Source: Romanomermis culicivorax (taxonomy: Eukaryota; Nematoda; Enoplea; Mermithida; Mermithidae). From it: DNA of 64,000 nt. Shown in pieces: positions 1 through 64,000 of this stretch (position 1 is the stretch's first letter; each line of letters opens with the position of its first letter). Below the pieces are notes generated by a model that was not told where the DNA came from, searched no databases, and was given only the letters and a program-made list of their open reading frames with translations. The DNA lies in assembly GCA_963922205.1 (NCBI GenBank), contig CAWUHX010000227.1, positions 186,001 through 250,000 on the forward strand, read 5' to 3'. The translations under genes and the position numbers were made by a program.

Positions 1-668
1 ACATTTGTGACAATTGACACAAAAGGCCAAAAAATTTGTTCCAATAAAACAGAAAGTTTTTATTGTTAAAAACCAACTGAGAACTGGGAAATATTTTTAG
101 CTAAAAATTCGACAAAAATGTAGGTAATTAAATCTTACTTCACTGATATACGTGAAAATTATCGTGTCCGTCCTATTTTTCATAAATTCTTACCAGTAAA
201 ATAAGAACAGCATAGAAAAGACTGTTTACGATCCACAGAGAATAGAATGCTGCGAGAATTCTAATCTACCTGCACAGAATTTTTCAGGAAGTTTATATTT
301 TAGTTTAATTTTCGGCTAAGAATTTCTTTCCAACAACGTTGTAAAGATTTAACATACCATAATTGCTTACTCCTGATGAACAAGTCGAAAGTGGCTTAAA
401 TTTTTAGTAGAAAAATTGATCATCATTGAGGTTGATTTGATCACCATTTGAATCAAACAGGGTTTTTTTTTACCTACGAGTCACAAGCCAAGTGGCTTGT
501 TGAACTAAAATTTTACAAGCCATTCCAAATTTTTACAAGCCAATTTTATAATATCGGCATACGTGAATGAATTCCAATGCTAGGTTATTTTTTAAAGAAA
601 TGTATATATTGAGCATCACGGCAATCGATCAAAAAAGAGATGTCATTCAACATTTATTTAATAACATT
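1..668. other. AT-rich stretch without a recognisable gene
   Basis: No coding signature is seen here. Positions 480-545 hold three copies of a word around ACAAGCC/GGCTTGT. The same word returns at about 1460-1535, so this stretch belongs to the repeat complex that follows. Confidence 0.5.
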
Positions 669-2515
669 TTAGAGCCGTTAATTCATTAAAATTCAGGAAA
701 TAATTGAAATTTTTGAGTTTGATCGAAGTCTAATCTACAAGCATTGTGGAACAAATTTCCCAGTAAACTATCCGAGAACATAATGACTTTGAATTACATG
801 AGAAATCGACGGTTAAGTCCTCTATGATGTAAAGAGAGAGCCCAAAAAAGCTATTAATCTTTCCTGTGTGAAACGCCGGAAAAATTTTTTGGGTATTGAC
901 ATTCTGCGATGCTGAAAATCACTTTTCCAAACACTTATTTGAAGAATTAGATTCGAATTTTGAGTTCAAAAGTCGTAATTTTTAGAATTTTATGTTTTGA
1001 AAAATTTTAAAACCATTAATTTATTCACTAACTCTCATGAACTTGAAAGAAGAGTAGAAATTTCCGAAAACTACTTCCATGCAGCTTTTGGATTGATTTT
1101 ACGTTAAGAAAAGAATAATCGCTTCAAAAAGTTTACAGACTTGACGTATTGATCTTCCTCAAAAAATGTGTCAAGGAAAAAATGTAAATCTTCATTAAAT
1201 ATCAAGATGAATTATTGAAGATTACGAATTAAAACATGAGATATAATACGTTTAAGATGATTAAAACTATTAAAGATTAAATGATAAATGAAGGTAGACA
1301 TGTTAGAAGCGGCGCCTGAGCTGGGAAATAAATAATAATGCTTATTTAAGTTATAACCGGTGCGCGCCGGAAAATTTTGAGATTATGACCTTCTAAAATG
1401 CACAAAAATGCATCTTTTCTGTATCCGATATGATCAAACACATGAGTCAAAAAATTCTGACAAGCCATTTTGGCTTGTTGGACTAAAATTCTACAAGCCA
1501 TTTTGTCAGTCCAACAAGCCATGGCTTGTAAAATGCTAAAAAAACTATGGAATCAAACACCAGAAATAAGAATTTTTGTTCTCAATCCCACCAATGAACA
1601 CAATATTCAGAATTTCTATTCATTCTTCAGTCATTGACGATTTAAAAGTTTGCTGCAATAATACAAATATAATATTCGTCGAAAATGTGCTAGGGCCAAA
1701 AAAGGAGTAGATAAGTTTCCAGACCACTGTTTTTTTCCCTCAAATTGTGCCTTTTCGGGAAAAAAATTCCAAAGAGGGAAAAAATTTTAGGCTCTTCCCC
1801 CATTTGGGGAAGAAAATTTTGGGGATCGGATACAGAAAAGATGCATTTTTGTGCATTTTATAAGTTCATAATCGCAAAACTTTCCGGCGCTTTGCGTCGG
1901 TTATAACTTTAATTATCATTATTACGTATTACCTGGCTCAGGCGCGGTTTTTAGCATGTCTACCTTCATTCACTACTATAATAAGTTTTCATCATCGTAA
2001 GCGTATTATTTCGTGTTTTAACTGATAATCTTCAAAATTTTATCATGATATTTAATGAAGATTCGCATTTTTTCCTGACACAGTTTTTGAGAAAGATCAA
2101 TACGTCAAGTATGTAAGCTTTTATCGCAATTATTTCTTTCCTGATGTTAAATCAATTCAAAAGCTTCATTGAAGTAGTTTTCGGAAATTTCTACTCTTTT
2201 TATTCATTAATATTCTAGAAATTACGACTTTTGGACACAAAATTCGAATCTAATTCTTGAAATAAATGTTCGGAAAATAGATTTTCCAGCGTCGCAGAAT
2301 ATCAATACCCAAAAAACTTTTCCGGCGTGTTTTTGGGCTGTCACTTGTCATCATAGAGGACTTAACCATCGATTTCTCATGTAATTTGAAGTCGTTATGC
2401 TCTTGGATAATTTGCTGGAAAATTTGTTCAACAATGCTTGCAGATTAGACTTCAAACTCGAAAATTTCAATTTTTTCCTCAATTTTGATGAATTAACGGC
2501 GGCCCTAAAAACACC
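669..2515. repeat. Large inverted repeat, two arms of about 0.7 kb
   Basis: The left arm (about 669-1430) and the reverse complement of the right arm (about 1840-2515) can be followed side by side with moderate divergence. Both carry, in the same order, a GTTAATTCATTAAAATT-like start, a segment with AAGCATTGT, an ACATGAGAAATCGA segment, a CGCCGGAAAA block, a GGTAGACATG segment and a GCATCTTTTCTGTATC end. The spacer (1430-1840) holds short palindromic words. A third partial copy of the arm is at 13.3-13.9 and 15.2-15.5 kb and a fourth at 46.6-47.3 kb, so this is a dispersed family and the pair here may be two head-to-head insertions or one foldback element. No transposase is visible. Confidence 0.75.
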
Positions 2516-2589
2516 AGAAGGCATGAAAAAGTTCCGAAACACTGAAATAAAGCGTCTATGAGCATTTATAGGCGAAAAAACGACTTCGG

Positions 2590-3200
2590 GAAAATAGGGG
2601 GGGGGGGAAATTTGACCCCTTTAACTATTTGAGGAAAAGGGAGATATTTGGGAAAATTTCCCCCATTTGGGGAAAAGGCCCGGGGAAAAAACAGTATTTC
2701 AGACTCAAATTTGAAATGCCTAAAAGTCAAGGAAGTTCAACGTTTAACTAGCCAATGGCAAAGCGCCAAAAATTTTTATGCCAATCGTCAAAAAAATATT
2801 TTGGCGCAAATAGTTGACTTCCACTGTTCATTCAGTGGGATTGGAAACTGTGTTTTTTTGCACTGTGCAAAACTTTTTTTTTCAGGTTTTTTGCACTGTG
2901 CAAAAAAATATTTATCAATTGTGAAAAAAAAATGTTAAATCAGTTATCTTCGGTATTGCGTCTGAGTATTTGACGCATTGTTTTTTCCACATTTGCACTA
3001 TAATGTGGAAAAAAATCTGGAATCTGGAACAAATTTTTTAGGTCTTTCCACAAATGTGGAAGAAAAAATTGGGGTTTTCATACCTAGAAAAGATGCATTT
3101 TGGTGCATTTTAGTAGGTCCAAATGGAATTGACATTGTTGGCACAATTTTTCAACCAAAAATTTACGCGACGCGACTTTCGGCTTAGTTTTTTCAGGAGA
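2590..3200. repeat. Palindrome-word repeats, related to the flanking family
   Basis: Contains runs built from CCCCATTTGGGG and CCACATTTGTGG-type self-complementary words, a GCACTGTGCAAAA pair (2860-2910), and a GATGCATTTTGGTGCATTTTAG block at 3093-3114 that also flanks other copies of the family. Short ORFs here are low in coding character. Confidence 0.55.
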
Positions 3201-3469
3201 AAACAATTATGAACATCTTTAATTTATTTGCGTCGGTGTTGAGAAAAAATTCGCAGCCGAAAATTAAAGAAAAATATGAGATGCCTGAAAAATTCTATAT
3301 AAAAATACTGAATTCTCGCAGCATCCGATTTCTTTTCGAATCATATAAACTGCTTTCTCCATCAATTTTCTAATTGCACCTGTTGACGTGCTTAAACAAG
3401 AGTTGGCAGTTGACACGATTTTTATGCAAATTGGTGGTGCGGCGAAAGTATCTTTGGTCATGTTATGAT

Positions 3470-3560
3470 TTTAGGCTGGGAAAATTTTCTTGTGCCATTG
3501 ACACAATTTTTTTTGGCCCTTTGTGCCAATTGGCACAAATGTCCGTGCACAAAAGAACGC
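3470..3560. repeat. Copy of the GTGCCAATTGGCAC palindromic repeat
   Basis: Contains the perfect palindrome TTGTGCCAATTGGCACAA followed by ATGTCCGTGCACAAAA. Near-identical stretches are at 12945-13025 (opposite orientation) and 45830-45910, so this is a dispersed repeat. It lies just downstream of the isolated BUD13-like first exon. Confidence 0.7.
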
Positions 3561-3586
3561 TGTGACAGAGAGACAGACAGACTAAC

Positions 3587-3693
3587 CTTGGAACAACTTT
3601 AGGTTTAATCTTTTTCTTGCTCTTGGACTTCGACTTTTTTATATCCTCGTTTGACAAATATTTTTTCAGGTAATCATCCTTCGAAAGCGCCAT
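3587..3693 (-). CDS. BUD13: BUD13-like N-terminal exon (isolated)
   Basis: An ATG at 3693 in good context starts a 35-codon exon, MALSKDDYLKKYLSNEDI followed by a Ser/Lys-rich stretch. This matches the start of BUD13 proteins (a Ser-Lys-x-x-Tyr-Leu-Lys-x-Tyr-Leu motif, then a lysine-rich run). BUD13 is a subunit of the RES complex, which acts in pre-mRNA splicing and retention in the nucleus. The exon ends in phase 2 at a good donor, CCAAG/GTTAGT. That phase is exactly what the exon starting at 9083 needs, and together they rebuild the family's lysine-rich to MRIVDDD-like junction. Yet that exon lies upstream in the sense of transcription (higher coordinate on the minus strand), so this first exon sits on the wrong side of the gene body. 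A tandem partial duplication, a rearrangement or an assembly error could explain it. No second exon is seen between 1 and 3586. Confidence 0.7.
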
Positions 3694-3699
3694 TTCGGA

Positions 3700-4850
3700 T
3701 CAGAGGTCTTCTTATCGCCGAAAAATGCTTTCTTCCGAAAATGGACGGCAGGCGACAGATAATCAGCTCTCAAAATCATACAGTAAAATGGCATCAGGGA
3801 GAAAATCTTTTTCACAGTAACGCACCTGGAAATCAGATCAGAAATATAGACGTCGCGAAGGAGCGCTACACAACGCAACACACGTACTATCAAACATTTT
3901 ATCTCAGGTAATGTACATGAAGGAGTGCGTGTTGAGCTACAGTAATAAAATGAGTTGAGAATATTTCACAAAATATAGCATAACAATTTGCCTTGAGAAT
4001 CATATCGAAATGTGATAGTCGCTCAACAATGGTATAAAATTCGGGAACGAATCACCTGAGAAGCGACATTCGTGGGTTCTTTAGAAATAAGGTACCTGAA
4101 ACAACCAGGAAAAAATTATTTTAATCAAACTCAAGACGCCCTGAATGCTCATGTATCGAGAACAACATGCACTCGAAATAAAAGCAATTTACTTTACAGG
4201 TTAATCCTAGAAAACATGTATTCTTTGATCTAAATATTTCCACTGGCCAGCCTGTTGATATATTTAGATCGTTCGGTTAATTTTTGGATTTTAAAAATTT
4301 TTGAGGCTTTTGATGTTTGGAATTTTTCCGTGGCTTTCAACTTTCTCGTGTATAAAGCATCAAAAGAATTCGTCACGTTTGACCGAGCAGCTTTTGGAAA
4401 TTTCGAATTGCTCGGTGTTTTGCGGAAATACTGGTAAGATCATCACTGTGATTATCGAAGAAATTTGTTGGTACATGAGCAGAAAACAGAATGAATGAAA
4501 ACCAAATTTGAAAGCACCGTTTTCCTTAGTCTATTTTCTTTTGAATTAGCCACGGAAAGAAGATCTCGTGCAAATAATGAACAACCTGCGTACAATACCC
4601 TTTTTCAGATTGACCGTATTAGATGTGACTAGTACTTGGAGAAAGACAATGTTGACATTAAGATGCGTACCTATCGACTGATTACGAATTCCTTTAGATT
4701 ATTGTATCCTGAGGTCCATATAAAAATGAATGAACTATATTTTTTATAATTTTGATTGAAATTCTAATGGTTTACAGAGAAAATTAAGGCGAATTGGTTT
4801 TCAATTTACCTTTTCTGAAAACTGATCCCTTTGTAAACTTCATTTTTTTC
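3700..4850. other. No gene recognised
   Basis: This stretch holds only short AT-rich ORFs in several frames without conserved motifs. It would include the promoter of the isolated BUD13-like exon. No repeat family seen elsewhere in the window was recognised. Confidence 0.4.
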
Positions 4851-4855
4851 AATAT

Positions 4856-6936
4856 TCACGTTTTCGGTCGGACGGCGTTCTGACGTAAGTTGTAGCAGCG
4901 CTTCTGTAATGCCCTCACCGCCGTTGACCACATCAACTCGAAATTTTCGTCGCTGCACTCTGATCTTTTTTGAACCGTTTGTCGTACGATGGTCTTGATC
5001 TCGCTCATTTTGTTTGCGTCAAGCCGTTCAATGTTCGCTTCTGGATAGTCACGTTTAACCGAACTTGTTTTCAGGACGCTGTCGCCAAAAAAACACTGGA
5101 AAAATGGAAAAAGAAAATATGCGAAACAAAATCTAAAAAATACCACTACTCACATTAGTGGCTAGAGCGACTGTTAGGTCTCTTGTAAATATTGAGCAAT
5201 CACTATATTTGAGCGATTTCCATTTGACGTTTTTGATGACCTCATCAGCCGACACCAAATTTTTGGTCGGCGGAATTGCTGTCAATAAAAAGAAACAAAT
5301 TTTTAGTATGGTATCGAAATGATTTACATTCCAATGCACGAACAAACTACGTTTTATCGTTTTTTTTCTGCAAACAATGATTAGGAACTCGTGCAGTTTG
5401 CTCTGCCAGGCATCCAATTACGCAGATCGCTGTAGCCCGAATTTCTCATCACTGGAGACACTTTGAAACGATTTCGAGTGCGAAAAATCTTGCGATTTTC
5501 CCAAAAAAAGAAGATTTCCGCATTTGACCGTCTAAAACTTGTCTATAACATTTTCCGCCAAACTTAATTCATTAGCCATAAAGTTTGGTGCATTGCGACA
5601 ATGCTAGCGTCACACTGCCGAAAATTGTTTCGAATTTTTATAGTTTTGGATTTACGCAAACGCTGTCATCAAGTAGTTTTTTATTTTCAATAAACCAACT
5701 TATTCACGTCGTTTTGTATCAAACCAACTTTGTGCCTGATCGTGGCTTTGTGTACTGAAAAATTGACCAACTTCGACTAGAGATGGGCCGGATACAGTTT
5801 TTTGGCTACGTCGAATCAGGATCCTAGAAAATTGCTCTATCTGATCTGAATCTGGATTCGTATCAAGAAAACTCCAATCGTCGTACCCAGATACAGAACG
5901 GCAGATCCGGCCGGATTCGCATCGGATCCTACTATTTGAATGAATGTCGCGCACTTAACGTTCAATTATTCTGAATCAAATTGTATGAATTCATATTTCT
6001 TCTCAGTTCAGATGTTATCATGATAATCAAATTTACGCAAGATCTCAAAATCTTTAGAGGTTCATCAACTTTGATATGAGATGAGACACAGCAGATTCAC
6101 GGAAGCAATCATGGATAACTAATGAATACTACTGTACACTGCTTTTTGGCCGTGTTTCAGCTTAATTGTACTGAACATTATAGGTAATTTCCATTTCTGG
6201 CGCGAAGCGTCGTCAAATATCTGCGGATCCGGATACCCAGCCCAACTCTAACCCTTACGTTTCTGCCGAAGTTCCAAAAAATTGGCGATCTTTTCGAATG
6301 CGGCATTATTGTTCGCCAATAATTCTCGCAATTCAACTAGAGCTTCCGTGTTGGCCGCCAAGGCTTCCGCCATTAGACGAATTGCATCGGCCAATTCTTG
6401 CTCTGGCTTTTGTACTAGGTGTGCAAACTATAAAGACATAAAAATATAGTCAACCGGGATAACTTGGGCCCATGTTGCAAAGTTTCAATTTTTGTTGATA
6501 AGAAGTATAGTCTGTTTTTCTGGGAAGGCTTGAAAAGAATGGAAAGCGCATCTATTTCATGTTTTTTATCATTTCCTGCCATACCACTGGAAATTTGTGA
6601 GCCAATCTAGCTAACGGTAAACATCTGTTGAGTTTGACGGATTTGAAGACGGTACACTAATTTTTTGTCATTTTATAATTTACAAATTGTTTCATGACGT
6701 TACTTTTTTTTAAATCTCGAATTTGCTCATTTTAGAATTAGTTGACGAGACATAAATTATGTAAATTTATCAGAATAAATTCACTTATACATCTTCCAAC
6801 GTGGAATGAATCGGCGCCGCATCAAGGTCGTGAATAACGTAATCATCATTGGTGGTCGCAGCAGCGTTCTGGTCGAATCGGAATAAGCTCGAACTTTGAG
6901 TGGGAGTTTGGGACTCGGTGCAGATATACCCGGGGT
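4856..6936 (-). CDS. BEN-domain protein (four visible 3' exons)
   Basis: Exons, in order of transcription: 6936-6791, 6427-6259, 5278-5154 and 5095-4856, ending with TGA. All junction phases agree (0, 1, 0), with donors GTATAAG, GTAAGG and GTGAGT. The second exon encodes an alanine/glutamate-rich amphipathic helix (FAHLVQKPEQELADAIRLMA and onward) that may be a coiled coil. The last two encode a BEN domain: Phe-Thr-Arg-Asp-Leu, then a leucine-aspartate-x-x-Lys-Met helix, and a final helix with Trp at MWSTAV and Cys in RCYNLR. BEN domains bind DNA or mediate contacts in chromatin and transcription factors. The start is missing; a further exon at 7783-7651 (GNFSLFSLYSRIPEDVTLDE...) would join in phase but its donor is weak. 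The gene lies between the body and the first exon of the BUD13-like gene. Confidence 0.6.
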
Positions 6937-6989
6937 CTATAATTGTTCGGGGTAAAATTGTATTCAAAACATTATAATTCAAAATTTTT

Positions 6990-7645
6990 TAAAAACTTTC
7001 ATGTATTGCCTACACTACTTTTTCTCCACAAATCCCCAGCTTTTCGCTTCCTACACTTTTCCTACATACCGAAGACCAGCGAATATTCCATCCTCCCTCT
7101 ATGGCATTACGTAAGCGAGAGGAGTGTCGTGAGAATCCTCATAAATCATCGGTCAAATAGTTAACCCCGTCGAGATTTGTCAAAATAAGTCAGCCATGAA
7201 AACCTCCTTTTTGGTCCAAAGAACTAAAAAGTCAACTTTTTGGTAGCTCACTGTTGAACAAAAATGTTCGAAATCAACTCACTGTTGAACAAAAATGTTC
7301 AAAAATGTCAATTCTGTAGAGATTCGCACTATAAATGAGTATTTTCATGCTTTGTTCAACAAAAATTATTTAAAGCCGCTTTTCGGACTTTTTGGGCGAA
7401 AAAAATCGAAATTGATGAGCTTCTAAAATTTTGGACAACTGATGGCCTCACCAAAAAGAATGTCGCGGTTCCTCGTAAAATAGCCTGGGTGGTCATTGCA
7501 ACGTCATGATGTGCAGGGGAGACAATGAAGAAAAATTTTGAACGTACTTTTTGGTTTCGTGGGGACTTGTTTTGACGACAATTTTTCAGACGATCGATTT
7601 TTAGCTGAAAAAATCAAACATTTAGCATGTTTGAAATACAATAAA
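6990..7645. other. No gene recognised
   Basis: An intron or intergenic stretch. Two near-identical GTTGAACAAAAATGTTC words occur at about 7252 and 7283, forming a short direct repeat. Nothing else is identifiable. Confidence 0.4.
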
Positions 7646-7867
7646 TTTACAACAGATCAAACGTATAATGCCAGACGCTGAATATAAGTCTAATTTCATG
7701 AATTCCGGGGGAAGTTTTGCATTTTCGTCGAGCGTTACATCTTCCGGAATTCGCGAATACAACGAAAATAATGAAAAATTACCCTGGTTGTGAAGCAATT
7801 GCAAAGAAAAAAATTATTTCGAAAGTGAGCCTGCGAAAACTTAGGTAAGACGAAATGTTTCATAATC

Positions 7868-9083
7868 CTCACTTTCCATATACTTGTGAGATCGGTGTCT
7901 TCTCACCGACTGCTCCGAATCCGACGAATGACGACGATGTCTTCTGTGCGATATTTCTCTGTCGTCAGGTTTAATTTTTGTCCTTCTTCGGTTTGAATAT
8001 TCGACATTTTTTGACGCTGAAAAAAAGAATTCAGCACGTTTGTGATTAATTTAAAATAGTTTTATACAGTTAAAGACATAGAAAAACAAAAGCGAAACAT
8101 TCTTCACGGAACTTCCATTGTAATCGGTGGAACATGTGAAATTCGAATATTCAGTTACAATGTTTGAACTTAAAGAAAAATTTTAACAATTGCTTTCTAT
8201 CCTCACATTTTCTAGACCTATAAAATTGCCGTCTTTCCGTTGACTGATCAGAATCTGATGAATAATGTCGTCCATCATCCCAAATTCCTATGTTTTCGTC
8301 GCTTCTAAACTGCCTTTCAAATAATCTAATGGAGGAACAAGGGCATTTTGTCGCAAAGTCATAATTTTTTCCTTTTCTAATCGACCGCCTTTCTAATGAT
8401 TGATCAGAATCGGATGAATCGCGATGTCGTTTACGCTCGATTTTCTTTCGCTTCTCGATCGATTGATAACGCCGATCAGGTCTTTCCGAAGACTGATCAG
8501 ACTCAGAAGGATCGTTGCATCTTGATTTTTCAACTTGACTATGTCTACTATGTTTAATGGATATATCCGAATCATCAGAATCATGACTGCGCTTTTTTAA
8601 TCGATGGATAGGCTCAATTTTAATTGCACGATTATTATGCGCGTTGGAATCACTTACATTACTTTGGCGTTTGATTTTTGATAGTTTTTCTGCAAAGTTT
8701 TTGAAATTTAATTCCTACTAAAATAAAAGTCAATGTTTAAATATGATTGAAATTGTCACTATTTCACATCAATGGAAATTTGAGCATAGAAGTAATTTTT
8801 CAGAATTTCGAGAGAATAAGAAAGATGGGATTCTATTCTCCACAACCAGGTTTTACCGTCTGAATCAACACTCGAAGATTTAAAGTTCTCGACCATGTTC
8901 GATTTATTGGCTCCATTGTTAACTGAAACTAACATCGGCATATCTTCTCCTTCCTCGTCATCGACTACGGTGATTTCTGCTGCAGGATTCGATGTGGAGG
9001 ATTGCTTTCCGGCTTGAGCCGTTGAGCTAGTTTGTTGAACAGTTGTTGTTCCGAAATCTTCCTTTACGTGGACAATCTTCATA
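7868..9083 (-). CDS. BUD13: BUD13-like protein, internal exons
   Basis: Three exons can be joined in phase: 9083-8857, 8689-8207 and 8016 to about 7868-7912 (end uncertain, several possible donors). The first begins (after one base) with MKIVHVKEDF, comparable to the family's MRIVDDD motif, followed by an acidic DDEEGEDMPMLV segment like the family's DLPVVAEF region and an ENFKSSS stretch. The next exons carry five imperfect copies of an Arg-His-x-SerSer-Asp-Ser-Asp-Gln-Ser-x-Glu-Arg-Arg unit, typical of the Ser/Asp/Arg repeats in the middle of animal BUD13. The conserved C-terminal half (the acidic DDEDLDRM-like and PPNRFGI-like motifs) was not found in the window, so the copy is partial or its end lies elsewhere. 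A TTTAG acceptor precedes 9083; no N-terminal exon is seen between 9084 and 11000. Confidence 0.65.
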
Positions 9084-9299
9084 CTAAAGAAGCAAGGCTA
9101 TAATTCAAGAAAAGCCTGAACAAACATTCAATTTCAAGAATTCGGTCCATATCAAATAATTTACCGTCGGAAAAAAAAACATTTTTGAAGCAGAGATCAA
9201 AAGTAGACGCGCAGATGAAGCAGGGAATTTTATATCAGCCGCAGCTATTAGCATTGTACTCTTTAACTCATTTCTTTTTTTAGTCATCAACAGTCAATA

Positions 9300-10355
9300 T
9301 TTTAACGAAAATTGAGAATTTTCAAGGCCAGACGTTTTGAACGTGGGCTTTAACAATGAATTGAGATGGAAATATCATACATTCAGAGCTTCTATTCAGA
9401 AATAATTATTGCAAAGATTCAATGTCCAGTTTTCAAAATTTTTGACCCCTAAAATGCAGAAAATCAAAGAAATTCAGCGTTTGACGACCAGCTCAAAAAT
9501 TTGTGCCAAATGGCCCAAACGTCCAGTCTTTTTAAGCGACTGCGAATTTTTTTGTGTCAAATACCATGTTTTGGACTTTAGAACTAAAAAACTTATTCAG
9601 ACAGCAAGATTTTTTGAAGTCGAATCGAATCAGCGTTTTCAGGTTTGAGTTGATTTTGAAGTTTGAGTTTGAATTCATAATCATATTGGAAGTGATTTTC
9701 ATAAATTTCAGGTTTAATTTAAATTTTTCAATTTGTATAGTGATGCATGTGTTTGAGCCTTATTTTATTGAACCCTTGAATGGATTTCTCAACACTTTAG
9801 AGTGTCAGAATAAAAAAAAATCGTTGCGTAGCGCCGGAAAGATATACATACGAAACAACTAAAGAATAAGAACAGAAGCTGCATTTTCAATGCTCTACAC
9901 TTTTGTGCCAGAAGGAAATAAAATCAAGTGCTGTCTTGAAAGAAGGTTTGTGCAAAAATAAGCGAAATATCGTGTTTTTTACATAAAAAATTTTCTTTGC
10001 AAAGATTTCTTGGCCGATCTATGTGCAGTACAAGAGGTAATTCCTGCAAAACTAGAAATCGGATGGACTGGTGGCTAGAAATGGGATAAAAATTCTGGTC
10101 ATCGTTGTCTATGCTAAGCATTGTGCTTTGTCGGGTGCGCCACTTGGAACAGCTGTTAATGGCTGGCCTTTGAAAGTGACAAAGGCGCGCAGCTGCTCAG
10201 TTGACTATGGCGCGAAGGGAAGAAAAACGACGATTTACGCGAGGCTACAGTATGATTGACCACTTGTTAGGAAGAGAAAGTATATATCATGTAGTATGTT
10301 TAATTAATCTTTTCGTAAAACGAAAATTAATTTCATAGGTTTATTTTTTGCGAAT
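9300..10355. other. No gene recognised
   Basis: Short ORFs only. Around 9985-10040 a fragment resembling 48290-48375 (reverse strand, shared AAATTCTT..GCAAAGAT..GGCCGATC layout) suggests an old dispersed repeat. Confidence 0.35.
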
Positions 10356-10379
10356 AATTTAAACTCTCGATAAAAAAGT

Positions 10380-10660
10380 TAACACTGAAAAAGTCAGCAC
10401 CACATCTACAGAAATGAAGAGGAATTGAAATGAAAGAAAAAACAACAGGAAGAAAATAAAAACATAACAAAAATTAAAAAGAAAAAAACGAAAAAAGGAA
10501 AAAGACAACAAAATCAAAAGAGAAAAGAAATAAAACCATAAAAACAAAAAGAAAAAAAGAAAAAGAAAAAACGCAACAAAAGGGAAAGAAGAAAGATGAA
10601 ATAAAAACCAAAAAAGGACAAAAACAAGGAACTTCCACGGACTACAATTCAAAAGCTAAA
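10380..10660. repeat. Polypurine low-complexity tract
   Basis: The plus strand is almost entirely A and G with scattered C and T (AAAGAAAAAAG-type runs). The minus-strand ORF through it (a Phe/Leu/Ser run) is an artefact of composition. The tract resembles the purine arm of the foldback element at 39.8-39.9 kb, but no pyrimidine partner arm lies nearby. Confidence 0.7.
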
Positions 10661-10699
10661 GGAAAGCAACCAAGAATTTCGATTTTTCAACCAACAAGA

Positions 10700-11880
10700 A
10701 TTTCTACTTGGACTCAAAATGTTCTAATGATAAAATGATGCAAAAAACTAAAACTAGAATAAAGATAATGGAACAGATACTGGCACTGTGAGACAAAAGC
10801 TGTCAGCAGCAGCGGTTCAGCGTCGAGAAAATGATGTTTCATTGAAAAGTACGGCTCGCTTTTGCTCTCTATAATGTTCTAAATTTTAAAATTAACTTAC
10901 CTACATAATTTGACTTACTACTTGAATCACAAGTCAAATCCGCACAAAATCCTTCAATTGTGGGTTAATAAATCTACTACCCAAAGGCCAAAGTTCGAAC
11001 CCTGAAGTTTTTCATCGTTAATGGTTAATCTCGTTTTTCCCCAAACAGAAACTGATGGAAAAAACGGGTAGGGTATTTAATCAGCCAAAAAAACAATTCA
11101 AACATAAGTTAAATTTATTGAATATGAATCTTTAGATTTTAGATTATAATAACTTAACTCAACAGAACAGTGATTAGAACCAAATCGAGCAGTGCTAAAA
11201 GTTTTCTGAATCAAAAATTCACGAAGCATTTGATTTATTTGTTGTTGTAATCTGATATCAAATCTGTTGTCATGTCAGCGTCAGAAGAGACTGCATTGCA
11301 GTTACTACAGTTGGTTCAACTCTCAATTTATTGTTAAATTAGGTAGAAGGTTGTATTATAGAAAACAAAATGGAAAAAAAATTCTTTTCTTAAAAAACCC
11401 AAAAGCCCCCCCCCCAAACCCACCAACCCAAAAACCTAATGCCCGACGACCCTGCACAGGATCAAACATTTATCCATAACATGTCAATAAGTAAAAGCTT
11501 AGCTAAAGTGTTATTTCCTAATCGCGCGCTAGATTATATACAAAAATTATAATGAATTGAAATCTGTTGCCAAGTGCTGGAAAACTTTCACTATTGCGAA
11601 AGTGAAAGAAACTAGTGAAGCCACCTATTTTCTAACGCATCGAAATGCATCTCTAGACAGGAAACCCTATAAACTGATCAAAAGGGCAGTCAGGCTTCAA
11701 GTTGCACAGTGCAACTTGACAGAAAAAAATTGGTTGCACAGCAATCGAATTTCGGGCTGTCGATGTGTATTCTCCTTATTTCTAACCGTTCTAAATTAAG
11801 GTGTTTCAAGCGATTTTCATACGTTAAATCAAGATTCCAAACAAATGTATGGCAAACTGGCGTTGAACTTTTTCAAAATA
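10700..11880. other. No gene recognised; one repeat-word block
   Basis: At 11635-11780 a copy of the palindrome-word family occurs, with the word GTTGCACAGTGCAAC and a preceding AAATGCATCTCTAGACAGGAAA block. The rest shows short ORFs only and a C-run at 11405-11425. Confidence 0.4.
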
Positions 11881-11886
11881 TTAATA

Positions 11887-12310
11887 TCAGAAATTTGATA
11901 AGGATTCCAAACAAGAGTAATACTCAAAGATAGATCTAACATAAGTTTTAAATGCTTTGACTAACAGGCAGGTATTTTTGAAGCAAAATGCTTTACGTAA
12001 TAAACAGGAAATCCTAGTTGCTTTAGGGGCTATGTTTTTACAATGTAACCCAGAGGATAAATCATAGATAATGTAAACATCAAGATTTTTTACAGCTGAG
12101 TTAGAATCAGTTACAATTTCATTTCCTAATATATATTGGTTTTTTGGATTGTTGTGCCCTATATAAATGACAGAACATATATAATAAGAAATATTCAGCT
12201 GCCAATTTAAAGCCCATTCAATGATAGTATTTAAATCAAATTGAAGTTGAGTAGATTTGTCAGATGTATGGTATATTTTCAAATTAGCAAATAGAAGAAT
12301 ATACTACTAT
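11887..12310 (-). pseudogene. LINE reverse transcriptase fragment
   Basis: The translation covers the region just after the catalytic box of a non-LTR reverse transcriptase: ILLFANLKIYH..., then FDLNTIIEWALNWQLNIS, a CSVIYIGHNNPK segment, YILGNEIV, a DLSSGLHCKNI segment, and KAFKTYVRSIFEYYS. This order is typical of CR1/jockey-type elements. The catalytic FADD is degraded to FAN-L, and no N- or C-terminal parts are attached, so the copy is dead. A possibly related C-terminal fragment is at 47640-47905 on the other strand. Confidence 0.8.
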
Positions 12311-12944
12311 TTTCAATGTTATTCGTAATATCCTTTTTCTGTGTATTATTATAAGTGGTAAATTGTTGGTTTCAGACATAGAGATAAATGTATATGAACA
12401 AGCTCAAAAAACATATATAATGTTGCTGTCGACATTGTTGAGTGTTGTGTGGGTCAGTAGGTTTATCCTCTACTGGCGGCCCACACATACAATGATGTGG
12501 TTGAGGTATCCATTACGATAGCCGATTTGCATAATTTATTCGTATTTACAACGACGGTAAATAAAGGACGATAGAAAGACAAAAAGAGACAAATGAATAG
12601 TTGGCCAAAGGCCCAACTATTTATACACGGAAAAGATGCTCACGGAAAATTTACTTTTACAACCTAAAACTGAAACAAGCAAATTTATGGATTTTAGAGT
12701 GAGCAACCAAAAATTTATTTGTGCAACCAAAATTTTTTCCCAAGTTTCAGATTGCATTGCAACCTACCTATCTGGACTGTGCAAACCAAACCCTCTTTGA
12801 AAGTACAGTATAATTGAAGCTGCTGTTAAAAATCCAACCTGAGTTGAAAAAAAAAATTTACACTCCCCCTGTAAGAGCCACTGCTCGACGACAGATTTGA
12901 TTTCCTCGCTCGGCATTCGGCAATGCAATGCTCAAGCTCAATCA

Positions 12945-13025
12945 GTGTTTTTTTGTGCACGGACATTAGTGCCAATTGGCACAAAGGACCAAAAAAATTT
13001 GTGCCAATGGCACAAAAAATTTTTT
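12945..13025. repeat. Copy of the GTGCCAATTGGCAC palindromic repeat, inverted
   Basis: Reads TGTGCACGGACATTAGTGCC, then AATTGGCACAAAGG, the reverse of the arrangement at 3470-3560 and 45830-45910. Confidence 0.7.
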
Positions 13026-13254
13026 GCGCCCTAAAAACATTACTGAAAACCTTTAAAAAGTTTTATGCCGAAAGTTTGATAAAAACATAAACTAAGATAC
13101 TTACACCACACTAATTTGCAAAAAAATCGTGCCTACCTTATTTTATCTAACCACGTCAGTGTGATAAGAAAAACTGATCCAGAAAACGGTTTATAAACGA
13201 TTCGAAAAGGAATCGAATCGGATGCAACCACTGTTTTCTTCCCACGAACTTCTT

Positions 13255-13935
13255 TCCACAAATGTGGAAAGGGGTCAAATTTTTTTCCACATGTGGAAAA
13301 ATTTTTTTCGTCTCGAAATCTTTGTTTTTTCGCTTAAAAATGCTCACAGACGCTTTATCGCACTGTTTTTTAGCTTTTTTAAGCCCCTCCGTGTTTTTAG
13401 AGAAGTTAATTCATTAAAATTAAAGAAAAAATTGAAATGCTCGACTTTAAAGCCTAATCTGCAAGCATTGTGGAACAAATTTTCTAGCAAACTATCCAAG
13501 AGCATGATTGACTTTGAATTACATGAGAAATCGATGGTCAAGTAAGTCCTTTATGATGACAAGTGAAAGCCTAAAAAAAGAAAAAGAAAAGAAGAAAAAT
13601 TTATTTTTCGAACGAAGAGAAAAAAAAACAAAACAAAAACACATGTTAGTCTGGAAAAAGAAATACAACAAACACCGAGATTATTGGTTATTAATGCAGT
13701 ACGAAATAAAGAACAATGTGAAACTGTTAGCATACTGAAAGATCAAACAATAAAGATAGTAATCTTTCCGGCGCGAAGCACCGGAAAGTTTTTTGGGTGT
13801 ATTGACATTCTGGGACGCTGGAAAATCAATTTTCCGAACATTTTTATTTCTAGAATTAGATTCCAATTTTGTGTTCAAAAGTCGTAATTTCTAGAATTTC
13901 ATTTGAAAAATTTTAAAATCTATAATTTATTTGTA
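13255..13935 (+). repeat. Left part of a dispersed repeat, interrupted by an LTR element
   Basis: Starts with CCACAAATGTGGAAAG words, then follows the 0.7-kb arm seen at 669-1430: the GAAGTTAATTCATTAAAATT segment, the AAGCATTGTGGAACAAATTTT segment and the GGCGCGAAGCACCGGAAAG block. The match stops at about 13935 and resumes near 15200 with AATTAAAATGAGATAATACG. An LTR-element fragment and a G/C-run repeat fill the gap. Confidence 0.65.
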
Positions 13936-14274
13936 AACTCTCATTTCCGCATCGCATTTTTGCATTACGTCGATATACGCGTCATTATCGAAGATTTTTC
14001 GAGGATCGGTATCCTTCGGTTTTGGTTTTAGAAAGTTGAATTTTCGGTTTTCGACGATTTTCGGAGATAGAGATCGCGAGGTTTTTCGCGTTTTTAGCGG
14101 AGCGGACGTTTCCGGTAGATCGAAATTACGCTTATCTGCTTCGTAGAGAAGCGGTAGATTCGCGTTTTCGCAGTCGAAATTTTCGATTTCTCGGTTTTCG
14201 GGATTCGCTAGTTTCTTGTAGAAACCTTTTTCGTAACCGAGCGCTGTAGAGCGACGCGTGCGGTTTTCTTCCAT
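13927..14274 (-). pseudogene. Start of a gag-like ORF of an LTR element, truncated
   Basis: An ATG at 14274 opens 115 codons, beginning MEENRTRRSTALGYEKGFYK and rich in charged residues (LKTRKTSRSLSPKIVENRK, then KPKPKDTDPRKIF). It stands 58 bp after a primer-binding-like site and an LTR on the same strand, the place where gag starts in LTR retrotransposons. Base use is richer in CG than the surroundings. The ORF ends where the host repeat resumes, so only the first part survives. No capsid or zinc-knuckle motif is included, and the family (Ty3 or BEL/Pao) cannot be decided. Confidence 0.55.
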
Positions 14275-14331
14275 TTTTCGGATTTTCGATTTTTCACAAA
14301 TTTCGGCGTTTCCTCAACCTTTAGACGAGCT

Positions 14332-14344
14332 GGTACGGTCACCA
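14332..14344 (-). other. Probable tRNA primer-binding site
   Basis: On the minus strand TGGTGACCGTACC follows the LTR end by five bases. TGG plus GACC-type sequence resembles the primer-binding sites of arthropod and nematode LTR elements primed by tRNA-Arg (TGGCGACCGTGACA); the assignment is by similarity only. Confidence 0.45.
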
Positions 14345-14349
14345 AATTA

Positions 14350-14942
14350 TGTCGTGCGTGAGAAGTTGGAGATGATAGACGACGGAACGCAGATGAGAAA
14401 TTAGCTGTGTAGCTCGACGATTTATCGCGCGTTTAGAAGAGACGTACGGAACGTAGAAGAGCGTGCGGAACGCTGTAGACGAAACACTCGGAGTGTTTTA
14501 CGGAATCAACGCAACGATAGTCGAACGCAGGAGATTGACGGGCTCGTAGAGAGCGCTGTGTCAATTTATCCAGGGATCTTCGCTCAGGTCGTCAAAGGTT
14601 TTCGGATGCCGAAACTCGCGCCGTATTTTCTTATTCGCTTCGGAGTCTCTCTCGCTTACTCAAACTATTTTCCAAATAGTTTGACTCAACTTAGAACACA
14701 CGCTCGGTTTTCGATTTACTAGCGATGCTCAGAGCCAATCACAAAACCGACTGCTCACTAAGACAAACAAAACAAGAACTGACTTTATCACAATCTTGCT
14801 GCGAGTGTAATCTTTGATGTTGTAAACCTTCGGACAACTTTGAACAACTTCGAGCTCCGAAACGATGCATTCTTGCGAATCACTTTGAAAAGCTGACGAG
14901 CTTACTGTAGTCGATCGGCACACCACAACAGGAGGTCTTACA
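14350..14942 (-). repeat. LTR of a broken LTR retrotransposon (about 0.59 kb)
   Basis: On the minus strand the block begins TGTAAGACCTCC and ends CGACA, giving TG...CA ends, and is followed by a primer-binding-like site and a gag-like start. The 5' boundary is uncertain because the adjacent G/C-run repeat shares the CTGTAAGACCTCC words. No second LTR is in the window. Confidence 0.45.
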
Positions 14943-15205
14943 GGCATACCTGTACTTGGAGGGGGTTGGGGGGGGGGACCCCCCCCCCCCCAACTCGGCC
15001 AACCCAGTACCCAAAATCATTTCCCCCCCCAACCCCCCCCCCCAGTTGGGAAAAAATTAAAAAAATTCGCCATAAAGTGTATTTTTTTGGCCTTTTTTGG
15101 GAAAAATTTAGATTTTTTCCTACCCCCCCCCCCAAAATTTCGGATTTACCCCCCCCCCCCCCCAACTGGTCGGAGGTCTTACAGGTATGCTTACAGGTAT
15201 GATTT
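14941..15205. repeat. MITE-like repeat with G/C runs and TACAGGTATG ends
   Basis: Bounded by CATACCTGTA on the left and TTACAGGTATG on the right, with long runs of G and C inside (14955-15000, 15023-15045, 15121-15165). The same layout, with a TGTAAGAGGTCCGACCA segment after the left end, is at 45567-45975 and 47433-47626. The proline- and glycine-rich ORFs across it come from the homopolymer runs. Confidence 0.6.
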
Positions 15206-15490
15206 AAGATTATCAATTAAAATGAGATAATACGTTTAAGATGATGAAAACTATTATAGATTAAGTGATAAATGAAGGTAGACATTATAAAAGCCGCGCC
15301 TGAGCTACTTACTTAATGATGATTATTAAAGTTATAAAATTTTGAGGTTTGGACCTCCTAAAATGCACCAAAATGCATCTTTTCAATATGAAAACCTCAA
15401 ATTTTTCTTCTACATTTGTGGAAAGACCTCGAAAATTTTTTCCACATTATAGTGCAAAATGTGGAAGAAAAAAAACAGCGGATGCAAATA
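15200..15490 (+). repeat. Right part of the interrupted dispersed repeat
   Basis: Continues the family of 669-1430 and 46950-47290: GAGATAATACGTTTAAGATG, a GAAGGTAGACAT segment, AAATGCACCAAAATGCATC, and a pair of CCACATTTGTGG-type words. Confidence 0.65.
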
Positions 15491-15784
15491 AGAATTTGTT
15501 AGGCAGTTTATATATTTATATATGTTCGGCTACGAATTTCTTCCTAACACCAATGTAAATAAATTAAGGATGACTTGAAATGAAAAATATTTATTGCTGT
15601 TACACTAAACAAAAAAAACGGAAATGCAAAATGAAATACGTAATGTGATCGAATGAACTGGATTAGATGAAGGTGCAATTTCACAGCATACAGTAGAGTT
15701 GCAACTCTTATTTGAATTTCTCTATGACAACGCGCCTGCGGCTTTAAAACTAAAGCATGCATAATTTCCGTCATAGTCAAAAAG

Positions 15785-15821
15785 TCATTTATTTTCTTTT
15801 CCTTGAACCGAAAATAAAATT
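15785..15821 (-). repeat. Terminal repeat B2 of the YR retrotransposon
   Basis: A 37-bp block (TCATTTATTTTCTTTTCC, TTGAACCG, AAAATAAAATT), identical to 17226-17262. It marks the 3' end of the element on the minus strand. Confidence 0.85.
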
Positions 15822-15974
15822 GGCCACGGAAATGTACACATGAAGACGTTGCCTAAATTTCAGTATATACATGATGTTTGAAAAGAAATTTGTATACAAT
15901 GACGCCAAATGGTGCGTAATTTCGGAGCGAAAATTCGCCGCAATTGAAAAGACCTTAAAGAAAATTTACAGTTA

Positions 15975-17027
15975 CTAAATTAGCGATTTGGATACAGTAA
16001 GCCTCCTGGATAGCGAATTTTTGATATAGCAATTTTTGGCGTTGTCGGATTTCCAACGGCCATGTAGTTTAATGAGGTCGTGGGGAACTCCTGCTTCTGC
16101 TGCTGCGCTAGCCCCACCTGATCTTAAACTATGAGTTCCGTAGTGGGACGCATTCAAGCCGATTTGTTCGTAAAGTTTTTTCAATAATTCCCGGGCCCTT
16201 CCATATCCTAATCTACGATCTGTCATCTTTTCGACTGCATGATGCCTGACTATTGTACGAAACAAGTATTCTGATGAGTTGAGCTGTAATTTTGCTACAC
16301 TGATGTGAAGGAGGAGGGCTGTGCAAGGGCAAGATGGTTTGTCCGTTCGTGCGATTACAACTGATTGCCCTTCTCTGTAAGTGTCTGTCTTGCTGTGTGG
16401 CAGATTTATTCTGACGTGGTCTCGAAATATTTTTAAATCTGGCATTTTCATGTTCAATGTTTCTGAAATTCGTAGAAAACCGGCGAAGGATATTAGTACT
16501 AGGGCTAGAAGACGTGTATTAGTTAGTGTTGGTTCGTTCAGCAGGAGGTTGGCGATTTTTTTGACGTCCGATACTGCTAATGGCTCCTTGCGATTTATAG
16601 TAATCCTTTGTCGTCTAGCTGATTTTAAGACGGATGAAATTATTGGGTGTTGAGCTAGATCTTTGAAGCCCGACAGCTGGTGAATCCATGATATGGCCGA
16701 AAAAACTTGTACAGTTGTTGATGAGCTTAAGTTGATCTTGTTCAAGTATGATAAATAGATGGCCACATGCAGAGGGTTGGCAGGCAGAGGACAGACATTC
16801 TTCTGTGAGCTCCATTGGAACCATTTTTCCAGTTTTGAAGAATATATTTTCACGGTCGAAGTTGATTTTGATGCTAAAATACTGGATTTGAGCGTTTGGA
16901 TTTCTTGAGGACTGAAATTTGCATGATCTTCTAGTGATCTCCACCAGCCGACGTTGAATAGCATGCCTGAAAGTGTCGATATGGAAGCAAAATGTGCAGG
17001 GTGGGTGGGTGGGCATGCGGAACTCAA
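15975..17027 (-). CDS. Tyrosine recombinase (integrase of the YR retrotransposon)
   Basis: It cuts and rejoins DNA through a covalent tyrosine intermediate, integrating the element's circular DNA copy. The catalytic set is complete: R186 (FLRISE), H299 and R302 (HSLRSG), W325 with a nearby H322 (LHGRW), and Y334 (NCYIKN). The frame opens at a TTG at 17027 inside the A2 repeat; the first ATG is residue 22 (16964), so the protein is about 329-350 residues, normal for this family. The ORF starts at the end of A2 exactly as gag starts at the end of A1, which suggests that each copy of A supplies a promoter or leader. No stop or frame change interrupts it. Confidence 0.9.
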   Translation of the reverse strand: MSSACPPTHPAHFASISTLSGMLFNVGWWRSLEDHANFSPQEIQTLKSSILASKSTSTVKIYSSKLEKWFQWSSQKNVCPLPANPLHVAIYLSYLNKINLSSSTTVQVFSAISWIHQLSGFKDLAQHPIISSVLKSARRQRITINRKEPLAVSDVKKIANLLLNEPTLTNTRLLALVLISFAGFLRISETLNMKMPDLKIFRDHVRINLPHSKTDTYREGQSVVIARTDKPSCPCTALLLHISVAKLQLNSSEYLFRTIVRHHAVEKMTDRRLGYGRARELLKKLYEQIGLNASHYGTHSLRSGGASAAAEAGVPHDLIKLHGRWKSDNAKNCYIKNSLSRRLTVSKSLI

Positions 17028-17231
17028 AAATAGTGAGTTGGGAAAATAATATGTGGTGCAAAAAATTTTGAAGGAAATCGTATGAAAAGAGTAGGATTTG
17101 TGACGAAAAAAATGACCAAAGTGGAAGGGGCGGAGTTAAAATCTCTATTTATATGCGAATTTGTGATTCGCAAGTTCTGGCTGTTGGAGCTTTGCTCTCA
17201 AAGCTACAGTATACCGCAAAAAAGTTCATTT
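17015..17231 (-). repeat. Internal repeat A2 (promoter/leader copy)
   Basis: About 217 bp, identical to 20689-20906 except one visible base (GTGAGTTGGG here, GTGAGATGGG there). It overlaps B1 by about six bases, giving the B1-A2 junction typical of split direct repeats. A CTCTATTTATATGCG stretch (plus strand) could hold core promoter signals. Confidence 0.85.
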
Positions 17232-17262
17232 ATTTTCTTTTCCTTGAACCGAAAATAAAATT
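17226..17262 (-). repeat. Internal repeat B1 of the YR retrotransposon
   Basis: The 37-bp partner of the terminal B2 repeat, directly adjacent to A2. Confidence 0.85.
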
Positions 17263-17320
17263 ACTTTTTTGCTGATCATGTACTTTGTTCTGCAAAGTTA
17301 ATCAGTTCAGGCAGGTAAAG

Positions 17321-20184
17321 TTATTGTATTTCTGAGCATGTAAAGTTGATGCGAATAGCTAACAGATTGTTCGAAAATTTTTCTGGATGGAAAATGCTAT
17401 TTGGTAGACTGGCTGATATTAGACAAAACTTGGGGTTCAAGGTCACTTTGTCCTCGATAAAGGGGATCATTTGAGGACTGAACAGAACCGGCCAGAAAGG
17501 AGAACATTTCCATTCTGGAACTATCAAAGTTCCAGCAGACTTTGAAAATTTTAAGTGATTCAGACATTTAATGACTAGGTAAGGAGGAGGAACCAGCCAA
17601 TTGTTTTCATTTGTCCAAGAGACTGTGAAGCAGTCCACTGATTCTGTGTCAGGATTCCAAAAACGTGAGTTGAATCTGCTTATCTTCCTATTCAGGTGAG
17701 ATGCGAAGCGGTCTACAGTGTGAGGACCCCATTGACTATCCAGCATGTGAAAAATATTGTCTGAAATGCTCCAGTCGTCGTAATCTATGATTCTGCTAAG
17801 CTGATCTGCTATTTGATTTTCGTTTCTAGGTATCCAAAAGAGACTGAGTCTAATTCTATGGGACTCGAGTATTCTGAAGACGTTGAAAGCCATATCATTC
17901 AGTGAATCATTCATGCTGCCTTTTCTGATTATATAGAGTAGTGACTGGCAGTCTGTAAACCAAACTATACTCCTGTTATCCAGAAATCTGTGCAGCGCTA
18001 ATAAGCTAAGGTAAATGATTTTCAGTTCTCTGTACGTAGAGGACTGTTGCCTATCAAAAGATGACCACTGCACGTGTGCTACTTCTCCAGAATCAATAAA
18101 ATTTCGTAGGAGTTTTATGTCACCTTTTTTGCATCTGCTCTCTGGCCCTCCGTTTCTGTGTTTTGCCTTCTCTGGGCCAAACGAATGTTCTCTATCACAG
18201 AAGGACGCAGCCTCCATCTTGCCACCCTTGGCATTTTCTGCTGTCCCTGCAGCTGGACTCCGTGCCTTTTCGCAGCACATGCCATCTTTCAAATAACAAT
18301 GCACTTCTTGATGTGCTACAGTATTCCTGCCAACTGCTGCGCTATTCATAGCTATCTCCAGTGCCGAACTTTCGCGCTCAGGCGAAAGATTTTGTTGACA
18401 AATGACGTTTGCCGTCAAATTTATCTGGTCAGAAAAATAAATTGGACCACCAGCGTACAAGTCTGAAACAATATCTGGAAAGTCACCTCCACTTTTTTTG
18501 GTGGATGTTTTGCCAGTAATTTGACGTTCTCTAATGTCTGGGAACAAAAAGTTTTGATTGATGAAGCTTTTGCTGTTGCTAATATGAGAATAACTTTGAG
18601 AAGACTTTTGTCTAGGATGAAAAATATTAGAGGCTCCTGCTAGACTACTGGCGTCTGAAAAAACGAAAACTTCCGGAATTGAAGGTCGATAGATAGGTCT
18701 GGAGGAAATTTTTGGAAGTAAATGATACCAGAAGATACATTCTTTCTTGATCTTTGCAGATATTGTGATGTTTTTCCGCCAAAAGCACTTAGAGAATAAT
18801 CTGTACTTCAAGATTTCGTGAAAAAATGTCTTGGTCTTGAAAAAGGAAACGTTTCTGGTGACAAGAGAAAGTGAAATGATTTTTCCTGCTGAATAGCCAG
18901 GTCTCGAACCTTGCAAACTTTTCTGTTGAGGATCATCTGTAGATATGACCTTATGTTGTCCAATTTTTCTTGTGGTATCATGATTTGTCTGGCATATAAA
19001 TCAATTTGATATCCAAGCCAGGTCAACACTCTGCCTGGGAGCCATGTCGACTTTTCCTCGTTGTACATCAGTCCTGCCTTGGCCAAGTCTGACTGAACTA
19101 ATTTAGCTTGATCCGCAGCTGATTTCTTGCTTTCAGAAGCCACTAGGCCATCGTCCAAGTACAGCACAATTTTCAGTCCTGCTTGCCTCCATTTTTTTAC
19201 CAGTGGTCGTAGCAGTTTTGTGAAAATGAAAGGAGCTGTAGAGAGCCCAAAAGGCAGAACGTTAAAGCAAAAATAGTAAACACGCCCAGAGAAATTCCAA
19301 GAGAAGCCCAAATATTTGCGAAAGTTTTCGTTGAATTCTACGTGGTGATATCCTTTTTTGAGGTCGAAAGAAAAAATGTATGAAGATGATTGTAAATACT
19401 GTTCTGCGACCCTGTAATCTTCGAGCTTAAAGCTGTTCAAGACCAAATATTGGTTCAAGTGTCTAAGGTCAAGAATCAGACGTAATTTTCCTGAGGATTG
19501 CTTGGCTACTGACAGAGGATTGCATAAGTGAGGTCGTTCTTTGAGGGCAGAAATGCAGCCATTCTTAAAGAGCTCGCAAATTGAGAGGGAAACGAAATTT
19601 TTGTTGTGTCTTGCACTGCAATTATTTTCGAAATGAGCCCTCTCTGGGCGACAATTCAAAGGCAGACAGTAACCGTTTTGGATAGTATCCAGTATCAAGT
19701 TTGATGAAGTTAGGGTTCTCCAAAATGTAATATTTTTCGATAAAGTTTTTTCCAGATTGTATTGTTGCAAGGAATTGAAAAAAGCAGACAGATTTTTGCC
19801 CGTTATATTCATGAGAGAACCGATCAGATTTTTTCTGTAATTGATTTCAGATTCGTCATAAGCATGTTCCTCAGGATAGGTTTTCTCACCTTCTACATCC
19901 ATTTTAGGGGTGTGAGCGTGCTGGATTGGTAAAACCGTTGGTGCAGTGATTGGCCCAGTGGTCGAGATCGCCACATTTGAAGCGACCTGGCTTTGATTTG
20001 TTGCTAGTGCCAAAACGGCTAAACGTCGACGTTTTGCCCCCGAAATTGTTGCTGCGCCAGCCAATTGGGGCTCCTTGACTGGCGGAACGAGAGAAACGAT
20101 TGGACGACGTCGTACTTTTCTCTTTTCGTTTTCGTTGTGCTCTCGATTCTGCGCTACGCAGTCTTTTTTCGTCGTCTGAATCAT
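17321..20184 (-). CDS. Reverse transcriptase / RNase H of the YR retrotransposon (frame changed)
   Basis: Two overlapping frames. The first (20184-18808) has the RT palm: LRLILDLRHLN near residue 240, D274 in FSFDLKKGYH, a LPFGLSTAPF motif near 310, and YLDD at 342-345. The second (18916-17321) resumes at AGKIISLSL, which continues the RT thumb, so the frame change falls near 18890 in GACCTGGCTATTCAGCAGG. It could be an inactivating indel or programmed slippage. The RNase H domain has D88 (FVFSDAS), E297 (STYREL), D322 (FTDCQS) and D in NQIADQLS, counted in the second frame. About 180 extra residues (about 97-277, positions 18085-18628) separate the first two acids, far more than in compact RNases H. 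A C-terminal tail of about 130 residues has no recognised domain. Gag overlaps the 5' part in another frame. Confidence 0.85.
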
Positions 20185-20701
20185 CAGCTAAATCGTCTTT
20201 TTCGTACTTGTAAGCTGCTGCCCAGCCGCCTGAGCTTCTGTCGGCAAAGCGAATCAATTTCTGACGTCGTAAAAGCGCCGATATGGCTGATTGCACGTTG
20301 GACAAGGCTTGGGACGCAGTGTTCTCCCTGGACTGGTACAGTAAACCGGACGTCAGGTTTAATGCGTCCAGCATCTTCTCGTTGAATTCGAACTGCCTCT
20401 TGTCCAAGTCCGAATTCCATTTCAGCTCTGTTGCTTTGAGCTTATATGACTGCACACGCTCTGGGGGATCACGTGGTTGAGTGTGCCCCGATTTTTTGAA
20501 AGTTGCCAGGAATTGGTTGAACTGGCGTAAGATTGATGTTGAACGGCTGCGACTATGGCTCCGTTGCGTAGCGCGACTTCGTACTGTATCTTCCGACGGT
20601 GAACGACTTTTCCTCCTTGATCTGCGTTCGTTCGTATCGTTTTGACGTTGTCCGTCCGTTTGATCATTATCAGAAGGCATAGTCGCTGATGCGGAACTCA
20701 A
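19904..20701 (-). CDS. Gag-like protein of the YR retrotransposon
   Basis: 265 codons from a TTG at 20701; the first ATG is residue 8 (20680), in MPSDNDQTDGQRQND. The N-terminal part is rich in Arg/Ser, the middle has a helix-rich segment (LDKRQFEFNEKMLDALNLTS), and the end holds FKCGDLDHWANHC, a CCHC zinc-knuckle layout in which the first Cys is replaced by Arg (codon CGC, one transition from TGC). Gag packages the RNA template. It overlaps the pol frame by about 280 bases. Confidence 0.8.
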   Translation of the reverse strand: MSSASATMPSDNDQTDGQRQNDTNERRSRRKSRSPSEDTVRSRATQRSHSRSRSTSILRQFNQFLATFKKSGHTQPRDPPERVQSYKLKATELKWNSDLDKRQFEFNEKMLDALNLTSGLLYQSRENTASQALSNVQSAISALLRRQKLIRFADRSSGGWAAAYKYEKDDLADDSDDEKRLRSAESRAQRKRKEKSTTSSNRFSRSASQGAPIGWRSNNFGGKTSTFSRFGTSNKSKPGRFKCGDLDHWANHCTNGFTNPARSHP

Positions 20702-20906
20702 AAATAGTGAGATGGGAAAATAATATGTGGTGCAAAAAATTTTGAAGGAAATCGTATGAAAAGAGTAGGATTTGTGACGAAAAAAATGACCAAAGTGGAA
20801 GGGGCGGAGTTAAAATCTCTATTTATATGCGAATTTGTGATTCGCAAGTTCTGGCTGTTGGAGCTTTGCTCTCAAAGCTACAGTATACCGCAAAAAAGTT
20901 CATTTA
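20689..20906 (-). repeat. Terminal repeat A1 of the YR retrotransposon
   Basis: The 5' end of the element on the minus strand and partner of A2. Sequence identity with A2 ends at GTTCATTTA, which marks the boundary with host DNA. Confidence 0.85.
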
Positions 20907-22930
20907 AAAAATGAGATGAATGACTTATTTTGTGATCATTTCCCACAGCCATACCAAAGAATATCAATACATTGGATGCCCAAGACTGATTTCCAACTTC
21001 AAATCTATGCAAATAGTGGACTTTCAGGCTCATTTCATAGACCAAAATTTTTTTCTGATAATCCGTCTAAAAATACTACGTACTACTTGGACTTGAACTA
21101 AATTCTGTTGTACAATACGGTTTAAAAAGCATATTGTCTCTGAGCCTTAAACATTTTTTATGGTCTATTTTAAAGCATACATGCACAGTTTGGGGGGTTT
21201 GACTCCCAGCAGACCTTGATTGGCCCGCAGCAGATTTGACTACCCAATGATCTAGAGAGAAGAGAAAGTTGTCATAAAAATGGAAATGATGCTGTAGTTT
21301 AACAATTTTTCTGAACAAAGCATGCTTGAAGTCCAAAAAAGTAACATTAAAACTTGAAAAAGTGATTCTAGGCAAATAATTTCACATATCTGACTAATAT
21401 AAAATGAAGGATATGCTTCTTAGATGTTAAAAGACCTATCTAAGATCTTTTTTCATTATCAAGAACGAAAATAAATTTTGTATTCCACACCCTGCCTTGG
21501 ATGACCACCAAGCAGAATTTCTAGCGAATCGATAAGAGTAAGCCCAATTCAGAAGTGAAAAAATTCTAGGGTCTTTGTCGCCGAGGCATCAGAAGGTTTT
21601 AGCTTTGCCTAAAGAATGTGAAACCTAAAAAACATCGAGTGTGCGTGTTTATACGAAAATTTTGTTTTGGTTATTTTTATATAGTTTTTTCTGAAAGTCC
21701 CGATTCACCGAAAGTCCAGATACTCCGAATGATTAATAAAATTCCCGTTTCTCCGAACAATGTAGTAGTCCCTATTATCCGGCCAACCTTGTTATCCTAG
21801 TAGAATATTTTTTGATTTTTGGATCTCAGTGTCCAAGAGTGATCCGATGTTGTGGTATCGCTTATTTTGAAGTTTAGGCTTAACAGTCTGCTTAGGCTTG
21901 TCGCGGGCTATCACCGACGGTCGCTGATTAAATCCTAGGAATCGACGACAATCAACGAAAATCGGCGATTTCACTTCTGAATAGGGCTTAAGTTGGACTG
22001 CGAAAAAAATAGTCATCTTATTAATGAAAAAAAATTTCTCGTTCATTTTAAGCGACATATGGACAGAAAATTTTCTGCGGTAATCAAGTCAAATGCATTA
22101 AGGTGTCGATACAATTCTATCCAAATCAAAATCGGATGAGCCCGTTTCTTAAATTTTGGCTTCAATTTTTTCATGGAGAAAATCCTGTATTCTAACTGTA
22201 TATAGATCTCAATTCCATAAAAATTGCATGTTAACTTTAACTTAGTCGCTGCATCGTGTGCATGTAACTATACTTGAGATTTGTGGAGATGTGAACCAAC
22301 AAGTCACACGTGTATGAAATTTTCACTTGTAATTATTTACAAAGATAATTACAAAATTTACGTGGTGAGATTGAATATTTTTGACATTTGCATAGTTATT
22401 CATCATATGCTGCGGATATTTCTCAGAATTTCTCTTGAATTTTCCAAAAAAAATTTCATATGCGACCTTGTTGTTTCAGAACCGATTTTTTTCAATTTTG
22501 AACACGAAAAAAATTCCTATTGGCAAATTCGGTCGCCATATCCGCAATTTTCAAGAACAAGAGTAAATTTCACAGAGAAATATATAAAACAATCTCTTCT
22601 GAACAATTTTCAGTTGAAGAACATTATGCAACGAAAGTACTTTGTCAATGTGTACTATGAAAATATAGGAAAATGTGTCATGGCAATAATGTTGTTGGTA
22701 AATAAGGTTCTTTTTGAAGACCTTTCGCCCTATCAAGGCTGGTCGGGCCGATTTTACAGCCCCCAAACTTGTTTCCCCATGTCTGGCCCAGCCAAGGCTG
22801 TGAAATGATTCAGGTTAAGTACTCCTTTACCCAATTTTTTGAATGCGCATTTATGGCCTTGAATATGTAGGATCAAGAAGTTTCCTTGTATCTCTTTTTT
22901 TGCAAATACAGTTATTTCTTAGACATCCAC
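20907..22930. other. No gene recognised
   Basis: AT-rich. At 21690-21785 a stretch built of CCGA-containing phrases (GTCCCGATTCACCGAAAG and relatives) resembles 31575-31670. The 175-codon plus-strand ORF at 22281-22808 is Phe/Ile/Tyr-rich with no motif and is not called. Confidence 0.4.
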
Positions 22931-22934
22931 TTTT

Positions 22935-25900
22935 ATGTCGCGTAGAAAATGGCTTCATTATTCTATAAACTCTTTTTGGTAAGAGCTAGTAAATGTCACT
23001 TTTTTACCAATTTGCATAAAAAATACTTTTCAGGTTTCCAACTTTGAATGCATTTTAACTTTCAAATATGTGGATTTTCTATCCAGTTTCAATTTCACCG
23101 ATAACGACGACCCTTTTAATTTTGGACAGCTCAGGTCACCGCCGGCCTTAGCGCTCAAGATTCCTCAAACAGGGTCCCTCAAAACTTTGGCAAGTCCGAC
23201 AACTGTAGTAGATTCAACGGCCAAAAATGGTATAGCCTCGAAAAAAGCCAACGAACTGAAATTCGAAAATGATAACGACAGTAGATTGTTTCCTACGGAA
23301 GCCGAAAAAGTTTTCAGAAGAAAAAATTTCCTATCCAAAGTGCTCCATTTTTCAAATGTGAATGGAACGGACGTTTACGGTTTGGATTCCCAAACGGTGA
23401 ACGTTTTGATGGGCGGCGAAGATTCCAAGAATTTTAGTTCGACCACATTAGGTCCATTTAATGAATCGCAGACTACTAATACACCTAAAGTGACCGCAAT
23501 TACGCCCAGGAAGTTTTTACGATTTTGGAGCCGAAATTTGAAAACGACGACTCCACCTAAATCGACATTTTTGCCTGTCTTAAGACCCTCGAGGACAATT
23601 TTTCCGTCTGTGAAAGCTGTCCCCAATAGAATCAAGGGTAACAACTCATCTGAAATATTGGACCAAGTTTTTTCGAGTTGAAAATATTCAGGCTATAACA
23701 TGAATGATATTGTTTATAGCTGAAAAATCTATCTCCCAAGAAAATCTACAATCAAAATGCGGGTGGGCCAAAAAATGGTTCACCAGAAAGGCTTGTAGAA
23801 ACTCAGTCTGTTTAAAGATAAAGTATTCAGATTTTTTTACTAGAAGTGCCACTTGAAAAAGATTTTTACCTCGAAACATGATTCACAATCCTTTTTCAAG
23901 ATGCATCGCAAAAATTATAAGATGTAGTAAGAGCTTGTCAATGTTCAACTTTCTTTCTTTTCGAGTGCATCGCATTTATACATTTTGGGTGAAAACAAGC
24001 ATTTTTCACGTTGTTCTAAAAAATCTCGAAAAATAAAAAATTTGGTGAAAAATGGATAATGTTCATCGGACTCCCAGTGCAAAATAACCTCCAGCCTCTG
24101 CCACCACCGTAAAAACCAAAAACCGCCCTCTACAAACAACTCGTGACCTGAGAAATCCTCTTTCAAGGGTTCAGGTATATAAACATAGGAGGCGAAGCAA
24201 CGCCTTTGATTAGCCAGTTCCAGGAAATTCCATCGTTTGATCGGCCGCTCGTTTTGATTTTCTTCAAGATGACATCTTGCTTTTTTCAAGATGACATCTT
24301 GATTTTCTTCGAGACGCCATTTTAATTTTTTTCAAGATTATCTCGAACAAAATACGATGCACTTGAAAAGAAAGTCGACCATCGAAAAACTCTTATTTCG
24401 TTGCGCATCATGTGTGGTAACGATTTTTTCAAGTGATAACGAATTAGTTTTTTGAGTGATACTTTTTTCAAGTGACATTTTTTCAAGTGGTCTTTCTCGT
24501 ATTCCGTACTATACACTAATTGCTAAACTTGGAATTCCGTACCTTTTTTCGATTAGCATGATCAAATTTTTGATTATCATGATCAAGAGTGCTGTTCAGG
24601 AAAATTTGCAAATCGCTAAAATTTTCAATACTTCATGGATAAAACAACTGTATAAGAATCTGAAATTTGTTCAAAACTCAAATTTCTATAAATCTTGATC
24701 CTATGAAGTCTTTTCCAACCGAAACTAGACTCCATTGTAGGCTGCATTTTTCGCCATTTTTCAGGAATTTGTCTTATGATCAATGAAAAAAGACCGGATT
24801 TGCATTACTAAAACGTTAATTTCGAAGATGCACAAAATTTTTTCATAATGATGCTAAAAGAATATTGCTATATACTGTAAGGTCGTAACACTTTTGCCAT
24901 TCCTATATACGAAATAGAGGAGAATATTCCCTTTGGACTAACAATACTTTAATGTTCATGGCTTTTGCAGAAACAATGAAACTGTGTTCATTTGAATTTC
25001 TTACATTTTCAAGAAAAATTCACTGTCTGGCTAAAAAATTTTTACTTGTAAATTCGTATAATGAATTCGCAAGTTCAAACTGTATGATAAAGGCTACACA
25101 TGTTAATTTTGATCTTGGGGATTGCATGTTGACCGGAAAATTTTTTTTAGAGAGGATTAATTTTTGGTGATTATGCTAGAACCAGACTTTATGCTTACAG
25201 TGAAACCTGCGTATCAGTAATACAGTTATGTTCTTAAATCACAAATCGGTGTTCATGAATGTTCTCTGGATTTACAGCAGACACTGATTGATTGACAGCA
25301 TTTCACGTGATAATTCGTCGCTTAGATGTTGATCAGTCGTAAAAAATTTACTGTATATTTGTAATAGTTTTGATGTGCTTCCCAGAAAATCGGTAGAAAA
25401 CTAACCAAAATCCTAAACTTGTAGAAAAGAATTCCAGTATGATAAGAACCAAATTGGGACTTTTTTCATGAAATGTGATCTTATTCAAATGCTTTCAAGA
25501 ATTTTCCGTAGGTATACATAATTCGTCTGTAAAAGCTTTCTTTGAATGATTTTAGCCGCTTTTCAAGAAAAAATATTTTGTAAATGATAGTGGATATCTC
25601 TTATAAGATGGATTTCGGAGTGCTCAAATTTTCTCTATAATTAAAAATATTTCAGGAAAACCATTGATCATGTGTACGCCCGATGGAATAATGTTTTCGG
25701 CTCAAACTCATTACAATTTTTATGGCCGAATATTTACTAAAAAATCGAACGCCGAATCGATCACCCATGATGACCAGTGCTCTTATGAAATAGATGATGG
25801 TCAAAAACAAATAAATGTCACATTTTTGTACGAACAATGCGGCGTGCCATTATCTTCGGCGAAAGTAATGCCAAATTTTAGAGATTTCAATGGCATTTAG

Positions 25901-28900
25901 AATGTTCTTGAATTACAGTGTATTCTAATTATTCTAATTCGCGGAAATTCTCACCAATAAAATTTCTTCGAGTTGAACATTTTTTCTTGTTTTTTAGGCC
26001 GGTGACGCCAATTACCTCCTGGATATTGTGGTGGAATTTCGGAAAGAAAATAATACACAAAATTTCATAACGAAATGTGTCAGTCAGCAACTACATTACA
26101 CGACAGTGCCGTCGCTACCAGTGGAATCAGAAACACCTGAGTGAGGAACGGAAATCCGAGTTCGTTCATAAGTTTAGAAGTTCAGAAGTTGAAAAGCTCA
26201 GAAGTTTAGAAATTTAGTGATGCAGATGTTTAGAGATTCAGAAGCTTAGAAGTTTATGAGTTAAGGATTTTAGAAACTCAAAAGTTTAGAGATTCAAAAA
26301 TTTCCAAGTTTAGAAGCTCAGTTTAAAACTTTAGAAGTTGAGATTTAAGAACCTCAGAAGTTTAAAAATGCAAAGGTTTAGCAATTCATCAGAAGTTTAG
26401 ATGTTCAGAAATTTAGAAGTTCAGAAGTTTAGAAGTTCAGAAATTTAGAAGTTCGGTTTAGAACTCCGGAAGTTGAGAACCTCAGAATTAAAGTCTAGAA
26501 ATTCAGAAATTTAGAGGTTTAGAAGTTCAGAAGTTTCGACATTCAAAGGTTTAAAAGTTCATAAGTTTAGAGGTTCAGTTAGAAGTTCGAGAGTTTATTA
26601 TCTCTAAAGTCTAGAACTTCTGATGTTTGCAAGTTCAGAAGTACAGAATTATCGAATTAAATTAGAGGCTTTCAGATCAAACTTTCGAAGACGCCTCAGA
26701 GACACCATTTTTTTAGTTTAAGTTCAGGACTTTAGAAGTGTAGAAGTTCAGAAGTTGAGAAGTTCAAAAGTTTGGAAGTTAAGAACTTCAGGAGTTTAAA
26801 ACCTCAGGAGTTTAAAAGTTTAAAATTTCAAAATCGTCAACTGAAATCAAAATCTTCCAGATCAAACTTACAGAGAACTTTCAAAGAAAGGATTATTTTC
26901 TAGTAGTAGTTCAGAAGCTGAAGCGTTCAGAAGTTTAGGAGTTGGAAGTACACAATTATCGAATTAAATCAAAAACTCTTATCAAACTTTCATAGACTTC
27001 TCAAAGACAGAGATAATAGTAAAAGTTTAGAAGTATAGAGGCGAATCGACTAACGCAATGTATCTGTATTAAATTCGAAAAGTGTACGGAATAATATGTA
27101 TTAGACAAAAATTCAAAAAAAACAAATTCACCCTGGCCGACCCTCAGCAGAATCCTGGCTGACCTTTTAGAATTTTCATTTTTCGGGATTTTTATACTAC
27201 GAAATTAAGAATTAAAATTTTTCCCTAAATAATTTTGGGATAAAACAAATATGATTTTAAAATAGTTCAGTGCTCTTTGAAGACTTGATCTTACAAAGAC
27301 TTGGAAATTTCATGCAACCAATGTTGAAACTTATTAAAAAAATGATATATTTTTATTGAAACTGAAAGGGTACCTATTCGAGAAACATCTAAAAATGAAG
27401 TTTAAATCATTCCGATCAATTTTTATTGAGTTCTGAGCACTTTTAGAAAAACTTTTGGTCTGACTCCCAAAAATTAATATGCTGTAGATGTATGGTGGTC
27501 ACTGCTTCTGCATGTCCATAAGCTGAGTATAGAAAGTAAAATTATCAATTTTCGACCTGAAACTCAAGGAATGTCAACTACCACAGGTCTAAAGTTTTTC
27601 AAAGTGAATTACGCACCTATGGATCTCTAAATTTCTCTGAGAGTTCAGAAGTCGTTGGTGGTCCAGATGAATCAATGAGTATTCCAAAAACTATATTTTG
27701 AGGAGTATGTTTCATAATCTACTCTGTTTTAAGGTTCGTTTTTTGAATCTATTCTTCCGTTCTCGCATGCAGGTTAAATATGACGCTGTCAAAAATCAAC
27801 GCATGGGCGGCCATGCCCGCATGCCAAATGCGAGTGGTGCAAGAGGATGAAGATTCAGAGCACGGGCACCATCACAATGATGCACGAGGTTACGAGCCTT
27901 CCAATGGGACAACAGTCAAAAATGCCTATATCGGTCAAATGCTGCGTATGGAATTTTCCCTAAATCCTCCATCAAGTAGGTTTTTCGAGGAATCTGAATA
28001 ACAGGAATTCAGTTATACTGAAATCTTTGTGATCACGTTTTGTTTATTTTGATTTGCTGCATATGCAATAACTCAAAACGCGGTTCAAAAGGCATAATAT
28101 CGTAACAAGTTGATTAAGGATTAAATTTTCTACAGTTCACCTTGTTTTCTTGGTCATGATAATTTTTAGACAGTCATCTTCATCATAACCATTCCAAAGC
28201 ATAGATTTCAGACATTGGCGAACGATTGAGCTTTGAAATTTTGAACTTGATCAAGATTTGCTCATCCCTCAACCTGTGATTTATGTGAAACCGAAACAAT
28301 GGTGGTTAACTGGTTAACTGTGAGTCAGGTTGTTGAAACTTGCATTTGTTAATCCCGAAAATTAATCCCGAAAAACTGATATTTCATTGGTCCACAAGTC
28401 AACAGCTCCACCTTACTAATGTAATCATTACGAGAAATATTTTTCATTTTCTCAAAGAAGCGTTCGGTTTTTTGGTGAAGAATTGCACGATATACGATAG
28501 AACGACCGGATCGAGATACGTAATTTTAGATTCTAAAGGGTAAGGATCAAAATTTGACGACGAAACTCAAGAGTCCTCGAGCAATGTTACAGTAATGATT
28601 TTTGGCCATAAAAAGTATTTTTACACATTTATCCAAATTTTTATGAAATGCGCAACAAGAAGTACAAGAGGTATGGGACGGTATTTCCCACTACACAGCA
28701 CAAAATCAGATAATCTGGTGACAAAAAGCAACATCTGAGTCATTTTAGACTATCAGGAATTGTCAACTGCTTTGTACAACAATACGTGTTCTTAAAACTA
28801 ACTTTTGAAGAAGATCGAAAATTGAAACTTGCAGCAGAAATTTTTTAATGTTGTAAATTGAGCTTTTGTTGTTAGTTCAAAATGCGGTTCAATATGAAGT

Positions 28901-31900
28901 ATTTAAATAGAGAAAAAGAAAAGAGAAAACTGTAGCCAATATTCTAATATCATAGCCACATCTTGCAGTAAACTTAAATACAGCTTGAACTTTCAGAATT
29001 TCACTGTCTTACCGTGGGCATCATGTTTCAGTTGCTCAGTTGATATCAATATTCTTGGTCATCCACACTACGACACGTATCAGGATTTGGCACTGGTCCA
29101 TTGGCACGCGTTTCGCATTCCCGAAGACGCAACCTTATCTTTCCAATGTGAGTGCGTCATATGCACAGATATTAAGGATGACAATGGCCAAAATGGTTGC
29201 GAAACTATACCTACAGTAACTTTGGTTTTCCAACATATTATAACATACTTGCTAATTGTTCTATTATTAGCCGCCAATATGCCCCGAAATAGTCACATCG
29301 CCGCAATTGCAGCAATTCAATTCGATCGAGCAAAATCAAGTCGACGAAAAAACGACAATCGAATCTTTCGTTCATAAGAAAAGATTTGTTAGAGAAACCG
29401 CCGTTCGGACGTCAATTTGCTTGAGCGATCAAGAAAATTGTGCACTGAATTTCACAGGTAAGATGAAATTTTATGGAAAGGATAATCACCCAAAATGGAT
29501 GGATTCCAGACATGCATGGCAAGAATTTTCCAGCGGGATGGATCCTTTGACTTTTCAAGGAGGGGGAGTGGGGGTGGATGAGCAAAGAAACAAAAAAGCT
29601 CCGCAAGCATGTTTTTCATACAAATATTGCCGATCTTTTAATCCTGATAGGGGTAGTATTAAATCAGTAGTAAGTCCTATTTATTCTGTGTAATAATGGA
29701 GGCTGTTGAGTTTTTCGAAGATTTGGACGATGTGGCGCATGAAATTGACGTTGCCGATTTTTTTGAGAATTCATCTCTATTTTGCTGATCGAACAAATCT
29801 TTTTGAACGCTATAATGATCAAGAATTTCACATTCGGTATCGTTTTACTAAATTATATGTGAGACGTTTAATTGATTTGTTGTATGACGGCTTGGAAAGA
29901 CCTACAAAGCGGAATAATACCCTAATGCCCGAAGATCGAGTCAGTTTATTACTAATTTAAATCGAAACAATGTTTTATTATGTATCTACCTATAAACGTG
30001 TGACAGCGAAATTGCATTTCAAAACTTAATCACCTACAAAACTAGCAAAGTTTTCATTTGGTTGCGGAATCTGGGGGGCAAAATTTTGTGAAGAATCACA
30101 ATTGATCAACCAGGTGGAACCCTGAGCAGCATCTTCCTTTTGTAATTTCGACATAACCTTGCAATAGTTAGCATTTTTGGTGTTGGATGCTTTAATTTCT
30201 GCATCTGAAGCTTGCATTCTTTTTTCGTGAAGTATCTTCATATGATCTTTTTCTTGCTCAATCAACATCATTTTCTTTTCATGCTCATCAACAATGAACT
30301 GACACTACTACAACTACACTACTTTCGTTTGGTATGTTTGTATGCATAATTATTGTATGTGTAGTACTCATGCTAGTTCCCACGATATTCCATGCCACGT
30401 GCATCGGCGAGTGTACTATAAATAGAAATACGCCTAGTTTAGTCCAGGAGTGCCTAGTCCAGGATTGCTCTTTCTTCGGCAATAGGAACTGCGTAGGAAA
30501 TGAGGAGCAATAATCCTGGACTTGGTAGTCCTAGTTTGTTCCGCTGTTTAACACTGCTTTGAGTTTAGTCTACTCCTCTTTCGGCAATACCAGCTTAGGA
30601 CTATCAAGTCCAGGATTATGTCGACTTTGTTTGTTCCTCGTTTGCTACACGGTTCGTATTGCAGAAGAAAAAGTAATCCTGGACTAGGCACTCCAGGACT
30701 AAACTAGACGTACTTATACTTATAGTACCCTTGCCATGATGCACGCGGTTTGAAATATCGTGGGAATTAGCTAATTATGCATACAAACATCAAAATAAAA
30801 GTAGTGCAGTTGTAGTAGTGTCAGTGTGTTAAATTTTGAAATTTGAATAATGTCTACTGATAAACGATCGTCAAATTTTTTTACTGAAGAAACGTTTTTA
30901 CTGATTGAATGTATCGCCCAAAATATTGAAATTCTGGAAAAAAGAAAACTGATGCAGTCTCAAATGGATCAAAAAAGAGAGCTTGGCAAAGAATTGCTGA
31001 AGTTTTTGAGGAGGATCCTAATTGTCAAGATAGGAATATTCATCAGTTGGAAGTGAAGTGGAAAGGCCTCAAAGCGGTAAAATAATTATAAAAATCGAAT
31101 ATAAAATTCTCGATCATTATAGCATTCAAGAGGATTTGTTCGATTTGCAAAATAGCGATGAATTCTCAAAAAATCGGCAACATCAATTTCGTGCGCCATA
31201 TCCTCCAAATCTTCCAAAACTCAGCAGCCTCCATTACTACGCACACTGAATAGGACTTACTACTGATTTAATACTACCCCTATCAGGATTAAAAGAGTGG
31301 ACTAAATCGGCAATATTTGCGCCTCGTTTGCTCCGCTTTTAGTCCACTCCTCTTTCGGCAATACCGACGAGGAGTAAATTTTAATACTGCTCCACTCTTG
31401 CATTAGGTTTGCAACAGGTTTAGTCCGGCTTTACTCCTGGACTGCCTTAATACTGGATTACTCTTCTTTCAGCAATACCAGCCTCAGGAAGCATTTCAGG
31501 AATTTTCAGGCGTCTATTGAAGACGAATCTCCAGCGCAAACACACTTCCGTAATGATGGTTGTATCTCAATAATCGAACGTACCCTTTAGAAAGTCCCTT
31601 TTTCTCAGAAAGCCCAATTCCTCGGAAAGTTAATAGAATTTCCGTTTCCTCGAATCATGGCTTAGTTATCATAAATTTATTTTCTTCATTGCTTTTCAAA
31701 GGCAACAAGATCTGATTGTAAGAATGTCAACGATTCTATCAAACAAGAACTTTTGTTTATTAGATCCGAAAAGCTTAAACCTGATCATTCATTATTTTCG
31801 AAGAAGTCAGATTTTTTCTGAGGGAATTATTCTCGGTAAAAAGTGACTATGGCTAAGCGTTATATAAAGAATGTGGATTTTCGAGGAATCGAAATTTTTG

Positions 31901-34012
31901 AGGAATAGGGACATTCGATGAATCGTTACACAATCATATCTTTCCATTATGAAACGTAGAAATTTTTTTTTGATCAATTCATATTTATGGATTTTTGATG
32001 GAACTTTGATTGAACCATGACTAACAGGAAGCCATACGAATGAACATGCTCATCTGAATGTTCTATCTCTAGTCTGTTTTTTCCTAAAATGATTGTAAAC
32101 ATTAAGAGTTGGAAGCACATACTATTGTATACTATCACATTTTCGTGAAAAACCGTGTGTCCCATTTAACTGAAAATTTGTCAGCCTATTCACAACTATA
32201 GTCTATTTTTTATAAAATGCTTCCAAATAGAAAAGTGACACAAATCAGTACTGTCGCCAAAATCGTTTGCATAGAGCTCTTACTGTAAAATTTTTTGCTC
32301 GAAAAATCCCCAAGGTTATGCTCACAAATTTCCAGTCCAATATGTTATATTGTTTATCAGCAAAGCGTGAAAATCTTAAATACTACTTGCTTTCCATTTC
32401 ATTATTTAGAAGCATTTCAAGAAAAACAGAATATAATCACTTGTTGAGTAGAAAATCGTAGAGTATAAACTTAGTGTAAACTACTTCTATGACGTTACTT
32501 ATTTTTTTGTCATTTTTCAGTTTACAAACATTTTATGAAAAATATACATTATAGAGAGAATTTGGCATTTTATAGGAACTAGACTAATTTAGAAAATCGT
32601 TCCTATTTTTAGATCTTGCATCATTTTCTTTTTCGTGTAAACTCTCCAAATTCATCAAGACACGATTTCTCAAATCTCATCTAAAAAAACTAGAGATTTA
32701 TTCTGTCTATAGCCTGTCTTTTATGAAATTCTCATAAATAATAACAGTGGGGAGCAAGTTCTATTTCATATTTTTGCTATAGTACTAAAAATTTATGAAC
32801 GTACTTCAACTTTAACTTCTACAATTTTTTGAATAAAAAATTCTACTGCAAAAGCACTATGTTTTTTGCGATTTTCTGTGATTTTAACGACAGTGTTAAT
32901 TCTTGTCATTTTTCGATTCACGAGTACATTGTAAAAAAACAGACTACATTTACATACTACAAATATATAAATTAACATTTCGGATATTCTTTATTCTAAG
33001 AATTTTTGTTACCATACTTCTGCAAGTAAATCAGTTAAATGAAGCTTTTTAAGGTATGTGCATATACATTTCCATTACATTCATTAAAAAGAGGTCGATG
33101 GTTTGGGTAGTTTTGACATCACCCGGAAAGTGTTCAACCTTGGCAGGTGTTTGATTTCCACCCGAATATGGACTTTTCATGGCGAGCAGGACTTTTTTCT
33201 CCTCTGAATGCATTTAATTCAGTATCAATCGATAAATCCTGTTGATATCTGACCAAAAACCTGTTTAAAAAGATTTACTTTCCTTTTTGACAGAGTTATT
33301 GGTGGTTGAACTTAAACGAAAATTTGGTCGACAGATTTTCCTTGCTAATTGTTGTGTCTTGAATAATGACTGGACGAGAGTTAAATTAGATTAACTTTGG
33401 GATGGTAAATATCCAACCGGAATAGTAGCTGATAAATAGCTGTTTAATGAGGCTAACTAACACAACATATAATATCGAAGTGCTAAATAGTACAACAAGT
33501 AAATCAATGAATATACAAAACAACACAGCTTTTATAGTATCACGGAAAATCACGGAATGTTCTAGAACCTTGTAGAATATAAAACAATTTTATAAATAAA
33601 TGTGCATGTTTCTAGATATTTCCGGTACAATGCAGTACATGAAATGTACCTGCACATCATATTATGTAATCATATTGAAAGATCTGCATCACTAATCAGT
33701 ATACACAAATTGGCCAAAAAATATTTTTCAGGATCTACTGATTCACATAATGACGAATATTCGTCCGATTATTGCTTCTCGCCCGTGCTATTGACATCCA
33801 TATTTTCCTTGAATTTGTTACTTTTCTTGATCACTTCGGTCGCCAATGCAGTTTTGTCGGTGTGCAATAAAACGAGAGCAAATTCAATGTTGCCCAAAAT
33901 GATTAAAAAAAGTTCGAACAAAAGGATAATCGTTTGGGATAATCTTGTGCGGAATAATGGACGATGGGATAGAAGAAGTGAATCAAAGTCAAACAACACC
34001 AACCACTGCTAA
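22935..34012 (+). CDS. ZP-domain membrane protein, cuticlin type (eight main exons)
   Basis: Exons 23035 (or 23087)-23637, 25656-25864, 25998-26140, 27773-27975, 28458-28539, 29032-29215, 29271-29457 and 33732-34012. All phases agree and the coding length is about 630 codons. A tentative first exon, 22935-22978 (MSRRKWLHYSINSF), joins in phase only if the second exon starts at 23087; no clear signal peptide is seen. The N-terminal 200 residues are Ser/Thr/Pro-rich. Then comes a zona pellucida domain with Cys at MCTPDG, QCSYEI, EQCGVP, TKCVSQ, PACQMR, KNCTIY, GCSVDI, QCECVIC, GCETIP and ICPEI. A basic HKKRF site follows, where furin-type cleavage is usual, and a C-terminal transmembrane segment (PVLLTSIFSLNLLLFLITSV) with a short basic tail. 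ZP proteins of this layout polymerise in the cuticle or apical matrix. The introns carry a foldback element, a minisatellite and a Harbinger element. Confidence 0.85.
23930..24425. repeat. Foldback-like element with CAAGATGACATCTTG units
   Basis: The ends are inverted: CTTTCTTTTCGAGTGCATCG at 23951-23970 and GATGCACTTGAAAAGAAAG at 24355-24373, extending outward to AAGAGC and CTCTTA. Copies of the self-complementary CAAGATGACATCTTG unit line one arm (24255-24315). The core (24010-24240) is not shared with other families seen here. A larger relative is at 34725-35475. This copy is in the second intron of the ZP gene. Confidence 0.65.
26155..27045. repeat. Minisatellite of TTCAGAAGTTTAGAAG units
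   Basis: Degenerate tandem copies of an 8/16-base unit (AGTTCAGA, AGTTTAGA) fill most of this intron of the ZP gene. Two related sub-blocks containing ACTTTC..AGAC and TCAAAGACAG-type words punctuate it at about 26680 and 26985. Confidence 0.85.
29508..29630 (+). repeat. Copy of the CATGCACGGCAAGAATTTTCC repeat family
   Basis: Reads CATGCATGGCAAGAATTTTC, then GGATCCTTTGACTTTTC, a G-rich run, GATGAGCAAA and GCATGTTTTTCATACAAATA. The same series is at 51230-51445, 56088-56310 and, reversed, 53815-54062. It ends against the Harbinger element. Confidence 0.7.
29697..29960 (+). pseudogene. HARBI1-like transposase N-terminus, frame-shifted and truncated
   Basis: An ATG at 29697 opens MEAVEFFEDLDDVAHEID, which stops at about 29790; the adjacent frame continues with RTNLFERYNDQEFHIRYRF and LYVRRLIDLLYDGLERPT, then MPEDRVSLLL. 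This matches the N-terminal helical region of Harbinger nucleases, where a conserved Phe-x-x-Arg-Tyr-Arg-Phe segment precedes the catalytic domain. The DDE nuclease core is missing. Confidence 0.65.
30026..30297 (-). pseudogene. C-terminal part of a Myb/SANT-like Harbinger protein
   Basis: The frame reads FIVDEHEKKMMLIEQEKDHM and continues as a charged helix (KILHEKRMQASDAEI) to a stop at 30026. Such a Glu/Lys helix ends many Harbinger-associated Myb-like proteins. It is cut at 30297, where an inverted-repeat insert begins, and the N-terminal half lies at 30850 on the opposite strand. Confidence 0.5.
30298..30826. repeat. Inverted-repeat insert (about 0.53 kb) inside the Harbinger element
   Basis: The left arm starts TGACACTACTACAACTACAC and the right arm ends with the inverse ACTGCAGTT-like GTTGTAGTAGTGTCA. 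The arms (about 30298-30480 and 30640-30826) share GTTTGTATGCATAATTA, CCCACGATATT and GTCCAGGA words. CTTTCGGCAATACC phrases inside recur at 31345 and 31460. Confidence 0.65.
30850..31080 (+). pseudogene. Myb/SANT-like DNA-binding domain of the Harbinger element, frame-shifted
   Basis: ATG at 30850 gives MSTDKRSSNFFTEETFLLIE and continues CIAQNIEILEKRK; after one frame change the domain continues with KKRAWQRIAEVFEEDPNCQD and HQLEVKWKGLKAV. The three regularly spaced tryptophan/leucine positions fit the Myb/SANT-like family that binds the transposon ends. The frame change at about 30950 breaks it. Confidence 0.65.
31300..33725. other. Intron of the ZP gene, no further gene recognised
   Basis: Harbinger-related phrases run to about 31500. 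From 32030 to 33000 a degenerate family recurs (AAATGCTTCCAAATA, TTTTCATTTTGGAAGC and AGTCTATTTTT-type phrases) that is also seen at 36.7-37.0, 42.9-43.2 and 54.1-54.2 kb. Confidence 0.4.
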
Positions 34013-34029
34013 TCGATCCTGTTATTTGT

Positions 34030-34720
34030 TTACAGTCTAATTTTTGTACCTCCACAGCTTTATTGTGAATAATTATTTGAAAAAATTATTTTTTGTACAT
34101 GTGCTGTTCATTATTGTGCTACAGTAACCAGAATAATATCCGGTTTTGTTGTATTTATCTTATGCTTCCATAGGCTATGCTGCTCAATCATTGAAGTTTT
34201 TAGCCAGGGCGTTCAGTACAGTTTGTAAATAATAGGTCATACTTTCCATTGTAACCTTTTGAGAGAAACTTTAAAAAGCGATCTCATGAAAGTTAGTTCA
34301 ACACGGACAAATCTGTAAAGCTGATAACTGCAATGAATGAAAAAAATTTCTCTTCCTTGAGCGGTAAACAGAACAGCTGAAACTTTTCTACCATACTCCG
34401 TTAAATATTTCAAATCTCGTGAGTAACACTCAGCCGTAAAACACAGTTCTATCTAATTCAAAAGTATGCAATTATGGTAGTTTTTGTATGATGTTGACTT
34501 TCCTTACAGTCGTAACGTGATTTAGGGTTTTCTACAGTATAAGGCATCTAACTCCTCCGTAAAAATTGCGCAATCAAATTGAACCGATTTTTTGGTTTTT
34601 GCAACATCGATCATTTCAAAATAAATGGAGTGTGGTGATAGAGATTTGAATTTTCTCATGAAAAGCAAGTAAAAAGAAAAATGGCACAAATTTTCTCAAA
34701 TGTACATCCCAAAAATTTCA
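34030..34720. other. Intergenic stretch without recognised features
   Basis: It includes the 3' flank of the ZP gene. No confident polyadenylation signal or ORF is singled out. Confidence 0.35.
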
Positions 34721-34724
34721 AGAT

Positions 34725-35475
34725 GTAAGAGTATTTCGATATTCGACTTTCTTTTCAACTGCATCGCATTTTTCTCAAGATAACCTTGAAAAAATCAAGA
34801 TGGCATCTTGGAAAAAATCAAAATGTCATCTTTGAAAAAAATCAGGATGACGTCTTAAAAAAATCCAGGTGTCATCTTGAAGAAACCAAGATCTTATTTT
34901 GAACAATTCAAGATGAGGTGGCACATGAAAAGATGGAAATTTCTAAAACTAGCCACTCGAAGGCGGCGGACCGCCTCCCATACTCACGCGAACATTTCTA
35001 AGTGGATTTCTGGCGTCGCCGCTTGCTGGTTGAGTGCCCTTGGTTTTTACGGGGTTGGCAGAAAGGGGAGGTTATTTTGCATGGGGAATTAGATGGACAT
35101 ATTAATTTTTCATAAAAATTTCTTATTTTTCTAGATTTTTCAAAAAAACGTCGAAAATGCTTGTTTTCCACCCAAAATGCAGTAATTTCGGGAAAGGATC
35201 CAAATTTTCATTTGTTTTTCGAGTTCTCCAGCAGGCACGGAATAGCTACAGGAGATTCAAAAAATTCAAAATTATTTCCGGGCACCACGTTTCCCCCGCA
35301 AAAACCAAGGGCGCCCTCGAACAGCCGCCCATCTTAATTTTTTTCAAGACGGGATCATGATTTTCTCGAGACGACGTCTTGATTTTTTTCAAGATTTTCT
35401 TGAAAGAATGCGATGCATCTGAAAAAACTGTGACGTACTTGAAAAGAAAATCGAACATCGAAGGGCTCTTACATT
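34725..35475. repeat. Foldback-like element with CAAGATG iterons, larger copy
   Basis: The ends are inverted: AAGAGTATTTCGATATTCGA at 34727 and TCGAACATCGAAGGGCTCTT at 35452-35471, then CTTTCTTTTCAACTGCATCG against its inverse. The left arm (34785-34910) has about five units of roughly 27 bases, each containing an AAGATG(N)CATCTT word. The GC-richer core (34930-35060 and 35270-35330) has two inverted ACCAAGGGC/GCCCTTGGT words around 35034 and 35307. Confidence 0.7.
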
Positions 35476-35953
35476 TTTTTGCAGGTTTAGCTGAATTTCC
35501 AGTACTATGTAGAAAATGGTCAAACTGAGAACTGTACAAATTGAAATAGTACCATCTTTCTAATGCTTTAGCACATTTCAAGGAAAACAGGCTAGGCAAT
35601 GTTCTGCTTTGTACACCGTTTCATAATTGACCATGGCGTGTAATAATTCATGCATAGCACGCATAACTACTTTCCATTCTTTGAGAGCTAATCCGTTTTT
35701 GACGTACTGACTACTAATGAAGATATTATGATATACATAATTGAAAACCGGTCAAAATTCAATGATAATATATTTTTTAGCTTTTTATAGATCGAAAAAC
35801 ATTCTATTTTTATCAATCTTGTGTTTGCTCTTGTGTTATTAATTAGTCGTCGTTCTTTATTAGTCAAATTAATTTCTATTTTGAGCTCGATGAAGTGTCA
35901 CTCGTTCACATATAAGTAAATGACAGAATGTAGTTTAGTGTAGAAGTAGAAAA

Positions 35954-38900
35954 ATGAGTCATTTCCACGCTTTATTGGGTACTGTAGGTATTTGGTTATC
36001 AGGTAAGCATATCAAGCTCTATTTTGTAAATTTTTAGTCATGCGTTTGGATAACGCATGATGTCCCAAGGATATTCACTCCGTGTGCCGTTTTTACACCG
36101 AAATTTGTATGAATATAATAGATTATTATCACAGCTATGCAGTACCTGATAATGCTATTGATTCGTGTGAATACGAAAATTTTTCGCTCACCTGACAATT
36201 CTTTCTACTGATAGCTCAATGTTGTAAATTTCAACGTAAACAAGCCTGAGAACCAAAATTGTTTGGTTTAAACCCAATATGCACAATAATCGTTTCAGAA
36301 TTAACACTTGTAAACTAATGCCATTTAGCATTAAGAGGGTGGCTCAAAAAACGACCTGTCTATACGGTAACCAGAGCACATTTAAAAGTTTTAGTTTTCA
36401 GATGTTCAGTTATAAAATCAGTTTTGAACAAATTCTAGGTCATTCAACAGCTTTCAACAGAGAAAATATTGAAAATCCTTAGACTTTGTTGAAAAGAGTG
36501 CTTCCTCAGAAATTGCGTCTACATTGTCTAGTCCAGTCAATTTTGATGGCAAAATATTTTTGCAATAAGTTTATGTTACGATAGGTGGATACTGATGATT
36601 GTTATTTGTGAAAAATATAATATACAAATCGACACGAGAAGAGATTATTTTACCATGAATGAGTACACTTCATAGTGTGATGCATTGAAATATATGAAAT
36701 TTCAAGGCGATAGGCTAGATGGTGTCTGTTTTCAAATCGAAAAAAACGGCAAGGAATTACCGCCGTCGTTGTCGTTTGCACAAATCTTTTACTGTAAAAT
36801 TTTTCACTTAAAAATTGGCGAATTGCGGTTTTCAGTCCTTTGTGACATATGGTTTAGCGGGAAATCGTAAAAATATGAAATTTCACTTGCTTTCTCATTC
36901 TTTACTAGCATTTCAAAGAAGAACTAAATCCGAATTCTCAATCTGGCTGAAGTTCTATAAACTTTTTAGAGGCTAACCATGTTTGAACAACTTTGAAATA
37001 TAGTACATTTCAGGTTTGTCGTATTCCACATCATGGCCAGACGTACCAAAACAATCTTTACGGTGAGTTTCTGAATTTGTATTGAAAAGCTGCAAAAATT
37101 TTTTTCTATTTTTTGACTCGTATGTGAAATAATGTTGTCTGTGTTCACTGAAAATCGTCCACCCACCAAGCTTTTAGTGTAGAAGTTTGCGTCCGAAAAA
37201 ATATAAAAAAATAACTATCATTAATTTGATTGGTCGGAAAACATCATCGATTTTTGAGTTTCTTCCTGATAGCTTTTCCGGCTGAGGTTTAGGCTTAGGC
37301 CAGACTGGAAACCATAAGCTCAAAAAATCGATACATTTTTTTGACCATTATCAAATTGATGATAGTTCTCTATTGGCAATGCTTAGTCTCAAAAAAACTC
37401 TTAGGCGAGAAACTGTTACAAATCTTCAATTGTGAAATATATGATAGACACTCAGATTATAGAAAACTTTCACTTGACTTTGTATATGTTGATAATTTCA
37501 CAGCTTTAGCAGATCTTTCAGATCTAAATATTGCGATGGTCAAAGTGCGAAACAATGCTTCAACGGTGCTTGTGACAAGTTGATCGAATATGGGGTGAAT
37601 TGTTCAGTGTTGTCGATCAAAAATGACGTTTTGGATCGACTAGCATGGTACATAATGATTATTCGCGAAATTTCCACATCTAGCAATGAATAATGTTTAA
37701 GGTGCCCCAATTTCGACGTTTGTTTCTCTGATATGGCCTATAGGTAAGTAGCGAAATATTGCCCTATATGATTTCACTATACATTTCTTATCGACTGAAA
37801 TTCACATTTCAGATATTTTGAACTCCATGCCAGGTTTCATACAAATACTTATTCAATGATCTGATCTCTCTTATAGAAACTACTTCCGAAACATAATCCG
37901 TTTGAGATAAGATGCAAAAAATGAGAAACCATCAGTATTATCAAAAAAATTTTTTTTTTCATCCATGATTGACATTGACGTTTCATGTCTAACAAAATAG
38001 TTGATTTTCTCACATAAACTTGAAAATATTATGCTTCCTCTGCATCTGACGTTTTTCGAAGTGAAGAGTATAATCCTGTCTGGAAATACACTATATTTAA
38101 ATGTTTATTTTTTAGACCAGTTGTCTGTCGTTCGAAGCCTAAACTTTGCATCAATTATGCTTGTGATAAAGTGGCAAAATTCACAAAAAACAAAATCAAA
38201 TGCGACAAATCTCGAGACGTTAACTACGTGACGGATATTTTAATAAAGTAAAAAATATTTTAAAATTTTTGATGTGATTATCAAAAAAATGTAGGCGATT
38301 TCGGAAATGATGCCATTTGATGGACTTGAGATTCTACAGTAAATTTCAGTTCATTCATAATTTCTGATTTTATTTTATTTATTCATTTTTTCAAGTGTTT
38401 CAAATGTTTTTCATTTGTTTTTTTTTGCTTGTTGTTTTATTGTATTTTTCATCAATTTTGTATGCTGATGTTTATTTTCTCATTTTTTTGAAGTGAATTG
38501 TAGACAGAATAGCATACATTCTTCACAGTTAAAACTGTTTCCTGGAAAACTCTTTTAAAGTTTTAATTCTAAACAGTTCGATGTCAAACTTAATAGACTT
38601 TAAGTATGAAACTTCTAGTGGTCACATAATGATCTTTTTTCCAACCGTTTCTTCGAAACATTGATTTCGCTATAATCTGAGCTACTTTTGCATTTGTAAC
38701 TATTTCACTCTTCTTTGACAAGCAAATGCAGATAACAAAAAATCAAGCAGTGGATACCACAGTAAAATGTTTTTTTAAACACAAAACTCTTCATTGCACT
38801 TGACTCCTAAAATCCATTTCCGTAATATGCCGAAAGATATTCAATTGCAGAAAATGAAGTATTTATGGATTAAGCTCGATGAAATAATTTTTTTTTTAAT

Positions 38901-41900
38901 ATTTTTACAGCTGCTACCTCCCAAAGCTACGCCCTTGTCTGCGCGAAATCAATGCGAAGCCGCTCAAAAAACAAAAGGATCAAAATGAGCGGAAAATGTT
39001 GAGGTAATGCAGTTGAACTTTCCCCCAAACAACACAGAACCTTTTGGGTCTATTACCAAGTGAGCGATTCCCAACTGAGCGTATTCCCAAGTGATCGAAT
39101 TCTCAATTGAGCGATCCCCATATGAGTGACTCCCAATTGAGCGAATTTCCAAGTGAGCGAATTCCCAATTGAGTGATTCTCATGTGAGTGATTCCCAATT
39201 GAGCAAATTCTCAAGTGAACAAATTTTCAATTTGGCGATTCCAAACGAGCGATCGCGAATTCTTTACCTTATATTTTTGTTTAAATGTATTTCTTTTTTC
39301 TTTCGTTTTCTGGGTGTATTGTTAATGTTTTCGTTTATGTATGTTTTAACGTTTTCCTCTTTTGTCTCTGCTTTCTTTTGTTTTCATTTTTCTTTTTTTG
39401 CTCAAGAAACATCACATTACAAGTCATCATTTTAAATAGCCGCAGTCTCCTGTATAACTCTTGTACAGTTCGACAAGCTTGAGTTTTTCATCGTTGTAAA
39501 TGTGAAAATCTTCATAAAAAACATAAACAAAAGAATACTGTGCGAAACAAAACATCAAGAGAAAGGAAACGTCAGCAAAAATGAAGACATTAAAAATAAG
39601 TGAAAATAGGTGGAAAAGCATTAGAAATAAAAGAAAACATGGAAAAAGTGACAAGAAAGAGGAAGCAAAATAGAGAAAGCAGCAAGGAAGAAAGAAAAAA
39701 ATGTGAAAAAAAGAAAGAAGACTATGCTTATTAAAAATGAAAACTCGTAATTTGTTGTTTCATGACCAAAAAAGAAAAAAGTAGTTGAAAAGAAAAACGA
39801 AAATTAAAGAAAGTAGAGACAAAAGATGAAAACGTAAAAACATACATAAACGAAAAAATTAAAAATACACACAAAAAACGAAAGAAAAAAGAAATACACA
39901 CAAAGAAAAATATAAGGTTAAGGAAAATATGAAGAAAGTTTCATTACATTCTCGATCGCTCGCTTGGTCCTATTGGGAATTCGCTCACGTGAGAATCGCT
40001 CAATGGGGAATTCACTCACTTGAGAATTTTCTCATTTGGGAATCGCTTACATGAGAATATCCCAACCTTTTGTATGATAACTGATCACAATTACGAGTAC
40101 ATCAATGTGATTATGATCAATTTTCATGTTTTCATGTAATCGTCAAGGAGCAACTGCGAAGTTTTCATTTTCTGGCCAAAAAGTTATCTGACTCACTATA
40201 GGTTATTAGAGCAGTTAATTTTCAGTACAAAGTGGTTTTACTGAGTAAGAGCCACTTTAGCCCAGTTGAATGACCTTTAGTTTTTTAACAGCTCTCATCA
40301 TTTTAGTTCAAAAAGGTCATTCAATGCACTATATTGTAACTACAAGTGCATTTTCTGTGATTTTTTGAAATAAAGGTCTGTCGAATGCAGAAATCCCACC
40401 AATAAAGATCAATGCACTCAATTTGCTTGCAATTTTTTCGCGACTCGATACGGAGTGGCATGTTCCACAAAAGTGATCGATTGGATACAAGGGAGGATGG
40501 CAAAGTATGCATACATGATCGTTTTTTCAAAGTCTCTTTTCTCGTGTATTTTTGTACATTGAAAGAATTAGAAACCAAGCCACTAGCCAGGAAGTAGATT
40601 GATTTTTTCTCAAAGAATCTAATGCTTTGAATGGACACCAGACCCGAGAACATGAACTGCAGTTGTTTTTTTTACAGTTGTTACAAAAAAGACTTGTTGC
40701 TATGTTTCGACGTGAAAAATATGCCAGATTACACAGGCATGCAGGTTGTCAGGTTAGCAGAATTTGTTGTTCAAATGTAGCTCTCAAATTTATGCCATAA
40801 CCGATGGTTTATGGGAGTATTCTAGGGCTTTTTTATCCTTATTTCAGCCCTACCATATGTCGAAAAAATCCGATTCAATGTTTGCCAGACGCTTGCAGTA
40901 AAATGCAGAAAAATTACAGAAAAGATTGCGACGATGGCGTCTTCAGGGAGCAACTTTTGACAAGTTTGAGGAAGTGAGTTTCGGGAAACCAGCAGAATAT
41001 TTACCTGTGGAATTCCGATTCAGAGTTTCTATAGTTTGTTTTTCTGACGAGGAAACTCTTCATAGGCGTAAATTCCAAATATTTGAATGTTATACAGTGC
41101 CTTATATAGCATATGGGCGTGTAAGATATTACACTATTTTTTGTCGGTAGATCATATTTACATTATAAATTGCATAAATGTGGCCTATAATGGTAAGCTC
41201 CCCTAAATCTAATCTCAGCAACGAAGAAAGTCTTATGCTAAGATATGCATTAGACAGAAGATTGTGAGCACTACTATAATGCCTGTTTGAAGAAGCACCT
41301 ATCTCTAATATCTCACAAAATTCACAGTTCTTAAGTTTGGTGAATTTAAAGAGCTCACAAATCAAAAATGGTCCGATATCAGATTGCCTTCATGTGTGAA
41401 ACTTGTATGCAATTTTCTACTTGTCCGTAACTGTCATAATTCCTGAAATCAGATAAAATTCTGATTTTTTTAGGAACCTTATGCAAATTTTAGTGTAAAC
41501 AAAGCCCTTTGGCAAAAAATAATCGCTGTAACATTAATCAGGTTTATGTAATATCGAATGCATTATAACATCTATGATTTCGGAATTTACACTCTGGAAG
41601 ATTCAGCCCAAGCCCTCATTATTTTAACTTGCCATTCTCCATCCGTTGTGTCGTTTTAAAGGTGTTATGGAAATAGCGTCGACCTTTGTCTTGTGCGATT
41701 TTATTATGAAAATTTTTCTCAGTGATTGATATTTTGTGTTGATATGGATCGTTACAATAAAAAAAATTTAAAAGTTCATAAATTTGTTCTCTTGTAGAAT
41801 TTTTCTAAATCGCAAAAGGACAAAAATTAGCGCTGTCGTCTCATGTAGAAAGTTTTAGCGACAGAATTTTTTCTCAGAAAATTCGTCAAAGTGAAAGTAT

Positions 41901-43560
41901 GCTTACAAATTTGCAGTTCTAGTGATGTACTTTTCAGTATAAAATAAAATGGTATTTGATTTTCAGAGCCATTATAACGTTTATATAAAACGTTTCAGCA
42001 AAATGTATACAGGGTGACCCGAAGAAACGGTTGCCCAAAAGATTCCGCAAGTATTGCAACGCTATACTTACTATTAGTTTTTCAAAGTTTTTTTTCAAAG
42101 TTCTAAAATTATACACGCCACCGAACAGATGCCTTAAAAATTATTAAACGGACTCTGAAAATTTGGGGCATTGATAAAGTGATTGCACATGTACTAAGCT
42201 AAAATTCTACTTCCATGTAGAAAATACACCCGAAGTTTCAATGTGTAAAATTCGACTTCCATCTAGAAAGTACGCCCAAAGCTGCAATAGGTAAACTTCG
42301 ACCTCAATGTTCCTCGAGCGACTCGGACGTTAAAATTGATGATGCAATGTCTCCAAAAAAGTTTAAAAAATGCCAAGAGTTATAGAATCTAACGGTTTTA
42401 CCCATTTTTTACAAACTTTTCACAAAAAATATGTTTCGGGACACATTTTTTATGTAGTCCGGACACGTTTCTTGATGATTCCCTATGCTTAAGCATCGTT
42501 TTCGGGACACGATTTTTTACAAAATGCATCAATTTTTCAGCTAGCTGCTCATATACAAAAAACCTGTTCTACTTGATTATAATAATACACTTGCTATAGC
42601 CCACTTACTTTGAAAAACACACATCAAAAAGCTAAAAGTAGCTTTACAATTTTCACGGATTTGAAAACTTTATACTGTAGAAAAACATTAAATTTTTCCA
42701 CAAGAATGGGAACGCCAAAGCCATAGAAATATTACGGTGATCCGCTTCTGAGTTGGAGAGAACCGTTTTGAACCATGCGCTTGAGGAATTTTGACCATTC
42801 AGAGATGTTATTGGAGATAATTTTCAGCATCAGTTCTGCTCCACCAGAAATTTTCTTTTTCTTTACAGTAATAATTGCTGTAAAAGGGTTTCTCCCTGTT
42901 GTACTTACTTTCATGGGATCGTTGCACCGATCATAAGATTGAGAGACAAAATTACCCTATTAGACTGGTCTTTCTTGAAATGCTTCCAAATAATAAATCT
43001 GGAAAGCGAGTACTATTTTATATTTTCTGAATTTTCTGCCAAGCGTTACGTCAAATGGCAGATAAAATTTGTTTCAAAACTCAACTTGCAATCAATAATT
43101 TTTTGAGTAAAAAATTCTACAGTCAGACGTTCGTGTAGAAAGATTTTCAAGTCACTGTATATTCGCGTCATTTTTCATTTTGGAAGCATTATATGGAAAA
43201 AAGGCTATACCCCCCATACGCAGTTCCTTGCACCGTATCCTCGAAAAATATCGCTTTGATGTGATGACTACGGCTTGCAAATTAAAAAAAGACAGAAATG
43301 AGTTATGCCTTCAAGCTTTTTTAGAACATCGATTCTATAATCGTGCTTTTGCAGAGAATTACCAGAATTTTGCTTACCAGTCAACAGAAAAATACTATTT
43401 TTTTGTCAATCTCAACATCGTTACGATCTGGTTTTCTGCTGCTGAATCTGCGTCATGTGACAAATCTTTTTTTGATATTTTTATCAACAATTGCGCAAGT
43501 GCTTACTTTTTATCAAATACTTGGAAAATTCTCTGGACTACTGTGAATATACCGTTATGA
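35954..43560 (+). CDS. Secreted modular cysteine-rich protein (unknown family)
   Basis: Exons with good splice sites and agreeing phases: 35954-36002 (MSHFHALLGTVGIWLS, signal-like, phase 1), 37014-37062, 37522-37647, about 37698-37747, 38116-38247, 38911-39003, 40391-40504, 40678-40752, 40848-40973; every intron after the first is phase 2. Two kinds of exon alternate. Long ones (114-132 bases) carry Cys-x(5-6)-Cys-x4-Cys-x(9-12)-Cys, for example CRKNPIQCLPDACSKM and CRSKPKLCINYACDKV; one long exon lacks the first Cys (DQCTQFACNFF). Short ones carry CPNFDVCFSDMAY, CYKKDLLLCFDV or CYLPKLRPCL. A last exon at 43224-43560 (TACKLKKDRNELCLQAF..., TGA) fits in phase but its partner exon near 41025 does not. 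The Cys spacing recalls GDNF-receptor/GAS1 domains, but the family is not established. A foldback element occupies the intron before 40391. Confidence 0.55.
39035..40075. repeat. Foldback element: repeat arms around pyrimidine/purine stretches
   Basis: The left arm has a tandem of phrases such as CCCAATTGAGCGAATT and CCCAAGTGAGCGA (39055-39250) followed by a pyrimidine-rich stretch (39275-39410). The right arm is its inverse: a purine-rich stretch (39770-39930), then AATTCGCTCACGTGAGAATCG phrases to about 40070. Long parts align when reversed (TTTCTTTTTTCTTTCGTTTT against its complement, and CGTTTATGTATGTTTT against its complement). The spacer is about 39420-39740. Iterated arms are the hallmark of foldback transposons; no transposase is present. 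Confidence 0.8.
42190..42312 (+). repeat. Short tandem repeat, unit about 56 bases
   Basis: Two and a half degenerate copies of a unit beginning AAAATTCTACTTCCATGTAG and containing AAGTTTCAATGTG-like ends. Confidence 0.65.
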
Positions 43561-43589
43561 CAAACGAAGCGAGATCTGTCATCAACACC

Positions 43590-44400
43590 GTTTTTTTTTT
43601 CCTCGAAAATTTTTTCCACATGAGAACCGGACCCAAAATTATTTTCCTCATTTTCCAAAAATTTTCCTCATTTTTAAAAACGTTTATAATGTGGCTATGG
43701 ATGCTTTTTTATGCATTTTAGGAGCATACCCAAGCATTTCGTTATATTTGGAGTCAGAAACCTGCAAAAATGAGGAAAAAATTGAGAAAATTCTGGTTAC
43801 GTTTAGTTAAAAATGAGCTCATGAAGAATATATTAATGTTGTACAGAAGCAGGTGAAGCATGTTAACGATAGAGTTCTCAGGAATTTATCCGCTTTATAT
43901 TGACATTTCTGTGGCTCCGATTAGAATCATCTAATTTTATTTAGTTTTTGGTCCGGCGCGGAGCGCCAGAAAAATTTTTTGATTTTCACTTTCTACAACG
44001 CTGGAAAATGAATCTTCACAACGTTGAGAAATAAATTAAAATCAAACTGATGAACTGTAATTTGTTTCAAATGCCGGAAAAATTTTCGGGTTTTTATATT
44101 CTAAAACGCTGAAAAATAAATCTCTCCAACAGATATTCATGAACAGATTGCAGTCTAGTAGTGTCTCCGATCTCCATCTTCAATAAAGGCAAAAGTTCAG
44201 GTTGCAAACGTTTAAAAAATTCCAAGTATCGAGAGAAAAAATTGAGAGAATTGATGAAAAATCTCAATTTCGGGCGACATATGGAACCAGGATTTTTTTG
44301 CACAGGCCAGGTTGCAATGTGCAACTTGGGGAAAAATTTTGGTTGCACAGATAAATTTTTAGTTGCTCACTCTAAAATCGATAAATTTGCTTAAATTTAT
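43590..44400. repeat. Palindrome-word repeats (TTCCTC and GTTGCA words)
   Basis: 43605-43680 repeats ATTTTCCTCATTTT phrases; 43955-43975 has the CGGCGCGGAGCGCCAG hairpin; 44305-44355 has GGTTGCAATGTGCAACTTGG and GGTTGCACAG. These blocks belong to the same scaffold as 1350-3110 and 47110-47290. Confidence 0.6.
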
Positions 44401-44519
44401 CGGAAAAACCATCGCAAACTGTTTTCTTGACATTTCATTCGATCCGCGTCGGTTTTAGGCATTTAAAACCCAATTTTTGAGTTTTGGAGACCAAATGAAA
44501 AATCTAATTGAACTAGACT

Positions 44520-45425
44520 AGAGTAATTAGTTCGGCGCGTAGCGCCGAAAATTTTTTCGGCATTTCAATATTCTGGAACGCTGAAAAATGAATCTTTTCA
44601 CCTTTTATTTCCCAGACAGAAGGTTTGATTTTCGGTGAATTTAATGAATTTTCAGTGGGACAATGTCAAATCCACAAACTAGGCCAGCGGCTTTCAAGCG
44701 CCAAAAATTTCCAGCATTGTCTTACACTCAAAATGTTTCAATCACATGAAAGTCAAAATTCAAATTTTTTGTGAAGATCGCAATTTTGGGAAAATTATCG
44801 AGAAAAATGTTGGTTTTCATCAACTTCTTCAAAAAACAATACAGGATCAAACATTTAACCATAATATGATGATAAATAGAACCTTAAGCACTAACTAGAA
44901 TGACCTTTTCTAACCGCGTACTAGAATATAGAAAATTATAAATTAATTGAAATTTTTTTTCCATTTTAGAACGCATAAAAATGCATCTCTGGACAGAAAA
45001 CCCAATAACTTTATCAAAAGAGCAGTCAGGCCTCAAGTTGCACTGTGCAACTTGGCAGAAAAAATTTGGTTGCACAGCCCGAAATTTGGTTGCGGTGTGC
45101 AAAATAAACCCTGTGATGAACTGTTAACGATTAGAAAATGAAACGAGCTAACTTGATTGATGGAAACTGTTGAAAATTAATTAGTAAGTCGGAGTAGATA
45201 CGCTAACGGCCGCGCCTGATAGAAAATAGTCAAGATTATACCCATGACCGGCGCGAAGCGCCGGAAAATTTTGAGATTTTGACCCTTTTAAGTCCACCAG
45301 AGCGCATCTTTTCGGTTTTGAATTCCCCAAAACTTTTTCCTCAATGAGAACCATACCCAAACTTTTTTTCCTCATTTCGAAATTTTTTTCCTCAAAAGAC
45401 CCCATTTGAGGAAAAAAAAAACGGT
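44520..45425. repeat. Palindrome-word repeats (GTTGCAC and TTCCTC words)
   Basis: 44530 and 45248 have GGCGCGTAGCGCC- and GGCGCGAAGCGCC-type hairpins; 45030-45110 has AAGTTGCACTGTGCAACTTGG; 45350-45420 has TTTTTCCTCAATGAG and CCATTTGAGGAAAAA. The AAATGCATC block precedes the words as in other copies. Confidence 0.6.
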
Positions 45426-45566
45426 GGTCATCAATTTGATTGGTCGAAAAAGTTTATTCCACCAATTTGATTAGTCAAAAATTATAGTCTACTCCTTCTT
45501 AATCGTGAGTCGAAGCCCTAAGCCCAAGCCTAAGCTTATGCCTAAACCTAAGCCTAAGCATAGACC

Positions 45567-45975
45567 CATACCTGTAAGAGGTCCGACCATTTTTTGGGAG
45601 GAGGAGGAAATAATTTTTGTCAAAAATTGGAAAAAAATTAGTATATTTTTCATTATTTAAAAATTTGAATAATTTTGCTTCAACTTGGTTTCCGCGCCTC
45701 CATTTGCTGTCCATTGATCATTTCAGATGATAAACTGCCGAAAAATATGCGTTTTGCTCATTTTTGGACATCACGCCTAAAAAATATTCCGCCCCTTTTT
45801 AAAAGTTTTCAGTATGTTTTTATGATGGAAAAAATTTTTTGTTCTATTGGCACAACTTTTTTTGGCTCTTTGTGCCAATTGGCACAAATGTCCGTGCACA
45901 AAAAAAAACGCTGGGGTATATGGTTGGCCAAGTCGAGGGGGGTCCCCCCAACCCCCCCCCCCAGTTACAGGTATG
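45567..45975. repeat. MITE-like repeat with CATACCTGTAAGAGGTCCGACC end
   Basis: Left end CATACCTGTAAGAGGTCCG, right end AGTTACAGGTATG after a C-run (45935-45965). It contains a copy of the GTGCCAATTGGCAC palindrome repeat (45830-45910), apparently nested. Confidence 0.55.
45830..45910. repeat. Copy of the GTGCCAATTGGCAC palindromic repeat
   Basis: TTTGTGCCAATTGGCACAAA followed by TGTCCGTGCACAAAA, the same orientation as 3470-3560. Confidence 0.7.
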
Positions 45976-46264
45976 CAATATGCATAGACCTAAGCCTAAG
46001 AATAAGCCTAAGCCTAGTTTGCCAAAACACCAAAAAAATCAATATAAATTTTTTCGACCAATCAAATTGATGACGGACCTCGCTGCGCAATGCTTTCTTT
46101 CTCTGACAGAATTTTTAAGAAAAAAGCGGGAATTTTTTAACAAGTCGATTCTCTTCCAAATTTTGGTCCAAAATGACATTTTTGAACTCAAGATGCCAGC
46201 TATCCAGATAAGTTCGAAAATGCAGGCGCTCATGGCATTCAGGAACTCATTTGCATAAAATCTG

Positions 46265-46360
46265 CACACATCTCGCATAGTCCTTATCACTATAGAAAAA
46301 TCCTACCTACTTCAAGAATCGAACCTGGTCCATCAGCCAGCCTATGGACTTAATGTGTTT
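46265..46360 (-). repeat. Possible tRNA-derived SINE fragment
   Basis: The minus strand has an internal-promoter B-box-like GGTTCGATTCT about 50 bases after a TAGTAGTAAAC stretch, but no complete tRNA cloverleaf can be drawn. Weak. Confidence 0.2.
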
Positions 46361-46559
46361 ACTACTACACAATTTCACCAGAAAGTTTAAACACTATATT
46401 CCTTTAAGACCCTTGATACTATTTTAACTAACAACTTCATTTGGAAGAGCCGCAACAGCGCTGTGCCCTTGGGGCGCAGCTGCTGTACCCTAAGCCTAAG
46501 GAAAATTTTCATTAGGTTATAGGCTTTCCTGTTCGGAGATGAATTCTTATGCATTAAAA

Positions 46560-47345
46560 TGGAAAATAGTGAAAATTTTCCGGCGCCCCGTGCCGGATTT
46601 TAATCATCTAATAATTTTTCCATATTATCCCGGTCCACCGTTTTTTTAATTTCACTTGTTCTTTCTTCCCTTGATCATGAAAACCCCCAAAAACCGGCGT
46701 CAGAGAAATTTCGGCGTGGCCACCGCCATCCGTAAAAATTCCAAATTTTGTGTTCATAAATCGTAATATCTAGAAATTTGTCATTTGAAAAATTTTAAAA
46801 CCGGTATTGGCCGAAAACTTATGAGTCAGTAGCGTAGAAATTTTCCAAAAATACTTCCATGAAGCTTTTGAACTCAATTTACATTAAGAAAGGAACAAAC
46901 GCTTCAAAAAGTTTAGAAAGTTAACGCGTGATCCTTCTCAAAAAATGTATGGAGTAAAAAATGCAGATCTTCATTAAATATAAAGATATAATATTGAACA
47001 TGAAATAATACGTTTAAGACGATGAAAACTATTAGAGATTAAATGGTAAGTGAAGGTAGACATGCTAAAAGCAGTGCCTGAGATTGGTAATAAATAATAT
47101 TGATTTTTAAAGTTATTACCGGCGGGGAGCGCCGAAAAATTTTGGGATTTGGACCCTCTAAAATGCACCAAAATGCATCTTTTCAGTATGGAAACCCCAA
47201 AATTTTCTTCCACATTTGTGGAAAGACCTCAAAAATTTGTTCCACATTCCAGATTTTTTTCCACATTATAGTGCAAATGTGGAAAAAAAACAATGCGTCA
47301 AATACTCAGACGCAATACCGAAGATAACTGATTTAACAACGAAAT
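46560..47345 (+). repeat. Dispersed repeat copy (family of 669-1430)
   Basis: Starts with the CCGGCGCCCCGTGCCGG hairpin (46578-46594) and follows the arm order: TTTTGTGTTCATAAATCG, CTTCCATGAAGCTTTTG, GAAATAATACGTTTAAGACG, GAAGGTAGACATGC, then AAATGCACCAAAATGCATC and CCACATTTGTGG words. Confidence 0.65.
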
Positions 47346-47432
47346 GAGACATTCTATACATGATGATAACTACTGGTGAAGCAAACATGCCGACGGTCGC
47401 GCCGTAGCTGGATTATTTTCTATCTTGTTTGC

Positions 47433-47626
47433 ATACCTGTAAGAGGTCCGACCAGTTGTGGGGGAGGATGAATCCAAAATTTTGGGATGGGGGTTGTTTT
47501 TCCCAAAAAAGACAAAAAAAACTATTTTTTTCTAATTTTTCCAAGTTTGGGAGTCCCGAAATTTGGCTACAGAGTTCGGTCAAGCTGGTGGCGCCCCCCC
47601 CCAATCTCTCCAATTACAGGTATGCC
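47433..47626. repeat. MITE-like repeat, shortest TACAGGTATG copy
   Basis: The ends GCATACCTGTAA and TTACAGGTATGCC are perfect inverted repeats; inside are GAGGTCCGACCAGTTG and a C-run. This 194-bp copy gives the cleanest boundaries for the family. Confidence 0.7.
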
Positions 47627-47639
47627 TTTTTTGTCATAC

Positions 47640-47905
47640 ATTATTTAATGTCTCTGTTATTATTATCTCGTTATTCGCTCAAAATATTTTTATTCGACTT
47701 CTTTTTCGTTTTAAATGCGTCTTTTTGTCGCGCGAATAATTCCTCAAAACTGTGCCAATCTACATATCCATATCAAATTTTTTGAAGTATTATTTTTGTA
47801 ACCGATCTGTTGATGTATGGAATAGCTCACTCGAATATGTTATCACTAATCCAAATATTGTTACCTGCAGAATTAGACTGATGAAATCTTTAGAGCTTAA
47901 TTTTT
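47640..47905 (+). pseudogene. LINE C-terminal fragment
   Basis: The frame reading NRSVDVWNSSLEYVITNPNI, then a TCRIRLMKSLELNFLE segment, matches the end of CR1/jockey-type RT proteins, where Arg-x-x-x-x-Trp-Asn-x-Leu-Pro is conserved. Only this tail is present. Confidence 0.65.
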
Positions 47906-47929
47906 TGGAATAATATTGCCTATAACAGG

Positions 47930-48078
47930 GCCGTGCACAGAGGGAGCGGGGGGCGGCCACCGCCCCATTGAGGCAGCATGCAAACAGTGTATCGCGCAAA
48001 ATCAACATTTTCTGGGGCTATTCAGTAAAAAAAATTTAGTCCGCCCCCGCATGAAAAAAATCCTGCGCATGGCCTTGG
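47930..48078 (+). repeat. MITE with GGCCGTGCACAG ends, first copy
   Basis: GGGCCGTGCACAGAGGG at the left and TCCTGCGCATGGCCT at the right form imperfect inverted ends; inside are GCATGCAAACAGTGTATCGC and TTCTGGGGCTATTCAG. The reversed copy is at 50195-50325, in an intron of the carrier gene. Confidence 0.7.
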
Positions 48079-48119
48079 CCTATAAGCTCGTCGTTATTAT
48101 TCATTATCTAGGCTTGGAT

Positions 48120-48860
48120 CAGTTTGAGAATCATGAGCTACGTGGCTCCTAGGCCTAAGTTTTTTGGAAACAAATTTAAATTGTAGGAGCCAAAAATCTG
48201 TAATTGAAGAATATTGAAGTGTAGGCTTGTAACGTATCGTAATGTAATTAAATTATACATTCAACCAGATGATATGTATTCAAAAAATGATTGTTCAAAA
48301 AGCCTCTTTGTACCTGTACAAGGATCGACCACAAAATCTTTGTACGAAGAAGAATTTTTTGTACAAAAAACCACCATTTTTCGAGCTTCTGTTTCATTCC
48401 TTCTGTTGTTTCCAATATTTCGAGGACGTAGTGTCGAAAAAATTTTCAGATTCTGAAATTATAAAATGCCGGAAAAACAATTTAAGGATAACTCGTTCAG
48501 TAATCATAAGGTTCGATTTTATGTTCAAAAACATATCTTTATCATTTTAAAAATTAAAGAAATATACTCCTACTTCATAAGTTTGAAAGACTTCAAGTTA
48601 AACTTGATGTTTCTGCAAATCACCTCCATGATGCTTATGAATTCAACATCGTCTTCATGTTTAAAAATTTTTCTGCTCGGGTTTTATTAGAAAAAACCAA
48701 ATGTAAGACGCTAACAAAGTCCTAATTTAGCCCCGTCAGGCTGACTAACTATGCAGTATGCACAGATATGGTAGGATCTCCATTGAATGACCAAATAATT
48801 GGCGCGGTTACCTTTTTTGCGACCGAAATCATGTAATTATAATTAACATTTATCGCTATT
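48120..48860. other. Upstream region of the carrier gene, no gene recognised
   Basis: Short ORFs only. A TATTTCAG at 48857-48864 stands 16 bases before the carrier ATG and could be a splice or trans-splice acceptor. Confidence 0.4.
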
Positions 48861-48880
48861 TCAGATTGTCATATTTTATA

Positions 48881-51800
48881 ATGTCGACCGAACGTAAAAA
48901 AACGCACGGCGTCGCAAATATGATAGCCGGCGGCGTCGGCGGATTTTTCGTCGTTCTAACCGGGCACCCTTTCGACACAATCAAAGTTAGGATGCAAACG
49001 GCACGCGTTCCGGCGCCCGGTCAAAGTATTCATTTTAACGGCGCTATCGAATGTTTACGACAAACGGTTACCAAGGAGGTATGTATAAATTCATATAATA
49101 GCTTGTGGTGTCAAGTATATATACGTCGGCATGCGAGACTGGGAGAGATATGAGCTCACCCAGAAGGTGTTTTTTGACTCCGCCCAAATCGTGCCTTCTC
49201 AAGGCGAATCAGATTTTTTCGTTCCAAAACGAAATTTGAACATAATCGATAGATCTTTTTGAGATCTATCCAAAAACGTGACCTAAGAGTGTACCGCCGT
49301 TTTGGCGAGTTGGTTGTTGTTAAAGTTTGATTATGATTTGGTTGAATTCCTTATAGATTTTCCTTATCCTGATTTACGTGGTGCCCACTCGTCTTTTTAT
49401 GGATTTTTTAACCTCAAGAACCATTTTTTGAACCGTTTCCGGACCTTACGGTCGAAAATTTCGAGTTTTTTTTCCTCAATGTTCTCTTTAAATTTTGGCG
49501 ATCCATGACCCCATACATAACATAAACCCCTGACCATCTCCCCGGATCCCCGAGCTGCATTACATGTATAAGTGAAACATTCCTTTTCGATTAATCCCTA
49601 CTCCGTCCAATTGCTCTTTTTCAGGGCTTCACTGGTCTATACAAAGGAATGGGCGCTCCGTTGGCGGGCGTTTCACCCTTATTTGCCCTTTATTTTTTCG
49701 GATGCTCGTTCGCGAAACGGATGCAACAGAAACATCCGGACGAAGTTTTGAGGTATAACTTTTCACAATCTGAATCCAACTCTTTACATTTTTTTGCCCA
49801 TTTTTGGTTAAGAATAGGGTGTTGAGAAACTTACACTTTCCTACAATTGCCAATCGAATCTTTTTTTCACAGCACGTTACAAAATTTCAACGCCGGCGCT
49901 TTTGCGGGTTTTTTGACGACTGTAGTCATAGCACCTGCGGAAAGGATCAAATGCTTATTACAGGTTAAATTGTCTACGACTTTTAAACTTGAGAAAATTA
50001 AATTTCATCTGGTCAGACTCGTTTAACAAAAATGAAAAAATCAGAATAGAAATTATTTTCTCTGTCTTGGAATTAATGTTCAAGAGAGATAGGAATTTTC
50101 CCGTTAAAATATGAAGCGAAATAGAAAAAGATTAGAAAATGATCTCAAATCCGCAGCTTTCGTATGCCAAGCCTAAAATCTATTATATATATAATTGTAA
50201 TATGGCAGGATTTTTTCATGGGGGGGGCGGACCCATTTTTTACTGAATAGCCCCAGAAAATGTTGATTTTACGCGATACACTGTTAGCATGCTGCCCCAA
50301 CGCCCCCCCCCCCTTGTGCACGGTAGGGGTAAAGTTGAAAATTTGCAGGGGTAGTGTAACTGTCTGTGCACTAAACACTTGATTTTGTCTGAAAATTAGG
50401 CACCCAGTGATCAATTTTTAGAACTTTAGGCAGGGATAATACTCCCTCATACCCCTCCCTATGGGGTTGTCTGATTATATATATATCTTACCTGTTACAA
50501 GGAAAAATTAGATTTCGAAAAAGTCACTCGAATTAGAAGATTAGTGATCTAATAGAAGATTAATAATTTTTTCGAAATCTAATTTTACATTTTACAAGTT
50601 TCATAATTTCGATTCCGGGTTTTGCTTACTATTTCGACTTAAAATTCAATTAAAATCTCTATAAACTAGCTATAACTTCCAGATCCAACACGATAAAAGC
50701 GATACTAGATTCCGTGGTCCGATCGATGTCGTCAAAAGATTATACAAGGAAGGCGGAATAAGGAGTATTTATCGCGGAACCGCAGCCACTTTGCTCAGAG
50801 GTTAGGGTTTTAAAGCATTTCGTCCCGAATTTTCATTAACTTTCATGCAATTAGAGGTACCCATAAGAACCCCCTGGAATCTTCGGGCATACGGTGACCC
50901 CAATATTTGGTGATTGTATATCTAAAATAGGTGAGCCATGGGTACCCTATCTTTTTGGTTGGAAAATGAAAAATGAAATTTTGGGTTAGAAAATGATCTT
51001 TTTTGAAAAAAATGGTTTAAAAATTAAAATGTCCATTTCTTGGCGCTTCACCCCATAGACACATATTTATTATAGCTTTTAGACAAAAATACTACCGGTA
51101 TTTTTTTAACCTTTTTCTGATTTTTTACGCGAAAAAGGTCAAATTCTTGTCCTTCAAGGACGTTCCCACCCCTAAAATTTTGAGTCATCGATGACCCTAC
51201 GCATAAAAAGTTGCTTGATTCCACCAGACATGCACGGCAAAAATTTTCCAGGGGGAGGGTCCTCAGACTTTTTATCGAGGGGGTGGGCAAGCAAAAAAAC
51301 TTTCGAAAGTATGTTTTTCATATAAAATACGCATAGAAATCATTAAAAAACTGTCTTGGAAAAAGTTCAGGGGGGTGTTTGGCAATTTTTTCGGGCCAGG
51401 GGGTATCCAGGGTCTCACGTAGGAGGGTTTACCCCCTACCGCCTATGTGCATGTTTGGATTCCACATACCTCGGAGCTCCTTTACATGTGTAGTCACCAA
51501 TAATAATTTTAGACGTCCCCGCCAGCGGAGCTTATTTCGCTTCGTACGAATATTTAATGATCAAATTGACGCCCGAAGGGAAAAGGCAAGTAAAACAGGT
51601 ATTCCTTTTTTGAAACGTGTTCATTCATGATATACAAGGACATTCTTTTCCAATCTGAAGTTAAAAGCTCATATAGAAAAGGTGCCGTTTTTCATCCATA
51701 TGCAACATTTTGAAGTTTCACTATAAATTAGAAAATTTTCTGCAACCACTGTAATGTAAGAAGTTATTGCTATTTGGAAAATCCATTTTTTTTGTTTGTT

Positions 51801-53459
51801 AGCCTGTGTTAAGCTCGAAATCGATACAATTTTCGGCGTTTTTCTCAACTTCACCAAAGATGATTGATTTATGGCTGTTTTTTTGTCTGATCGGCTCGTC
51901 TAATATTTGGAAGCTTATCAAATTTCAGTGCCTTTTTTTACAATTTAACGATTTCTTTTGCAGCCGACATGATCTCAGTATAGGAAAGACTTTGTTCGCG
52001 GGCGGAATGGCCGGCGTCTGTAACTGGCTCATAGCGATACCCCCGGATGTTCTCAAATCAAGATTACAAATTGGTTAGTCCCCTAAGTCTATGATTAATT
52101 TTAGACGAAAATCAATCGCGCGCACCTTTCCTATTGATTAGTTGACTGGTTATGTTGGAGCATGCGAATGTCCTGGGTTCAGGTTCCAGGCCGAGCCTTA
52201 CTCTTACCGATATAGCGGGCAACAGAAAAAGGTTGCATTAACAATGTGATTGCATTATTCTTGAATGAAATTGTTTTAAAAATCTACCAATCGCAAAAAG
52301 CTGCATTTAATTTCAGAAGGGCAACTCGAAAGCGAAAATTTTCTACTTTCTATCAGGTTGAGCATAAAAACTTCGCAGAGAAAAAGAATGCGTGAACCTT
52401 CTTGAACCTCAGGCCACGAAGGAAAATAGAGGGAATAGTGACAAGCATCATAGGAACATTGACATTTTCCAAGTTTACCTGGAAGCTCACTTTTCCATTT
52501 TTTCTGATGTCTTGTCTATGCTCCCATAGCTAGATTTTTAATAGTGTTCATCATCGTTCATATTTTTTCCGTAGACTGTCATTTTGTACATTAATTTTAC
52601 GGCCCTTCACGCCGAGTCTTTTGGCACATAATACATTCAGATTTATTTTTATGATATGAAAGATGCTTTGTATAACATTTATTTCATTGTGCATGAGGAT
52701 TCCGATTTTTTCCCTGATTTTGAAAATCTTTCACGTGAGTAACAGCCAAATGCAGAAGTACGTTTCAGAATGCTCAGCAATTGTAGGCATTTTTGAACAG
52801 AAAACGCGTGTTAAGAAAAATCTTGTACGCATGGAGAAAATGTGGGTCTTACACATTACGTGGAAAAACCAGTCATTCTCAGTGCACAAAAGTGAGTTCC
52901 GTTATAAAGGAAAGAGATCATTTACTGAAACGGTAAAATGCGGCAGCAGGAAATATGCGTCTCGTTTGAACATTTATTGGCAGAAAAAAATTTCTAGAAT
53001 TTGCGAATCACAGAATTCAAAGAAATGTGAAAATATTTTCAAATCAATGTGATAAAACTTTATAATCACGCGTGCTTTACACGTGCTTACCGCCTCTGGT
53101 ACCTACACACTTCTTCCATTTTTGTAATGAATTACTGATGATTTTTGCTCTGAAAAAAAACCTGGAAAAGTCACTGGAAAACTGCCGGACCCCAATTTTA
53201 TCACCAAATTTCCTCTTCAGCCCCACAAGGAAAATATCCGAACGGAATCAGAGACGTTTTCAGAGAGATGATTAGAGAAGAAAGTTTTAGGGCACTTTAT
53301 AGAGGATTCACGCCCGTCATGCTCAGAGCTTTTCCCGCAAATGCAGTAAGTTCTCATTTAGGTTCGATTTTCAAAAGTTTTAATTTACTCCTTTTTTAGG
53401 CGTGTTTCTTAGGCTATGAATTGACGTTTAAAGTTTTGGAGAAGTTTGGTTTATTGTGA
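48881..53459 (+). CDS. Mitochondrial carnitine/acylcarnitine carrier (SLC25A20 / DIF-1 type)
   Basis: Exons 48881-49078, 49625-49752, 49873-49963, 50683-50800, 51513-51598, 51964-52073, 53221-53345 and 53400-53459, about 304 residues, the usual carrier length. Three mitochondrial-carrier signatures are visible: [24 protein letters not shown] and [11 protein letters not shown], each with its downstream GxxGLYKGM-, [10 protein letters not shown]- and SFRALYRGF-type motif. Around them are the carnitine-carrier residues of the family ([16 protein letters not shown] near the end). It exchanges acylcarnitines for carnitine across the inner membrane for fatty-acid oxidation. The start is the ATG at 48881, directly followed by [11 protein letters not shown]. 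The join of the fifth and sixth exons does not hold phase with the obvious sites (51598 and 51964); using an acceptor at about 51930 restores it with ten extra residues. Confidence 0.9.
50195..50325 (-). repeat. MITE with GGCCGTGCACAG ends, reversed copy
   Basis: The reverse complement of the 47930 copy, with shared GGATTTTTTCATG, TTTACTGAATAGCCCCAGAA and GTGCACGG words; it lies in the third intron of the carrier gene. Confidence 0.7.
51230..51445 (+). repeat. Copy of the CATGCACGGCAAGAATTTTCC repeat
   Basis: CATGCACGGCAAAAATTTTC, a G-rich run with GGGTCCTCAGACTTTTTATC, AAAACTGTCTTGG and a terminal ATCCAGGG/TACCCCCTACCGCC section; it lies in the fourth intron of the carrier gene. Confidence 0.7.
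52105..52205 (+). repeat. Possible tRNA-derived SINE fragment
   Basis: TTAGTTGACTGGTTATG followed by GTCCTGGGTTCAGGTTCCAG resembles A- and B-box spacing of a tRNA-like promoter, with an extra base pair in the T-loop word. No full tRNA fold. Confidence 0.25.
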
Positions 53460-53814
53460 AATCTTCGTTTTTTATAGTAAAAAGTATGTGAACGTTGCCC
53501 GTAGGTCAAAATGAGTTGTTTGAACTTGACGCATCAGTCGGATTCAGCGTTTATTATGGATCCACGTCGTTCAAAATAAATAGATGCCGATCGGTGTTTT
53601 ATTGTAGCAATATAAATAAGTAAAAATGCGACAATTAACAACGTGTAAACGGTCGGAAATGATTTATTGGAATTGGCGGCACCACCGAATTCAAAACTGA
53701 AAAGGAAAAGCAGAACTTTTTCATGGTTTTTACGATAGTTTTTCTATCAAATAGAGTCAAATTTTCAAAAGCGTGCTTTTACGTCAATGTAATTTCTATG
53801 AAACAGCTGTATAA

Positions 53815-54062
53815 ATACATGCACGTGGGGGGGGGGGGGGGGTAAACCCCCTTACCTGACACTTTGGCCCAAAAAATCGTCAAACACCCCCCAGAAATTT
53901 TTTTAAGACAGCTTTTTCGATGATTTATGTGCATATTTCGCATGAAAATAAAGCTTTCGGAACTTTTGTTGGTTATTTGCTCACCCATCCCCCTACCCCC
54001 TGAATAAAAGTCAAAGGACCCTTCCCCGGGGAAAATTCTTGCCGTGCATGTCTGGCCCCATA
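53815..54062 (-). repeat. Copy of the CATGCACGGCAAGAATTTTCC repeat, reversed
   Basis: Reads on the minus strand from GACATGCACGGCAAGAATTT to a run of about 18 C next to ACGTGCATG. It lies between the carrier and ARPC4 genes. Confidence 0.75.
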
Positions 54063-54226
54063 GTCTGTTTTTCATAAAAAATTGTGAAACAAAAATAATG
54101 ACTTACACAATTTTAGAATATTTACCCGAAAAATTGTTCTCAATCATATTCGACCCATACGGCTTAGCATAAAATGGCAAAAACATGCCTTCCACTATTG
54201 CTTATAAGCATTTCAAGAAAAACAGA

Positions 54227-55861
54227 TTATAGAGACCGCCTGAAAAAAATTACTTTTTTCAAAAATTCCTCTGCTGATATTCTAGCCCGCGCGTTTAAAG
54301 CCAATTTGATTTCCGATATTTCTTTGTCGATTTCTTCCATAAAGTGAATGATGAAATCGACTAATTTATGTTTATACATTTGTTCAGTGTGGGCGTTTGT
54401 GATCAAGAAAGAAATGTCATAGCCCTGAAAGAAAAAACAGATTATTTTTGACCATATAATGGAAATTATTGACTTTCAAAGTGATCTGGCTAACCGAATT
54501 GATGAAGACGAATGAATTTGATACAAGATATAAAAGTATAACATACTTGTACTGGCTTCCTTCTTAGAATTACAAAATTTTCCGATCGCATCATCATGAA
54601 TCTTGTGAATTTGTGGCACAGAATACGTTCGATGTCATCCATCTATAAAATATAGAATGATTAAGGGAAAATTTTCAGAGAAGCATATACATAAAAAAGC
54701 CATATTTTCATCAACCTTGAATCATTGATAAATTTTGACGCCAAACAAACCAAATTTTATATACTGACATTTCATTCCATATGGATAAATTTCAGTGAGT
54801 CTGTCTAGGCTAAATTTAACAGTAGGACTATGCATGCAGTTAACTAACTTGCTTAATAGCGATGCTAATTCGAACGGAATTTATGGATGCTTCGATGAGT
54901 ATTTTTTCTTTTTCATTACGGCTAATCACTATAGGTGTTAGGAGCAATTCTTTGCTTGATCTGAAAGAGACAATTGGATATAAAATTGTAGGGTATTGGA
55001 AAATGGCAGAAGTCCGTGATGGCTAAAAAAAGAGCTTTTTGTATGGTTGCCCATTTCCGGCTCAAAATTGACACGATTTTTGCAGATCTATTTAAATTGA
55101 TAAAAAATGATCATTGCATATTTTCTGGTGTCTAACTGATCAACGACAGGGTTTTTTTGAAAGTTCGAAGATCAGACATCAACTTTTGTAGCAGAAAATT
55201 AAGTCTTGGTTGACGCTGAAGAAATTCAAAAAATTTTTTGCGCCTACGTGCCGAACGGAACAAATTTCAGTTTTTGACATTGATTTCGACATATTCCCAA
55301 ATTTAAGCTAACATTTTCAAGCGAAAATTTGAGTTCATTACACATTCATAAGGCGTTTAATACGGTTTCTTTGGCATTCGCTTTTTTGCGCAAAAATCTT
55401 TTCGTTGATTTAAAGGCTTTTTCACCATATAGTTGTTGCTAATTATTGACTTCATATTACAGGAATTAATTGGCTATTCCTCCCCTATTATTTGGAGCAA
55501 AAAAAAACTTTTCTGTACAAAAAACACCATCTATATGCAGCCGTTTGAGATCATCGGCACACACTTTTGGCTATATAATATGAAATCAAAACCGTCAAAG
55601 CTTGATGAAAATAGTTTGTAACCAAAAATGAAATCTAATTTTCCGAAAATTCAAAGCATATTTGACTTTTACAGTATACAAGAATCGAAATTTAAAACAG
55701 TGAGGTTCTGTTATACGTCGAATAAATTGGATTTACACGTACTTGACTTCAATCTCCGGTTTATTATGACGTTCGACAATTTGCGATGAAAAGTTCTCCA
55801 AGCACAACGCCGCGGTCAACGAATGACGGACGGCGGTCAAGTAAGGCTTCAATGTAGCACT
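54227..55861 (-). CDS. ARPC4: Actin-related protein 2/3 complex subunit 4 (first exon not found)
   Basis: Exons 55861-55743, 54960-54849, 54642-54547 and 54424-54227, all in agreeing phase, with TAA at 54227. The translation runs [79 protein letters not shown], then [20 protein letters not shown], and ends [12 protein letters not shown]. It follows the 168-residue p20-ARC almost residue for residue. ARPC4 forms the core of the Arp2/3 complex, which starts branched actin filaments. Only the initiating Met codon is missing: the first visible codon is the usual second residue, so exon 1 probably ends in ATG. A Ty3-type element is inserted about 0.5 kb upstream on the same strand, and exon 1 may lie beyond it. 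Confidence 0.92.
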
Positions 55862-56087
55862 CTGAAACGAGAATCATATGCGAAGTAAAATGGTCTGGTC
55901 ATCATTCAGTAATAAAGTCTTAATTGCTAATTTTTAATTGCGCCACAAATGTGAATTTTTGAATATATATTTCGACTCCTTCTATGTCCCTTTCTCAGCG
56001 CCAGGAGATGGCGGAAGACCTTTTCTACTTAGCCATGCCATCAATTATGGAAAACGTCTGATTTCTTGCTGATTTTTTTGGTTTTCT

Positions 56088-56310
56088 AGATGGCTGACAC
56101 AAACATACACGGCAAGAATTTTCCAGGGGGGAGGGTCCTTGGCTTTTTATGGAGGGGGCTGGGGCGGGAGCGGGTGAGCAAAAAAAACAAGCATGTTTTT
56201 CGTACAAATATGCAAAAAAATCATGAAAAAAACTGCCTTGAAAAAATTTCATGGGGGTGTCTGGCTATTTATTCGGGTCAGGGGGTGCATACCTGTACTT
56301 GGGGGTGTTA
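56088..56310 (+). repeat. Copy of the CATGCACGGCAAGAATTTTCC repeat
   Basis: CATACACGGCAAGAATTTTC, a GGGTCCTTGGCTTTTTATGG section, GCATGTTTTTCGTACAAATA and TCAGGGGGTGCATACC. It ends directly next to the LTR at 56317. Confidence 0.75.
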
Positions 56311-56316
56311 GGCAGC

Positions 56317-56868
56317 TGTGGGGTCACAATTAAGCAACAATTCTAACCACAGGCTAACAACAACAACAAACACCAAACTCTCCCAGACGTTTCACCAGAT
56401 ATACACCAGAACTTTCACTAAACCTCAGGCAGGACACCTTGGCACGTACCTCAGGAGCTCCTACCCAAGTCTCCACTCCTATTCTTAAAGACTCCCTCCA
56501 CTACGCTCACAAAACAAAACAACTTACAGGTCCAAGTTGTATTGGGTGACGAAGGGCGACGCCAATAATAAATAATATACAAAAATATTATAAATAAGAC
56601 GATGGCGGCGACGCTCCATAAAATAAGTCTTTTTCCATAATGCCAAAAAGACAGAAAACATGCGAAACAGTGGCAGCATAAACCTATGCAAATATATCAT
56701 TCTTTCCGGCCACTTTTCGCCGCGTCCAACCGCCTGCGCACCGACGCCGGAAGCTGAACACGTGCACCTGAGCCCACCTCAACATCCCTCGGCCCTCAAA
56801 ACCGACCAACGGGAGGTGAAAACCTTTCTGCAGCCTGAGTCTCATACTGAGGCCCCGACTGCATAACA
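56317..56868 (-). repeat. 3' LTR of the Ty3-type element (552 bp)
   Basis: On the minus strand it begins TGTTATGCAGTCGGGG after the purine-rich GAGGGGAAAAC and ends GTGACCCCACA, giving TG...CA ends with ACA/TGT symmetry. A TTATTTATAATATTTTTG stretch near its middle could be the core promoter. The second LTR is outside the window, so the limits rest on end motifs only. Confidence 0.55.
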
Positions 56869-57529
56869 GTTTTCCCCTCGGAAAACAAATTTTTGGGGCT
56901 ACCCCCTCCAAGATGTGATCCAGCCCCTACCAGGTCCTTCAGGTGACGGCGACCTTGACCAATCCATTCGGCAGGGCACTCCCTTTCGGGCTACCGGAAA
57001 CGATCACGAACGTAGTTCGGCCTGGACTTTGACATCGATCTGTGCCTAGATCCGGGGCGTCGCCGTTCCTCTTCTCCCATTTCCTGGTTTTTACAACCTC
57101 GGTGATGAGGTGGCCCAGGTGCGCTTCCTCCCCGGTCGGCCGCTCGCCACATCGCTCCGTCTAATACAAATCTACTCAGTAAAAAATATTTTCTATAAAA
57201 TATTTCAAATATCTACTTACGAAATAATTTTATAAACGCGAATAAAATTTTCACGTCTTCATCTTTTTCAGGCCCTGAAATTAAACAAGAAAAATACGAG
57301 GGCTATATACATGCCCGAAATAAGATGGACGGAAATAACGAATTTTGCCGGGCAATGTTTGAGCACCGGAAACGAGAAAATTTTAAAATTTAAAGCAACA
57401 ATAAAACGAGATAATATATTTTTTTTTTGTATTTTGTATTTTATTTTTGTTTTTGTATTTTTATATTTTTGAAATAAAATTTGTACGAAATAACGAATTT
57501 TGGTCCAAAAGTGATGCGGCTATATGAAA
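56869..57529 (-). other. 3' untranslated region of the Ty3-type element
   Basis: No ORF of interest. An AT-rich half (57180-57500, with a T-rich run at 57420-57470) is followed by a GC-rich half (56880-57170). Confidence 0.5.
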
Positions 57530-60500
57530 TTATTGTTGCCCGCCGCCACCATAACCGCCGTATTGGAAGCTACCACGGCGAGGGTAGGGACCACCCTGAG
57601 CTCCACGACCCCTGAGGAATCCCCCAAAAACTCCTCGAGGTTGGGCCACACGAGGGGGTCCGCCCATCACCTGTCCTCTATACGGTTGCGGATTAACCAT
57701 CTTAAAGGGTCTACCTTGACCCTGTCCCTGACCCCAGCCCCGGCCATATTCCCCTCCAGTTCCCCTCTGGTACGAGCCCTGAGTGGAACTTACGGAAGAT
57801 ACTCCTGAAGCTGAGGTAGTGGACCTACCTTGACTTTGTTGATTCGCATATGGTAATTTGAATACTCCAGGCTGGTGCCGACCCTGCGAGTGAGACGATT
57901 GTCGCGAGTGCTGGCTCCTAGTCCTGGATGCATCCCTAGGTTGTCTCTCCGTTAACATTGGAATCTTGAAGGGTTGCCCCTCCTCATCCTCGGCCTTCTG
58001 GAACTTACCAGAAAACTTCTGAACCATATCAGACAACCTTCTTTTCGCTGCCATATCTGCTGCAGTTTGTTGGTGCTCCTGCATTCGGTTGGCGTACGCT
58101 TCCCTGAATGCAGTACTACCTTCTCCCCGCAGGTAGATAGAATAATATCTTTCCGTAACAAATGACTTGGCCCGTGCATCAATTGCACCAATATGTCTCG
58201 GGCCCAATTGCTGTTGTTCTAACTTTAGCAACACCATGGTACATAAGAATCTCACGGCTGCCATCACTATTTCCGCATCAAAATGATGAAACCAATTTGG
58301 CATGAACTTGAGCCAAATATATTCCCAAATGGGCTCAGGAACGTTTACATGATCATACAGGAAACCACCTTGAACATCAAAGTGATCCCCGTAATTCTCG
58401 TAAAGCTCCTCTACTCCATTATTCACTAATGCCCAGATGATTTGGTTCCTATTATCATCTGGCATATCCTGAGCAAAAAATTCGATCACCTCCAGTGTCG
58501 AAAAATCTATCCTTCCCTTCACCAAGGGAAACTTCTTATGGACGTCCCAGTAGTCTCTCAAAACAGAACTTAGGTACTCCAAAGTTACTTCCTTATCTCT
58601 ACTTCTCTTGACCGATTTTGTCGGTTCCGACGTAGAGGGTTTAGAAACAACTTTTTTCCCTGAAGCGCTGCTCTGGTCCTGCTGAGAAGTCTTATCCACC
58701 TTAGACACGGGCTTAGCCAAAGTACTTTTCGTCGTTGCACTTACCTGAGATGCAGACGATTTACTAGGTACTTTAGCCGAAGCAACCGTCGACTGCACCT
58801 GACTCGTAGAACTTTTGGTTCCAGGCATCAGGCTCGTCGGCGTAGTTCCCGTCTTGGATTTGGTTGAATCCGTCAATAAAGTTGTAGATCTTGCAAACTT
58901 CAAATCCACAGACGTAGAACTCCCTGTCTGTTCTCCTTCACCATCACTGATTTCAATAACATCTTCTTCTTCTCTCTTCTTAGCCCTATTGGCCTTTCGG
59001 GTTAATTTTCGTCTTCCTAATCTTTTAATTTGGTCGTCCGTACGACCTTCTGCTCTGAACTTTCTAACCTCTTCGGCAGTATACATACCTGGTATACCAC
59101 TGTCCATACTTGGATCTCTGGGCGCTACTTGAACTGTCGGCGTAACCTTGCTGACCGCAGGCTGGATGACCTGCGTACTAGCGGGTTGCGCCGGCAATTT
59201 CGGGATATGATAAGCAGTAGGCGGCTTGGCTGGAGCTTGCACGACTGTAGGCGCTGCCAGAGGCGTCGGCTGCGCCGTAAAACCAGCCAATACTAGTTCC
59301 AGCTGCTTCTGCTGCTGATCTAATCTCGCTTTCTGCTCCGCAAGCTGCTTAGTAAAAATCTCTTTCTGTCTCTCGATTTCCTTTTCAGCTTGCTCCCTGA
59401 GCCTTGCTTCAATTTCCTCTATTGCTGGACTTGCAGCAATCGTTATCAGATTGCTTTCATCCAACATCTGCTCTGCCCTGACATCCATTCCAGAAAGTAA
59501 ACTTTCTGTCTGATCTAATAATGAAGTTACCTGTGTTTCTTGATCAGGCTGTATCAACGATTCAACAGTGACCTCATTGTCCACTTCTAAATCGTCTCCT
59601 ACCTGATTCAAGTCTATGGGGGTGTTGAGGTCTGCAGGTATCACCTGTTGCTGTGCTTTCGCCGCAACAGGCTCAGCCTGCATCCCCTGCACCTGACCCA
59701 AACTACTCATATCAACTCCAGGTTGTTGACTCACCGTTGTGCTTACCTCAGTGCCTGTAACCGGCACTGCTGGCTGCTTACCTGTCGGCGTCACTACAAC
59801 CTTATCGCCAATATGCGTAATCGTAAAACCTGGAGCATCGGACGGCAATATGGGCTCAAAAAATGGCGGCTCGTAACCTGGAATGTATTCCGGTTGATAC
59901 TCTAAGACGCTCTTTTTCTGATTCTCCTTCGTTGCGTCCTCACTCATATCTATTGGGTATCGCAAACCTGGAACTCTAACAGCTATCTGGCGGAAGTAAA
60001 ACCTCTGATAGCAGTACGGATTATCTTTGTACTGCGGACACTCCGCCAAATGCTTCCTTTTATCTTCCGGTCTTTGCTCCCATGACTTTGTCTTGGGCCA
60101 AAATCGGATCGGCAGAAATCCGAAACGATTTCCCCAACATGTAATAGAATCGCCCTTGGTTGGCGTATGTACCTCTGTTACTGGAAGACTATTCAAAAAT
60201 GATAAGTACTGACCGTACCTATCTCCCCTCCACAACATCTTCAAGAGTTGTTCCTTTCCCTCAGGGCTAAAGGATCTCAAATAGTTGTGGTCAAGGAGAG
60301 AGGTAAGGTACTCCTCCGCTTCCTCTCTGCAAGCTGGCCAAAACAAATGAAACGTGAGCGGAACTTTATTACACACTGACTCCAAATTCTTAAAATTGTC
60401 CTCGATCAATATTTCAGAATAAGGAGAGATATCCATACTCCAGTGTTGTCTTACATACGAGTCTTTACCGTTCGAAACTCTGACCGGTTCATACTCGTGG

Positions 60501-61762
60501 TAATCAACTTCCAGAGATGGTATCTCCAATAACTGCTTCGTTTCTTTCCTATACCTTAGGTAATTCTCGTACAAAACCATAGATACTGGTTCATCGAGTC
60601 TACTGAAACTCTTCCCTCGATTAACCATATCTATCACCTTGTTCATTATTCGAGTTCTAATCTGCTTTTCCGACAAAGCTTCTTCGAACTCTTCATCCTC
60701 ACTTACCGTATCATTACCGTCTACATTCTTACTTTTTTCTTTAACGGTATAATCAGGATGAATACCTTTAGGTATACTTACGTCTCTCCCTCTCTTCGGA
60801 TTTGCCTCGTAATGAGGGAAGCTGTACTCCACATAGCCTCCAAATGAGGTGTCCATTTGGGCAGCCATACGGGCATACGCTTCCTGTCTCATTACGTGGT
60901 AAATAGCCGACGACTGCGGCTCCTCTACTTCCGGACTTCCACAAAAAGTCTGCCGAAAATTCTCTCCATGTATCATATTAAAAAACCTGTACGACATTAT
61001 CTGGATTTGATCCGCTTTCATCAAATCATGCGGAAAATACTGGAATCCGACCTCGACTTCCATAGCTAACTCATAGTGGAAAAACGCTAAGAAAACCAAC
61101 AATGAGTAGTAGGCATCCAGTGCTGAATACCTGATTTCAAACTGTGTCAACATATGCCTACAGAATCGTTCACGTTGCGCTCTCTGACGGAAATCGATTT
61201 GGAAATAACCAACGTCCGCCAGATACAGCTCCGTGAACAACCCTTTCAGCTTAAATGTTTCTGGGCAAAGTCCCAACTTCCTGGACATTGCCAAAAATCT
61301 TCCGTTCAATTGATCCCCTACCTTGGCTACTTCATAATAACGGCCATACGAAGATGCAATTCTATACTTGATCTCTGCTGTCAGATCAACATCCTGGTGA
61401 TTTCTGCCTGCGCCATTAACATTCCAGACGGCAACCAGATCTGTAACCAAGTTGTATCCAACGAGAAGCATGTCCGAATCTAAGAGCTCATGAATGAGCG
61501 TCCATTCCTTCGGCATGATTGTCGTAGTATCTACAACAAAGGTGTCTCCAGTCACCGTCGAGAAGCTAATGACTCTCGTGAACTCCTTCCCTTTTGGGTT
61601 ATCAACCCCAGAAGTCGCGAAAACCTTACTGATATACTCTTGAGTAACTTTTTCGGTATCAAAACCGATAACTGGCTGTCCTCGAAACCTACTGTCCTTT
61701 AAGGTTTCGATCATCTCAGCCACCTTACCTACCTCGACCAATTTCGGTTCCGTCAGTTCCAA
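57530..61762 (-). CDS. Retroelement ORF with N-terminal DEDDy 3'-5' exonuclease domain
   Basis: About 1410 codons without interruption. Residues 28-225 fit the RNase D / WRN-type exonuclease fold: motif I D35 and E37 (VIGFDTE), motif II D108 (VGYNLVTDL) and motif III Y212 and D216 (IRYSALDAYYSLL), i.e. all five acids/tyrosine of the DEDDy class, plus the typical VISFSTV strand and LYLADVGYFQIDFR stretch. Such enzymes degrade DNA or RNA from 3' ends with two metal ions. Then follow an acidic/Pro-rich middle, a coiled coil near 770-815 (ARLREQAEKEIERQKEIFTK), a Ser/Thr/Lys linker, a helical region (about 1080-1240) and a Gly/Arg/Gln-rich RGG-like tail. The codon at 61762 is TTG; the frame stays open upstream to about 61860, where an AATTTTTTAG acceptor lies, and the first in-frame ATG is residue 17 (61714). 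It stands where env would be. An alternative is an unusual Gag. Confidence 0.8.
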   Translation of the reverse strand: MELTEPKLVEVGKVAEMIETLKDSRFRGQPVIGFDTEKVTQEYISKVFATSGVDNPKGKEFTRVISFSTVTGDTFVVDTTTIMPKEWTLIHELLDSDMLLVGYNLVTDLVAVWNVNGAGRNHQDVDLTAEIKYRIASSYGRYYEVAKVGDQLNGRFLAMSRKLGLCPETFKLKGLFTELYLADVGYFQIDFRQRAQRERFCRHMLTQFEIRYSALDAYYSLLVFLAFFHYELAMEVEVGFQYFPHDLMKADQIQIMSYRFFNMIHGENFRQTFCGSPEVEEPQSSAIYHVMRQEAYARMAAQMDTSFGGYVEYSFPHYEANPKRGRDVSIPKGIHPDYTVKEKSKNVDGNDTVSEDEEFEEALSEKQIRTRIMNKVIDMVNRGKSFSRLDEPVSMVLYENYLRYRKETKQLLEIPSLEVDYHEYEPVRVSNGKDSYVRQHWSMDISPYSEILIEDNFKNLESVCNKVPLTFHLFWPACREEAEEYLTSLLDHNYLRSFSPEGKEQLLKMLWRGDRYGQYLSFLNSLPVTEVHTPTKGDSITCWGNRFGFLPIRFWPKTKSWEQRPEDKRKHLAECPQYKDNPYCYQRFYFRQIAVRVPGLRYPIDMSEDATKENQKKSVLEYQPEYIPGYEPPFFEPILPSDAPGFTITHIGDKVVVTPTGKQPAVPVTGTEVSTTVSQQPGVDMSSLGQVQGMQAEPVAAKAQQQVIPADLNTPIDLNQVGDDLEVDNEVTVESLIQPDQETQVTSLLDQTESLLSGMDVRAEQMLDESNLITIAASPAIEEIEARLREQAEKEIERQKEIFTKQLAEQKARLDQQQKQLELVLAGFTAQPTPLAAPTVVQAPAKPPTAYHIPKLPAQPASTQVIQPAVSKVTPTVQVAPRDPSMDSGIPGMYTAEEVRKFRAEGRTDDQIKRLGRRKLTRKANRAKKREEEDVIEISDGEGEQTGSSTSVDLKFARSTTLLTDSTKSKTGTTPTSLMPGTKSSTSQVQSTVASAKVPSKSSASQVSATTKSTLAKPVSKVDKTSQQDQSSASGKKVVSKPSTSEPTKSVKRSRDKEVTLEYLSSVLRDYWDVHKKFPLVKGRIDFSTLEVIEFFAQDMPDDNRNQIIWALVNNGVEELYENYGDHFDVQGGFLYDHVNVPEPIWEYIWLKFMPNWFHHFDAEIVMAAVRFLCTMVLLKLEQQQLGPRHIGAIDARAKSFVTERYYSIYLRGEGSTAFREAYANRMQEHQQTAADMAAKRRLSDMVQKFSGKFQKAEDEEGQPFKIPMLTERQPRDASRTRSQHSRQSSHSQGRHQPGVFKLPYANQQSQGRSTTSASGVSSVSSTQGSYQRGTGGEYGRGWGQGQGQGRPFKMVNPQPYRGQVMGGPPRVAQPRGVFGGFLRGRGAQGGPYPRRGSFQYGGYGGGGQQ

Positions 61763-63191
61763 CGGAAATCTCCCGAACGTCGTGGCAAACCATCGTTCTA
61801 ATTCGCCGACTCTGACAATGCATTTAACATTGTAGTCTAAAAAATTCAGGCGAAATGTTTACAACTTTTTAATGAAAATTTTTCCCAAAGCGGACAAACA
61901 TCGGTTAAATTCTACCTTCACCACAGATAGTAAGCACAAATAGGAAAGAAGAAAAGAAAATTGCAAGCAGGGGAAAATAAGGTACCAAACATATATTGGG
62001 TTAGTGTTGGCAGATAGTTAAACACAAGTGCGGCCCCGACTTCTACCTTATACGGGAGTACACGCACAGACCACCTGCGTCTTCCATCAATCGACTGCTA
62101 GCCGTCTCAATCCAACGCCCAAAACGGCCTATCCAATCAATAAATTAAGAATTTCCAAGAAGAAATTTGAAAATATATTTACTATTTTACCCAAAATGTG
62201 GAAATTCGTAGAAAATTAAGTAAAGATGGAATTTAGAAATTTAAATAAATTTTGAAATTATCTAACCCTAGTCGACTAGTTGCTACACTCCACTTCTTCC
62301 CCATCACATAGACGAATTTATTCAACTCGCTATGTGTGTAGAGGAATAATGTAGTTTCGCAAAAAGTCCAAATTTTGCGCTACGGGCAGCTTTGCCACAC
62401 TTTTTCAAGTTGACAGAACAATTATGTTCCCACTAAACTTTTACAATTGTCTAGGCCTTCGTCTAGACACCTGTGGGCTATAACATCCTGCTTTGCCCAA
62501 TAAATTTTTAAATTAAGTAAGTTTAAAACTTAGGTCGCTTACCATCGACTAAAAAATACCGATTGTTTTGCCGCACCTGCGGCTGTCCCTAGGTCACGTG
62601 GGGGTCCGTGACCAAATACTGCTTCGTCCGGCGTCCATTGGGGGGCCTGGACATTCCTTCCGCTTCTTTTTCGAATTCTACTAATTCCGCGCTATCAATT
62701 TTTGCAAAATTTTTTAAATTTGTTTAATATGAGCTGAAAAATCGACAAATTTTCCGCTTTCGCTACTTTTTGTCTATTTTCACTCTAAAACTCAGCGGTT
62801 TTCCCAATTCTTCCAATATTCACAGAATTGGGGGGCAACAACTAACTATTTCCTCCGAAATTAATCGGACTCGGGGAAATATAAAATTTAGGCCGCGAAA
62901 AAAGATTTAAAAATTTAGGTTTTTGCGAAGAGTGGTTTTTCACCAAAAATTTTGAGAAATTTTAAGATTTACGCGAGGGAAAATTAAAAATACACGATAA
63001 ATACGCGATAAATACATAAATAATTACAATTAAATACAATTTGTACTTAAATACAGAATTGGGGACGAAAAAATATGGGGGGGTATTCATACGCACACAC
63101 ACACGCGAAAAACGGCGCTACGCGCTACGGCAGTTTATAATTACTTATTTTCGAATCTACAGTAAACTGCGTGTCCTTAGATGACACGTCG
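61763..63191 (-). other. Noncoding gap between integrase and the exonuclease ORF
   Basis: No long ORF. It contains a T/A-rich part, several GC-rich phrases (62580-62660), a short ACACACACACGCG run near 63100 and, at its 3' end on the minus strand, AATTTTTTAG, a plausible splice acceptor leading into the next ORF. Confidence 0.5.
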
Positions 63192-64000
63192 TTAGACTGC
63201 AGCCATCTGCCAGTCTCGTAGCGAAAGTGCTTTAACCTGCTCACGGATACCACCTGCTTTTTCAGCGGCTCTCCAGTGAGCGATTTCAAGCACATTCTCT
63301 GATAATCTCCTATTATCAGTAACAACATACGATCCTTGCCACGGAAGACCCAGTTTTTTCTGTTTATCGACTTTCAGCAAAACCCAATCATTGACGGAAT
63401 AATCATGAGCCTTTGCTTTACGGTCAAAAAACTTTTTACTGCTCTCCGCAGCCTTCCTGATATTCTCAGCAATGGTCTCATAAGTTTCTACTAAGCTTTC
63501 GGTTAGTATATGCTTATAAGCCTCATAGTTCATTGGTAGAACTATGTTTCTAGCAACACCAATACTAATGCCAAAATTTGCCTCATGACCTCTCAATAAG
63601 GCAAATGGAGAACATCTCGTTGAGGTATGAGGTGTGGCATTATATGCAAAAACGACAGATTGCAAATATCTGTCCCACTTATCTGAATCCTCTATAGCAA
63701 CCTTTCGCAACTGCTTGATCAAGGTTTGGTTAAACCTTTCAACCATTCCATTTCCTTGTGGATGGTAGGCAGTTGTGAAAATCTTCTGACACTCCAACAA
63801 TTTACAGACTGAGGTCATCAAATCAGCTGTAAAGCATGAACCGTTATCACTCAACAATTTCACCGGGGTTCCATGCCTGAACACAATATTTCGAAGAAAA
63901 CTGTCCACAATGGTTACAGCAGATTGATCCGGGATCATTTCTGCTTCCACCCATTTTGTAAAGTAATCTTGAAATACTATCACATACGGTCTTTTCTCGC
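63192..64000 (-). CDS. Ty3-type integrase, C-terminal part of pol (open at the window edge)
   Basis: The frame is open to the right edge (upstream residues read RPY before VIVFQDYFTKWVEA). Counting from the codon at 63983, the catalytic triad is D6 (VFQDYF), D46 (LLSDNG) and E82 (NGMVERFNQTL), with the 35-residue D-E spacing of retroviral-type integrases. Downstream, RCSPFALLRGHEA and a KLGLPWQGSYVV element match the C-terminal domain of Ty3 integrases. It inserts the cDNA into the genome. The end after LSLRDWQMAAV shows no chromodomain. Confidence 0.9.
   Translation of the reverse strand, partial: EKRPYVIVFQDYFTKWVEAEMIPDQSAVTIVDSFLRNIVFRHGTPVKLLSDNGSCFTADLMTSVCKLLECQKIFTTAYHPQGNGMVERFNQTLIKQLRKVAIEDSDKWDRYLQSVVFAYNATPHTSTRCSPFALLRGHEANFGISIGVARNIVLPMNYEAYKHILTESLVETYETIAENIRKAAESSKKFFDRKAKAHDYSVNDWVLLKVDKQKKLGLPWQGSYVVTDNRRLSENVLEIAHWRAAEKAGGIREQVKALSLRDWQMAAV

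What the first reader, a model, noticed from the sequence alone, without database searches (positions are those of the whole stretch)
57530..61862. A DEDDy exonuclease fused to a long coiled-coil/RGG protein, carried by a Ty3-type retrotransposon
Seen: one uninterrupted frame of about 1410 codons on the same strand as a Ty3-type integrase and before the 3' LTR, with D35, E37, D108, Y212 and D216 in the order and context of RNase D/WRN exonucleases. Known: Ty3 elements carry gag and pol and sometimes env; I know of none with a cellular-type 3'-5' exonuclease in the env position. Inference: the protein could trim cDNA or RNA ends, counter host small-RNA silencing (the nematode silencing factor MUT-7 is of this class), or be an unusual Gag. 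The intact catalytic residues argue for selection.
Basis: partly seen in the sequence, partly recalled or inferred. Interest (0 to 1): 0.92.

Follow-up and report, generated by a model that had tools for sequence, protein, structure and literature searches.

The report
Nematode retrotransposon carrying an exonuclease-like gene
A 14-kb jumping element repeated many times in a mosquito-parasitic nematode carries, behind its usual genes, a large extra gene that begins with a domain resembling RNA- or DNA-trimming enzymes and is kept intact by selection; the only similar add-on genes we found described are in rotifers.

Summary
The frame is real and lies inside the retroelement. The genome matches Romanomermis culicivorax (359.1 Mb, 595 contigs). 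The element is 14,012 bp: 479-bp LTRs (2 differences), gag-like ORF1, PR-RT-RH-IN pol, ORF3, LTR. Nine of 12 copies with both LTRs found have matching 4-bp flanks; ORF3 had IN's end beside it in 31 of 33 copies and an LTR in 31 of 33. pN/pS is 0.10 in frame, about 2 in the other frames, and 0.12 in seven copies picked by non-coding sequence. D35, E37, D108 and Y212 are in 40 of 40 copies, D216 in 38. The exonuclease assignment rests on PF01612 (E 9.6e-5, just under the cut-off) and motifs; structure prediction failed. No ATG opens the frame; a splice from pol is inferred. 'None known' is wrong: Rodriguez et al. 2017 described DEDDy ORF3s in bdelloid rotifer LTR elements. New here: nematode host, a roughly 1,445-codon protein, measured purifying selection, inferred splicing, and another family with a DEDDy ORF behind an integrase-like frame (one locus seen). 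Most likely an auxiliary nuclease acting on RNA 3' ends in the element's RNA-protein particle (inferred).

The parts
56306..56784 (-). 3' LTR, 479 bp, TGTTGA...CTAACA
   Evidence: matches 5' LTR C227:255839-256317 with 2 differences in 479; replaces a by-eye 563-bp guess
56785..56797 (-). purine-rich tract GAGGGCCGAGGGA before the 3' LTR, presumed polypurine tract
   Evidence: read by eye from sequence; position set by LTR start
57533..61858 (-). ORF3 open frame (1442 codons here, 1445 in most other copies); stop codon 57530-57532
61028..61804 (-). DEDDy 3'-5' exonuclease-like domain (residues about -14 to 245 in the TTG numbering)
   Evidence: PF01612 E 9.6e-5, 22.7 bits, cut-off 23.6 (on residues -14 to 260); motifs; 40 copies
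59285..59416 (-). charged, P/G-free stretch, coiled-coil-like (residues 783-826)
   Evidence: composition only; no coiled-coil program was run
57998..58591 (-). lowest pN/pS of the five regions of the protein, residues 1058-1255, no known family
   Evidence: pN/pS 0.043; no Pfam match there; 50 candidates, none at E <= 0.001
57533..57997 (-). Gly/Arg-rich (RGG-like) C-terminal tail, residues 1256-1410
   Evidence: 12 RG/GR dipeptides, shuffles mean 7.0, 139 of 5000 reach 12
61836..61837 (-). inferred 3' splice site: first exon base 61836, after TTTTTTAG
   Evidence: 25 columns around it identical in 33 of 33 copies; same junction as R. culicivorax model P0018
61859..63191 (-). spacer between IN stop and ORF3 frame, treated as non-coding
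   Evidence: no codon periodicity of variation in its last 360 bases; 40 scored copies
63192..63998 (-). C-terminal part of integrase; rest of pol, ORF1 and 5' LTR lie beyond the window in L009

Best explanation
A young, multi-copy Ty3/gypsy-type LTR retrotransposon of the nematode Romanomermis culicivorax has a third gene in the env position. Shown: the gene is part of the element, is kept in frame by purifying selection, and begins with a domain that has the DEDDy exonuclease motifs. Inferred: it is made from a spliced mRNA whose last intron removes IN; the protein joins the element's RNA-protein particle through its RGG tail and helical parts; and its 3'-5' exonuclease-like domain trims or degrades 3' ends of RNA (element RNA first, possibly cDNA or host small RNAs) in favour of the element's replication. 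It is an auxiliary nuclease, not an envelope, not the Gag and not a host gene.
For: Element: LTR pair with 2 of 479 differences, ORF1, PR-RT-RH-IN, ORF3. Same order in other copies: IN end in 31 of 33, LTR in 31 of 33; 4-bp flank matches in 9 of 12 copies with both LTRs found (the script tested 5 bp, the 4-bp matches were read by eye). Selection: pN/pS 0.108 over 33 copies; without the window copy 0.104 in frame against 2.18 and 1.97 in the other frames, 325 variable third positions against 97 first and 96 second; 0.122 in 7 copies chosen by the spacer. Motif residues: D35, E37, D108, Y212 in 40 of 40, D216 in 38 of 40. Family: PF01612 E 9.6e-5; the 24%-identical relative L061 (BLASTP 1e-10) matches PF01612 on its own, E 2.3e-4. 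Splicing: the 32 codons before the TTG have pN/pS 0.020, no ATG, an invariant acceptor-like block, and R. culicivorax gene model P0018 runs from pol-like sequence into ORF3 as ...SQNYN..., the junction that donor L009:638 and acceptor 61836 would give.
Against: The PF01612 score stays just under the curated cut-off (22.7 of 23.6; 16.3 for the whole protein). No significant PDB sequence match for this domain (one search gave one unrelated chain at E 1.1). A profile of the other DEDDy family in the genome scores it at 4.1 bits, third among 2001 sequences of which 2000 are shuffles; hhalign E 0.018, probability 2.5%. Structure predictions unusable. The inferred donor scores 5.5 bits on a recalled matrix, and 19 other sites score over 6. 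No activity, expression or particle evidence. 93 of 150 scored ORF3-start places have frames shorter than 1418 codons, with recurring truncated lengths, so many copies lack a full ORF3.
Confidence: 0.5

Rival explanations
1. Silencing suppressor: the nuclease degrades Dicer/RdRP-made siRNAs aimed at the element, from their 3' ends.
For: Clade I nematodes are reported without PIWI and EGO-1-type RdRP, and no 5'-triphosphate small RNAs were detected in R. culicivorax; transposon siRNAs of the clade I nematode T. spiralis are Dicer products and HENN-1 is not conserved there (PMC4323106 passages), so 3' ends may be open to such an enzyme. The element is young and numerous.
Against: No small-RNA data here; nothing links ORF3 to siRNAs; many truncated copies persist, though these could be helped in trans.
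Confidence: 0.2
2. RNA-export or expression regulator like CERV of C. elegans Cer1, with the exonuclease-like domain used mainly to bind RNA.
For: Same position after pol and same kind of spliced expression with upstream exons; nuclear RNA-export role shown for CERV (PMC10309623 passages). RGG tail and basic stretch RRKLTRK at 917.
Against: No sequence comparison with CERV was made; motif residues kept in nearly all copies suggest catalysis.
Confidence: 0.15
3. Structural protein: an env-like or second Gag-like protein with a relic nuclease domain.
For: Env position; large size; RGG tail like ORF1's; one hydrophobic 19-residue stretch, mean 1.80, at residue 1163.
Against: Motif residues kept; own gag-like ORF1 present; the hydrophobic stretch lies inside the 1058-1255 region; no fusion-protein family matched.
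Confidence: 0.08
4. The DEDDy likeness is accidental and the N-terminal domain is another fold.
For: Sub-threshold Pfam score, no fold support, weak link to the genome's clear DEDDy family.
Against: Only one of 24736 Pfam models matched the domain at E <= 1, at 9.6e-5; same class found in NCBIfam at 0.0021 and in Pfam for L061; all five motif residues in order and conserved.
Confidence: 0.06
5. Host gene or separate element that merely abuts IN.
For: A 1.3-kb spacer lies between IN and ORF3.
Against: Dispersed copies with the same order and matching 4-bp flanks.
Confidence: 0.01

Closest known systems
DEDDy-type ORF3 of bdelloid rotifer LTR retrotransposons (Juno, Vesta) and of Athena/Terminon Penelope-like elements, Rodriguez et al. 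2017 (PMC5408684; abstract, 12 passages and section 13 seen)
   Same: RNase D-like DEDDy ORF downstream of pol in an LTR retrotransposon; several lineages of one genome carry such ORFs
   Different: Nematode, not rotifer; ORF3 of about 1445 codons with further regions and an RGG tail, whereas the paper says the rotifer DEDDy ORFs lack CC and TM domains; selection on the DEDDy ORF measured here (section 13 tests env and GDSL ORFs); spliced start inferred; direct sequence kinship not testable here
CERV of Cer1, C. elegans Ty3/gypsy element (PMC10309623, passages seen)
   [quoted passage not shown] nematode host
   Different: CERV is 517 aa with H, M and G domains; the word exonuclease does not occur in the main text
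Cellular DEDDy exonucleases: RNase D, Rrp6, WRN, MUT-7 (PF01612)
   Same: Motif order and residues; weak profile match
   Different: Element-borne, highly diverged, joined to a long protein without known family
Second DEDDy-bearing family of the same genome (L057-L060, L062)
   Same: Clear PF01612 match in the two members scanned; in L057 the DEDDy ORF lies behind an integrase-like frame on the same strand
   Different: Frame of 609 codons at L057's place, insert after motif I, only weak likeness to ORF3

Membership tests
Ty3/gypsy LTR retrotransposon | PR-RT-RNase H-IN order in pol | tested here: met
   for L009, rest of IN in the window
Ty3/gypsy LTR retrotransposon | Paired LTRs TG..CA with short target duplication | tested here: met
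   both LTRs found for 12 of 16 copies looked at (for the other 4 the fetched 2.5 kb held no 5' LTR); 4-bp match in 9 of the 12, one of them only a run of C
DEDDy 3'-5' exonuclease (PF01612) | Three Exo motifs D-x-E, D, Y-x3-D in order | tested here: met
   motif pattern recalled
DEDDy 3'-5' exonuclease (PF01612) | Profile score over the curated cut-off (a convention of the library) | tested here: not met
   22.7 bits against 23.6, although E 9.6e-5; hence 'exonuclease-like'
DEDDy 3'-5' exonuclease (PF01612) | RNase H-like fold | tested here: inconclusive
   models too poor
DEDDy 3'-5' exonuclease (PF01612) | Metal-dependent 3'-5' exonuclease activity | not testable with these tools
   needs protein
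Rotifer-type DEDDy ORF3 element | DEDDy ORF downstream of pol inside the LTRs | tested here: met
Rotifer-type DEDDy ORF3 element | Same lineage: sequence kinship to Juno/Vesta DEDDy ORFs and rotifer pol | not testable with these tools
   no rotifer element sequences at hand; database search with profile A1 returned 18 proteins at E <= 0.001, all R. culicivorax
Envelope gene | Fusion-protein family, signal and TM anchor | tested here: inconclusive
   no Pfam fusion family; one hydrophobic stretch inside the protein; no signal-peptide program was run
Gag | Is the element's capsid gene, upstream of pol | tested here: not met
   ORF1 upstream of pol is the gag-like frame, with a CCHC-like motif and RGG tail by eye; ORF1 itself has no Pfam match at E <= 0.01

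The most novel reading that the evidence does not exclude
Mermithid nematodes harbour a pool of element-borne DEDDy nucleases spread over separate LTR-element lineages, kept by selection, which disarm Dicer/RdRP siRNA silencing by eating unprotected siRNA 3' ends in animals that lost piRNAs.
Probability: 0.15. Interest if true: 0.87.

Novelty: new variant of a known kind. Interest (0 to 1): 0.6.

Why it matters
It takes a gene type found, in the searches made here, only in papers on rotifer retroelements into nematodes, and gives what section 13 of the rotifer paper did not: strong codon-level selection on a DEDDy ORF. A numerous, recently active family in one host makes the open question (what does a retroelement gain from a 3'-5' exonuclease?) testable with small-RNA and particle data, in a nematode clade reported to lack piRNAs.

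Tried and rejected
The first LTR guess (563 bp) was wrong; the pair gave 479 bp. The fold of the LTR guess was unremarkable (z -0.91). Protein database searches with residues 1-700 (7994 candidates scored) and 1052-1255 (50 candidates) found nothing at E <= 0.001. Phage records gave no match; viral contigs gave no relative of ORF3 and, for IN, one tblastn match but no locus. Structure prediction was run twice without usable result. Foldseek on the poor second model had no match at E <= 0.001; its top rows include Pol1, RICE1 and At5g06450, which I recall as having DEDD-type domains, but I do not use this. PDB profile searches: A1 hit MUT-7 homolog, Rrp6 and RNase D among 8 sequences and A4 hit WRN and MUT-7 among 4, probably because of the second family, since ORF3's own profile A3 hit nothing at E <= 1. 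Rfam and tRNA scans of the window were empty. Host gene, Gag and mere abutment were considered and rejected (see rivals). Searches of the genome with L061 and with short patterns for the splice sites did not complete.
Full report
Observation. The minus-strand frame 57533-61858 (1442 codons; the 1410-aa ORF of the finding starts at a TTG inside it) is uninterrupted. Pfam PF01612 (DNA_pol_A_exo1) is the best match: E 0.009 for the whole protein, E 9.6e-5 and 22.7 bits (cut-off 23.6) for the domain alone; three other copies gave 1.8e-4 to 3e-4. NCBIfam's best match for the domain is of the same class, a 3'-5' exonuclease/polymerase, E 0.0021.

Host. The genome tool places the window at C227:186001-250000 of a genome of 359,112,060 bases in 595 contigs. 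Table 1 of PMC10879605 gives 359.1 Mb and 595 scaffolds for R. culicivorax v2 (passages). All 18 database proteins found at E <= 0.001 with the genome's DEDDy sequences are R. culicivorax, and 50 matches to the nematode cuticle-collagen family Col_cuticle_N fit a nematode (that the family is nematode-typical is recalled).

Element. L009 (C227:249700-259600) continues it: 5' LTR 6140-6618, a 775-codon frame (first ATG at 6031, by eye) with a C-x3-H-x4-H-x4-C motif and RGG tail (by eye) but no Pfam match, and pol with protease, RT (4.8e-40), RNase H, H2C2 and IN. The LTRs are C227:242306-242784 and 255839-256317, so the element spans 14,012 bp. They differ at 2 of 479 positions. Of 16 copies looked at for both LTRs, 12 had them; for the other four the fixed 2.5-kb stretch fetched held no 5' LTR. 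Nine of the 12 have matching 4-bp flanks, the window copy's being only a run of C; these nine differ at 1-4 LTR positions. The three without matching flanks (L002, L015, L017) differ at 7, 14 and 15. By blastn, IN's end was found near ORF3 in 31 of 33 copies (not L007, L033) and an LTR in 31 of 33 (not L021, L025); these counts include the window copy itself. ORF3 therefore travels with the element.

Copy number. An ORF3 search scored 33 of 4598 first-look candidates, all 33 matching; 30 of 33 have no internal stop. The spacer gave 40 scored matches of 389 candidates. A 101-aa R. culicivorax protein gave 150 scored matches of 2650 candidates; 57 of 150 lie in frames of at least 1418 codons, 53 of exactly 1445, while lengths 230, 164 and 630 recur 12, 8 and 6 times. 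By the tool's own statement such counts are lower bounds.

Selection. Pooled pN/pS over the 33 copies is 0.108; by region 0.103 (1-240), 0.090 (241-610), 0.209 (611-1057), 0.043 (1058-1255), 0.105 (1256-1410). Leaving out the window copy, the true frame gives 0.104 and the other frames 2.18 and 1.97. Because the 33 were the best protein matches, I took the first 7 spacer-ranked copies not among them: all 7 fetched exonuclease regions are open, pN/pS 0.122, against 0.089 for the 33 over the same codons, so some bias is there but it is small. Among the 33, variants shared by two or more copies are 9 replacement to 41 silent, singletons 35 to 29, against about 3.6 to 1 expected from site numbers alone: older variation has been filtered, new variation less so. 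D35, E37, D108 and Y212 are kept in 40 of 40 copies, D216 in 38 of 40 (one G, L015; one E, L052). Full-length ORF3 constraint was measured only on the 33; the 7 were fetched for the domain alone.

Start of the protein. The 32 codons before the TTG have pN/pS 0.020; in them 12 of 15 variable columns are third positions, and the 300 columns or so upstream show no such periodicity. No ATG opens the frame (first at residue 17), so the start is elsewhere. A block of 25 columns, identical in 33 of 33 copies, holds TTTTTTAG|AC, which fits a splice acceptor at 61836. R. culicivorax model P0018 reads pol-like sequence and then ...SQNYN... into ORF3; in this element a donor at L009:638 (CTCAAA|GTAACT) and this acceptor would give SQNYN too, removing a 2,500-nt intron with IN. 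Whether the model rests on reads or prediction is unknown to me, and the donor's score is modest (5.5 bits on a recalled matrix; 19 other sites exceed 6).

Other DEDDy ORFs. PF01612 gave 80 matches over the cut-off among 119 scored candidates in the genome, many in open frames of about 300-614 codons; ORF3's own domain, which scores below the cut-off, is not among the places listed. Of six fetched, five form one family (L057-L060, L062; PF01612 E 7.8e-12 and 2.8e-14 for the two scanned) and one, L061, is a broken distant relative of ORF3's domain (24% identity, BLASTP 1e-10; PF01612 E 2.3e-4). In L057 the ORF lies about 240 bases behind a frame with an integrase zinc domain (H2C2, E 2e-6; no rve match) on the same strand. 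Only this one context was looked at. Direct kinship between ORF3 and that family is weak: hhalign E 0.018, probability 2.5%; HMM score 4.1 bits, third in 2001 sequences of which 2000 are shuffles.

What failed. Structure prediction (pLDDT 34 with one sequence; 40 with 19) and the fold search say nothing for or against. ORF3's own profile has no PDB match.

Mechanism. Motif residues under selection, an RGG tail and env-position, probably spliced expression fit an auxiliary RNA-end nuclease best; the substrate is a guess. Rodriguez et al. raised 3'-end processing and a mut-7-like silencing role for the rotifer ORFs (passages). In R. culicivorax no 5'-triphosphate small RNAs were detected and PRG-1/Piwi is stated absent; clade I is listed without PIWI and EGO-1-type RdRP; in the clade I nematode T. 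spiralis Dicer-made siRNAs go with DNA methylation (PMC4323106 passages). This makes a siRNA-directed role possible but not the C. elegans mutator role.

Prior art. Full-text searches of open-licence PMC papers led to DEDDy ORFs in LTR elements in Rodriguez et al. 2017 and, among the papers I opened, in three that cite it (passages of PMC6338049, PMC6431247, PMC5718144). Other listed papers were not opened. Section 13 of Rodriguez et al. tests selection on env and GDSL ORFs, not DEDDy. None of the opened passages describes such an ORF in a nematode; papers outside that library were not searched.

Noticed in passing
window 15978-20809 (-): Frames that look like a DIRS/PAT-type tyrosine-recombinase retroelement (RT-like, recombinase-like; one leader peptide read twice), judged by eye. 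A paper on tyrosine-recombinase elements in Nematoda mentions Romanomermis (PMC4157794, search listing only).
   Followed up: no
window 54230-54475 and about 55790-55870 (-): Exons resembling ARPC4 (recalled, no search); the element lies upstream of them in the same orientation, perhaps in the first intron.
   Followed up: no
window 48791-53396 (+): Exons resembling a mitochondrial carnitine/acylcarnitine carrier (recalled, no search).
   Followed up: no
window 51225-51283, 53990-54054, 56100-56164: Related repeat arms, 80-82% alike in direct and inverted order, outside the element.
   Followed up: no
window 63128-63373 against 63192-63998 (-): The Ty3-like IN tail (VSVSRLKHF) is in a different frame from the rest of IN in this copy; the tail is open in 30 other copies, but their upstream frame was not in the loci. 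So this copy's IN may be broken near its end.
   Followed up: partly
G000:C305:17728-28085 and C14:1926937-1937461: LTR pairs about 10.4-10.5 kb apart instead of about 14.06 kb: perhaps internally deleted copies. In C14 the ORF3 start (1935435) lies only about 1.5 kb before the 3' LTR, with a 94-codon frame, so most of ORF3 seems missing there.
   Followed up: no
G000 ORF3 places: Truncated frame lengths 230, 164 and 630 recur (12, 8 and 6 of 150), as if copies with an inherited stop kept spreading, perhaps helped in trans.
   Followed up: no
G000:C158:182213, 187991, 193769: Three PF01612 matches of equal score spaced exactly 5,778 bases: a tandem array.
   Followed up: no
L035 and L047 (5' flanks of copies L002 and L015): The two copies share the same 12-base 5' flank but have no matching 3' flank and higher LTR divergence (7 and 14 positions).
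   Followed up: no
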